Assembly (NCBI GenBank): GCA_914767715.1
Contig: OU612067.1
Location: forward strand, 17,117,001-17,181,000
Reading direction: 5' to 3'
DNA length: 64,000 nucleotides
DNA from: Membranipora membranacea
Lineage: Eukaryota; Bryozoa; Gymnolaemata; Cheilostomatida; Membraniporidae
Part shown: positions 1 through 64,000 of the stretch, in pieces
Position numbering within the stretch: position 1 is the first letter of the stretch
Layout: each line of letters opens with the position of its first letter
Program-made: the position numbers and the translations under genes
Notes under the pieces: generated by a model
The model's database searches: none
Seen by the model: the letters and a program-made list of their open reading frames with translations, nothing else
Told to the model about the DNA's origin: nothing

Positions 1-3000
1 TTTGTAAACTTTCAATTAATATACACAAATAATGTCTGTTTGCATTTTTATAAATTCTGGACGTATCAATCTTTCAAGGTGGGGGTTGGTACCAATTATC
101 CCTTAATTATGAACAATCTATTTAGACCCACAGGCAAAGTAGTCCAGGTGGCTAGACACCTCAGGGCATCAATGTATAAAAAGTTATTAAAGGTCCACAT
201 GGATACAATTTTGCTGTGTACGTTTTTCTGATTGTTTTTGATACGTGTTATGAATTTGCACTAATAGTGGTCAGCAATACGTAAATTAGCATCTAAGAAG
301 TCAAGTCATCACCTCCATGAAATTTTGGTGCAGACGTGAAAAAATAAGGATATTGACTTTTTCGAGTCGGTTTTTTTATAGAGGAGTCAGCATTACTAAG
401 TGATTTTTCACCATTTCATGTTGCACACAAGAGATTTAAGTTTGTTATTTCTGTAAAAAAACTTAGTCACATTTGGTCATTGTCCTGCAATGTTTTTTTG
501 TGGATGACGTTATTGCTCTCAAAAATTATCATCAATGTTTGATCGCACCTGATGAATTTTAAAAAATCAGATTTTTTATAGCTAGAGGCTTCCAAAAACC
601 TCTCAATTATTTACATGCCCTGAACCTTGGAACCGTTGGTTTGTTATTTTGCCTCATGGGAAACCAGAATAAAAGTTTTCAGTGTTGAAAGCATGACCTG
701 TGTGTAAAATTTGGGTACAATTCAATGGACGACATTAAATTTTAAAAGACATGACGCTGTCTGCAACACACCATAAAAGGGCTGAATTGCTCCCATTGCT
801 GTGATGGAAAGTTAATCCACCAAGATATCTGCTACCAATTTTGTCATGATGATAGAATCTTGTTGATTTAATCCCATCTTATTAATTTTGCATAGCTTTC
901 ACAGAATTAAATTCTTTTCTTAGAATGGAAATAGTATCATAACATCATGCAGTTAGAACACTTAACACAGGGGCTCATCTGAAATTGATCTGATTGGCTG
1001 TCCCTACTAGCATGAATTATATAACCTGGGAAATCAACTTCTTTAGAAAAATGCAGACAGTATTAAAATCATTCTGCGCATGCTCAGCTCTGGGCATGAG
1101 CTGATCTCTGCAAAATTGAGCCTCGGAATTCCGAAGCCATCTGATTGGCTACCAGCTCTGGTGGCACACTCTCAAATGCGTGCGGAATTGTTAGAAAGAG
1201 TTATCTTCTATTGTCACTATTAGCTAAATTTGACTGGCAATTTATGCAGGGGATGTCCTATCTCCCCAGACCAAAATTGCAATTAGAACCCAGACTAAAC
1301 TCATTGTTCTTGCACATGCGCAAATTCAAGTCACGCATGATACATACTTAGCCTTACGACATTCTCTTTGTGGTAATGATACCCTAGTTTATCAGTGATC
1401 TACATGCCCAGTCAGATCACGAGAGTCAGTATGTATTAAAATGCCTTCAACGTCGATGATTTGGGCTTTTCCAGAATGCTACTAGGGACTGGCTATTTTT
1501 GCAAGCCCATTGTTTGGCAAAAGAAAGCTAATGATGCTATTCCAGATATGGAATTCAATGATAGCTTTATTCTAATGACGTGTTGGGCCTTGGTACAGTA
1601 GCTAAATGTAGCCAGGGTGGCTATGTGTATCTCAGCGGACCATACCACCATCCACGAGATCACTGCTCCGGAAGAATATATGCAGGGAAACAATTAGTCT
1701 GAGCCCCCCAAACACTTACCCCCTCTCCCGCAGCGAAGATAATCAACTAACCTTTCCTCCCTCTTTTATACCATACAATAATACTGTTGCTAGTTGGGCA
1801 ACAGGCTAGACTGGCTAGTGATCTCAGACGATATTTGTTTATTGTTTCTGCATCATATGTCAAACTAATTTAGTAATTGCTGCCTAGTAGGTTGTTGATC
1901 TATGGTTTGAGAAATCAGAACCAGAATGGTGATGAGTGATGACCTGATGGGACCTTAGCCCAGGAACATCCAGCCCACACACCACCCCTGCACAAGGTTT
2001 CCAACAACGAAATTTCCAAATGGAAAGGTCTGCTGTAGATGCTGTTCACTGCATTATATTACCACACCCCACCCATCCTTTTACCACACCCCACCCATCC
2101 TTTCTGACAAAAAACATAGCTTTTCGACAAGTCAATAATGCAAGGAGTTTTATAGGCAGAGAATAAACTGTTTCTGGTATATTTCCATATGCCGCTGTCG
2201 CAATACTGGCCCAGTTTTATTGACCTAGCTCAAGCTTTTGTGTCGCTGCCGCCAATCAACAGTCGGACTTTTAGTCTACGAGATACATTAGCTCAGTCTG
2301 AAACTGAAATAGCATCCTCCTACATCTGAAAGTTCTATTCTGGGAGCAGCATAAAAAGCTTTATTTGTTTGAAGAATTCAAAATATGTTACAGTCGTATC
2401 AATTTATGTCAATCACTGCAGCTAATATTTACCAATAAAGTGTGTTATGTACCGAGGCAGGAAATAAGAAATAATCAAATATCCTCAATGTTTCTATGCT
2501 TGTATGGAAACGGTGGCGTAGTGTTTATCTGTCCTTTCAATTGAGCTGGTGTTATTTGAAAAGGCATGTTTAAGACCTTCACTTTTATGAAGCTTACTGC
2601 TGCTGCTTGCGTATGTGATGCATAGCCCTGCTGCTTTGGCTTTGGTTACGTGTCTGCATCCACTTGCGTAATCACGGTTACAATATTTCAAGGTGCAAGT
2701 CACGTTTTTATAGTCAGGGCCCAATTGCAATAATGATGTAACATACAAATCAAGGCATGTCATGAATTTATTTTGCAAATTCTTACAATTTGTAAACATG
2801 AGAATATAATTGCACATGGCCCAAAGCTCTAAAAGTTACACTGACCGGATCTATGAAATATTTATGTTCAAAATAAAATTCATCATAAACAACAAAATTT
2901 GAAAAATAAAGCAGCGGGCTCGTTGATATTCCATCTCCTGGGGGAGGGGAGGGGTTTTGGCCAAAAATTCAAACATTGTAGAGGAAATATGGGAACCACA

Positions 3001-4170
3001 AATAGAGGTAATGGAGTGGTAACCGATGGCTTTTTATAAATTTTTGATTTAACATGATGCAGATATTGTGCTTATGAAAAGTCAGCTTTTACCTTCTCTT
3101 TGATTTATCTGATGACCAGGAATCCCATTCTATTTCATTGAGACTCGTTATTACTACAGACTGATTGAAACAAAAAACTGCCCAGTGCAGTGATCACTAT
3201 GGAGCTGTGGTACTAATACTAATTTTTGTTGTTCAAATTTTAGAGGACACTTGATGCAAAGATTACGAGGCTAAATACATCGACAAGCATCCGGCTTTGA
3301 ATACTTGCATGCATACACTCGTATGTACGTGCGGACAAACTGCTGAAACACCGAGAGGTTAGTAACACGACGGTCTTTGACCGGTACGGAAATTAATTTC
3401 CTACGACTTATGTCTTGCTTCAGACGGCCTTTAGGATTTCCACAAAACAAAATCTTGGCTTCTGTACTATTAGGTTAGTGCAGCGCTTATACAGCGATGA
3501 CTTTCGATTATTGATGGTAATGGCCCATCTCAGATCTTGGATGTACTTTCTTACACGTGGGTGAGAAATCTTATCTTGTGTATTTTTTATGCATAAACAT
3601 CTTGTTTATGCATACAAATGTGATTTGTAGGCGTAAGTTGTTTATTTGCCAGGGAAAGGATTTGCCTTGAACTTTCTTTCTCAAGGGATTCGTCAATCCT
3701 TGAGATTGCATGCCTTTGAATTGGGCTATCAAAAGTACAAAGGATCACACAATTGCTGCCAACGGCAGCTGTTGTCTTGGAGAATGTGGCACTTTGATAT
3801 CGCTATCATATATAATAGCGCTGTAGAGTGTAACAAAACCTGCATTTCGACAGCTTGAGCACCAAGTATATCTGTCATATCACCTGACAACAGCTGTATG
3901 AATGAATTAGGATACAATTTTGTCACTCTCGAGTGAAGTCATTGGGAGTCAAGTAGCAAGTCATGCCGATAAATTTTTCCCACATGAAAAAAATTACATT
4001 TGAATCTTGTATTTTCTTCTAGTCTCTAAGACTGTTACAATGCGTTAACAGAAAACACCAGGAAATTCAGGTTTTGGTCAATTGTAGACCACGGGAGTAT
4101 TCATACCAGATGGCTTTCAAAACATGTTACATTTGATATCCAGTCACTTATATTCCACATGAGATGCTAT

Positions 4171-4250
4171 AGCTAGCCTGGTGAGGCTGTCGGGCGGGTT
4201 GGGATCCCACCCCAACCCATCCCAACAGCCTGTCCAGTCTGAGAAGCTAG
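4171..4250. repeat. Foldback repeat starting CTAGCC
   Basis: An imperfect inverted repeat runs from CTAGCCTGG to GAAGCTAG, with a GGTTGGG / CCCAACC core. It resembles the other CTAGCC-ended hairpins in the window (12176, 36686, 62062), but the arms are degenerate and no clean target duplication is visible. Confidence 0.4.
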
Positions 4251-4282
4251 TACTATATCCTCTTTTTGAGCAAGCATATGAG

Positions 4283-4318
4283 TGTCAACCATAGACTTAA
4301 TAAGTCTATGGTGTCACC
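4283..4318. repeat. Palindromic repeat CCATAGACTTA/TAAGTCTATGG (family B)
   Basis: Perfect 11-bp arms (4289-4299 and 4301-4311) surround one central base and are bordered by TGTCAA on the left and TGTCAC on the right. The same unit recurs near 32753-32862, so it is a dispersed repeat rather than a chance hairpin. Confidence 0.6.
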
Positions 4319-5095
4319 CTTTGAAAACTCTTATCAAGTGCCCTTGACTTGACTAAAGTGCATGCCTGGGCTTTGCAAGGAGAGGATTCCCTCCTTATTG
4401 CATAACAGCCCAACGTCAATAGTACTCATGCTCTATGTAAGAAACAATATGTCACTGTAGTGGGGTAATTCACATTGGGCTATACATGCTCCAGGATATG
4501 ACTGCCTCGATGCCCGCTGGCTTGTCCCTTAGGATGTTTTAACCTCTCCATTTCAAAATATTTTGGCACTCTGTTTGCACTATGCGTCGTGGCCTCTGCC
4601 AATTCCATACTTGCAATTCATGAGAAAATAGCATGGTTAAAGAATTCTGATCTTCCCAAACTGCACTTTTAAAAACTCCTCTGGGAACTCGTGTCTAATA
4701 AAAGTATAAACTGCTGCCTCTAGGCAAAATTATTGGCGATTTATTTATCATCTTCTGTTTAATGGAATTCCGATAAAAAATGGTAAATTGCGAAGGTCGA
4801 AACCTCAAAGCTATCCTCAACAAAGGAACAGACTGTCGATTTCCTTGTCAGATCTAGAAGAATGTAGATTGGGAAGCGATGATGCAATCAGGCATTTTTT
4901 GGCCTAGGCTTTGATCAGGAGTTTTTTCCATCAATCAGCCTCTGCCTTTTTAAATCGAAAAGGCAGAGGGGGATCTTTTTACTGCATGTGGGGATTGCAA
5001 ACACACAGCAAACACACAGATATTTTTAGTCCCGTTCCGCAAGGACCTGGCTAGGATGAATGGCGTGCCAGTACCAAATCAGAAATGACTGCCGG

Positions 5096-5170
5096 CGCCG
5101 GCACTTGAACCTGGACCTCACAGATCACAAGTTCGCACCCTAAACCATCAGAACACTCCTGACTCCCCAA
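5096..5170 (-). repeat. tRNA-like SINE fragment
   Basis: Read on the minus strand, the segment has an A-box-like stretch (complement of 5134-5155, TGATGGTTTAGGGTGCG) followed by a B-box-like GGTTCAAGTGC (complement of 5101-5111) at tRNA-like spacing. That is the usual layout of the RNA polymerase III promoter of a tRNA-derived SINE. A full cloverleaf is not convincing, so a real tRNA gene is unlikely. Confidence 0.4.
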
Positions 5171-5410
5171 CACTTATGTTTTACATTGCTGGTGGGAGGG
5201 AAAGGCAAATTAAATGTCTCATAGCAGTCTGGTGTTCATCACCGTCAAAAACTGTTTATATAGTTAGGACATCATCATTTTGGGTCAGTCAGAGACTAAA
5301 AGCCTTAATATACTGAGGGTTAAACCATGCCCAATCCTATCATTTATAGCTCTGAACCTACCAGCAAAAAAGTATCCCACGGCATCTTCTTCTATTCATC
5401 CCATCCCCCT

Positions 5411-5484
5411 CTAGCCATGTCATACGGCAACAGTTTTTTTTTTAAACCAAAAAAAACAAAATCCGTTGACGCGTGACGAGGCTG
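5411..5484. mobile_element. Short foldback element, family C copy 1
   Basis: The element begins CTAGCCATGTCATACGG and ends GCGTGACGAGGCTG, so the ends are imperfect inverted repeats around an A/T-rich centre. CCCCCT lies directly outside both ends, which is consistent with a 6-bp target duplication. It matches the elements at 12176 and 41600. Confidence 0.55.
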
Positions 5485-8216
5485 CCCCCTTCACACAGGA
5501 GTCACATACAGTTTAAACCAAGGCAATGTCGAACTCCTTGGTTAAACTGAACTGATCAATCATCCAACAGGCAGCTCATATCGCCACACAAAGTTGTAGA
5601 TTGAAGTAGTGGGATGATGCAGCAGTTTTCCGAAGCTAAGCATTGGAAATTGGTTGCAGTGCAAAAGAATTGCATGTTTGCGCACAGATGGCTTGTTGCC
5701 AATACTCATAAACCCCTTACCCCTGATATCACTGAGGTATATATAATGCCTGATATACGTCACATCGCATTCTATATACAGAGAGTAATGCTTGATCAAG
5801 ATGATGTTATTTTCAAACCATAAGACATGACTTGTCTTTGCTTACATGAGAATGAAATCATTTAATTACTTTCAATGACGCTAATTGGCAGCTCGATCAC
5901 ACAAATTTAGGGATTATCCCTCATGCACTTCTTGAAGCTTTTGTTGTGTAATGCTAGGAACGCTACAACAAACCGCCTGCTTGTTCCGTACGCCGAGTGT
6001 CATTTCAAATTCATGCACACCGTTACGGTAGCAATTTGCTCATCTCTATTATTCAATACTTTTGCTTGTCCCTGGTGAATCATTTTTACCGAGGCTATCG
6101 GCCCCCTAGAGAGCTTTGTCTGAATAATCTATGAAACAAATAATTGCCTTCTCATTCAGCGACAGCGCCGCTTGAAAGTTAGATTAAACTGAAAACTGAT
6201 TTTAGCAAATAGTGTCTCCATCATGGACGTTGTAGACAAATCCAGTCAGGACTCAGCTAGACAAGTACAACACACAGCAATGAAGCTTAAAACATCTCGA
6301 GCATTAACCTGTTTCTTCATACATGAGAAAGCAAAACATACACACGGTCCCAGGTTAAAAGGAAAACAAATTTGACCAGATATCCCCTTGACCGTATTAT
6401 TCATTCAAATACTGCTCCATAGAGGGTAAGATGTAACTAGAATATGAAATCCGGCAGCAAATTCAATTTGCTCATGAATATCAATTTCATCTCTCATTTC
6501 AGATTGAGTCTAAACATCATCATATCTTTGTCACATGTGTCAGCTGCGTCCTCAAAAGTCTTGGAATGAGCCATATGTTGGTCATATGTAATACAATCAT
6601 CTACATATTTTCCCTGGGGCTCAAGCCTCTAAGAGATCTTTGACCGCACTTGAATTACGCAATGGTCAGCTTTTTTATTGCTGAAATATTGACACAAATG
6701 TTGTGACACTTTGGAGTTCCCAATCTAATTTTCTCAGAAGTTATTCTAGTTTTCAAGGGTAAGCGCATAACAATCTCAGTCCTATTTTTACTTGTGCATC
6801 CAGAATGCCATTGATGTCTTCTCAGAATATCCTCAATGTGTGAGCTGTTTACTCCTCTCAACTGGTTCTTGTCCACTTACAGTAATGAGTTGTCACACAA
6901 GAAAAAGTTCATTTGCAGAAAGTTCAACTTCACCATAGACTGTCCGATTTTAAAGTTCACCCCAAAGCATGTGTCTATCGGAGAGCTTGTGTCCCGCAAG
7001 CGAGTTTGACTTGGCGGTTCAAATGTTGGTTAAAAATTATGAGCCACCAATGTCTGCACCATCTTGCTCTCAGTCAGGGCTAGGTCAGAGCACACCTTGG
7101 GGTTCAACAAGCCCCAGTAGTCAATAAATACATACCAATAGTTGTGCCCCCTTTACATGCGTGAATTCTCAGAGTCCTTACATTAGTGTTTTAAATCACC
7201 AGAATATTTTTTAGGTACCACAATCTGTGAAAGATACGATAATTAGGGCCAGTTACATTATCATCCAAGCCCAATCACATCTTGGTTTGGATGTGGTTGT
7301 AATGGAATGCAACTACCAGCACCTGGCCAGCACCTAAACTAGAACATTGCCCCAATACTGACACTGCATATTATATGACACTGATCTGAAATTTGGTATA
7401 ACCCTGAACACAACTCCACCAGGCCAAGTTTGAAAGTTGACTCCAATAATCACAGTCCAAAGTTTTGTGCTATTAATAGATCCAGGCCTTCTTTATCTGA
7501 GTTGTGACCGAAGCAGCTCCTCTATGGCAATCAGAAATTAGTCAGATTACAGTGTTTACTGAGATTTGATGCTCGTCAGCAAATAATGAACATTGAATAA
7601 TTAATGTCAGGATTTGCGACATAAACATAGATACAAAGTTAAAATGCAAAGGGCTGTTACAGTAGTTAATACCGGATTGACACTCGAATGTGTGTTACAA
7701 CTTAGTGGTGAGTCTTGTGCTCTCTTATTCATTGAGGCGATAAAGGAAGATCTGTGAGGGAAATATTGGAGGCCAGAGGTATAGTGTAAGTTTTTTTAAG
7801 GTACCCAACCTAGAGTTGTTGTGGGGGGGAGGCGGTCTATAGCTACTTATTTTACTCGTTCGTTCAGCATCGTTTACGGGGTATGAGGAGGTTCTCAGAC
7901 CCCTGTTTGATCTAGGCCTGATCAATGGTCAATAATCCAGTCGCAACCACAACGTGGGAGGCCTCCAGGGTGCAATAATAATGTTCTGCTCGGCTAACAT
8001 ACAGTAATGCTCCGCACAAACATCTTCTCGTTCGGGCAGTCAGTGATATCAGACCAAAGCGATGTCAAACTTTTTTATGTCAGACCGTGACAACATTTTC
8101 ATGTAAGCTGAAAACTTTTAAGTACCGTTCTCACCCAGAGCACCCTGTGATTCATTTTTATTATCACATGGTAATATCGGATCTGATAATAAACTAAACA
8201 TTCTGCTCTCTTGCAG

Positions 8217-8343
8217 GTTTGAGCTGACGGATTATTCCACATATGAAGCTAATTCACAGCCTGGCAATTCAAAAAGCTTGCGATGATGGTGAAAGGAAAA
8301 TGGATTCTTTTGTCGCTACTTTTGTTAGGTTACACTGCTACAG
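8217..8343 (+). CDS. Alternative first coding exon 1a, signal peptide (receptor gene)
   Basis: The Met at 8283 opens a short basic stretch followed by a strong hydrophobic run ([14 protein letters not shown]), a good signal peptide. The donor CAG|GTAGCC after 8343 leaves one codon base, giving Gly when joined to the GT at 15636. A second phase-compatible donor (GTAAGC) follows 8382 and would add 13 residues. An acceptor (TTGCAG) ends at 8216, so this exon probably has a non-coding exon upstream. Coding part starts at 8283. Confidence 0.65.
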
Positions 8344-11300
8344 GTAGCCACGGCATTACAACTGAGGAGTTTGCCAGTCGCCGTAAGCTTCTACTAATCA
8401 TTTCTAGTAGTTTTCTCACTCACAATCCTCAAACTGATAGAGTGAGCTCTGGAATTTCAAGAGATATCTAAATGCAGTTATTGAAAGAGTTAAAAAAGCA
8501 ATCATTGTCGCGTAGTCTTGTACCAGTAAACCAAACTAGCTGGTTTCGAGCATATATAAAAAAATCCACTCTATCCAATCTGAATCGGCATTGGCATAAT
8601 GTTGAAAGGTTTTCCACAGCTTTCTACCAAACGCTGCCTTTCTTAGTCGATTCACCTAATCCTGCAGATGTATCTATGGTAGTTCAGTAGCTGCATGTAG
8701 ATAGCATGTCTCAATGAACGTTGATGGAAAGTAGTCATCCACCTTCCTTTCTAGTAGCATTTTTAGTTAGCAGTTATGTCCCCTCAATGTAGTGGGTGCC
8801 AACTCCCAAAATATCCTCAGACCAAAAGGCTTTAGATAATATCATAATGCCTAGCTCTCATTAAAGTTATTCTTTGCTTTCTTTTGCATGACTCACATTA
8901 CCTATTGATGGTCTGATGTTGGATCTAACCGCTGCTCACTTTATATTTGGTAAGTTATCCTACCTTTATTTTGTCTGTCATTAGAACAATGCACTGCAGG
9001 TTGACGGTTGTGCATGATTACGCAAAGTTGATTCAGACTTGTATTCTTTATGGCCTCTTACTCCTTGCTAAGCATGCATTGTTTATTGGATGGCTAATAC
9101 GTTACATCGAACACTTTTAACAACACTACATAAAGCAATGCTTGGTGCGGTAGTTTTATGACGTTAACGTCGTAGAATCAATATTAACATTGCATTCAGC
9201 TTTATTTTGTAATCCTCTCCTCAAATCTGTTGTATCAATCTTGTTTTCTTGCCTAAATCAGGGATTTCAGGACAAACTCTCTGCCTTGATAACGGCAGCC
9301 CTGATTTTGTTTTAGAAGTTGTCCTCTCAGTGTATGATAATAGACAACTCTTGTATATAACAGTGTCTCTGTGTCATTTGTCTAGGTATATACTGCTATT
9401 TTCCTTAATTGGGTTATTATCATAGAATAAGTTTCACAGATGATCATCAATGAAGTCATCCAATGCGTTCTTCTTGACAGACGCAATCATTCATGTTTTC
9501 ATGTTGGATTTAATATGATTTTACCTTCATCCTCCTCCAATTCACCGCCACACCTGGCGATGTGTTCAGATTGAGGCTCTCGGAAAGGTGCTGATATTCT
9601 CAAGATTCATGTTGGTTATGGTTTCGTCGGCAGGAGTCTGATATGTTACAAGCACGTTGACCTGCACGTCGTGTTTTTGTGTTATGCCCAGGTATGACCA
9701 TCAACGGTTGGCAAGTTAACCAGAATATGATAATTGACATTGCCAATCAAAGTAGAGTTGTTATTTGACATGCATTGTTTTTCACAGTTTCACACCAGGT
9801 TCAGTTTATGTTTCCAAAATGAGTTGTTGGCATCATCAGCACTTGGTCACCTGCATTTATATGGTAACTTTGACACTTCATATGTCAACTCAATGTTTTC
9901 TTTGATATTGCTAAGTTTTCACTCTGTTTCTGGTTGTATGGTTGGGGTATTTGAAAATATTGTCACGGAAGGTCGTTCAGTTTGACTTTGGTCGGTCTAT
10001 TGTGTAGGCGATGCTTCCTCTGTTATTTTTTTAGTTGTTTCTCATATCGCTTGATTCAATGTACTATTGAAATGATTATAATACATGGTAGATTGATATA
10101 TTACAATAATGAAAAGCCTTTATCATAATAAGCATTATCTATATATATAAACTTTATCTAAGGTCGACCTTTAGACAAGAATCGGTACAATATTGAGACA
10201 CTTTAATAAATGGGCTGGGAAAAATCAATTTCTTGCCTCAACTCAATACCAAGTCTTATTTCGTAATTTGTAGTGTGCCCATATAGATACTAATAACATT
10301 CGCTTGCTGGCTTAATTTATTATTTCAACAAAGATTGTTGGGTTGGAGTGATGGGCTGGCTTGTCATCAATGCAGCAAGTTTACAACTCTTGAGCTAAAA
10401 GGGGAGGTACTCAACTTCCTAAGAGATATCGTTATCATTATTATTGGAGGTTTGATTAACATTTCGGAACTTTGAGCGATTGACATGCCCGTGTCAATGT
10501 CGTAACACATGCCATGAAGTGTGTAAGGCAGGCACTCTTCTGGTTCAATAGTAGCTGCGGAATGGGGCCTCCTACAATGTCTAGCTTCTGGAAATTCGTC
10601 TTACACTATTTGGTACTATTGCTGCTTCTAACGTCATCTGTTAACTGTCTGATTCACACAGCTGCGGAAAAAGGAGGTGAGCTTGAAATGTTGTTTTTTT
10701 CTCTTATTTTGAGCTGTCCTACATCAAATTGCATAATTCTTTATTAGGCTTTGATTTGCTGTGGCGCAATGATAATCTGTTTCATTGTCATAAAAAAGAT
10801 ACACCTGCCTGCTTAATTAATATCAAAAGGAACGAATTTTCGTTCTCAAATTGTTAATCTTGTTAGTAAAACTGGGCTCAATCGGAATTTATGTTATGTT
10901 TCCATCATGAGATTTTATCGGCCAAATATTTGTCAACCTTAAGTTATACACCTTAGGCATCTGTCGGTTCAGTCACACTTTGCGTCATCGGATGATACGC
11001 TGACACTTTCTGTTCTACATATTTCTGACAGTTGCTCAACTGGTCTAGGTAATGCGATTTTTGGACATTTTTGAAACTGTCAGATAAAAATAGAATATGC
11101 CAGTGCACCTTTAAAGGTTCATAATTATCATCACAATACACTCTTAAATTTCTCTGGAGGGGATAAAACAACAATGTTACCGCTAAGCAAAGATTTATTT
11201 TGCCTGAGGCGCTTCTTTTAAATCCTGGGAATTTAAGTAAAGCGCTTTTTAGAAATATTCGTGGTAGCAATTCAATTAGCTGCCGTCTAATCCTTGTGCG

Positions 11301-14300
11301 TCAATTCTGAAGTACAAATATTGTCTAGATGGTTTGATATTTAGATTAGGCGGTGTGAATTTAGCGACAATGTTTGAAAAGCATTTATTAAATTTCTATT
11401 ATCAAGCTTTTTTGCCAAATTTAAAACCTCAGAGGTGGCTTAATGTGTTAAACTTGAGTCAAATTCCTGAGATTGCTCGGAAGACCTAAACTTAAATTGA
11501 GAAGTTGACTTTGCTTAGAGTTTCAGATTAATGCTGTTTGCTTTATTGGGTTTTTGGCAAAAAATCTTGCGCCTTTTTGACATGTTTTCCTGGCAAACAA
11601 AAGGAATTGTTGTAAATCTTGTAAACAAATATTACAGGTTGTGAGCTGAGCATGGTCAAGTGTCCAATAAAGTAAAAATCATGTAATACTCCAACTATTA
11701 TATATAGGTACCGTCCACAATTGATGACAGCTTTTAGCGTAAAATTTGTCACAGCAGCACGGCGCGCTGACTGCTATTGTTTAAATCAGGGCTTTTCTGC
11801 GACTATCGTCACCAAACTGTGATCTATTTGTGAATCGATCCCAAGCTCACAACCTTCGAAGGAATAACACACTTGTGGCGAGTCCTATTTCCGTCCTTGC
11901 GGCTGTTTGAAAAGTTTTTCAAAGATTTTGGAGCTGATGGAGATACCGAGATTACCGATCTTCTTCGATGGCTGAACTTCGTCTACACTTTGTTTGGAGT
12001 CTGTTTTGGCTAATCTGTACAGGTATATTTTATATGGTTAAGATATTTTAGTATAAATACTGTCGTGTGCTCATGTCAGGTGAAGGGAATGTAAATTCTA
12101 CCATAAGGTCGAGTCAGGCATATGAAATGCTCAGAGGTGGACACATCACATTCAGCTTGATCTCACAGCCCGTACCTAGCCTTGTCACGCAGCCATTTTT
12201 TTTCGTTTTAAAAAAAGTGGCCGCGTGTCAAGGCTAGCCCGTACCCAATACGTCTCGCTCTCAAGGGTCTTTTGATGACCTCACTTCACTCTGCACTGTT
12301 CATTGGGCTGGGAAAGACTATCAGTTCAGACTGTCTATTCAGGTCAATCTATGGGTCTCTTCTTTTTGTTCTCACTTAGCAATGATTGAATCAGAGTTCC
12401 AGATCAAAGACGACATCATGCATAGACAAAAGTATGAGCGTTGATCATTAATTATTTCTGAATTCCAACCCTAATCTAAGATCCTGAATGAACATGGCGC
12501 CGTCACAAAGTTTGCGACTATGTAGATAGTATAGGCAGGCTGTGTTGAGTATCTAAGGCTATGATGTCCTCCCATCAGGTATTGTTTTGGTTATTAAACC
12601 CAGTGAATGGCAGATATTGACTTGCCCAATGAAGTATGACAGCAAAATCTGGTCATCAATATTTGTTTTGTTGTTGTGGGAGTTTTAGTCATCACTAGAC
12701 TTGGGTGAACAACATCTTCTGATGTAATTTCATGGGCTAAATCAATCTATTTTTCATAAATTATGTGAAGGTGAACTCCTAGAAATGGGGTTCAATTCAG
12801 GAAATGCAACTCCTCGGCCTCTTTCTACCATTGTAAACAACAAATTGCTCTTTTTATACAAAAAATTCAATTTTCACTGTCACCGAGTGTATGGCGTTTC
12901 CTGTATAAACTAGAACTATGAGATCGGACAGCACAATGTCAGGATCTACTAATTTCATTACTTTGCTCTTTGCACGAAGGTTTATTAAACTAATAATATA
13001 AATTCAAATCGGACTCTTGATAATCGCATGCTACCGATGTTACGGCTATCCCATTGATTTTAATTATCCGCTGTTTATGCTGTGTTTGTGATTTGTAGCT
13101 TTCCTTGCATTTATTGGTTGTCAGTATAATTGGTGTTTGTTGCAATCTAGGGCAACTCAAGAAGAACACTTAAAGTAATGTTGATATCGGAAGAAAAGTG
13201 CCGCAATCCCATATCAAGCATGATTTTCCTGCATATAGGGTTTGAGACGCCGCCCCGCAGACTGACCAGTAGAATGAGAATGACCGACAAACTTGTTTTA
13301 CTTCAATCCTGCTTTCATTCCAAAGGAGAACACATATGAGTTACTTCATCCAATCAAGATACCACAAAAAAAAACATTGTGGGGGGTTGATTTTGAGAAG
13401 TTGTTGCTCCTGTATGTAAGGATATGGTTCAGTCGCACTTGAGAAAGAATGTGTTTTAGAATTGAAAAGCTGCCGATATGAAAATTACAACCATGTTTAA
13501 ATATTGACACAAGGAAACGGTAAAGAACATGTAAATATCCTCTCTGAAGTCTATTTTGGTCACTTTCAAAGGAATTCTATTTGAAGAATTCAGTTCTGCT
13601 GTCTTTTCATTTGTTCAATCAAACACAATCCGTCTGCACAGGCTACTGTTTTGTGGATTTTTTTTTCAGCAGACATATAATTCCTTTTTTGATCTCAACA
13701 TAGCCTTCCCTCTGCACACATCTAATATCTATAGCCTCTTCCTTTCCGTCTCTTTGAATAGCATGCTACAAACGTCAGGCAGGAAATGCTAGTGCGGTGA
13801 TGTTTGCCCGATGTTTTGATGGTGACAATTTGCATTTTACCAACTGTTTAGATATCAATATTGGGTCTTGACTTTCTCGAGTGGCCACTCTTGAACTGTG
13901 AGGAAATGCAGTTAGCTCTTCATGTCCTAAGCATGAGTTTATTGACTTAGGTATGTATTCATACTCAGCCACCTGTATTCAATCGTCAAAGGGCTGAATT
14001 CAAGTATCATGTAATTTAATTTTAAAAACAAAAATCAACTTCTCCTCTGAATCACTACTGCTGCTTATATTGTTCCTGCAATGAACTCTGACCGGCGTAC
14101 AACAGTGAGCAAACTATGGCGCTATTCTGAGCTACTCAGCCTAAGTCGAGTGTTTGAGAAGAATAGGTTCTGCATTGTGGAGTTGCGTATCGTCAAAACG
14201 CCTCAGGAGAATTCTGTCTTTGAAATTCTGGCACCTGGGATTAAACTCGGCACTGTGCCACTTGAATGGACGGTGAATAAGGTGGACTTTCGCATTCGCT

Positions 14301-17300
14301 TTAAATAAGCTCCCTGGGAATAACATTCTTGTCGGACACACATCAGTCATAAGATGAACAAGCACTCACTTTATGAAGTACATTTGTGTTGGGTTTGCTT
14401 CTGAGCGGTCTGGTCAGGACTTAATCGGGCAGATATATGGTCGGAACGAAGAGAAACAATTCGTCTCGGAGAATTCATCAGCTGGTTGGTTGGTGAGGTT
14501 GATCACTTACAGGATGAATATAGTTTTCCATAAACTAATGACAGTGTCCATTCTAGGTTTGTAATGCGTAAACCTTCAGTAAAGAGTTTCACAAGATTTA
14601 GATCGATGATACTGTCTGGTTGATTTGCATCACAGATTTTGATTGTTTCACTTATAGCAACAATTTCTTTATATATCTTGTGACATTGTCGCACTGTCAG
14701 ACTGTCAAACTGTCACACTGTCATAAGCTTATAACAATCACTCAAACCTGTGACATGGTCACAACTGTCACAGCAAAGCGAAATCAGTAGTTAATATTTT
14801 GAATTGGTTACTCAAGATAGGAGATTAGTAGATCAACGAGTTACTGTTTCTCCTTGAGTAGGGTTTGGTAGAGGTTTGAGGGCAGTATGAATGTTCTGAG
14901 TACATATTTTATCGGCAATGTGTGATTCAAGTTATTAGTCACTTTAGTTGAACTGTGAATTGGAGATCAGCCTTTTCAGATAGGTCACACCTCACTCAAA
15001 AGTTTTTTGTCAGTTATCTCCGGCATAAGTTTCCAACCGTTCTGTAGATCAATGTTGACAAGGATTGATTTGATTATTTGTATTAAACATTATTCTGTTA
15101 TTTTACATCTTTATTTTATTGATCCTGAATATAATATGACTTGCATTTGCAGTAGCAAACTTTGAGATAGTGCCTGAGGCAACCATGCCACCTAATGATC
15201 TTTAGACTTCACATTTTACCAGCTTGTGGTGGAATCTTTTTGTCTATTATGTTGTCTAGATCTAGTTAGGGTTATTTTTAAAACCCTAATGGTGTGATTC
15301 AAGAGTTCCTACCATGCCCTTTACTCTGGGGAATCGCCTAAATTCCATGTGTTAGCCTGATGTATATTCTACCATGGTGAACATATTGGCTGATAAAGTT
15401 AGGTATCCAATATGGATGCACAATGTATGGCGATAAAAGTGACCATCTAGAATATATGAGCGTTACAAAATAAGATACGGAAAGGCATTTTTTTCTTTCT
15501 TTGTATTGCTGGTGAAACCGTTGTCATTCGAATAATATCCAATATATATACAAATTGTATACACCCATGATGTTCAGAAGCTTTAAAAAAAATTATGTCA
15601 AATCTTTTCAAATATCTGTCTATCTTTTTTTACAGGTACTTTAGCTTTGTCTGCTGAGAAGAGGCTGATAAAAGATTTGATCGACACATACAGACAGGCG
15701 GGGGTTATCGGACGCCCCGTAAGGAACGCCACAGATTCTATACTAGTCAGTTTTGGTCTGGCTCTTATTCAAATTCTCAATGTGGACGAGAAGAACCAAG
15801 TGCTCACCATCAGCACATGGTCCAGATATGTGAGTGCAAGTCTGGAGCATGTTTTGTTCCTCCTTTTTCTGATGTCATTGATATTAAAGTGTTTGTGAAA
15901 TTGACCATTCTGAGATGGTGAAACTCCGGGAGAAAAGCCGAAGTATGCCTAAGCGCCAATGTTGTCGAAGCAAGCTGATTGGTAAACTTTGCCCAATCAC
16001 GTTGTTAGACTCAGAACCACCACTCATTCATGATCACCAGAGGCAGCATGAATAGGACTTACAATTAACCAATTGTATCACAGGCTATCAATGACACCAA
16101 AGTCAAAGGGCAGACAACTAGGAAATCATCAACCAAGATTTTTATTCTGATAAAAATGGTAATTGAGTGTTTCTGTCTGAGTAACTCATAAAAATCTAAC
16201 AAGAGGGTGTAGGGTCAATCCGAAACTCAGGGCCTTCATCCCATCCTAGTTAGTAATTTCATATCTATACTTGCAGAAGTATGATATTCTGATCAATTCG
16301 AAGTTGTATTGAAATTTATATCTACTATTCTGAGTTGTTCATTAGAATAATTTGATTTTATATCGTTGGTGGCCTTACGTCTGTCTACGATGTAGCAAAG
16401 TGGCTATTTTAGACGTATGTATCAATAAAATTCTCGTGTCTACAAAGTTGACCTGATAACTGAATCAAAATATTGGACAATCTAATTTTCATGTGTTATT
16501 ATCCAACTTGATTTAGAGTAAAATGGACCAAGGTGCATTGGCAGAGGCATTGGCATTGGCATTGGGCTGTTTACCGGAGCCCTTATGATTGAAAACTTCT
16601 ATCAAATATCCCATAAAATCATCAATGTGTACACGATCCTCAAATGGGCTTTCAAGGAAGTATGACAGACTATTATAATTGTAGATGATGCGAATCCCAA
16701 TCGTCACTATCCCTCAGATTTCACTCAATTTTGATTATGATTTAAGGCTGGTCCACATTGACCCAGACAGCCATCCAAGATAGCCATCCCAGTCAATGTG
16801 AACATGAAAATTACACAATCCCAGCAATAAAAATGAGTCTGGAACAGGATCTGGAAAGTTTGTGAGGAGGGGCAAATTTTATCGTCATCTAACATAGAAT
16901 ATGGCAATGAAAGTAATTAGTGAAAGGCAGCAGAGATTTTGCAGCAGCGTTTAATCCTTGTGACTACCATACGACTCCTCAATCAATACAAGCATTCTTT
17001 TCACCCACAAAGGAGCACAGCTGTCCGCTATTCATATCATTGATTGGTATCAGGTATATTCTATGATTTTGATAGTCTTCCTAACAAGTTGACAATAAAA
17101 ATAGCAATTCGAGACTCTGATTTGTGACTAGTTATGTAATTCATCCCTCTACAACTGAAACATGAATGACTACGACTGATTCGCCCCGTCAATCATCTCA
17201 GCCGATTGAGTTGAGTGATTGACCATTTTCTGTGAACTGCACCCTGGGGAAAAGCCAAATATGTGCCTTATTACAAATTTCTTATGTGGAATTGCTAGTT

Positions 17301-20300
17301 TTGAAGGATGCTGAGGCAGAGCACCTATTTTTTATAAAGCGCAACTTCTCTCAATATGTGCTATGATTTATTCCTAAATTAAGTAACCGATGAAGTTGTC
17401 CTCACGCATGCCGCATACCCCTGCTAGTTTTTTGTAGCAAGAAGCTCTGTGGTTTTTGTATCTCTAAATATGAGCATGTGTGGAAAACAACATCCCTCGA
17501 TTTCCTGTCTTAGATCATGAATTGAGAAAACTATAGACTCATCACCGACACATATTTTGTTGGCTACAATGGAAGTAACACTAGTTTTGGCATTTCATAA
17601 CGTTTCATGTATCAGAGATGACTCTTTATATACATACCCTAAAGGAGTAAATTATTAGCAGGAGGAAAGTTCACCTTATACACACTTGCTTGAAAAAGTG
17701 TACAGTTATGGCTAGCTTACATTTATTCGCCATCTTTACATTACATTTACATAGGATCTCAACCAGCTGGCCAACAATTTGTGCTAACTAACATTATAGC
17801 GTCTCAAAACTAGCTAAGATAAACCCTAGCTAATATTTTCTCTGCTAGGGTTGCCAATGCCAACAGTATTTTGGAGATGTTCTATATCATAAAATGGTAG
17901 AAAAAGGAAGTGGATAGTTTGGGTGTACCATATAAAAAGTTAGGCCACGCCCACATGCTCAGCAGGAAAGAGCAGACATTAGGAAGGATAGAAATAAATA
18001 TCTTTTTTTTAAGTATGTCTCTTATTGTTTTAGTGGTGGAGGGACTATCTACTAGCCTGGAATGAGACGGAGTACAATGGAGTTACAACAATATCAGTAC
18101 CCGCTAAGGAAATATGGCTACCAGATCTTGTTCTCTATAACTAGTGAGTTTTCTTTTTATTTCCAATTGAAATGCCTCCAACCTACAAAGTATTACCACA
18201 CCTGCCTGTCATAATGAGGTTTTCAGTAGCTCAAACTTGATCCAATTTATCCACCCCCCCCCCCCACAATCCCTTTCTTTCACTATTTTTCAACTCCGAG
18301 TGCAGGCAAATTGGATTATACTTGTTCTAGGTTTTCTGCGGTGAAATGAATTTTGGGCCGATCGAGCAGATTACTATGTTGGCACATCCAAGATGTGGCA
18401 AAGCTAGTATTTTGTATATTTTTGCCACAATCAAAAAACTCTCATATTCAATAAGAAAACTTCATTTTAGTCTCCCAAACTTTTCTGGTCCATTGCATCA
18501 TTGCAGCGACAAAAATAGTTGCATCAGGTGAATAGAATATTGTTAAGTTCACGGGGTATACCATCATGTTTTTCGTTGAGTTTAGCCTGTGATCAGGCAA
18601 TAAACTACAGTCTGAGCATGGAAAGGTGTGTGGTGTGCTATGCTTTTCCGCTGGTCATTTTCGGGATTTGATGTTCACATGTGAAAACTTTGCATGAAGT
18701 GATGACACTTAATTTGGTGACTGTTTTGCCTGTGTATTGGCCCTCATCACCGTGTCATGCATGCTACACAAACAATAAATTTTGTTTTGTGAAAGCCTGT
18801 TTGTCAACAGTCCAAAAAGTTTGCTGACAGTGGCAACAAGAAAGCGCTTTTTTTATCTTTACTGGGTTCTGCTAAAACAGCTTTGGCCTACAAAACCTTT
18901 TGCTCATTGATAACAACAATCGTGTTTGATTCTTTCGGAATGAAATCTATTGATGGATATGACAAGTTTTATTAAGTGAAACATTATTCAGATGATTAAA
19001 TTGACCATCTAGGTGCAATTTTCTTCCAGCGTTTTACATCTGGACATGCAAAATTAATCACTCTTACATTTCACTGATCATAGCCAGAGCGTACCGCTTG
19101 TTACTCGACAGTTATTTGAGCTCGAAAATTATTGATTTGAGAATACAATCTTGCTAATAACTTGTATGTGACAAATAGAGTGACATTTGTATCGTTCAGG
19201 AGATTGATCTTCCTTGCAGCAACATGCACACATGTGTCAATCAAATAAATTGAACAAGATTGCTACTCAACAGAAATTTAATCAAATCTGTAGCCTTTGA
19301 AAAATCAACAATAGAAAACCTTCAGTTTTAAGTGAAGGAAATCAGTGATTTGATTGGTGCTCAATAAGTTAATGGGATTCATTTTTGTTAATGAGTTAAT
19401 GATAGGTGAAAAACATTGTTGTTTGTTCGAAGAGTTTTACTCACATGTTTTTTGACAAGACAACTCCCAGAAAGAAAGCTGATCAAACATTCAATTTCTC
19501 ACCGCGCCAGATGACAATCTCAGAATGTATTGTGTTATTCCTCGGGAGTTTTCAATTTCATAAGGTTTAAAGAACTCAATTACAAAACTGTTTGACATAT
19601 AATTACTAATGGAAATGATCTATTGGTACAGTTTTACCAAAAATAAAATAATTACAGCTTGACACTATTTTTTTATGTTGAGCACCACAATGCATCCCCA
19701 AGACCCAAAATTATCAGGGAATTCACACCTCTAAAATCACCCCAACCCTGATAATTCCAGAAAAGTGCATTATGGAACCCTCTTATCATGCCTGGTGTTT
19801 TACACCCAATTAAAAAGCGGAAAGATTTGCCTTCCAATATTTAAAGCTCAGGCAATAGTGAGCTATGATAACCGCCAAACTTAAGATCAGATAAGATTTA
19901 TTTTGACCCTTATATAAAGTACTAAAATAATGTTTTTTCTTTTCTTACCAGTGCTGATGATCGGTTGGAGGAGAAGCGAGAGGCGATGGCGGTGATTCAG
20001 AGTGACGGATATGTACTGTGGATCCCACCAGCTATTTTTAAATCATCGTGTTCAATCGATATTACAAACTTCCCTTTTGACTCACAGATTTGCCACCTCA
20101 AGTTTGGCATTTGGACATCTGATGGCTTCAAAATAGACCTAGCATTTTATCAGGTATATTTATCTTTTTAACTCGATATGAGACTTCCCAAGATGCCATT
20201 TATAAGAAGTCACCAAGCTATAAACGTTAGCATCGCATACTCTTACTTCTGCTTTGTTTTTTCTTGCAACGTATACACTGTTTTGTGGATCACCTGCGCA

Positions 20301-23300
20301 TCAGTGCCTAACCTAAGTAAAATGTGTTTTCCACTCTCCAAATTGTGAAATTTATAAAAAAAACTCTTTCGCAATTCAACCCTCCGATCTATGTAGTGTG
20401 GCGTACCATCATCACCTTACAATCATAATAGTTTTTGTAGTTTGTATTTCGTGTTTGTAACTTTGTTTATATTTCTACTTGTATATTTATGTTGGTAGGA
20501 TCTTCCAGCGATAGACTTAGCGAATTATGTGGCAAGTAATGAGTGGGATGTGATTGGTCACCCAGCTCGTAGGAATATACTGAGATATCCATGCTGTATA
20601 GAACCATATCCTGATCTAACCTTCACATTGGCTGTCAGGCGACAGGTAAGCTATTAGATTAACATAATTCGGTGTAAGCTTCAAGGTTTAGGTCTATGAA
20701 ATGAATACCCTGACCAGTGTCTTGGCCAACTGATGGGTTGGTTTGATTGGTGAAACAAAGCAAGTGGGTTAAAATCGTCCTACCGTTCTATCTCTGTCGG
20801 AAAGAGAAATAAATGTGCCATACTCGGCGCAAAGTTGCTCTCAGTTTGAAGAATAGCAACATGTGGTGTGTTCAATTGACATGACACGTTTCAGTAATAA
20901 TTACAGCCAGGGCTTTCCTTTGAGATAAAATGTGGTATTTTCCAAAGGATACCATTTATCAAACATCTTTGGTTTCTCTTGTTCAGCAAAGCCTGGATGT
21001 GTAAGAAAATCCTTTTTTAAGCCTTAAATTCTGTGAGCGTCATTGCTAATCACTAGCTTTCCAGGTATCGTGTAAGCATATTGCTCAAGATAAGTTTTTG
21101 GGCCGTGACGTTGATTGTGTGGTTTGGTATCACACACATATACACTGGACTGGACCCTCAGCAAGGGGATGCTGTGGTTAAAATGGCTTGGGCACTTACA
21201 GGCTTAGCTATAATGCGTCAGCATCACCAAGCCTGGGGATCTTACAGTAATAGATGGTTCATGCAACTTAACTTCTCCTGCCCCTATAAGCCACCAATTA
21301 TAACAGATGTTCATGTTATGTAAGCTCCTTCATGGGGTTGCTGCAGAGACTATAGATATTATCTATAGTCTCTGGTTGTTGCATGTAAAGTGGGCGGACA
21401 ACTCTTGTATTACAGGATACCAACACACCAAAGCATTTTAGAGCCATACAGTCAGTAATGCTGTACTTAGCCAAAAATTTAACCAAGAGAAAATTCGAAG
21501 AGCTCTCTCGAGTAAAAATAATCGATTGAATTGTTCCTCTTGCTCAAGTATGATGAGTATGGAATGAAAAGTTTAATTTTAAATGAGTATTATCCAAAAT
21601 AGTTCATGTATAAATGTACTGTAATAATTGAATTATAAATGACAAAGCCCTTCCTCTTTTTGTTGGGAAATCGCCAGTCACAGTTACGTATCTAAATAGC
21701 CTAAGCCTTTGATTTATTGTAGGTGGCGTTTTACAGCTATATACTGATATTACCCTGCGTTCTCTTGTCTCTATTAACCATGGTGCTGTTCTGGCTGCCT
21801 CCGGAGTCACCTGCTAAAATGCAGCTCGGTAAGTTTGATTAAAGCCGCGCTATTAGTTTTTTAATACTTTCAGAAGGCCACTGCCAACAAGGAGTTAGCT
21901 CCTTGCTGTTGGATGGGAAAGGGAACCAATGCCAGTACATAATGAGATATAGTGAAAGTGATACTGAATTAATTTCCCATTAATTCTATAGGTATTTTCA
22001 GGAAAGTACCATCTGACCTCGCATTGGCTCTCCCCCACCAACAGCCAGAATCAATTTAAAACTTTTCAATATTTTGTTGGTTTGGAATTATTTATTACTC
22101 TTGAATATACCTGTGAATAATTTTATTTCTTGATGAGGAGAGTATTATTCAGACTCAAAATTGACTGATCACCATTGCCTAATTCTCCTATTTTATTCAT
22201 GTGGTATCCCACTGGCACTAGAAACTGACCATACAAAAGAGGAATATAAAATAATGATACTTTCCCTGGACTTTTATAACAATGACACACGGATAATGAT
22301 TAGCTCTGGTTTTGAACGATGATCTACCATCCAACAAACATGTATATACATTCATTCGCATTTGTCTCTTGCAGGAATGAACATATTTGTGGCGTTTTTC
22401 TTGCTATTATTACTCTTAACTGAAAATACGCCACCCGCAGCATCTTCCATACCACTCATAGGTAACTGAGGCTATGAAGAGTCAAGGGGAGGCAACCCTA
22501 CAAAAATAAGATTTAGTTGCTCCCACTCTTATCAATTCTGCTTAAGAATGACACGCCATTCCCGCAATTTGATTTTCTTACACTCCTTGTGTCAAGATTA
22601 TGGATCAGTACCTTCTTTATTCTTTCGTATCTTGTCTTACAAAGAATTTGAGTTTGCATGCTAGATATTAATTATTACTGTGCAGGTGCATTTCTTGCCT
22701 CAAATCACATCCCCATAAATTTACAAGCACTGTGCTTGCACATGGAGTAAGACAAGATTATGATGGCACTATGGTAGGATTGCCTTCTCTTAATTCTCAT
22801 ACTAGATGTAGGTTTTGGAATACGAGCTATCATTTCGCTTCCAAGCATTTTTCCTGTATGGTTTGACTTACCTCCCCCTTTATTTTAGTTGGTAGATGTT
22901 TTGTTTTCTTATGATTTTGTAGGCCTTAACATCTATTCTTCATACTTTGTACTCTTGCTAGTTCTAACAGAGTCAACTCCACAAGTTGCAGGCCTCATTC
23001 CATTAATAGGTATGGAGAAAAACTTGAACTTCCCTAAAATAACCATGGTGATTAAAGTAGGATATGATGTAGTAAGCTGATCGCCTTATCCTCTTGACCT
23101 GGACATGGATTTTAATCAAAAGCAACTGTTTAAACCCATGGGGGAAAAGAAAAATAACAATCGCTTTAATCAGACATCTAAACTTGTTTGAAGGACCTGA
23201 GCTTGGCAAACACGAAGAGTGAAGACCCGCAAGAAAAGCATCCCCTCTAAATAAACCTATTTTACACCCTAAATAAAGTCCCATACTTAAGCTCTTTGGC

Positions 23301-24657
23301 AATGTCTGAAAGGAAATCGGGAGTTGCCTTATGTTGAAGAGATGGAGTCAATTATTAACCTCGATTGTGCACCTTCCACTGTTTTTTTGTAGTAACCTGT
23401 AGATTCATTGTCATAGTGTTGTGCCAGTGAAAATTATTCTAGAAATAGATTTAACACTCAACTACTGCCACCATTTTAGCATGTTTCAGAGTCAGTGAGG
23501 TCTGAATCGTTGCAACGTTTAATTTGAGTAAAATAAAATTGCCAGCTAAATAAGATGTGCTTGAGAAGTGTGGAAAAACATTGTTAATTCCTGATTATAT
23601 TTTTCATATTTCTCCCTCACTATCAGCTGTATACTCCTGTGTATATTGTAAAGTTCTGATTCTCTTTGTTTCAGGTGCATACTATTGTTTGAATATGATA
23701 ATGATTACATTATCGACCTTTCTAGCGGTGGTCGTTATTCACCTGTATTTCAGAGGTGATAGGACTAACAGGGTTCCAACATGGCTACGGAAGGTAAGTT
23801 ATGTATTCAAGATATTTACACAGTGGAAATAGATGAAATACTGAATTATTTTTTGATGTATATGTTTATATTAATAATGATGGTGATGATAATTATTTGA
23901 GTTCTTGTATCAGGTGGACTGGGTTGCACAATGCCTGTGAAATATATAACATTCAGAAACAACGGAATACATTTGGATGTTAGAATATATATAAATAAGT
24001 TGCTGGATATCATGGAAAATTTTGTGTGAAGAATAAATTTCAAGTCTGAATTAAAACGATATACGATTCATATTCTGTGATATTGATACTTGACGTTTTT
24101 ATGATCTTGACCAGCCTTTATTTTTGTAATTTCAGACTGTTTTGGTGAGCCTAGCCCGATTAATGTTCATGCTCAACTATGTGCCAAAAGAAAAGGGTGA
24201 AAAAATCTATGAAGCCATCAAGTCAGAAGATCCTAAACTGCAGAAAGAATTCAAGCGCATGAGAATCAAAGAACTAAAATACAATAAATTCCAAATCAAA
24301 GAAGTCACTGGTAACAGTGTCACCAACCATATATGCAGCTGCAAAAGCAACGGCAGCGCACCATACTCCAGCAGAAATGGCGGTGGTAGTTTAGGAAACC
24401 ACAATCTATCAGCGCCCATAACAGAAGTCTCTCCCGATATGTCTCCGCTACATCTACATCAAAACCTGGAGACAGATATTAGAGAGATAAAACGATACCT
24501 CAAAACCATCATATACAAACAGAAGCATAAAGAAATGGTGGACAAAATCAAAGCCGAGTGGCGAGCAGTCGCGCTTGTTTTAGATAGAATGTTTTTCGTA
24601 TTGTACGTTCTTTCAATTATAGTTTCACTCGCGACTATGTTCCCAAGGTCGGCATAG
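8217..24657 (+). CDS. Nicotinic-type Cys-loop acetylcholine receptor alpha subunit, probably anion-selective (multi-exon gene)
   Basis: Pentameric ligand-gated ion channel subunit of the plasma membrane. Coding exons: alternative first exon (8283-8343, 10577-10676 or 11968-12022), then 15636-15829, 18034-18143, 19952-20153, 20499-20645, 21723-21828, M2 exon (22375-22461 or 22923-23009), 23675-23793 and 24136-24657. All junction phases agree, and the product is 513 residues with the 11968 start (numbering used here). Visible features are the Cys-loop C153-C167, the vicinal C219-C220 that defines an alpha subunit, and a complete aromatic box (W80, Y118, W174, Y217, Y224), so acetylcholine binding is expected. 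There are N-glycosylation sequons NAT and NET, four membrane segments and a long M3-M4 loop. P266-A267 at the start of M2 replaces the Gly-Glu of cation channels, as in chloride-conducting Cys-loop receptors. The family is certain; ion selectivity and splicing are inferred. Confidence 0.93.
10514..10676 (+). CDS. Alternative first coding exon 1b, signal peptide (receptor gene)
   Basis: Frame-compatible Met codons lie at 10514 and 10577. The second gives the cleaner signal peptide: MSSFWK followed by the hydrophobic [18 protein letters not shown]. The donor GGAG|GTGAGC after 10676 leaves one codon base, so joining to 15636 keeps the frame and adds Gly. The exon is not homologous to 1a or 1c beyond being a signal peptide, and no acceptor is obvious in front of it, so it may carry its own promoter. 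Confidence 0.6.
11968..12022 (+). CDS. Alternative first coding exon 1c, signal peptide (receptor gene)
   Basis: A 55-nt coding piece: MAELRLHF then [10 protein letters not shown], a compact signal peptide, with donor ACAG|GTATAT after 12022. It leaves one codon base and joins in frame to 15636, giving a 513-residue product. It is the start nearest the common exons. A short upstream reading frame (ATG at 11937, stop at 11973-11975) overlaps this start by 8 nt in another frame and could damp translation if transcription begins upstream of it. Confidence 0.6.
12176..12237. mobile_element. 62-bp foldback element, family C copy 2, with 7-bp target duplication
   Basis: The ends are inverted repeats CTAGCCTTGTCACGC / GCGTGTCAAGGCTAG around a T-run and A-run centre. 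The exact 7-mer CCCGTAC lies immediately left (12169-12175) and right (12238-12244), which is good evidence of insertion. There is no coding capacity, so it must have been mobilised in trans. Confidence 0.75.
15636..20645 (+). CDS. Receptor extracellular ligand-binding domain, exons 2-5
   Basis: Exon 2 (15636-15829) carries the N-terminal helix and the loop D Trp in STWSRY. Exon 3 (18034-18143) starts WWRDY and ends in loop A (LVLYN). Exon 4 (19952-20153) holds the Cys-loop [15 protein letters not shown] and the loop B Trp in FGIWTSDG. Exon 5 (20499-20645) holds loop [12 protein letters not shown]. Splice phases after these exons are 0, 2, 0 and 0. The C-x13-C spacing of the Cys-loop is exact. 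Intron 2 contains a transposon remnant at 17637-17851. Confidence 0.93.
17637..17851. mobile_element. Non-autonomous DNA transposon (MITE) with CCCTAAAGGAG ends, copy 1
   Basis: The left end CCCTAAAGGAGTAAATTATT and the right end CTAGCTAATATTTT..CTAGGG are inverted repeats of each other. Internal words such as CTAACATTA and AAAACTAGCTAA are shared with copies at about 35694-35935 and 61983-62412. It lies inside intron 2 of the receptor gene and has no reading frame. The target duplication is unclear. Confidence 0.6.
21344..21374. mobile_element. 31-bp palindromic micro-element, family A copy 1
   Basis: Perfect 15-bp arms (CAGAGACTATAGATA and its complement) flank one central base. The 7-mers GTTGCTG (21337-21343) and GTTGTTG (21375-21381) lie directly outside and differ at one base, as a target duplication would after decay. 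Copies of the same palindrome sit at 32562 and 41667 in unrelated contexts. Confidence 0.75.
21723..21828 (+). CDS. Receptor exon 6: M1 and the M1-M2 linker with the Pro-Ala anion motif
   Basis: The exon encodes M1 ([18 protein letters not shown]..) and ends [10 protein letters not shown] plus one base of Gly. Aligned without gaps on M2 numbering, Pro falls at -2', Ala at -1' and Lys at 0'. Cation-selective nicotinic subunits usually have Gly-Glu-Lys there; glycine and GABA receptors have Pro-Ala-Arg. The motif lies in this constitutive exon, so both M2 variants inherit it. Confidence 0.9.
21898..22055. repeat. Foldback repeat shared with 47816-47880
   Basis: Left-arm words GGGAACCAATGCCAGTAC mirror the right-arm GTACCATCTGACCTCGCATT. 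The right arm is closely matched at 47816-47880 (ACCCATCTGACCTGGCATT). It lies in the intron between the M1 and M2 exons and has no coding content. Confidence 0.45.
22375..22461 (+). CDS. Receptor exon 7a: M2 pore segment, variant a (Val at 9')
   Basis: An 87-nt exon bounded by TTGCAG and GTAACT, with one codon base shared at each end. It encodes the M2 channel helix: 4' Gly, then [20 protein letters not shown], ending IPLI. On gap-free alignment to alpha7, 9' is Val, 13' Leu and 20' Glu. Exon 7b has the same length and phase, so only one of the two can be used in a normal subunit. Confidence 0.88.
22923..23009 (+). CDS. Receptor exon 7b: M2 pore segment, variant b (Ser at 9')
   Basis: Second 87-nt M2 exon, 461 bp downstream of 7a, with acceptor TTTTGTAG, donor GTATGG and identical phases. 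It encodes 4' Gly then [20 protein letters not shown], ending IPLI. It shares N6', I7', T19', E20' and the PLI end with 7a, but has Tyr 8', Ser 9', Ser 10' and Val 13'. The frame is intact and conserved, which argues against a decayed duplicate. Using both exons would insert a second M2 and probably destroy topology. Confidence 0.85.
23675..23793 (+). CDS. Receptor exon 8: M3
   Basis: The exon starts with the last two bases of a Gly codon followed by [20 protein letters not shown], the M3 helix, then IHLYFRG and the start of the cytoplasmic loop ending VPTWLRK. The donor AAG|GTAAGT is strong and ends in phase 0. Both M2 exons join it in frame. Confidence 0.92.
24136..24657 (+). CDS. Receptor exon 9: cytoplasmic loop, M4 and stop
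   Basis: Last coding exon, 173 residues. A basic stretch after M3 ([16 protein letters not shown]) is followed by a low-complexity Ser/Asn/Gly-rich loop, an amphipathic region before M4 ([18 protein letters not shown]) and M4 ([20 protein letters not shown]), with a short tail ending in the TAG at 24655-24657. A possible poly(A) signal AATAAA lies at 25141-25146. Confidence 0.92.
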   Translation, partial: TVLVSLARLMFMLNYVPKEKGEKIYEAIKSEDPKLQKEFKRMRIKELKYNKFQIKEVTGNSVTNHICSCKSNGSAPYSSRNGGGSLGNHNLSAPITEVSPDMSPLHLHQNLETDIREIKRYLKTIIYKQKHKEMVDKIKAEWRAVALVLDRMFFVLYVLSIIVSLATMFPRSA

Positions 24658-27600
24658 CTTCCTCACACAGACTAAACAAACTACATGCTTTTCCTCAGGT
24701 ATTTTTTACACTAGATGAATCAATCGGAGCTCAGTCTACATTGATAACACCCCTGCTAAAAATTTGCAAGCACATGTTGCAAGTTTTGATACCTACCAAG
24801 TCGAAGCTCACAAGAGGGAAACATTTACTTGAATCTTCGAGAGATCTGATGAGAGGAAAAAATTTCAAAGGGGAGATGACTCCACCCATTTTCTCTTACA
24901 GTTGGATGTGTGGCACAAGCTGTTTGAAATTACAGCCATTCAGCCATTTATATAAATACCTATATCATGACTGAGTAAGCCTGTGCCCTTGATAATTTTT
25001 CAGAACCAAAGATACTGATAATACCGCTTACAATGGTAATCTATTTTGGATTTCATATCTGATTTCATTTTGGTATACCTATTTCCCAGTTTTGCTTGCA
25101 GATGATGTATTACAATTGATTGACCTGCTTTTTAAATGTAAATAAATAGTGAAGATCATCTTACTTGACCTTTTTTTGTTGTTGTATTGCATCGATATAT
25201 CTTTTTGCACCATTTTATTGTTGCGAAATTGTTGCCAAGCCGTCAAAGGCCTTTAGTTTTGCTAGCGAGCATCTAATAAAATAGAGCTACCTTTACAGTA
25301 AGATGGAATCTATTTAAATGAAAGTACCTTTGCTATTTGAAAAAGTCTTTGGATAGTAAGTAAGTAAGTAAGCTGCCCACACTAACAGCTTCACCCGGCT
25401 TATTCACTTCATCAATTTGAATGCTAGGACACATCGTCAGGCACACAAAAAACGGGATATAATTGTCAGGCTATAGTTGGAAAAACCTTATTTGAAACTA
25501 GTTGAAAAACGGGATATATATTTGATATCCGCTATGCTAGCGCATGATAACCCGCCTGTGTGCATAGCCTCAACCCTCAAGATGTCAAGGCAGCTGGGAC
25601 ACAACTCCAAAATGGCAAAAACAGAATTCTTTTGGTCATGGAATTTGGACATAATGAGTTAGACCCTTTGGAAGCACCGAGTTGAATCCTTCATAATTGT
25701 GTTTTAGAATGCTTTCTTTACTGTGCATTTGACCTAATGAAATTTATACAGTTGATACAATACTAAATCGTATACCACTCACTGTTATTTTAGAGTTCGC
25801 AAGAGTCGGCTGTTCAGTAAACCAAGAAGTTAGAGATATCTAACTCCTTGGACAAAGTAAGCCCCTACCATGATATTCAACACTTTTGTTCTTTGAATTA
25901 TTCTACATAGCACACATACTAGAACAGGATGTCCCCCTAGTGGCAGTGATATTGCAAAAGTCAAGGCTCCTTGATACACTGCATTTTTTTTAAATATTCG
26001 TCTACCACAGGCAACACAAACTTGTTTTTTGAAGCATACCCCTTAACTGCTAAGCCATTATCGGAAGGGTTCATGTTGATAAGTGCAGACTGCCAAACGT
26101 TTCGAGCAGCTCTTATACTGAGCATAAACGCTGGCCTAATCATACCCACAGGCCACATGAAGAGAGAATTGTTCAAGAAAGAATGTAATGAGAAGTTGTC
26201 TATCCATGATAGGTAGGAACAAAACTTTGGAGTTGCATACTCTCATAATTTGTCTACTATTCTTTTAAGTGGAGTCACTAAAATAACACAAGAATATATT
26301 ATTTTACCTGCAATATTTCATTCCCATTCAACTCAATTAAAAATAGTCTGAGAATAATGCTAATCCCAACAAACTGCCATCAGCTGATATTCTTAGTGGG
26401 CCAATTATCTTTGGAGGAAGAGGTTGACAAGTGATTACAAAGGAGAGGTTTGAAGAGAAAGTTCAAGTGGAAGCTCCAGTTTAACTACTTGGAATACATA
26501 CAAAAGAACTGCTCCATAAAACCAAACAGCTAGGATTGTAGGATGTAAAAACAGTTGATCAGCTTGAAGCTCAAAAAAATTCAACTCGGTGAGTATCCAT
26601 CTTTCTCAGTTTTTGTTAGTTGAAATGAAAAGATATTGATTGAGTTGAGGCAAGGACTGGATTAAAAGATTGATTGAGGAGCATAAGGGGGAGCAGTGAG
26701 TCAGTTAGAATAATGAGTTTACTCCTGGGTTGGAAGTTAGGCCTATTAGTTGAGCAAGTAACTGTTTATATACCAAACAAATTCAAAAACTAAAGCAATA
26801 AAATTTTATTTGCTTGACCCTCCCTTGAATTTGATTGGTATAAAAGAATTATGGCCAGAGCAGTGACCTCAGCTCAGTTAGGGTGTTGCTACCTTTGGTT
26901 TTTAAGAGGGTAGGCTAGTAGTGGGAACATCACTCATTATCAGCAAGAATTAAAACTGTTATCAAATCTTATATTTAGGACAGGAAGAAGAATTTTGGGT
27001 GGCCTGTTGGGTATATCATATGAGAAAACATTGTTTGGTAGTCATTTGCCCCTTAAACTTTCACATCTGTGAGGGATAGAAAGTAGAGACAGTAGTAAGT
27101 AAGTGTGACTAGACACTAGCTAGTCAGTCAATCAATATCATTGATAGTGCTGAGTCTGACTGCCAAAACTGACTGACTAAATCTGATAACATCATAATCC
27201 ATAAGTAATGATTTATGTATGATCAAATCGATAATTAATCTCAACAAGACAACTGACACACTAAATCAGATAAGTACGTTCTCATCTTCACTTATGCATT
27301 CTACCCTGTCAGCTCTTCTATCGTAACTAACTCTGCAATTTGCAACAGGGATTGGATTTACTACTCTGATGTTGTCCTAAACCCTATGCTGACACACGAG
27401 ACTACCTGGACCCTGGACTATATTCCTCACCTTGGCGGTATGTTTGTTAGGAGTTGGTTGTTGTTGTTTCAAATGAGAAGCAGCAGAGCTGAAAATGGGA
27501 CCAGCTGCTGCTTGAACAATGTCGTTGTGGTCCCAGAGGAACTCGTAGGTTTGCGGGTAGGCCTACTCTTTTTGTTTAATGGTGAGACCATCAGAAGGCA

Positions 27601-29507
27601 GTCTTGTTCTCGGATGTGAGCGTCGCTGGTGATAGGGGTGATTCTTCTCTTTGTGTAAATATGATAATAGGTGAGGGTACTCTGATAATTCATCCAACAA
27701 GATTTAGGCTTTAGGCCTTGTTGAGTCATGGATTGAACTGACATTGTGAAAATCTCATAGGTGAATCAGAAGGCTTGCAGTATTGTTTGGTTTGTTTTGA
27801 TTGTCAATGTGAAGTGGCTCAGGATGCTCAATCAGATTGCGCTTGAGGACTTCATTTCGTACAGTCTTGTCTATCATTTTCTGCTGACCGATTGTAAAGA
27901 ACAGTCATGAGTCATATGGGTTCAATCTTCAATGCGTTACAACGCAGTGCCTCCTTTTGCCTCCTTTTGCAGGCTTATCACATGTTGGTTACAATGTTGG
28001 TGATACTTTATACACAGGGTATATCCATATGGTTGGTATCAGTGGGCATCAGCAAAGAGAGATCTGCTTCTAAGTTTACATATATGTGTCTGAACTCTGA
28101 ACTAGTGTAGGCCTAGGAACAGTCACAGTTCTTATTAGTGATCAATAATTGGGTGATTGATTGTTGGTTAGATGACTGACCCCACCTTTTGTCTTTCAGA
28201 GGGTCAACAGGTCAGACAGACAAACATCCTGATTGGCCATCCTTAGCCTGTTGAGTCGGAGCCAGATAGGAGATTCGTTGTGTACTGTTGGTGATGATTC
28301 GTCTGAGTATTTGACACCGCATTGTTGTTGTGGGATTTCGTCTGAACCCTCATTGTCATCTTAAGTCTGATAAATGATGTTCCAGTTTTAGCCTTTTTGA
28401 TGCCGCCCTGTGAATGTTCTACCTGTAACTGTAATTATACCCCACATGTGGGTGACTTATGTCTATAATTTTCTCCCTGTAGCTGATAGCTGGCCATCAT
28501 TCGTTCTGACACAAAATTGGTAAATTAATCATCGGATATGTAGTTTTAATCATACCCTTACATGGCTTACTTTAATCTTCGGACACGAATGAGTTCACCC
28601 CAGTCTCAATTATACATACAGCTAACAACAATCAGTGAAATGCGGTACACTAAGTACCAATGATTCACTCAGTATTCAATTTGGTGATTGCAATAATTAT
28701 TAAGTTTATCCAGACTAATCACAATGTTAAATTTCAGGTGACAGTTCGGACTGTAAAAGGGAAAGTTTATCACCGGGTCGGCACAATATTGCCAGCTGTG
28801 TCCACTTACTTACATTTCTACTGAGCAGTTGATTGAATCAGGATAGAACTATGTAATACTTATTAAATTAGTACTTAACAGTGTCAGACTGGGTAGTCCA
28901 GATGACCCTTAGATAGTCCTCTGTTATCTAGCTCTGCGGAAGATAAACTCACACAAAGCAAATTTATAAGTCATATCTTACAATTTGTAACCTCTTTTGG
29001 ACCTACTGAGGGGACTTAATTACTTATCGGACTTACTGAGGGGAAGGTTGTCATACCAGAAGGAGCAAAAAATATGCCACACAATACACATCCGTGTCAG
29101 TCTCAATCTCCTGCCTCTCTTAGTCCGCTTTCTTCCATGATGATCACTGGCACATAACATTAGGGAAAGGACTTTTGGCACCTTTTTCTAGTGTGTCCCA
29201 AATGGTCGTATGGTGCAATTGAAGTCTACAGTAAAACTCTGTGCTCCCATAGTGACAATTGCTTCATCTTATCTGGAACCTTCAATTTTAAAGATGCTTT
29301 ATCTTGGAATTGCATAGTTGATGGCCTTACAGAAGGGATTATTTATATGAACCAAGTCAGTCAATTTATGTACATGAAAAGCGGAAGTTTTTTGTTTCTT
29401 GTTTCACCTACATATTCATGACCTTATTCTCTGACTAACGGACAAAGAGAATGATTTGACTTGAGCCTTGGAAGTTTTTGATAATAGAACAATGGTTATT
29501 GTTTCTT
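24658..29507. other. Intergenic region between receptor and casein kinase genes
   Basis: The stretch probably contains the receptor 3' UTR (possible AATAAA at 25141) and the 5' flank and leader exons of the kinase gene. I see a small GTAA repeat near 25355 and several short open frames without recognisable similarity. No RNA gene or transposon with intact ends was identified. Confidence 0.4.
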
Positions 29508-29656
29508 AGTATTAGCTTTAGGGAGTACCTACCTAACTTTTCTCATTCTTGTTTTCATCTCAGGGTTTCTTCAAGTTATGAGAAGTTTTAGTATTAGCAT
29601 TAGTATAAGGGAGTACCTACTCCTCGCTAACTTTTCTTATTTTTATTTCAGGGTTT
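29508..29656 (+). repeat. Tandem duplication carrying two 3' splice sites upstream of the kinase start
   Basis: Two similar units, about 29508-29568 and 29589-29656, each contain AGTATTAG..GGGAGTACCTAC..CTAACTTTTCT and end in a pyrimidine tract plus CAGGGTTT. The acceptor AGs fall at 29562-29563 and 29650-29651. Either could define the 5' end of the exon that carries the kinase start codon; the difference would affect only the 5' UTR. Confidence 0.5.
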
Positions 29657-29784
29657 ATAAGAATGACATAGCTGCTCTGAACCTAAACTAACGGATAGTC
29701 AAGATTTCGAAGCATATACCTTGGTCATCAGGCGGGAGAGGAAATTCAATTGCACCTGTGGATATATACCCTGGAGGATCCACA

Positions 29785-29929
29785 ATGCAGGCAGAGGACC
29801 GACCTACTGGCCGTTCAGGCGCTGCATCCTCTCGTACCAGTAACAGTAGCTCCAATGTTCTCATGGTCGGACCAAACTGGCGAGTGGGCAAAAAGATCGG
29901 AAATGGGAACTTTGGTGAATTGAGACTAG
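29785..29929 (+). CDS. CK1 gamma exon 1: start and glycine loop
   Basis: Encodes a Ser-rich N-terminus, then [20 protein letters not shown] and GELRL plus one base of Gly. The donor CTAG|GTATGATG after 29929 is duplicated word for word at 30045-30057 beyond a foldback insertion. Reading through to the second copy would meet a TAG two codons on, so the first must be used for full-length kinase. Confidence 0.93.
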
Positions 29930-32900
29930 GTATGATGTAGATCGAGTTTAACCGAATTGCCTGCATTCAGTTGCTCCCTTCCACTGCGGCGTGACCAGTG
30001 GATCGGGAGCAATTCCGAATGCAGGTAAATAGACCAAACTTGGTCTAGGTATGATGTCACAAGCTAATACTGACATAAGAGCACAATGCATTATTAATTA
30101 ACACACAAGTCGTCTTAGCTTCACTTTTTGCTACAGCTATAAATAGGGTTTGATTAGTTTTGAAAGACCTTAATCTGGCTTGCAATATGGAAAGGGTCTT
30201 TGTTATGGGGTTGGAGCATTTGTGATTGGGTAGAAGGGAGCAAATGGTTATCGCTCCACTCTGTGATGAGTCAATTTACTTGAGGCATTGTTAGCGGTGT
30301 CTCAATGCCTTCCCGTCTGGTTGCTGGGATTATGTATGGATTAGATAACTCTGGACATGAATAATCCCCACAAGCTAAGAGTATGACCAGTCCTTGAAGT
30401 TCAGGGTCTTGTCCAGCTGTAACTCTTTAGTTATAATGAAGTGGCAAAGTGTGAAGAGCAAGTCTTTGTCACTTTGGCGAGAATTATGTGGGCCTTAAAC
30501 ACTCAACCGTCGGATCGATGTGGGTTGTCGATTGTGGGTTGTAACTACACATATTCTCAGGTTGGCAGAGCCCCGCTCTCAGCTGCCTTGCACTGCTGTC
30601 GTTAGGGACATTGGTCTTTTTTGCATCACTGTTCATCGTCGCATCGTAAAGACCTAATTTCCAACACCTACATGCCGCTGCACTCTCTAGGGACCACTGC
30701 TCAATATCGTGTTGCAGCAAGAATATGAAGGCAGTCATTTAGAATTAATTACCGGTTTGCATGTTGTTGAGACACAGGGCAATGCTTGACTGTCGTGTCT
30801 TCTTGATTGAAAATGGCCTTGTCGTGAGAATTATAGTCTCCGAGTACATTGCGGTCGGCGTAATGTTGTCGTCGTCGAGATGATGCGATGTATGTTGGGC
30901 GGTTGAGTTCTATTAAGAGAGCTCGTAATTTCAATAGCCACTCTTGATGAGCTCATAAGTGCACTATGGTACTGTGATTTCGAAGAGATGTTTATTGCGA
31001 ATCGATGCGCTGGTTGAAGTCCTTCATCCTTATGTTATTTCTGGTTCATTTTGCTGGCAAGAAATTGAGTTAACATAACAAACATTATATCGAAACTGTG
31101 TTTGGCTGAATGTTTTTGTTATGATCAGTGATGCAATTTAATGCTTATACATCAACAAACACAATCACTTAATTGCATGTTATCAATATGTTGGAACTTG
31201 AGTCCCATCCTGTACGCTTGGGCCTACAAATTCCAGGGTCCCTTTCAGTTTGATTTAACGAGATGGACATTGGCCGCAGTGGCCTGGCAATCCCATTTCC
31301 TCAATGCTTCGACTCCTGAAATGAGGTGTAGTCAATCATGAAACCAGTTTTGAGCTGGGAAAACAATCATTGTTGGGCTAATTTATGATACCTCTGTGTA
31401 AACATGGTTTATCCCAAATCATTGTTCTTCTGTGAAAACCACAATGTGGGCTCAAAATCCTTTTGGTTCCCCTCAAACACAGCCAGAATAGAACAATGTG
31501 GCCCAATGACTTTAAAGTGCCATTGTTATCCATTGAATCAAGCCTGTGATGGCTGTGTTATTTAGTGTAACTAGGCAAGAAAACTAACACAATAAACAAA
31601 ACGCACACACACTAGTAGACCCTCGCTCATCTCAGCCTAGCCCGATCATCTCAGCCTAGCCCATCTCAGTTTAAACTGCCCTAGTAGCGATGTCCAAGTG
31701 TGAACAGTGAAATCTTTCGCTGTCTTGTCTTGATTATCTTTTGGTCTGTCAATCGTTGTAAGGTTTTGAACATTATTCAAGACTATTGATGACCGAAAGG
31801 GTATTTAATAACATTGATTGGAAGCTTGATAACGCTGATGGGATGAACCGACTGTAATGTCTTGATGTTGATGAGCTTTTAGTAGTGTTGTCGTTGTGGC
31901 GAATGCTCACTACTTCTCAGAAATGGCACCATTGATTAGCTGAGTGGCCCCGAAGCCACGACAGTAGCTTTTATCTAAATTTAGCCAGATTGCTAGATCT
32001 CAAGAGTCTCCTAATCGTCATGTTATCCTATAACGTCCAGTCCTGCCGTTTTATTGTTTGTCATCAACATTGCATTTCCACCCCCACATCTCACCAGTTA
32101 ATCACAAGTCATTCCGACGGCATTTTTTCAGAGGCACCAACAACCTTGATCTAATTGATGGATGCCACAACCTAGTGTGTCCTCCAAAAATATGGCAGCC
32201 TTAGGAATCATGCATGCGACAGTTAAAATAACCACAGAAGTTTTGGTTTTTTAAGCCTATGTAAGCACGTCAAGGCCAGTTGAATCGGGGAGTTGATATA
32301 CTGGGTGTAGTGTTAGTTATACACTGGTCGATATGATTATACTGCTGTCTTTCATGGTACCCGGACAAGCTTATCTCTTTAGCGACTGATAATAATGATT
32401 TATTAGTGATAAGATAATTTGTTTGGCCAGTCTAGCAATAGCTACCTAGTTTTCATTGTGCTTTGTTTGCATAAAACTAGCCCATGGACTGCTTGATGGA
32501 AGTTGAATATTTATGTGATGTTATTAATAATTAATGCGATGTGGTTTTCCTTCAGCTGTACCAGAGACTATAGATATATCTATAGTCTCGGGCTGTACTA
32601 CTTCTGTGTATTTTGAGAGTAGGCGACACAAGTAATGTTGACCAATCATGAAGCTTGTTTTCCATCTATGCTGTGTAGGCCTTGTCTGTAGGCCTAGTGG
32701 AAGACCTTGTTGATAGTCATAGCCCCCAGACTTTTGCCCCTCCTTGTTGATAGTGTCAACCATAGACAAGTGTTTTTTCTATGGTGTCAATCATAGCAAT
32801 GAGCTTCCTTCATTGATCATAGACTTTTTAATAAGTCTATGGTGTCAACCCTTTGGGGTGTTCCCATATGGAAGTGGTAAATCTGCTAGTTGATACGTAC

Positions 32901-35900
32901 AGGTTCAGATTAGCTGGAGCCAAAGACTTCCTGTCGCTTTTTTTACCCTTAGCTGATGTCACATGCAGTCGTTTCTACTGCTTCGGATAACTTAGGATGA
33001 GTTTCTAATTCAATGACAGAATCCTCGGCACGGTGTGGGATCTCCACACTGAAGTCTGAGTTTGTTTTGGGCAGAGAAATCAATCGATAATTTCTGGCTC
33101 TGGTCAGTGTGTAAGGAGCGCAGCACCCCCCCCCCCCCCCCCCAACACACAAGCATAATGGTACAGGGTTTGCCATCTCAATCATGGATTGCTCACTAAC
33201 TCGTCAATGTGTGCCTAAAACTTGTGGCTAGTGAACTGCCGTTCTTACACTCGTGCCATAAACTCTCAACTATTTTGGAAAAGACATCAGATACCAAAAT
33301 GTTCATCTTGTGGGTTTGTGGCTAGCTAATTACTTTGCACAAGTCGAGTTGTCAGGTTTTGAGAGTTGATTGTCTTGGATGGATTAGATGGTTCAATGAC
33401 TGTCATTTCGAGACTTTATCATTCCTAGATCACCAAGACTGTACAGTGCGGTCACAGTATCGTACTGATTGGAAGTGAACTGTACGGATTCTGAATCTAA
33501 TTTCCTTCGCATGGCATTAAATCAGATTGGCATTGCTGGCCAGGAAAATATCATTGGGTACAGTCTAGTCGTTGACTGCCTAGCTTATATACATGAAAAG
33601 TGCTTGATTGAACAATATCAACTGATAAAAGCACAGAGTAAGGATATATACAGTGATAAAAGTATATGATAACAGAGCTTTTATGACCGTTGTTCCTAGA
33701 CCATCAAATTCACAACACACTATATAATAACACGGTGTCAACATATTTATGAAAGCATGGTGATGAAACGTTTGATTGCGTCTTCAGTTTTCCTCTCATG
33801 GGATAGTAATGTTCTTACTGGCTATAAAAATCAATTCTTGCTGCATTGTTTCTCCTGTCTTGGGCATTGGTGACAATTGTAAACATATGTTGTTACCTGC
33901 TGTTTACACAAGGATTTCTGAATATTGACTTGGACTAGGAAGGAAATCATGCTGAATTGTCTGGCTCATTGGTTTCACCACCCACCACCATGCTATCAAA
34001 ATTAAAGTCTGATTAATGATGGATCACTATGCTATGAGCTGAAATTGATTTTTGTAAAAAAATCACTCCCATTACATCCCATGTGTTGCCTTGCGCTTCA
34101 TTCATTTTGTGGCTTTGAGGGTTTGGCTTTTGCGGATAACAAGGATGTAGTATTCCTAGTACCGGATAATAATGACTCCAAAGTTTGTGTGACGTACATA
34201 GGTAGTGACACTAGTATTGTGAGGCTATTGGAAAAACGGGGAAGGGGGGGAGCAAAAGTTTTGGAGAACAAATTGAACTAAACCTTTGAGTCTCGTTTTC
34301 CATCTTGCTGGCTAACTTCCTGGCTATCTACCTTTAAAATTGTGGTCCCAGGTTGGAACTAAGATCAATTGAGAAAACTACAGAGATGTTATTTGCAATT
34401 TGCTGGATTCTAGCATAACAGTACATTGATTGAGCCATTGAGGTTTTGTTTTGGCTGAACTGGGACTGATTCAGGCTGTATTTAGTATTGAACTTTTGCC
34501 CAGAGCACATTGTAAACACAGAGATTTAATTACTTGTAATCCTATAATCCTCGAGGCATTTAGCACTTACTTTATTGGACATAAATATTAGGGTCTCAAT
34601 TCTCATTACTCACTCTGTTTTCTGGGATAGTAATTAAAATGTTTTTGTCATACATGTCGGTCATGTCAGAGTTGTGTAGAACCAAGGACTCCTTGTTAGA
34701 GAACTTAGACAGTGAGGACAAGACGACCTGTCTACTGAACAGCGCGGTGAAGATGACATACGGTCCTAAAATACCTGAAGATATCTATAGCTAGCATCAA
34801 AGCCTGAGTCACAGCAATAGCCTGAGAGCTATGATGTTTGTTGGATCACGCTAGGGTTCGCTATCAACATTCCAACGACCCGTGGCAGCCTCCAAACTAT
34901 ATTTAAACCTATTGGTTTTCAGCTGTGAACCTTGTTGTCGGAACTGGTTTGAAAGCATAGCGTAGGATGCCTATCCCTATTGCAATAAATACCTAATCAA
35001 GACATTTTTTTTTCTTTTCCAGGGAAGAATCTGTATAATAATGAGCATGTAGCCATCAAGTTGGTGAGTAACTCCCATCAAATAACTCCCTCTCGGAGAG
35101 GTCATCGCTCTTATAGGGTGTTATTATCTGACAGACTGATATGTATGAGGAGGTGCCCCTAGATTTCCTAGGTCACTAGGTTTAGCCTTTTTTGTGTTAT
35201 TTCAACTAAAACCAGGCACTGTCTGTATCTAAACGGGGCCAGCCCGCACGAATCACTTATAGGGGCATACGTTTCAAATCGAGCTTTCTTAATTGTTGGA
35301 CGATGCATTTGCAGTGAGACTTTCACTCACGTCATGCGTAAAATCGCAGATGTGGACTTGCTTTTGCCACCCTACACCTATCTATGTCAATGGTCGTGGA
35401 TGCGCGTCAATCCTGGTTTTGATTTTTAACTCTCTTTTTCACAAATTAACTCGACAAGCATCGCTTTCACACTGTACCTTTAAAATCAATGTCCAGCTAT
35501 ATTGATAACCAATGCGATGACGTAAGTTGCTGCTGCTTTGTGATATTGTTCACCTTGGCAAGGATAGATGTTTTTCATTAAAATTGACTTGCTCTATTTC
35601 ACAGGAATCAATGAAATCCCGCGCACCACAGCTACACTTGGAATTTAGATTCTACAAACAGCTCGGCTCCCATGGTAAGTTTTCCGCCCTAGTGTAGGGT
35701 TTACTTGTGGCTTGTTAGCTAGCCATAAATTTCACTAATTCAAGTCTGTTGGCGGAAAATTTTGTCTATTTGTTCACTTTTGAAATAGTGAAATTTATGG
35801 CTAGCTAACATTAACCCAGCCTCATAACGGCATAAAGACTTCTGCATTAGCTAGCTAAAAGGGGGGTAGGTATTATTATGTCACCCCAAAACTAGCTTAA

Positions 35901-38900
35901 CTTAACTCTAGCTAATATTTACTCCTCGCACCTGTAGAATCAGGGAGAGAGTCTCCCAATGCGGAATCGGCTAAAGCAGTCAACCAGAACACACAGCGCT
36001 GATTGATTGCAACATGTTTCATATATTAGAATATATATAAATCTAGGCTTGGTGAGGATATGTATAAATGAGGTTACAGTATATTTCTTAGTCATCTAAA
36101 TTGAGCACGAGTGGACTAGATTTAAGCAGTTCTGTAGACGCCTTCAAGGTGTGAACCAAGGGCGTTGCAAATCCGTATGGTACGGCCAAGGTGCTGCTAG
36201 GACATCACCGAGTTCCTGTAACAATGTAAACATTAGCTTTATAATGTTTATGGTGATACAATTCATATAGGGAATGGGGGAGCAACTCCAAAACTGTCAA
36301 CAATATTGTCGCCGAGATTGATTGATACAACATGCAAATTTTGCCTCATGGACTTTGGTGACAAACCTTGCGCATTGTCTATGAATAAATAAATTGTAAG
36401 TGGTGAAAAAGAAACATGGTTGGCCATGTTAAGAATATATTATGACATGTTGCTCACCAACAGTGCAGGTTTCATTTGAGTAATTGTGATGTAAAAAGAC
36501 TTATAATTACTCACTAATCTTCTTCTCTATACAAAAAGTAAGGAAAAAGAGGAGGCTCCACCAGTGGCACTAGGCACAGAGACGACCAATCTGTTTCATG
36601 GTGCCAATTAGAACCTAGTCATATATGTAGGAAGTGTCATCCAGAGTGATTGATTGGTGTTTGAGGGTTCGTTTCCACTACCGGCTAGAGCCCGTCCTGA
36701 CAAGCTATGTCGTTGGGGTTCTCCCACCCCCTCCCCCAATAAAGCTTGTCAAGACAGGCTAAAGCGGCCTGTATACTTACTTCAAGAAGTCCCAATATTG
36801 CTCGCTTTCATAAGCTGTGATGGTCAAATACATTTTTATGCATATAAGGATATCTGTTTGAAATCATATTCCTTTTTGATTTTCAATTGATTTGATTGAT
36901 TTGAACCTCAACCAAAACATAGCTTACTAGAAGCTATAGACATTGTTGACACACAAAATAGATATTTTTCGTTTGTGTTTTGGAGTATGTTGTTTGTTTG
37001 GTGTCAATGCCAGCTGCTCTGAAGTAACATGTACTCTTGTGTACCTCTGCAATGTAAGGGGTAAAATAGATAGACCAGAGCTTGGTCTGCTGGGACTTGT
37101 TGTCTCCTTTTGGGGATGTATTATAGGTATATTCTCCTGACAAAAATAGGAAATGCTATTTTATAATTTGCATATCAAGGAGTTTGAGGTGCATTTTGAC
37201 TCCCTGACTGGATATGAATCATCAACTAAACCACATGGTTATCCAAACCTTCCCGTGGGAGAAAATGACAAACACAGTAATTTCAGTCCATATTGCTTCA
37301 ATATCTTATAATTCCACAATGGGGTTGGTACATGGACAAAACACATGTCTATGGGTTGGTACCTCAGAAATTGAAGTTATTCGGAGTTTTCCATCATGAC
37401 GTTTGCTAATAATTTTGGCAACACTGAAATAATACTCAAAAGGGGCTGGTTTCGGTGCTAGTGTAGCCTACTATTGAGGTTGTGCAGCCACTTATTATTG
37501 TCATTAGGGCTGGCCAAGACACCACATAGTAACCCCCTTCCTCACCCAAATTGTTCATTTTTTTGCCATTAACCTAGAAATAAATTGACTTTTTTTCAAG
37601 AGCAGGTAATCAAGGGTACGGTGATCAGGGAGATATTTCGATTAAATAAGGCCAAAATCGTAATTATATCCCTCAGTGAGTGAGCAAGACATGTAGGGTC
37701 TCGCTCACTAATTGATGGAAGTAATATTTATATTCTGAGTTTTGGGAACAAATTTGTCTAATTGAAAGAACAAGTGAGCGATAATTTTGAGCGATGTGAT
37801 AGCGATATTTTATATTAGCAAAGCATGGCTCAATCTAATTGAAAATCACCCCTCTTTCACTTTATTTTATTTGTCTTGTTGCAGATGGTGTACCCGATAC
37901 ACACTACTTTGGACCCTGCGGAAAATACAACGCCCTGGTGCTCGAACTGCTCGGACCAAGTCTAGAAGATTTATTTGATCTCTGTGATAGAAAATTCACA
38001 CTTAAAACTGTTCTTATGATCGCTATACAACTGGTGAGTGAGTGAGAAAGGTGGCGGAGAGCGAGCGCAGGAGCGAGAGGGCAAGTGAGATCCAATTGGC
38101 CATGGCGCTAAGACATTTTTCAATCTTTTACCCCCATTCTTCCTTATCGATGTAAACATACTTTTATGATGTGTTTGGTGCCAAAATGGAGCACATGTAC
38201 AAAATCAAAATTGGTTGACCTGGATAGGGATGGGAGAAAATGAATCTGAACCGGAGTCTCTCTTTAACGGAGCCATGACACCTATACATTTAATAACATC
38301 ATTGTAAAGCTCTTGATCAGACTCAGGAAACCAAAGTGATGTTGCGTGCACAAAACCTGACATGAATAAAGAGTTGTAAAAATGCTACTTCAGAGTCAAA
38401 AATCTATTTTTGCAAAATATTCTTAAAATTTCAGAGAATTTGTCAGCATCTTGACAGCCTACGAGGTTGTATAACTTATTGAGCCCTTTGAATGATATAT
38501 GGTGATGGTTAACCTTCACTTCTTGATTAATAAATCTACCATGACTTGGTAGGACTATATTATTTTTAATGGATATTCCGATTCATCAATCACCCTTATT
38601 ATCTTGTAGCAAAAAAAAAGAAATTTCAAACCTTGAATGAACTTAAGGTTGAGCGGGTTGAAATAGTTTTTCACTCATAAGAGCCTTAAAATCTCAATCC
38701 CAGCCCTGCGTCATAACATGCGTAAGTGAGAAGATTTCACTTAGATGGCCTCTGTTGATATGATGAGGAAGTGTCCTCACCACGGACGCATATAGGTGTG
38801 ATAATGTGTAACCAGGCCCTAGGTTCTTTACAGGCTTACGCTTTCACGGACTCTAGTATTTTCACACCCCATTTTACCAGGGTAACACATTTATGAGAGA

Positions 38901-41900
38901 AACACTTAGCATCATCACTGATGGCTCATAATGTGTAGATCATGGGTGGGCAACCTTTTTATGAAAAAGGCCACATTTTATGGAGTTTCAACTCGAAAGG
39001 CCGCAAAATATCTGTCAAGCCTAAAGTTGGAACAGGAGTAACAATTCTGGCAATTCTTTTGGATATACTATAACAGATTTAGGCATATAAACTGCAAAAT
39101 GTTGCAAGAAACATAGCTCATCAGAGTTACTGGTTCATCTAATCTTCCAATGTTTTGTGATGTCATGCTTCTCGTGATTTGATTGTGTACATGACTATAT
39201 CCCTGTGTTTCCTGTGTATGGCATAGGGCAGGATGTGCGGAGGGGTGCTGTAGCGCCCCTCCCGTAAGGGGGAAATTTTCACAAATGCTTGTGAAATAAG
39301 CGGCAATTTTTCTGTTCTGAGTTAATTTGAAAATAAAGCACTGAAAAGTAGTTTGCAACAGTTTGCATATTTATGATATTTTTGTGAAGAATTGCTTTGG
39401 AAGCGAAGCTATTAATGCCTAATACAGAATGGCCACCATACATGAAAATTGTGATATCAGAGTGCTTTGTATACTTGTATATCTACATAACAAAACAGGA
39501 ATTAAAATTATTGCGTAAAAACTTTTACAGGCAAAAGGCCGCAAAACATTCCTCATTGGGCCGCACTGGCAAAAAGGCCGCAGGTTGCCCACAGCTGGTA
39601 TAGATCTTATGTGGAGCTTTGCTTATGGCACCGAGGCTTTCTTGCCAGCTGTTTGGAGATTTTAAAAGGTTAACCCACATAGCCACAATATATAATCCTG
39701 CCTTTCACTTAAAGCCTGGTGCCCAATTGCAGAAGGCAATCTCAAGAGTCTTCAGACACCCAAAATCTTGCAATTTTGCTGCGATTGGGCACCAATCAAA
39801 AGAAAACGGAGTATCTAGGGTCTCAGCTATAACTAGATACATGACGTATTATGGGCAGAATGTCATTCTATTTGAGTCTTGTTCAAATTTACTTTCAAAA
39901 TGCTGGCCAGTGGTTTTTGAAAAGAAAATATTGATGGAATTAATGAGCTCTCCAGATCCATTGTTAGAGGAGATTAAACTCCTAATCGCTTTACCACTCA
40001 GGGATTTCCTTGTATCAAACATACATACTGAGTGGTTTGTATCCAAATTTGAACTGAGTGGGCTGTCCAAGCAGGGAGCTATTAGAGACAAGTAGATGTA
40101 CATGGTTTTACTGTCCTGATTAAGCCAGCCAATCAGGGTCTCAAGGTCTGCTAGCTCCTTCCCCTGTGACACCCCCCTAGGGAGTACCACTCAGGATTAA
40201 TGACGTATGGTTGTTATGAGGAAATAACTTGAGTGCTCAGGTGATCTCAGTTGATCACTGGGTACAAATTTCAAAACTTTCCAAACAATCAATGGCCTGC
40301 AATTTGAGGTGTCAAATTACTTAACAATCGTTTAAAAAGTTTCCATTGTGCAACATCATTTTTTTTTAAATCCCATGATGCAACATTAACCTGGAAAAAG
40401 TCCCATGATGCAACATCACACTACATCACTTCGTTAAAATGCAACTAGCATGAGTTTCTTTAATTCTGAGTAGATTGTTACTTTGGTACCCTTGTATAGT
40501 GACAAAAAATTCATGACCATAGGTCATGTTTAGAGTTTGGGTTAATCCAATGATGATTCAGCCGGCTTCGGTCTTCCTAAGTATGCAATAGGCTGACTCC
40601 TGCTACACCTATGTGAGCAGAATAAGAGGCTACTTATTCCATTGAATTGATCACCATTACTCATTGTTGGACGTAAATGGAAACATGTAATTTGCTCAAC
40701 TTGTCCAACAAGTAACTGTTGTGGCAATGCACATTATTACATGGATGACTGTAGGAGCCAATTTTCTTGCACAGTAGCATTTATTACGGAGATGATTGCT
40801 GAAAATTTGAAATTAGCCTTATTTTGCGGATTGTGAGTGCTTGAAAGTTCATTGCTTGCCAGCATGTGGGTCTTGACCCAATCATGCTAGCTTTGTTTAC
40901 TTAGTCTTATATGATGAATCTCTGATAATTATGGACTGATCCCAATTTGTTATTTACCACACACTAGTCCTTAGTTCCTTGGGGAGTTTTTGTCCACGTG
41001 AAATATAAAGAACTGTTGTTGATCTAGCACAATGCTTATACTAATGGTCATTCCTCGTGACTTAAGATTTGTTTAAAGCTAATTCTAAACGTTTATCACC
41101 TTCGCATGGATGCCGATATCTTGTAAGGTTCAGAGATGATAAATATCGCTAATACAAATGAGATATATCCTTTTTTACCATTGCAGGTAGATTGTGAAAC
41201 TGATGTACATTTTTTTTGCAAAAAATTTACATGACTTAATTATCCTTTCAGACATGGAAATGACGTTGTTCTGTTGTTTTTTTTTTGTAGCTGGAAAGAG
41301 TTGAATTTGTGCACAGCAAAAGCCTCATATATCGAGACGTGAAACCCGAGAACTTTCTCATTGGAAGACATTCGACTAAACGGAATCATATAATACACAT
41401 AATAGACTTTGGCTTAGCCAAGGAATACATGGACCCTGAAACTAATAAACACATACCATATAAAGAGCACAAAAGTCTCACGGGAACGGCTAGATATATG
41501 AGCATCAACACACATCTCGGAAAAGGTTTGGTATTTTCCTCTAGCGCTGCCAGATTTAGTTCTTTTCCTTCGTCTCCCCTGTCCCCAATGATGTCAAACA
41601 TATCCTTGTCACACTGCTACTTTTTTTGTATTGGGGAAGTAGCCGCGTGACAAGGCTATGTCAAACCAGAGACTATAGAAAATATCAATAGTCTTTGGTC
41701 AAACTGTCTTATTAATATGTGATGGCGCATTGAAAAGCTCTGTGACGCAAATGGTGAAGCCAGAATATATATTTATCTGATTATCAGTGCAATCTTTCAC
41801 GGTTTTGTGTCGGAAATCTTTGACACAAAACGACAACATCAAGCTCCCATCAAAGATGCTAATGTATTTACGTATGCATATAAGGTGTTGATTGCTGCCG

Positions 41901-44900
41901 CCAATATGTAACGCTGACTTGAAGCCTTGTCACAGTTTCATAAAGGGGAGCTTAACTCCAAATTACCGCACTACCACATATTACTTTGTCAAGCTTAATA
42001 AATAATAACTTTCATTAAAAACTACCCAAAGACCAATGCATGTTATAGTCAGGCAGTTACTTATGGTAAAAAAATTCAATGCTTTACTTGGCATGCACTG
42101 TTGATGGTGGAAAAAGTACATTATAGGTAACTGCCTGACTAAAAGATGCATTGGTCGTTGGGTAGTCTTTAAGATTCATAAATTATTGATATATTATTAT
42201 AATGATTATATTAATTTTTTATCCTGGTTTTAGAACAAAGTCGGAGAGATGATCTGGAGGCTCTCGGTCACATGTTTATGTATTTTCTACGCGGTAGCTT
42301 ACCTTGGCAAGGTCTCAAAGCTGACACGCTAAAGGAGAGGTACCAAAAGATAGGAGACACAAAACGAGCCACTTCTGTAGAGGTTTTATGCGAGGGATTC
42401 CCAGGTATGTCATAGTTTTGTTAAAAGGTCACCAAGCAGGGGTCACCAAAGGAGCGAAATCACGTCATGCGGAAGAGATTTTTTATATACCGTCACAAAA
42501 TTTTCATTGTATTTAAACAGATAGAAGCCTCTTAGTAGGTTCTTGAAATAACTGTTTCTGGTAGTTAAAAGACTCTTCGGCATGGTGTCAATATTTCGTC
42601 TTCTTTGGTGACTTCTACAAAAAAATATTGAGCCGTTTTAATAACTAAGGTTAGGGGAAAACATGCCGGTAGCAATTGTTGGAATTCGCTGAGCGTGAAA
42701 ATAGTTTGCAGGCTCAGCAGGGCATTAACTTCACCCTGGGGTAAGGACGGTTATTTGCTTTTACAAATCAGGAATTTCCATGTGTTGTCAATACAAATTC
42801 TAAGAAATACCTACTTGAATTTCAAATGAATCAATTATTAAAATATTTCTAAAACTCAGCTGGGCTTAAGTGCGTAGTGCCTATATGTTGTGGAATTAAA
42901 TGATCTTTAAATGAAGGCAGCCTCATTCCTCATGTCTTAGCTGTTGAGGTGACTGCACCGCAGCACCGGAAATTTGTGAAAACATTATTCTCTCAAGTTT
43001 CTGTCCAGTAAGAAAATATTTACTCAGTATGTGTTGTTATTGACATTCAGCAAATTAATTATCTATTATCTCCTAAAGCTAACAGTCCATTGCAAGCATC
43101 AACATCAACAATGCCTCTCAATAGATAACCTATCAATAATGATATTAATAGTAATAATAATATGAACTTTGTAGCTATTCAGCTATCAAGCTGAGCAGCT
43201 GATTGGGCGCTTCCGCATCACTATTATTCCAACATGTCCGACACATAACATGTGTGGAAGAAAATGTTATTGTAGAAATGACAATGTATGCCATTGATAA
43301 GTTCACAGAAAATTTTTCTGTCTGACATTTATTGAAGGTCTATCTATATATGACTTCATTGCTCGTAATAGTGCACTGCCCCTAGCCATAGCTTAGTTAT
43401 GTTTAGTATAAGCAAGGAGTAACAGGGGAAAGGAGAAATAACTCCCAAATTCTTTATATATGTTATAATGGCACTGTTATTATACTATGGTAGCCTCGGC
43501 ACAATGGCCACCATTTTGGAATTTTTTTTTATATTTTTCTTGTCAGTATGTACACCCAATGCTTGATAATGGTGTAAATTATGATTTGACAACTGCATGA
43601 TAGGAATAGCTTACAAAATATTGTGAGTATAGTCAACCTAGAGCTCTCATACTCACACAATTAAGTAAAGAAGTAGTGTATCATCAGAATTTTTTGCTCA
43701 GAAAACTTTGAAAGTTCCTTTAAAAATATGCTCAGAAACACCTACTAACATGTTAAAATGTTGTTTCTAGTCAATATCAGCATGCTCTGTCTGTGCAAAT
43801 CTTATTTGAGCACCCACAGAGTCTTGTTCACTGAGATATCATGATGGAAAGTTCATGGAACATTGCAAATCATCACCATTTTTCTCTATCGATAGGCACC
43901 GTGTTAACCTGACTAAAGCTGACCTTGCAACCACTCACTATGTAGCCCTTTCAACAAACTGTCTAAGTTTAGACAGAGGACATGTCTATATCCCCTCAAT
44001 CAAATGATATTAGCTTGAGACACTAGCTATCTAAGGTCAAAACAGAATTTGGCCAACAGAGGGGGTAGCAGATAACCTAATCCTATTGGCTGATTCAATA
44101 TTCTACGTCATAGTCCATGATAATGTATAACAATTGTATTAAACCATCATTTACTCAAGTGGCCATGATAGCGCAATCAGCAATCAGTAAGAGCGCCGCC
44201 TGAAGATTCCAACTGCTTGGGTTCGATTCCCACTTTGGTCTCAATTTTAATTTCATCAAATTAATCGGAGGCGAGGCAATCATAGTCAACTAAAAATAAT
44301 AAGCTATCACTCCTCTTCGCTATTACTCCTTGGTATAAGTTCACCAAGCGCTGTGATGGTTCGAGGCCATTTGTTTTGAGCAGCAGTACTTGCTACATAT
44401 ATACTGGCACCACTATTGGTAGTAACAGTACTTGAAACACTCTCTTGAAGTAAATTCTATATATGGAGTGGTGTTTACATCTTGATGGTAGGGGAATTTT
44501 CTACTGGTTGTTATGATTAGCAAATTGGAAATGTAACAAATGGAAATGTAACTTTTTATAGCCGATAGTCTATCAAGAATTCTATTTCTAAACCATCCAG
44601 TGGAGACATTTATACAATAGGATGCATCCCATAATTTTATCTTTGGCCTCTGTTTCCCAGACTCTGACATTATACCATTGATCTGATTTCTTGGAGAATT
44701 CCCAAAAAGTGTGTTATGGGATACACTGAGACAATGCTCTCATTTTATAAAATACTCATTGAAATTGTTGTAATGTTTATGTATTTTCTTGTTACAGAGG
44801 AGTTTGCCACTTATGTACGGTATTCTCGGAGGCTGGACTTCTTTGAGAAACCGGACTATTCCTACTTGAGGAAACTTTTCTCTGATCTGATAGTGAAGGA

Positions 44901-46728
44901 AGGACTGGACTGTGACTGGCAGTTTGACTGGATAGCCAAACAGGTGAGGCCATCGGTGAATGAATTAATAAATTCTGGATATTTTGTTATTTGCGTGTTC
45001 ACTCCTTCATAAGTCTCTGAGTATGATACGTAAATACCTATAAGTGTACTAAATATAGTAAGCTAGGACGATTGGTCAGCCGCATCCTTATACAACTAGC
45101 CTTATTTGCAATTGTTAGCCGACCTAATCGCTTCAACACAGCGGGGACGGTGTCCCACCCTCCCTGAATACAGTGGCCACAATAGTTATGACTTGTAAGT
45201 TATTTCCTCCTGTCAGTTATATCAAAATGTGTAGACAACTCTGAATTTGATGGACAAAGATAACCAGCATTTGAATGATTTTGGTGCTTTTCTCTAACTA
45301 AGGGGACTAATTCTTATAAAGTTTGCCTGATACTATTAATGATTTTTTTGTTGCAGCAGTCTAGTTCATCTGCAGACAACTCTTCACATAACCATCCTAA
45401 CAGAACTCGTCACGGCGCTGGTCAAAGGGTACGTATATCGGCTACTGAACTAGCCTCTCAGTATCAGCAAAAGAAAATTTATGATCTTCGTCAGCACCCT
45501 TGTGTTCGGGCCTTTTCACAGAGAACTGCCCCAATCATTTAGCTAATTACAATCCGATTGAGATTAAAAAATATCTCGTTCAATCAAAATGAGTGAGACT
45601 TTTGAAGCTAAATTCTCACTGATGCATCATTTCTCACGTTGCCAAACTGCTGTCTGTGAAGATGAAGTTCCATCAATCTGCAAATGATTGGACACATTAC
45701 CATGATTTCCACAGCTAACACTCAAATTTTTTTTTTTGCAGACGGGTAACAACAACGCACTAGACAACACTAATCAGGCAATGATGGCCTCTCGTGATCC
45801 AGTCATACCTACAAGACCCACAATAACTGAGCAGGAGAGCGAAACTAAGTAAGTCAAGTGCAACAGCAGGACTTTTCGGATTCTTCCAAAACCCAGACTG
45901 GTTGGGCGTCGATATTGGCTGTTGTCAGCAGGATAGCACGTCACATGCCATACTCCTTGAAAGCGATTTTGGTCTTATCATATGAATCTATCCCTTTGAT
46001 GCAATGTGATATGCCAATTCATTTTAGTGAGGGCTTGGAATGTGATAGGACTTCGCTTAATCTTTGTATCAATTTGCTGCTGTTCTCTGAAAGGATTGGA
46101 ACACATTCATGACATTTGATGTTGCAGCACATCTAATGTTGCAGCATATCTAAAGCCATCCACCATCACTAAGTAGCTATCTATGTGAATTATTTATAAT
46201 GTCCTGTACATGCTCATGACGAAGCTTTAAACACATCAAATCATTAGTCAGTTTTGTTGTCGGATTAAAAAAATAAGTTAAATTCTAACTGCTAGCCTGA
46301 TAACAAAGCCTAATAAATGGTCTCCAATGTCATTGCTGTCCAGTCTAACGCATAAACATGTGCAATGAGAATTCTACCAGTATGAAGTTGTCTCACTGCA
46401 GAACTTCTCTTGAAGAGGAAGAGCACATAACTTCCAGTAACTGATTTTACTTATAAGGGAATATTCACTATATAGATATGACAGCAAAAATTGTTACCAT
46501 AAATATTCATCATGGGCTTTTTCGGAAGGTTAGTTTCTAACCTGTTTACAACAACAATAAACATATAAATACTCATTTATATGTATATTTATATGTATAT
46601 TTACATGTATTTATATGTTTATGAAGATGACAAACCACATATTCATTTATTTTGATTTGTTTTGCAGATGCTGCTTCTTCAAAAGAAGGAAGAGGCCTAC
46701 ACAGACCCCGGTCACTGCCAGAGCATAA
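29785..46728 (+). CDS. Casein kinase 1 gamma (serine/threonine kinase, 10 coding exons)
   Basis: CK1 gamma is a membrane-anchored kinase that in other animals phosphorylates the Wnt co-receptor LRP5/6. Coding exons: 29785-29929, 35023-35063, 35605-35674, 37885-38033, 41291-41525, 42234-42404, 44798-44943, 45357-45428, 45742-45848 and 46668-46728. Phases agree and the sum is 1197 nt, or 398 residues, within the usual range. The glycine loop is IGNGNFGEL (38-46), with Lys61 in VAIKL, catalytic YRDVKPEN with Asp151, and DFG at 174-176. The CK1 signature [17 protein letters not shown] is followed by [15 protein letters not shown]. The tail is Asn/Ser-rich and ends [12 protein letters not shown], the gamma-type palmitoylation tail. 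The start is the ATG at 29785; it precedes [12 protein letters not shown] at the distance usual for gamma isoforms. Confidence 0.95.
29939..30044. mobile_element. 106-bp foldback insertion flanked by 13-bp direct repeats
   Basis: The inner arms TTGCCTGCATTC..GCTCCC and GGGAGC..GAATGCAGG are inverted repeats around a CACTGC..CAGTGG centre, with weaker pairing toward the ends (GAGTTT / AAACTTGG). CTAGGTATGATGT is present on both sides (29926-29938 and 30045-30057). The left copy is the splice donor of CK1 gamma exon 1. Confidence 0.6.
32562..32591. mobile_element. 30-bp palindromic micro-element, family A copy 2
   Basis: CAGAGACTATAGATATATCT and its mirror, with one decayed end base, are flanked by exact 7-bp copies of GCTGTAC (32555-32561 and 32592-32598). 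It lies in the first large CK1 gamma intron. Confidence 0.75.
32753..32862. repeat. Tandem pair of family B palindromes
   Basis: TGTCAACCATAGAC..CTATGG, then TGTCAATCATAG, then CATAGACTT..AAGTCTATGG, then TGTCAACCC. TGTCAA therefore occurs three times, between and around two hairpins. The same unit occurs singly at 4283-4318. Confidence 0.55.
35023..35674 (+). CDS. CK1 gamma exons 2-3: catalytic lysine and alpha-C region
   Basis: Exon 2 (35023-35063, only 41 nt) encodes [13 protein letters not shown] with the ATP-binding Lys61. Exon 3 (35605-35674) encodes [20 protein letters not shown] and GSH. The [10 protein letters not shown] block is characteristic of gamma isoforms. Acceptors are CCAG|GG and CACAG|GA. 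Confidence 0.93.
35694..35935. mobile_element. CCCTA-ended MITE copy 2 with strong internal hairpin
   Basis: An inverted repeat with near-perfect arms of about 24 bp (35714-35737 and 35786-35809, GTTAGCTAGCCATAAATTTC and complement) is followed by words shared with the 17.6 and 62 kb copies: GTCACCCCAAAACTAGC and CTCTAGCTAATATTTACTCC. It starts 20 bp after the donor of CK1 gamma exon 3. Confidence 0.5.
36686..36761. repeat. Foldback repeat, family D copy 1
   Basis: The end AGCTTGTCAAGACAGGCT is the inverted partner of AGCCCGTCCTGACAAGCT at the left end, with a C-rich centre. The same arms occur perfectly at 62062-62165. No clear target duplication. Confidence 0.5.
37885..38033 (+). CDS. CK1 gamma exon 4: N-lobe to alpha-E
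   Basis: Encodes [20 protein letters not shown], then [18 protein letters not shown] and [12 protein letters not shown], which covers the hinge and the beginning of the C-lobe. The donor CTG|GTGAGTG is strong. The loop before [10 protein letters not shown] is two residues different from vertebrate forms. Confidence 0.94.
38941..39597. mobile_element. Non-autonomous hAT-type DNA transposon with 8-bp target duplication
   Basis: The left end CATGGGTGGGCAACCTTTTT and the right end AGGTTGCCCACAGCTG are terminal inverted repeats, and both continue into AAGGCC..GCAAAA subterminal words. The flanks GTGTAGAT (38933-38940) and GTATAGAT (39598-39605) match at 7 of 8 bases. hAT elements make 8-bp duplications and often start CAG(N)GGTGGGCAA. 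At 657 bp, with no transposase frame, it is a deletion derivative. It lies in CK1 gamma intron 4. Confidence 0.75.
39714..39798. repeat. Hairpin repeat TGGTGCCCAAT / ATTGGGCACCA
   Basis: The arms GGTGCCCAATTGCAGAAG and TGCTGCGATTGGGCACC pair around a TTCAGACACCC centre. It is close to the right end of the hAT element but outside its target duplication, so it is a separate foldback sequence. Confidence 0.4.
41291..41525 (+). CDS. CK1 gamma exon 5: catalytic and activation segment
   Basis: Largest kinase exon. It encodes [37 protein letters not shown] and [19 protein letters not shown], so it carries the catalytic Asp151, the DFG motif and the CK1-specific SINTHLG in place of the APE motif. 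It ends with one base of Glu. An RDVKPEN core with all key residues argues for an active kinase. Confidence 0.95.
41600..41659. mobile_element. 60-bp foldback element, family C copy 3
   Basis: Left arm CCTTGTCACACTGCTAC and right arm GTAGCCGCGTGACAAGG. It is flanked by exact GTCAAAC (41593-41599 and 41660-41666). It abuts a family A element that uses the same 7-mer on its own two sides. Confidence 0.75.
41667..41697. mobile_element. 31-bp palindromic micro-element, family A copy 3
   Basis: CAGAGACTATAGAAAAT then ATCAATAGTCTTTG: the arms have decayed more than in copies 1 and 2. GTCAAAC lies on both sides (41660-41666 and 41698-41704); the left copy is shared with the adjoining family C element. 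Confidence 0.7.
42234..42404 (+). CDS. CK1 gamma exon 6: kinase C-lobe
   Basis: Encodes [57 protein letters not shown] and one base of Glu. The RRDDLE-GHMFMYF-GSLPWQG series is a hallmark of CK1 and is collinear with vertebrate gamma isoforms. Confidence 0.95.
44160..44242 (+). repeat. tRNA-like SINE head or tRNA pseudogene
   Basis: GGCCATGATAGCGCAATCAG resembles a tRNA 5' half with an A box, and GGTTCGATTCC (44220-44230) is a perfect B box. Partial acceptor pairing GGCCA / TGGTC is possible, but the D-arm is irregular and two or three bases too long. A tRNA-derived SINE head is more likely than a working tRNA. It sits in CK1 gamma intron 6. Confidence 0.5.
44798..44943 (+). CDS. CK1 gamma exon 7: end of kinase domain
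   Basis: Encodes [36 protein letters not shown] and [13 protein letters not shown]. The [17 protein letters not shown] segment closes the CK1 kinase domain. It ends in phase 0 with the donor CAG|GTGAGG. Confidence 0.95.
45357..45848 (+). CDS. CK1 gamma exons 8-9: low-complexity tail
   Basis: Exon 8 (45357-45428) encodes [20 protein letters not shown] and AGQR; its acceptor TTGCAGCAG is a tandem NAGNAG site that could drop one Gln. Exon 9 (45742-45848) encodes [20 protein letters not shown] and [15 protein letters not shown] plus two bases of Lys. Exon choice is supported by acceptor and donor quality and by the phase, which leads exactly into the conserved Cys tail. Confidence 0.85.
46668..46728 (+). 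CDS. CK1 gamma exon 10: Cys-Cys/basic C-terminus and stop
   Basis: After the split Lys codon the exon reads [19 protein letters not shown] and stops at TAA (46726-46728). The Cys pair followed by FF and a basic cluster is the membrane-anchoring tail of gamma isoforms, where the cysteines are palmitoylated. It has two cysteines, whereas vertebrate gamma tails that I know have three. Confidence 0.9.
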
Positions 46729-46947
46729 AGACTTATCATCACACTAACGTGTTGGATTTTTCTGCTCTTATCCTGAGGGTGAAATTGAAAGATAAGCTTG
46801 ATGTATGGCTAGGCAACGGTGCCAAGAAAATGCGATCTGCCCTCTTTCTGGAACTCGATGCATCAGACTACTTTAACAGCTGCTGAGGAAATGCAGCGGA
46901 AGTTGATTTTTGTCTAGTCTAGGTGTATGAGTTGTATGGAATCTTTC

Positions 46948-46953
46948 AATAAA
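46948..46953 (+). terminator. Poly(A) signal AATAAA of CK1 gamma
   Basis: Canonical AATAAA 219 nt after the stop codon, followed by a GT-rich stretch (GGCTTGTGTG), the usual layout of a cleavage and polyadenylation site. Confidence 0.7.
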
Positions 46954-47815
46954 CTCAGGCTTGTGTGACAAGCTCAAAGATGATGTAAGCTTTTAATTTT
47001 TGGAGCCAAATTCACAGTATCTTGTGTTGTGGTTGTCAGGCCCGGCCTATGACCCCCCCATCTGTACATATATGTACCAAATCTAGGTACGAGAAGCAGG
47101 TCAGCATCTCAATACAGTTGCACTCTGCTAGTATTTTTTTTCTTCAAATGATTCAAGCAAGGTCAAATCTTCATCAAAAAGGTGCAATTACTTGCTTGAC
47201 TATTGCCAAGATTATGGAACGGCTGGAGTGACGGAGTATTTAAATGGTAACAAGACCACTGCTCTCTTCCAAGCAGGAATTTAAGCTAAACTGAGTGTGC
47301 CAAAACAACGTTTAGCTTTTTTCAATTTTTTTTCCCTTGATAGCCTTGCCTTGTCGGCGATTTTGGCCTCTCTGTATTTATATATAGACCATGTAAGCAG
47401 TCCTTAACAACATGGCATTATATTAAAATTTAGGCACTTGTGTTTTCCTTCGGTCTTTTTTTGCTGATTATATTATATAAAACACATACATTTAACTGGA
47501 AACACAAGTCAATGGATGATAATTTTATTATTATATTATGTGTGCATTATCATATTCTTCTGTCCGAATAGTCTGTCAAATAAAAGGAATAAAAATTCAG
47601 AGTCCTCATTAATTAATCTGTATTCTAAATTGTTTTGTAGGAAATATTTCATTACGAACCCTGGTGCAATCAAAAAATGGAAAAAACTTAATGAAAACCC
47701 TGATTATGATATTTCTAACTTAGATAACATTCTGTAGGTTGATCTGTCGGTGAGAGAATTAAATTTTTATATCAATTTTGTTCAATGTAATTATTACCTA
47801 TTAGACTAGCCAATG

Positions 47816-47880
47816 TGTTGGTACCCATCTGACCTGGCATTGGCTCTTTCCCACCCACCTGCCACTCAGAGCCAATATAT
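47816..47880. repeat. Copy of the 21.9 kb foldback repeat
   Basis: ACCCATCTGACCTGGCATT and GGCTCTTTCCCACCCACC closely match the right arm of the repeat at 21898-22055. The left arm is absent or diverged, so it is a partial copy. Confidence 0.45.
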
Positions 47881-49305
47881 TGCACAGTCCAAAGAATTAA
47901 CAAACATAAAGTATATTAAAGAAAAAATTGAACATTCAGTTTGCGGAAGAGTGTAATCCAATCCTTGATTAGGAATGATTCACACTCCAGCAGCCATGTA
48001 AGACCGTTGTCAGTACTTCCAGCACTGGAGTTCGTTGCTCCCAGTTCTAAGCTAATCGGTAAGATTTTTGGGATTTTTACACATCTTTTTCCTGTGCTTT
48101 CAACAACTAGAATGCATCCACTGCTTCTAAGTGTTTTTTGCTCGACACAATCATAATGCGTATATAATAGGCTAATCAAAAGCTTGCATTCTGTTCAACC
48201 AATAGGATAATCAGATTCCAACTGATTTTCTAAGAATTGTAGCCCTAAGATCTCTGAATCATTGATTAGTGCTGATGATTTTTGCGGAGGCTGTATTAGT
48301 AGGTATCGAACAATTGAATTGTGCTAAGTTATTCAGGCTGCATAAATATTAATATTTTCCAAGAATTTGGCAAGTCTGCACTTCTTGCTAATGCATTTCA
48401 GTAGGATTTGCTAGTTTGTTGTAACAGCCATTATGGATATTGACGTCGTGCTGCGACACACATGCAATACTACCATTTTTACTTGTGAATGTGATCGCTG
48501 CTTAAATTCACGGCTAAGTCAGAAACACATTTATCTGAAGTTTTCAGCAGCTTGGAGTTGGACCACACACTCTATTGAGAGAAGATCTCATTGCTAGCAC
48601 ATGTTGTTGGTACAAGTTCACATTTAGTATTAGTCAATGCTGAAGATATAAATAGGGAGGATTGTAAAAGAAACTTGACAGAACACATACTCAATTATAC
48701 ACAAATACATCGAAGGTAAGAAGTCTTATTCAGCAAGTACAAACCAACTGAGATTGACAGATTCGTTCGATCAAAATGACAAGTACGGCCACTGTACTCT
48801 GTAAATACTATGACATGGCTTAATTTGGTTCCATCACTGCTATATTGTTTGTACTGCCAGACGCGTAGTTTGCTTTCATTTGCTTCTAGTCGGACCAATT
48901 TTTTCACAATTTGAGATGTGGCCTTTGGATAACACACTATGCCTTACACACATCGGTCTTTCATTGTAAAGGGCTTTACTTCGAAAGCATAGCGAGCTGT
49001 CTTGTTCTGTTACTGGTAGCGCAGTGGTTGCTTAGCTGGGCGGCTATCTTAACTACAAACGTACACTTGTTATCAAAGTCGGTCAAGCTCATTACCACAT
49101 GTGTTCAAATCACAACCAAGTTGTCCTTTCAGAGCCCGAATATGTCAGTTAAACTAGTTAGACTAGTTTAGTTTGCGATAATACTGGAATAATAAGATGA
49201 CTGATACAGAGACAGTTATGATCCTATGATGGGGACGTCTGGTTCCGTAGGGAGCCGCCTGGCTTGTGCGGTGGTGTAATATATTTGGATATGACGGGGT
49301 TACGT

Positions 49306-49389
49306 TAGTCTAAGTGCTCAGACTCCAACACGCAAGGAGTTACTTGCGCAAGTAACTCCCTGCGCGTTGGAGTCTGAGCACTTAGACTA
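49306..49389. mobile_element. 84-bp near-perfect palindrome flanked by 9-bp direct repeats
   Basis: TAGTCTAAGTGCTCAGACTC.. is mirrored by ..GAGTCTGAGCACTTAGACTA with very few mismatches; the centre is ACTTGCGCAAGT. GGGTTACGT (49297-49305) and GGGTTACAT (49390-49398) border it, as expected of an insertion with target duplication. It could extrude as a cruciform. Confidence 0.7.
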
Positions 49390-50269
49390 GGGTTACATAA
49401 GTTACAGTATATGGCCATGGCCATGGCAGTGACTAAAATATAGTTGGCACAGTTGGCTGAAAATGCATAGGCTAGATATCGGTGATGATGGATGCTCACA
49501 TCGCTTGAAAAACTTATCTGTCGTCATTGAGTCCTGGTAATTTGAGTCAGTTTTGGGTATTTCTATTCCAGCAAGTCTTGCAACCATTGATATATCAGGT
49601 AAGCTATGATTTGTGGTTTTGGTTGCAATGACCGCGGAACTAGGTTGATATAGTTACCTTTCCTGATTGATGTCTGTACACAAATAGATTTCAGACGAGA
49701 TTGCAAATAAATACTTAGAACTGATCTGAAATACATGTTTATTGGAATTTGTACTCGATTCTTGGAAATTTGCATGAAAAGGAAGCATGGATTATGCAAG
49801 CATCAATGGTCAATTGCATTACTGGTAAATGAGGAGTTTGTATCATCATAAACATTCGTTCGTTGAGGAAATCATTGGCCAGTTTTCCAAATGTTTGTTT
49901 TCCCAAGTGGTTATGGTAGAGCAATGAACTCCCTGTTGATTGGGTAGAGTAACCGCAGCTCAAAACAGATATAATCAGCCACATAATTATTTTTACTCTC
50001 AGTGCAGCTGCACACTAGTATAGTACTGACTACGAGGTGACACAAACAGTCAAGGTTTAGTTGTGGGGGTGTCTACCTGGGTTGCCAACTTCTAGACTCC
50101 AACACTGGAAGCAGAGAGAGACTTCCACGCGAAAACACATCACTCTCACGCAGGTGCAAGTCCACCTGAACAATTGGGGATTTAAGATTTGGCAACTTGG
50201 TAACTTGGTAACTTGGCAACTTAGTAGCTTTTACATTGTATCTTATAATTTTTCACCAACAGCAGGAGA

Positions 50270-53200
50270 ATGTCACTGTGGAGTAAGACTCGAAGGCTTA
50301 CTGGCCCGTTGCTGCAGCAAGTGAACGAGCTCTACACAACAGAACAGTTCCCTTACGAAGTGAGACATTGCATTGCTGCCTGGCTTGAAAACCAGCAATG
50401 GTAAGTTATTCATTTATTTAACTGTTCTGATAAGCTCTGTTTTATATGGGAAGGGCAGCTGCCAAATCGATTGATATATTACTCTCAAGCAAGTAGTAGG
50501 AAATGTGTGTAAAAACATGAGTATTGGTAATGCCCATGATCATCATCAAATAAAGCATGTCTGATGGAGCAAAGTGGCAATTAAGTCCTGGTGCCTAGTA
50601 GCTTTTATCCGGATAAGCCCAAAATAACTGAAGGTGGGCAGCCGATCATCTATGGTCGCTGACACACTTATGAAGGTTTTGTCATCTGCCAGTCATTAAA
50701 AGAGCATCACAGAGTAAGGATAAGTATATCCTTACTCTGTGAGAGCATCTTCTGGTCATTCACAGTGATGTAATGTTTTTGATGTGACCAGGCTCCATAA
50801 ATAACCTTGGCTGTCACTAAAATACGATTGACCCTTGGAAGTCAATGCCCTCTGAAATAAGCCTTTGTGCATCAGCTCTCTGTCTACCTTGTAACAGGAA
50901 CAATACGATTGAATTCATGCACGGCCACCAGAATTGTGTACCAGCAACTGTCTTATTTTTTTGAGAAGAAACAATCTTGCTTTGTTTCCAAGCCTGTTTG
51001 CTTTGCACAAAGAAACTGAGCTCAACTTTGCTTTCTCGAGATGATTATCCTTTGTTTGTGGGGATTTTTCTGTTTTTGAGAGCAAAATGATGTTTTCTGC
51101 CCTGGAGCAGCCGTTTTACCCCCGCCCCTGGACTACTGTGGGAATGTAGTATGATTGCATGATTGAGTGTATGTACTATGAGAAGTCCGCCCAAGCTGGT
51201 GAAATAAGTATCTAACGAAATAAAGTTCTACCATCATACAATCTGCTTTTGTAGGGAGGAGATCAATGGGACAGGAGACAATATGAAGGCGCTGTTCCTT
51301 GTCGATATGATGATCCGTAACATACAAGAGCAGGCAGCGAGCCCAACCTTCAACAACAGTGAGCTCTTCCCATGTAGAATGAGATTACTAAAAAGCGCTG
51401 AACTCATAGGGGTAAGCTTCTTAATGTATAGCCGTTCAGGCATTAGTCAAAGTTCTCAGACTATGTTTAGTTGGGGCTATCAGAAAATTTTACGTGGTAG
51501 AATACTTCAGATTCTGTGAAACTCAAGTCTAGCAGACCAGAAGGTTGATGCACACAAGAGCCACCCTGTTCACTCACTGGTGGGTCGTTGCGACTCCCAG
51601 TGCAGACCTCAATGCACTGATCAACTTGACGATCGATTTTGAAAATCAGTTTTTGAGAAGGTTAGCATTGTGGAAGACAAGGCCTGGGGACTGATGTTGT
51701 GTGTAAACACAATCTAATCTAACCTTTTTTGCCTTAATTCAGGATTTTCTGTGTCACTGAGCGGTCGAAATGATTAATTAATGATATTGCCCGCAGGTCT
51801 ATTTATGTGATGATTTGCTCAAAAACAATGCTGGCATGCTTGACCAATGCCTATCGAAGCCTGTCTCTCAAAAGTAAGCCTGCCATCTAAATTAAAACGA
51901 TGAAAGATACATTTATTGTGGTGTTGTAACAATAGTTTTACCATAAAATCGCAAGGAAAGGGACTGCTATGTGACTCAGTTTCATAGTGCTTTCTGATGG
52001 AGACCCCTAAACAAAACCACTTGTTTCAAAGATGGAATTGGAAGATTGAGATCTATCTAATTGGATGGGTTTGGTATAGCCGATAGCAAGGCACATACAT
52101 GCAAGATTTCGTGACTTCTTCCGTCATATCAGGTATAATTTTTAATGAAAAAATACCTGGAAAGTTTCAAAGGTCATTAAGAGATACCAAAAATGTGTTA
52201 ATTGTAATTAAGTGGAAAATCAATCACATTCTTAGAAACATTGATTACATACGGGCAACTCTAATACTTAGTAGACATAGTATCCTCAAAAAAAGGTGTG
52301 TGTCCATAGTTTCTGAGAATAACATCCGTTCTCCAAGAATTAGGGAATGGCGAACAGTAGGAGTCCTTTTCCATGTATTGCTGCAAAATTTTCATAATCT
52401 TGACAGGCGGTTTTAATCGAGCAGTATTGTACACATAGAGTTAATATATACTAGTATATATACTAGTATGTATTAACTTTATCATTATACATAAAATGAT
52501 GAGCTCATTTGTTGAAATAAAAAAATTGAACACGCTGGATACATCTCGACGTGATACAATGCAATTACTTTTTACGCATTGATTAAAGCTGTTTGCCTAT
52601 GAAAAAAAAACTTGACGTATTGTGCAAATACCGGATTCTGTTGAGCGGAGGAACAACAAGGAAGTAGGCAGGGAGGTGTGACAATTTACCGGCTACCATG
52701 ATATCACAGAGAAAGGATTTATGTCCTTACTCTGTGATGTGATGTTGCAACAGCTCATCTATCATTGTAATCAAAGCTGAAACTGAGACTAGCTGTTGCA
52801 TAATCTGGGGGGAATTTTTGGCTTAAAAATCAAATTAAAAATTTGTTGGATGTTTTTATTGTGAGCTTTGCTAATGTTTTTCAAGACTTCATCAATCAGG
52901 ATAGTTGTTCACTGGATGATGCAACCAGGAAAAAACAGTCAACTGTCGTCAGTAAAATATCGTTTTATTAAAAATGGGACAATAAATGGGAACAAATCGA
53001 TTGCGATTACAGCCTCGTCCTTGATGCTACTTTCACTGACAGCTTTTTATGAGATTAACTGGCGGGTTGATTTGATAGGCCGATCAGCAGGTCAAATGAA
53101 AGGGAAGATTTTTGGAAGGTGCAAAAGTAGTGTCTATTATTTATGTACAGGCCGATAGTTCAACTATATGGTTGATTCAACTTGCCACTGCAGTCCTAAT

Positions 53201-53484
53201 TGTAGCGGAACAGTCGGATCCCTATGTGCTCAGTCTCTGTTTTACAAGGGCGCTCTTTCAAACGCCTCACAGAAACAAAGCCTCACATTGCCCCTCGTCC
53301 CATTGGTACCTAGTATACAGTATAATCATCCCGCAGCATAGCAGTTATGATCACTTGGCTCACTATTTCTATCTCTGTTTTACAGACATTATATCACGAT
53401 AATCCTCTTGAGTTAGCTCGACTGGTCAGTGGATGTCTCGGTAGGGAAGAGCAGCTTGTTAGGATGGCAGCCGCTGTGTCTGAG
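50270..53484 (+). CDS. STAT exons 1-3: N-terminal domain
   Basis: Exon 1 (50270-50400) encodes [20 protein letters not shown] through AAWLENQQW. Exon 2 (51255-51411) encodes [20 protein letters not shown] through SAELIG. Exon 3 (53386-53484) encodes [20 protein letters not shown] through AAAVSE. This helical domain mediates STAT dimer-dimer contacts. The leader has a tandem acceptor-like CAGCAGGAGA directly before the ATG. Confidence 0.9.
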
Positions 53485-56400
53485 GTAGGTTGTCACACAC
53501 AAAAGACTATGTGTTTGAATGGGAGGCAACTGCTTGAACCCTGACCAAGGCGATATACGATAGCGTAGAAGAAATGTTTTGGAAGATGGTTAGCATTTTT
53601 CTTGCTTGCTTTGGCCACTATATTTAAGGGAACGAAAATCACATTAGTAAGGGTGTGACACTATTTTAAATGGTTTCCGCATCAGGTTAAAGCATTGGTT
53701 TTAAGGTGGGTATAATAGTCTAAGAAGGTTTTTTCATGTTTTCAGCAGGGTAAGAGGCCCTACAAGTGATGTTATTGTAGTTTCCTATGGCCAATCAAAA
53801 TGATCTAAATTACATGTATATAGGCCTACATGAATTAAGTGGCAATGTCTGGGATTTTTATCAATAACAATTATTTCATAGACATTACTGTTACTGCAGG
53901 GCATTTTGGGGGACACTAGGCTGCTTATAACCTAGAAAAATAAAAGTAACATGCGTAATTGATAATTCATGATTTGGCTAATCGTGTCTGTTGTCACCAA
54001 GTTCCCACGGGAATTTCCAAATCCTTCAAGGTTAGATTGAGTCTAGCCTACTCCATTGTTTGATTGCTTACCTTGGCTACCTTGGCTAACTTAGTTGGAG
54101 TTCAAAACATCAATGAAACTTCACACCCACCATCAAAACAAATTCTGGATCAGCCGGGACATGCAGAAATATTGGAACTCCCATATGGGTTATACAATAT
54201 TCAAAAATAAATTGTAGAGCATTCCTGAGAACCATGTTTCCTGTCATATTAACTTGTCATTTCTCTTGGGAATTTCCAAATTCTTCAAGGTCAGTCAAGT
54301 TTGGATTATTGTTATGAATCCTCAGAGTTAACAGTTCACCACAAAGACAATTCTCGATCAGACGAGATGTGCAGATTTATTGGAACTCCCATAGGGGTTC
54401 TATAGTATTAAAAAATAAACAGAGTATTTTTGAGATCCTAGGTTACCCATCATATTATGTTGTCAGCTTTGCAGTATTTCTATGTTCTTGCGAATCCTTC
54501 TAATTAAATTGACAAATCTTTTTGTAATACGCTGTGAGATGCTCTGGTCTATGGCGATACAGGTAGTCTACAGTTCCACCAGGACTCCTCGCTACCCCCC
54601 CCCCCCCTTGTATTGTTCTGTGAACAGTCAAAACACATGCTGCGAGATTTCAAGTATGATTTCTTATACCTGGTAATTTTTCTTCTGAATTTTTTTTTTG
54701 ATGCGTCACAAGTTAATTCCCACAGTATTTCAAACCAAGTAAAAACAATATTTCAATGCTTTATGTTAGGGTTTAAAACTTATGCAACTTATGACATCTA
54801 TCTCGTATACATAAACACTGTCTGTATGATAACTACCCCATGTCTTTTATTTACACCAGAGTGGTGATGGCGAATGCACACAGAAAGAAATGGATATATC
54901 AAAAAATGAACACACAATAACCATTGAGATGTCAAATCTCAAAACCCTCATGAATGTAAGTAGGAGTTCCTCTCGCCTCCAGGGTATAATAACTTGGGTT
55001 CATATGCCACTTCAGTTCACCTGTACTCATCCTTTATTTGGCAATCTAAACCATTTTGAGGAGAATGTTTTACATTTAGTGCCAAAACAGAAGATAAATA
55101 GACAAAGAAAAAAAGAGACCATAATAGTGAAAGTAGATAATGAATACTCCTCGCTCAAAACAGGAGAGTCTGATCATTGAGCAAAACGAAACTGGTAAAT
55201 CTCCTACAATTTACCAGAATTGAAAAAAAAGAACTCCATTCATCCACTTGCAGTTTTGACAAGTATATAATGAGTCGCTTGGTGAATTTCTCGCCTCTGA
55301 TCAGAAAGGTGACTGAGGTGTAGAATGGAGGCTTACATCTTATAATCTATATCAACCTATTAGTCTTTATCACAGATTCCTCGCTTCATTATATTATATG
55401 AGGGTGAATTCTTAAAAGTGCTCATTCAAATGGAGTCAACAACCTTTAATCTTAATCCAGGATCGACCCAGTTTTTTATGCTTCAAAACCAAACTACCTT
55501 CTGGTTGGGGGTTCAAAGAAACCCCTGACAACCTGATCGTTTTTGCCTGTCGCTGTTGTTGTTCAGTCTGTCAATTTCTCAGGGCTTCAGGCCAATAAGT
55601 ACAACTAAGAGTTTATAGTTTTTTATACATTTTTCCTTTTGATTCTTTATTATTTATCTTTTAATCTCAAAGTCAACTTTTCTCATCTCAAACTACAGTA
55701 TCAGAATACAGAGAAAGTATATTTCATGTTTTTCGTTATTACATATCGAACTAAGAAAATAAATTGTCAATTGTAGGATCTCACAAGGCGAGTATCTAAG
55801 CACAAAGACCTCCAAGAATATCTTGTTCTAAAGTTACAAGAAAGCAGCAATCTGAAAAACAGCCTGAAATACTATGAGGACAGACGAGATGCAACGGTGA
55901 GTAGGAGACAATGTGTCGGCTCTGATCATTGGCTACCGAGCAAACAATCATCAGAGCCTGTCAGGTGTTGGCTAAGATTGCCAACCATCAGAGCCAACGT
56001 ATTGACTAGGAACCTCCCCATCAAATTTTGTATGTTATCTTGTTTTTGTGCTATTTACTGATTCTCGTCAGCTGTTTTTCAAAACATGTTAATCGCATTT
56101 AATATTAGTATATTTTTAGGATTTCATATATTTTGATTCTAGAGCTCTTAAAAATATTAATTGAAATTAAAAAGTAAACAAGACCTATTAACTTAAATTT
56201 TTCCTGTCCATCAACCACGACACCAGTAGGATATTTTTTGGCTTGCTATATCTACCGATAACATAATTCGACAGGGAGGTTCATAAAACGGAAGTAATTA
56301 CATTACGATCAACAAAATATCTGTTCTTATGCAGTATCAAGAAGTATAAGGCAGGGAAGCCCTTGGTGGTATTGAAAATATAAAATTGGTATTGCGGAAT

Positions 56401-59400
56401 TAACATTTTTTTAAAGCTGTGAGATCAGCTTGCAACTCAGGAAAAGTACGTTCTGACAAATGAGCAGATCTTGCAGTCAGTATAGATCATTCCTTCTATG
56501 AGACTGAAATGACCTAATTCTATCCTTAATCCGCTATATATCTTCAAATTAATCGTAGTATTTTATGTTTTATAGCGTATTGCCCACTTCAAGTTTGAAT
56601 CAGAGCAAGTAGACAAGGACTTGAGGGAGAAAGCACCTAAGCTGATTCAATCCAGAAATGTAAGTGCACAGCTCTTCTCATATTACGGGAAGGAGACCGA
56701 ACCTTTGATGTCTAAATTTTTTTGTTATCTCCGAGATCTATCGCCAATTCACCTACCAGAATAAACCCAAAATTGGAATCTAAGTTTGAATATGAATTGA
56801 CTCTACAGAAATTTGGGTCAAGCCTGCTCCGAGATGGTGGATACAACTTATTTATGGCTTGATCAGCCAATAAAAAATTGATATAATTTTTTTTTAAATG
56901 CAAATGAACATTACATCACTTATATTACATTTATATCACTATGTAAAAATAATTGCAAATGTCAATATGTCAAACAACAATAAAAAACTCAGAACAACTT
57001 TTCAGTTGTCACAATATATGAGAAGGCAACTCCTTACCTTATGGGGAGTTAACAGATACTTGAGAACAAAATCAATCATAACATGCAAATATTATTAAAT
57101 GTACACTCCATATATGGTCATGGTGCGGGCTGGTGTCGCCATGCCCAAAAAACAATCGTGGCTAAGTGCCAGCAGAAGAATTTGTGCCACCATCATTTTT
57201 TTTTTCAAACTTTGTTATCATCATGCGATCTCAATTCTATGAAATCAGTCAATGAGGTGAGGTAGAACGGAATGCGTCATACTTGAACCTCAGTGCTGTT
57301 AGGCGATTGTGTCACACTCCGGGTTCAAGTACACCCCTCCTCCTCCCAGCGCTCCGAGGTGGATCTAGTTCTAAGTCTAACTGGTAATAGTTACAGGATT
57401 GTACACGCATAGAAATTACAGAATGTCTCTACTGTGACCACACCTTCAAAAAAACACAAAGCAGCGAAACTCTGAAATTCCTGTTATGCTAAATTGAAGT
57501 TTCGTCGAATTGAACCAAAATTATGTTTTATCCCACAATATTTAATTTCCTGAATTTCAATTTTGAATTAATTGAAATTGACCGAATTAATTGATAGATT
57601 TGACGTTGTGTTTCTCTTTATCAGCAGCCCTTAATGGTGTCTAGGAAATCGATCGTGGCCATAGGCGGTCATTGAGGGGGAATTAACGGTCGCCTTAGTG
57701 CCGTGATCGCCCTCCAAAACACAATTACGGGCTGGCTGTGGGCTGGACATTTTTACCGTCTGCTAAAAAGTGAAATTTCTTATGAATCACACAATCTCCT
57801 CTATACAGTAAAATAAGAATAAGATAAGAGTTTAATGAAACTTTTGCAGAAACCATGGGGTTTATAATGGAGTAGTTTAAATGAATAAAAGGAAAGAATT
57901 CAAAAATTTTGTGTGACACAAAAGCTAGATAACATATTTTAAATCTCAATAATATTAAATCTCAATAAAAACTTGATTTCCAGGACATACAGAACCAGAT
58001 GGCGCTGCTGCTGACACAGTTCTCGACGCTGTCACAGAAGATACTCGAGGATGAGTTATGTAACTGGAAGGAGACACAGAGAATCGCTGCCTTCAAGGCC
58101 GTCTATACAGAGGCTCATCATATCAGCAAGATTGAAAGATGGTGAGATTGTTTTTGTTATTATTTTTTTAATTGAAATTTTTTTTCAACTGCTCAATGTC
58201 CTTATTGAAGATATGTGAGCATATCTCAAAATTAACAAAGAGGAAAACAAAACGTGTTCTGCACATCTATATAAAAATTCTGCCAGACCGCTTTGTGTGA
58301 AATAGGCTTTGGTGATCGCTCAAAACAATTCTGAAAATGAATCAAAATGCGAAGATTGAAAAGCTTTAGAATAGCTGCATATTGCTATTCAAACATTGTA
58401 TTATCTAACTGGGGAAGGGGGTTAACAATCATTGTGGGAAAAATTTGCATTGCATTGGAACCAAAGATTCAGAAAAAAGAACTCTTAGTACGATAACAGC
58501 TTTGTGACATATTCAATTTGAGGACCACCAGTGATGGAAGGAGACCCACCGGTAGTGCTGTTGATCATAAATAATTCCCAGAATTCTGGTAAATTTAAGT
58601 TGAAAGGCCATCCTGGTTTGTCTATCAATTTAAACAAGCCAAAATTGTTTCCCGCTTGTTCATCGATGATCATTAAGTTTTGTGAGAGGCCTTGCTCATA
58701 ATTATCACCAGGATCGGCGTAAATGACCCTACCTACCTACCTACCTAGTTGGCTGGTTTTTCTTGTGAATAGGCCAAAATTATAAGATTAATAATCCATT
58801 TCCCTTTTCATAAATTTTAAACCACGATTGTGCAACTTCTGTTTGAAGTTTGCCCAATGGCCACTTGAGGAGGAAATCAGGATGGTTATTTAATAAAAAA
58901 TTTGGTGAATGATTAAACTTAACGTGATATAGATATATAGATATATAGATGTATAGATATATAGATATATATATATATGTGTAGATATATAGATATATAG
59001 ATATATAGATATATAGATATATAGATATACAGATATACAGATATACAGATCTAGATATGATTGTAAAATCGTGAGAAGAGAATTTCGAGCCATGAGATAT
59101 TGTATTGTAGTGTAGAGACATTTGTATGAGACATCTCTTCACTGAAATACAAAGCTGAACAGCTGCTTATACTTGAAACAATTTAAAATAATAACCCTCC
59201 CTCCTTTCAGTGGAGTATAAAGAATAATTTTGGTGTTTTGAAGTTTGAAGTTTGTTTATTGCTTCATTCTAATATCCATCCTGTAATAGGTTGGTAGCAT
59301 CAAAAGAACGGCGGCGCATAAATAAAACAAAATAAACGTAGTCTGATCTGCATAAGTTGCAAAATCACATATCAAATTCAAATAAGGCGTTTTGTCTCTT

Positions 59401-62400
59401 GGTGGTTCTACACTTGGATGGCTGGTACTCGTCTGTCTAACTTTGGTGTATCAGACATCTCTTGCCTGAAATGCAAAGGTGAACAGCACAACTTTGAACA
59501 ATTTTGAATAAGAACCCCTCTTTCTTTGCCATGGAGTATAATGTGTAGCTTTGTTGTAATGGTATAATTATGACGTTGTTTAATAATATTGTTGTTGAGT
59601 AACAATATTTGTTTTATGCATGGTCTTATGTGTCATTTATGACTTGATCAGCGAAATGAAATTGATAAATATATATATATATTGTTTACAGGTGCGAGGA
59701 GTTGGCTCGTATACTGAATGAATGTAAGCAGCAGCTACATAAGATGGAGATAGCTATGGAGGCTTTTAGAGATCAGGGAGACTGCGGTACTATTAAAACT
59801 CTCAGTGAGAATGTCAGCAGGCAGCTCCACTATGTACTACACAAGTAAGTCAACAAGTATCCCACAATGCTTTAGAATCCCATAATGCTATAGTATCCCA
59901 CAATGCCTAGGATCCCATAATGTTCTAGCATCCCACAATGCCCTAGTAGCCACAATGCCCTAGTATTCACGATGCCCTAGTATCCCACAATGAAACAATA
60001 TTGTATGCTTCAAGTGTGAAGAGTTTCTTTTAGATTTCAATTTCGTTGTAATGTCAGTTTAAATTTTGATAAATCTAAATGAACGTGATTGAACACCTAT
60101 TATAGTACCGATTTTCCAAGGATCTAATTTTCAATGATTACTTATTGCATTATTAGTGCCACATTATTACTACACTGAATATGAATATTTGAACGTTTTC
60201 AACCTTGGGGAGGAAACTTACTTAATTTAATTCATTGATACTTTCCAAAAAAGTAGATATATAAAGCCAAGATTCTATGAGCGTAGTACCCCTTCACACT
60301 TACGCCGTTTCTTTTTTTTCCTATGACAGGTCATTTGTTGTGGATAGGCAGCCACCGCAAGTGGTAAAGAAGGAGGCAAGGTTCACAGCTAACGTCAGAA
60401 TATTGGCCGGAAATCAACATAACCTCTTCACAAATCTGCCTCAAGTGGAAGCTATTATTATAAAGTGAGGGCAGGTTTTCAATGATCAAGTACATAAAAA
60501 CATTGTGCTTTTTTACGCTTAAATTCTAACAATGGATTTAGTTTTTAATCCTTCAAATGTTTGTCTAAATATGAGATTGACTAGCTTTGAGCCAAATCAG
60601 TTCCGACGGATATCCCAATGTCAAAATGGCTCTCTAAATGTGTTTGTAGTACATTTAAAGGCTCCTTAAGTGTTGCTAACCATTCATCACAGGAATAAAA
60701 ATTTTAGTTTATGGACCTTAATCCTCACTACATGTATAACAACCAAGACCCATCGCTACATCTATTTAATATTTTGTCAATTTAATACAAATGATTGATC
60801 ATAATTCGTTTAATACAATAATTTAATCACTTCAATTTATTTTATAACAGTGAGCATCAAGCGAGAGCCCTAGTGGAAGAGAAAGCTATACCATCACCCA
60901 GCACTAACTCTGGATCCATTCTGAACAGTAAAAACTCACTGGAGAGTAAGCAGGGCTCGCTCGGAGCCACATTCCGCAACATGCAGCTAAAGAAAATCAA
61001 ACGATCAGACAGAAAAGGGCAAGAGGTAAGAGGAACTACTTCACAGCGTTTGTAAAATCAAGGAGTCTTAAACCACACTGCTTGCATATCGACTCAGTGA
61101 TACAAGTCTCTCTGCACCGTAGCGTTTGATATATCCAAATGTGCCTGAGTTCTCAAACTGAAAAGTCACCCAACCCTAACTGGGGAACTGAGGATTTAGG
61201 CATATTTGGATTAATTCAAACGCTACGGTTCAAAGATAACCAACCTGAATTGATTGACCAAAGCGGTCTCAAACTCTTCGGTAGGTACAGTATAAAGACA
61301 CCGGGCTGTAAAGGACCATAGTCTACATACACAACACAGCAGCTTATACATTATATGAGTACAACTTTTCAAAAAAACTCACGGGGAAGGTGGGAACTGG
61401 AGAAAACCAGTTTGTGAACCAGCATTTTGTATAAAAGTGTTTTCTAAGAATGCTTTAAAATAATTCCTTAAAAATAAATCTTTTTGCATCCTGCGGATGG
61501 AAGAGAATTTTTGTGGTTGTATCGAGACGTTACTTGCTATGGAAATTTCTTAATAACTAGCTTCGCTTTTCAAGTATAAAGTGCTTTCTAGGAATGATTT
61601 AAAATAATTTCTAAATAATTAATTTTTTGCAGCTTGTGGTGGAAGAGAAGTTTTGTATCCTGTTCCTGTCCAAACTGCAAGTCGGACACAGCTGGCATGA
61701 TATATGGGTGAGTTAAGCTGATTGCATTGCGTCAATTTTAAAATTTATGTAATTTTTAAATAATAACTGAAAATGTGGAAATACTTTTTTTCTTAAAACT
61801 TTGAATTTCAAAAAGATCTAAAGCATGATCTGCACCAGCATGATTGTTTTATTGCATGCATGCCATCACTCTTCAATATGTGACATGATAAAATAGCCGT
61901 ATATCGCAGTGGGTGTGCCAATTTTTAAAATACTCAAATCTCTTGGGAGGGAGAGCCAAACAACACAGGAAAATGAAAAGAGATATGACTACATGGTCAT
62001 TTTGCCCTAAAGGAGTGAAATATTCACAAGGAAGAAAGTTTGTCATTTAGCACGAGATTGACTAGCCTGTCTTGACAAGCTTCGTCGGTGGGGGTAGGGG
62101 GAGGCAAAGCTTGTTTTCCACCCCCCCCCCCCTCACACTGAACAAAGCTTGTCAAGACAGGCTAGGGATTGTCATAGTATAACTTATGGCTCACTATTTA
62201 CCTAACCTCATCACTTTAAATAAACTCCTACCTTAGCTAGTGAAAAATTTGGTGCTAGCTAACATTAAGTGTTCGCTCTGATTGGATGGGTTGAGTAAAC
62301 CAATAAGTCAATCAATCAACACATTGGCTAGCATGAAGTCACCCTCAAAATATGATAATAAAACTCTAGCTAATATTTATTCCACTAGGGTACTATCATG

Positions 62401-63243
62401 TAGTCATGTATCATATAGACCATGTTGTATGTTGTAGACCCTGTCTCTCCCTCTGGTGGTCACAGTCCATGGTAACCAGGATTGCCAGGCTCAGGCCACC
62501 ATCCTCTGGGATAACGCCTTCTCCCAACAGGTAAGTCGCATTACTTTTACCTAAAAGGTAGCAGTACAACCTTACAGAGGGACAATGTTTGAATAGCATG
62601 TAACATCACAAGCACTGCGGCTAGCTACTAGTATTAAAAACAACCTCAGATGCACTTTACGCATATGTAACCAATCAGTTCAGGTTGGTTATCTTTGCAA
62701 CGTAGTGACTGAATAAGTCCAAATGTGCTTGAGTTCTCAAACTGGAAAGTCGCCATGCCAGCAATGGGAAAAAGTTACCTTCTATAGGCAAAATGCAAAT
62801 AGGTCAATTGGACGACTTTGTGGCTCTGTTCCTACAGCGCAGTGTTTCAGAGTCGATCTACAAGCAGTGTGCCTTAGATGTCTGAAGTGGCCATAGTCTA
62901 TGGAAGTAGCAATGAAGAGGTGATTAGACTGTACACATACAATTCCCATTTCTAATCTTCGATCATATGGGTTTATCTGTTTTCATGATGTGAATCAGCG
63001 CATCCACACCATTAAACCTCACCATGCTTAACTAGCCAAATTAGGTGTGCAAAAAACCATTGAAGTTGTCACCACGATTCAAGTTTATATATTTCTTTTG
63101 TTCTCAGGTGAGGCTACCATTTATAGTATCCGAGCAGGTGGAGTGGCAGGAGTTGTCCGAGGTTTTGTCGCAGTGGTTTGGGCTTAAGACTGGATGTATC
63201 CTCACAGAAGACCACCTGCGGTATCTCGCATTCAAACTTCTTG
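50270..63243 (+). CDS. STAT transcription factor, STAT5/6 type (5' part; gene runs off the right edge)
   Basis: STAT proteins are latent cytoplasmic transcription factors activated by JAK-type kinases. Coding exons: 50270-50400, 51255-51411, 53386-53484, 54860-54955, 55777-55896, 56576-56659, 57984-58141, 59692-59844, 60330-60464, 60851-61025, 61633-61707, 62438-62530 and 63108-63243. All phases agree and give 537 residues plus one base. Residues 1-129 are the N-domain ([10 protein letters not shown].., [14 protein letters not shown]), 130-333 the coiled coil and 334-537 the DNA-binding domain ([42 protein letters not shown]). These blocks resemble STAT6 and STAT5 most. The linker, SH2 domain, Tyr site and activation domain are outside the window. 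The start at 50270 gives the typical short lead before W4. Confidence 0.93.
50708..50741. mobile_element. 34-bp palindromic micro-element, family E copy 1
   Basis: Perfect arms CACAGAGTAAGGATA and complement with a 4-base centre, flanked by exact AGAGCAT (50701-50707 and 50742-50748). It lies in STAT intron 1. A diverged copy is at 52704. Confidence 0.75.
52439..52477. repeat. AT-rich palindrome with CTAGTATA core
   Basis: GTTAATATATACTAGTATAT is mirrored by ATACTAGTATGTATTAAC with one mismatch. No target duplication is evident, so it may be a microsatellite-like hairpin rather than an insertion. Confidence 0.45.
52704..52735. mobile_element. Palindromic micro-element, family E copy 2 (diverged)
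   Basis: CACAGAGAAAGGATTTATG then TCCTTACTCTGTG: the same ends as the 50708 element with a few changes. The flanking 7-mers ATGATAT and ATGTGAT agree at 5 of 7 positions, compatible with an older insertion. It lies in STAT intron 2. Confidence 0.55.
54860..59844 (+). CDS. STAT exons 4-8: coiled-coil domain
   Basis: Exons 54860-54955, 55777-55896, 56576-56659, 57984-58141 and 59692-59844. The sequence is rich in charged helical repeats ([60 protein letters not shown]) and ends RQLHYVLHK before the DNA-binding domain. Exon 4 is the least conserved; it was chosen because its acceptor and donor fit phase 0 on both sides. Confidence 0.87.
55908..56005. repeat. Foldback repeat in STAT intron 5
   Basis: AATGTGTCGGCTCTGATCAT at the left is mirrored by AACCATCAGAGCCAACGTATT toward the right, with imperfect pairing. 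It starts 12 bp after the exon 5 donor. No clear target duplication. Confidence 0.45.
57275..57316. repeat. Small hairpin ACTTGAACC / GGGTTCAAGT
   Basis: A short inverted repeat in STAT intron 6, followed by a C-rich stretch. It was considered as a Pol III B-box because of GGTTCAAGT, but there is no A-box in place. Confidence 0.3.
58928..59056. repeat. ATAGATAT microsatellite
   Basis: About 130 bp of imperfect 8-bp units (AGATATAT) in STAT intron 7. It is the source of the long low-complexity Tyr/Ile/Ser reading frames on the minus strand, which are not genes. Confidence 0.9.
59857..59992. repeat. Minisatellite with unit TATCCCACAATGCCCTAG
   Basis: About seven imperfect units of 18-22 bp (TATCCCACAATGC.. 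with CATAATG and CACGATG variants) begin 12 bp after the donor of STAT exon 8. Unit length and sequence vary, so it is not a recent expansion. Confidence 0.8.
60330..63243 (+). CDS. STAT exons 9-13: DNA-binding domain (partial protein end)
   Basis: Exon 9 (60330-60464) encodes [20 protein letters not shown] and [12 protein letters not shown]. Exon 10 (60851-61025) encodes [12 protein letters not shown], a Ser/Asn-rich insert and [15 protein letters not shown]. Exon 11 (61633-61707) encodes [18 protein letters not shown]. Exon 12 (62438-62530) encodes [20 protein letters not shown] and [11 protein letters not shown]. Exon 13 (63108-63243) encodes [20 protein letters not shown] and on to FKLL. 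These are the immunoglobulin-like DNA-binding blocks of STATs; the next exon is outside the window. Confidence 0.92.
61117..61228. repeat. Foldback repeat CCGTAGCGTTTGA / TCAAACGCTACGG in STAT intron 10
   Basis: Both arms continue with ATCCAAATGTGCCTGAGTTC-like words in opposite orientation. The right flank GGTTCAAAGATAACCAACCT recurs in inverted form at 62684-62703 next to a single arm (62719-62757), so the two introns share one repeat family. Confidence 0.55.
61983..62412. mobile_element. CCCTA-ended MITE copy 3 with a nested hairpin, in STAT intron 11
   Basis: The outer ends ATGACTACATGG and CATGTAGTCAT are inverted repeats and continue into CCCTAAAGGAGTG and CACTAGGG. Internal words (GCTAGCTAACATTAAG, CTCTAGCTAATATTTATTCC) match the 17.6 and 35.7 kb copies. 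The family D hairpin at 62062-62165 is inserted inside it. The right edge lies only about 25 bp before STAT exon 12. Confidence 0.6.
62062..62165. repeat. Foldback repeat, family D copy 2, with poly-C centre
   Basis: Perfect 21-bp arms (CTAGCCTGTCTTGACAAGCT plus one base, and complement) surround a G-rich then C-rich centre with a run of about 14 C. GATTG occurs just outside both ends. A diverged copy lies at 36686-36761. Confidence 0.65.
62669..62760. repeat. Second copy of the STAT-intron repeat
   Basis: TCAGTTCAGGTTGGTTATCT and TTGCAACGTAGTG, followed by TCCAAATGTGCTTGAGTTCT, match words in the 61117-61260 repeat. Here only one arm is present. It lies in intron 12. Confidence 0.5.
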
Positions 63244-64000
63244 GTGAGTGGAGACACAGAAAGGGGCGCATGTCATCATTAATATCACGTTTTTTTGAAA
63301 AATAGGGGTGTACAAAAGATAATTTACCCCCTTTTCATAGATCACTGATCACTGCCTCCAAAAACACAACATAGGTCTTGAGAACTTAATGACCTTTTCA
63401 CAGATGTGATTTTATGCACTAACATACCATTATTCTGATGAACAGTTTCATTTTACTGTCCAAAAGTCGTATTGATGACAAATGCTGAAAAAAGAGAATT
63501 CATAGAATTGCGAGCATGATAACGATTATATTGGCATGAAAAAAAACTGATGGTGCCGTATTGAAAGTTGTTGGCAGACCGCCAAAACTGATGGGTGCTC
63601 ACGCCACACAGCTAACCCCTCACAGGTGACCTGAGTATTTGTTTTATTTACAGTTTAAGTTTTCTGAGAAAAAGTAAAGATAAAGATAATGGCACCAGTG
63701 TAACAATCTAGGCCCTAGGACATCGAAGAGTTCAATTTAAAAAGTATTCTTTGCTTTTCTTAGAACTACAAAATTTGGGTGTGCAGGTGTCAAGAAATCA
63801 ATCGATAGGTGAAGAAGTCTGATTGTATTTCTTTTTGGCTTCTGCTCACAAATAAAATAAATTGGCAGCAGTTATAAGAAGCGACCTTTCATGAAGGTCA
63901 TACGAAATTGATTATACTAAAAAAATTGCCAAACAAATCAAGTATATGAGGCAATATCTAATATCGCTAACTGTACTACACCTGCGGATGAATCTCAAAC
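63244..64000 (+). other. STAT intron 13, open at the right edge
   Basis: Starts with the donor GTGAGTGG after exon 13. No further exon with STAT linker or SH2 similarity is visible before the end of the window. Confidence 0.6.

Follow-up and report, generated by a model that had tools for sequence, protein, structure and literature searches.

A nicotinic-type receptor gene of the bryozoan Membranipora membranacea contains two neighboring exons of equal length for the second membrane helix (M2), and this raises the question of whether one gene makes two receptor subunits with the same ligand site and different pore gates. We analyzed a window of 64,000 nucleotides (contig OU612067.1, positions 17,117,001 to 17,181,000 of the forward strand); all coordinates below are positions in this window. 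The gene lies on the + strand and comprises ten exons if both M2 exons, 7a and 7b, are counted, or nine per transcript with one M2 exon. Joining the exons in frame yields a subunit of 533 residues with either of them. The features are:

10562..10676, +, exon 1: start codon and likely signal peptide (open reading frame, hydrophobic leader, phase-1 donor fitting exon 2)
15636..15829, +, exon 2: start of the ligand-binding domain
18034..18143, +, exon 3: ligand-binding domain
19952..20153, +, exon 4: ligand-binding domain including the Cys-loop, with 13 residues separating the cysteines
20499..20645, +, exon 5: YPCC vicinal cysteines (alpha-type) and end of the ligand-binding domain
21723..21828, +, exon 6: M1 and the SPAK (Pro-Ala) motif at -3' to 0'; phase-1 end
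22375..22461, +, exon 7a: M2 helix and M2-M3 loop, 9' = Val
22462..22922, +, intron between 7a and 7b: 461 bp, U2-type
22923..23009, +, exon 7b: alternative M2 helix and M2-M3 loop, 9' and 10' = Ser
23675..23793, +, exon 8: M3
24136..24657, +, exon 9: intracellular loop, M4 and stop codon

Exon 1 with the signal peptide is the least certain exon of this model. Pfam domains PF02931 and PF02932 scored above their cut-offs with either isoform, with E-values of ~6e-60 for the ligand-binding domain and of 1.8e-34 (7a) and 7e-34 (7b) for the membrane part. The Cys-loop in exon 4 marks the product as a Cys-loop receptor, and YPCC in exon 5 corresponds to the vicinal cysteines of alpha subunits. Ahead of M2 the sequence reads ESPAKMQL, where Pro-Ala replaces the glutamate, as in the Pro-Ala (ACC-like) group. 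The solved structures scoring best by sequence were nicotinic subunits, with alpha4, alpha3 and alpha7 among the first.

The closest protein among the matches listed is 'alpha-10-like isoform X2' of Watersipora subatra (P0001, 81% identity over 97%), followed by proteins of the nemertean Lineus (56%) and of Owenia (55%). For wider comparisons we used 171 homologues, the union of the best 120 of 281 matches from a first search and the best 120 of 130 matches to a query made with 7b. A FastTree phylogeny was calculated from the 140 homologues of at least 430 residues together with the 7a isoform; 31 shorter proteins were dropped and the M2 columns were left out. In this quick tree, which carries a long-branch warning and has no cation-type outgroup, the window protein joins Watersipora with a support of 99. 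By sequence it groups with lophotrochozoan Pro-Ala subunits. The gene is best explained as encoding a nicotinic subunit of alpha type that belongs to the Pro-Ala (acetylcholine-gated chloride channel-like) group found in lophotrochozoans. Its channel is probably anionic and would select for chloride.

Some other features of the window were noted. Open frames on the + strand at 41291-41647 and ~44800-45000 resemble casein kinase 1 exons, as recognized by eye. A short antisense frame (28723-28785, - strand) resembles a Cys-loop stretch, CADPVINFPFYSPNCHLKFNI, with an E-value of 0.009 in a search restricted to the window, and is perhaps a relic or a chance match. Tandem repeats were found at 58927-59050 (8-bp unit, 16 copies) and at 59856-59992 (18-bp unit, 7.8 copies; part of this array was also called with a 35-bp unit).

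The anatomy of the two M2 exons agrees with the original prediction. Both are 87 nt long, run from phase 1 to phase 1, lie 461 bp apart, have AG/GT borders and encode an intact pore helix. The phase-1 end of exon 6 fits both, and exon 8 continues either of them in frame. A split glycine is formed at each junction: the upstream codon takes its first base from exon 6 and the other two from the M2 exon, and the downstream codon begins with the last base of the M2 exon and is completed by exon 8. With these glycines both translations comprise 30 residues directly after PAKMQL, so that the M2 numbering is free of gaps from K0' in both.

On this numbering N6', I7', T19' and E20' are common to both exons, as had been claimed. 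The exons are identical in 48 of 87 nucleotides and 18 of 30 residues. Differences had been named at 8', 9', 10' and 13'; all four are right, but the list was partial, since twelve positions differ (5', 8', 9', 10', 11', 13', 17', 21', 24', 25', 27' and 28'). At 9' Val in 7a becomes Ser in 7b, and the gate band from 8' to 11' reads F-V-A-F in 7a versus Y-S-S-Y in 7b. The residues of 7a match Watersipora P0001 at 30 of 30 positions. A scan of all six frames of the window with an M2 profile found no third copy. As expected for a mutually exclusive pair, 7a and 7b are tandem, homologous and equal in length and phase. The core of the original prediction, interchangeable in-frame M2 exons with Val or Ser at 9' in a Pro-Ala subunit with one shared ligand-binding part, is confirmed.

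Divergence between the exons is concentrated at silent sites. Identity is 18/29 at first, 21/29 at second and 9/29 at third codon positions, so that third positions have diverged most (positions 1+2 against 3, Fisher P = 0.0026). The dN between 7a and 7b is 0.37 by NG86 and 0.33 by maximum likelihood; dS was not computable by NG86, and its maximum-likelihood value of 22 means saturation. The M2 profile was built from 79 distinct segments, derived from 170 segments that a pattern matched in the 171 homologues (P0110, P0168 and P0170 were unmatched, P0007 and P0171 gave two each). Exon 7a scores 96.6 and 7b 48.6; the family segments range from 54 to 104, and 7b thus lies below the weakest of the 79 in the profile (54.0). 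The next best score in the six frames of the window, -28.7, came from a position one codon out of register with 7a; unrelated positions reached -31.9 at most. When neutral drift was simulated from 7a, a stop codon arose in 63% of the copies, and none of 20,000 retained an open frame and reached the profile score of 7b. Judged by these scores, the M2 likeness of 7b is not due to chance. Because no neutrally drifted copy attained its score, 7b is an old exon under selection at the protein level, held to the M2 pattern despite scoring under every family segment in the profile. Its residues at 5', 8', 25', 27' and 28' each occur in none or one of the 170 family segments, and Tyr at 8' and 11' is rare (1/170 and 3/170). 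The original prediction that both exons are used is supported in part by this codon-level selection; that 7b is expressed, we infer.

A protein search specific for 7b (residues 286-325) gave 63 candidates, none of them at an E-value of 1e-3, in a database clustered at 90% identity. In a wider search (residues 275-350), 130 of 205 candidates had an E-value of 10 or better; 7a-type proteins stood at the top of the list, and the matches with a polar 9' included rotifer proteins and one cestode protein. Clustering at 90% would put the 7a and 7b isoforms from the same species into a single cluster and hide the second isoform, so the lack of a 7b-like protein of another species among the matches listed means little.

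How one exon per transcript might be selected was examined at the level of the locus. As 87 is a multiple of three, transcripts with 7a alone, 7b alone, both or neither all stay in frame. The passive devices for exclusion looked for at the locus, namely a U12-type donor, a short intron and frame-based decay, were not found. These devices do not explain exclusivity, because the intron measures 461 nt, the donors are U2-type and 87 nt preserve the frame. The region 21829-23674 is moderately enriched in short stems, with 24 of 9-mers against a mean of 12.7 in dinucleotide shuffles (4 of 200 shuffles as high) and nine of 10-mers against 3.4 (6/200). There is hardly any excess of 11-mers, with 2 against 0.8 (37/200), or of 12-mers, with 1 against 0.2 (25/200). 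Competing RNA structures are described as a product of tandem exon duplication in excerpts from PMC6071210; no clear layout of docking and selector sites emerged among the stems of this interval. The sequence TGATTAAAG occurs at 21836, soon after the exon 6 donor, and at 23049, some 40 nt downstream of the donor of 7b. One site at 23164, in the intron preceding exon 8, has the complementary sequence. We do not propose this pairing as an exclusion device, since its geometry would loop out both exons or neither. We infer that 7a and 7b are used as alternative, most likely mutually exclusive exons.

Several other explanations were weighed against this one. An assembly artefact or a collapsed paralogue as the source of the second M2 copy is hardly credible: nothing speaks for it beyond the bare possibility, the copies differ at 39 of 87 sites, the window holds just two M2 segments in six frames, and the only direct repeat in 21829-23674 is one of 16 nt at 81%. 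Exon 7b could also be a relic of the duplication that is now unspliced or is spliced only as noise. Its low profile score would fit such a relic, as would its donor, GTATGG, which matches the consensus at 6 of 9 positions compared with 7/9 for 7a and 9/9 for exon 8; the donors of exons 1-3, however, also reach only 6/9. In a relic, moreover, the open frame, the splice sites at either end and the M2 pattern would have outlasted the saturation of silent sites, with changes mostly at third positions, whereas drift in the simulation produced stops in most copies and never the score of 7b. We regard a relic as quite improbable.

If both exons were used without exclusion, joint inclusion or skipping would produce non-channel or regulatory proteins with two M2 segments or none, and 7b would be a cassette. 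All four combinations are in frame and no obvious steric, U12 or frame-based block was found; proteins with two M2 segments in a row are predicted in Dimorphilus and Pinctada, and one without M2 in Elysia marginata. Two consecutive M2 helices would, however, disturb a topology of four helices, the outside cases resemble automatic predictions, and a non-channel role would not need the full M2 character of 7b, which makes non-exclusive use unlikely. The splicing could also be as we propose and the function differ, with the 7b isoform forming no homomeric channel and only modifying mixed pentamers, for example by dampening them or making them leaky. Assembly should be equal for both isoforms given their shared ligand-binding part, and the family rarity of Tyr at 8' and 11' also fits a modifying subunit, a possibility to be taken seriously that we nevertheless consider doubtful.

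Overall, we assign a probability of roughly 0.68 to the explanation that tandem M2 exons have been kept as alternative, most likely mutually exclusive exons with a standard and a hydroxylated gate. According to this proposal, an 87-nt, phase 1-1 M2 exon would have been duplicated in tandem long ago, and both copies would have been kept by selection at the protein level. Exon 7a would provide the standard pore of the family with Val at the 9' gate. Exon 7b would combine the same ligand site with a gate band richer in hydroxyl groups (Tyr 8', Ser 9', Ser 10', Tyr 11') and a different M2-M3 loop. By analogy, the likely effect of 7b would be easier opening, a higher apparent agonist affinity or slower desensitization. 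The analogy comes from the 9' mutant L247T of alpha7: excerpts of PMC4548482 report slowed desensitization, a strong shift of the agonist response to lower concentration and more spontaneous openings. An effect of 7b in the same direction can be predicted with moderate trust only, because Val is the norm in this family, the channel is probably of the anionic type and 9' is only one of several positions that change. If 7b is expressed, natural splicing would mimic the classic 9' mutants, with the gate changed and the ligand site left alone, and the two isoforms would be a natural pair for testing how 9'-10' controls opening and desensitization in an anion-type nicotinic channel.

The gate residues were then compared with those of the family. 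The 9'-10' pairs in the 171 listed homologues are VA (103), TS (35), LA (20), MA (4), VT (4), SS (2), NS (1), VS (1) and a gap (1). The residue at 9' is hydrophobic in 132 of them and polar (Thr, Ser or Asn) in 38, a rate that is biased because the query made with 7b favors polar M2 segments. All 38 polar residues at 9' are followed by S10', a pattern to which 7b conforms. Of the 132 proteins with a hydrophobic 9', 131 have Ala or Thr as the next residue. The polar group includes ten rotifer proteins and one from the tapeworm Anoplocephala; its motif before M2 is Pro-Ala in 27 and Pro-Ser in 11 proteins, compared with 158 Pro-Ala, 12 Pro-Ser and one Ala-Ala in the full set. The twelve Pro-Ser proteins (P0078, P0081, P0082, P0086, P0089, P0096, P0097, P0098, P0102, P0104, P0166 and P0170) include nine from Rotaria and Adineta and one from Seison. 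P0164 and P0165 of Anoplocephala perfoliata are related, with 75% identity over 612 positions, and have Asn and Val, respectively, at 9'.

Seventeen of the polar-9' proteins are on the tree and require two changes, one for a 16-member clade containing rotifers (support 98) and one for the Anoplocephala protein; the other 21 were too short to be included. Seison adjoins the rotifer clade and has V9'A10'. After these two, exon 7b is, as far as the tree and alignment indicate, a third case of a polar 9'. The change from a hydrophobic residue to Ser at 9' in a Pro-Ala subunit had been called new. This stands for a switch between exons and does not stand for a polar 9' itself, given its occurrence among the homologues. 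Among the proteins examined, only the window gene appears to have an alternative M2 pair switching 9' from hydrophobic to polar, in a comparison where the 90% clustering would hide others.

The duplication of M2, by comparison, does not appear to be unique to this gene. Two tandem M2 segments with a period of 29 residues, the length of an 87-nt exon, occur in the predicted Pro-Ala proteins DgyrCDS7085 of the annelid Dimorphilus gyrociliatus (P0007) and FSP39_006302 of the pearl oyster Pinctada imbricata (P0171). At 9' their copies have Val/Val and Met/Met, respectively, in contrast to Val/Ser in the window; both are known only as predicted proteins. In the predicted Pro-Ala protein P0110 of Elysia marginata, M2 is exactly absent between PAKMQL and GAYYC, whereas the 98% identical P0026 has it. 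All three resemble products of automatic gene prediction, in which tandem exons may be joined or dropped. It follows from the first two that these genes have two M2 copies in their DNA, and the clean absence of M2 from the Elysia protein agrees with a mollusc M2 exon of equal borders. M2 duplication in Pro-Ala genes is, on these predictions, recurrent.

The age of the bryozoan duplication can be estimated from single residues. T19' is present in both window exons and elsewhere in the family only in P0001 and in Gigantopelta P0080 (2/170 segments), which suggests a duplication in the bryozoan line. V13' (125/170) and S21' (98/170) of 7b are the family majority, whereas 7a and Watersipora have L13' and N21'; that 7b kept the majority residues suggests a duplication before the split from Watersipora. 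The tandem duplication thus probably took place in the bryozoan line, after T19' had arisen and before the Watersipora split, a timing drawn from the thin evidence of three residues, of which any could have reverted. It predicts a 7b exon in Watersipora. As a tentative extension, which we hold with less than even confidence, the 87-nt M2 exon of lophotrochozoan Pro-Ala channels may be a recurrent splicing cassette in bryozoans, annelids and molluscs, with the gate switch from V-A to S-S in the bryozoan, and may supply phasic and tonic or leaky chloride channels with the same ligand site from one inhibitory receptor gene.

In insect alpha6, a nicotinic subunit that like the window gene has tandem alternative exons altering TM2, 9' stays Leu. 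Its exons 8a-c are alternative, change TM2 and are described as mutually exclusive in excerpts of PMC2064938 and PMC6393475, which bear out the precedent invoked by the original prediction. Insect alpha6 is placed near vertebrate alpha7 (PMC6393475, in part), in contrast to the Pro-Ala type found here, and exon 8c of Tribolium alpha6 loses the conserved TM2 glutamate (PMC2064938, in part), as opposed to the 9' change from Val to Ser in the window. The GEK motif before M2 that characterizes cation-type subunits such as the alpha6 group, given as a motif of nAChR subunits in the same excerpt of PMC2064938, is replaced by SPAK in the window gene. If 7b is expressed, it would add a case of M2 exon duplication among receptor genes as distant as those of insect alpha6 and the Pro-Ala subunits.

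Closer in type are the Pro-Ala nicotinic channels of Lymnaea and Schistosoma, which PMC4055736 identifies as acetylcholine-gated chloride channels and which share with the window gene Pro-Ala before M2 and a nicotinic-type ligand domain. The main text of that paper does not contain the string 'splic'. The Schistosoma and Lymnaea homologues in our set have Val at 9'. Intron loss and gene arrays are among the topics of PMC6896357, a survey of nAChRs in lophotrochozoans, and 'bryozoa' is absent from its main text. Among the matches listed from the open-licence literature, judged by titles and the beginnings of abstracts, no paper concerned alternative M2 exons in a Pro-Ala subunit, and bryozoans are a phylum hardly covered in the literature searched. 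A counterpart of 7b is seen in rotifers (Brachionus, Rotaria and Adineta), which like 7b have a polar 9' and Ser at 10', with Thr-Ser in ten proteins compared with Ser-Ser in 7b. Unlike the window gene, these relatives have one M2 per predicted protein, form a clade of their own and carry Pro-Ser in nine of ten cases; a polar 9'-10' pair of the kind found in 7b is the only form in most of the rotifers seen here.
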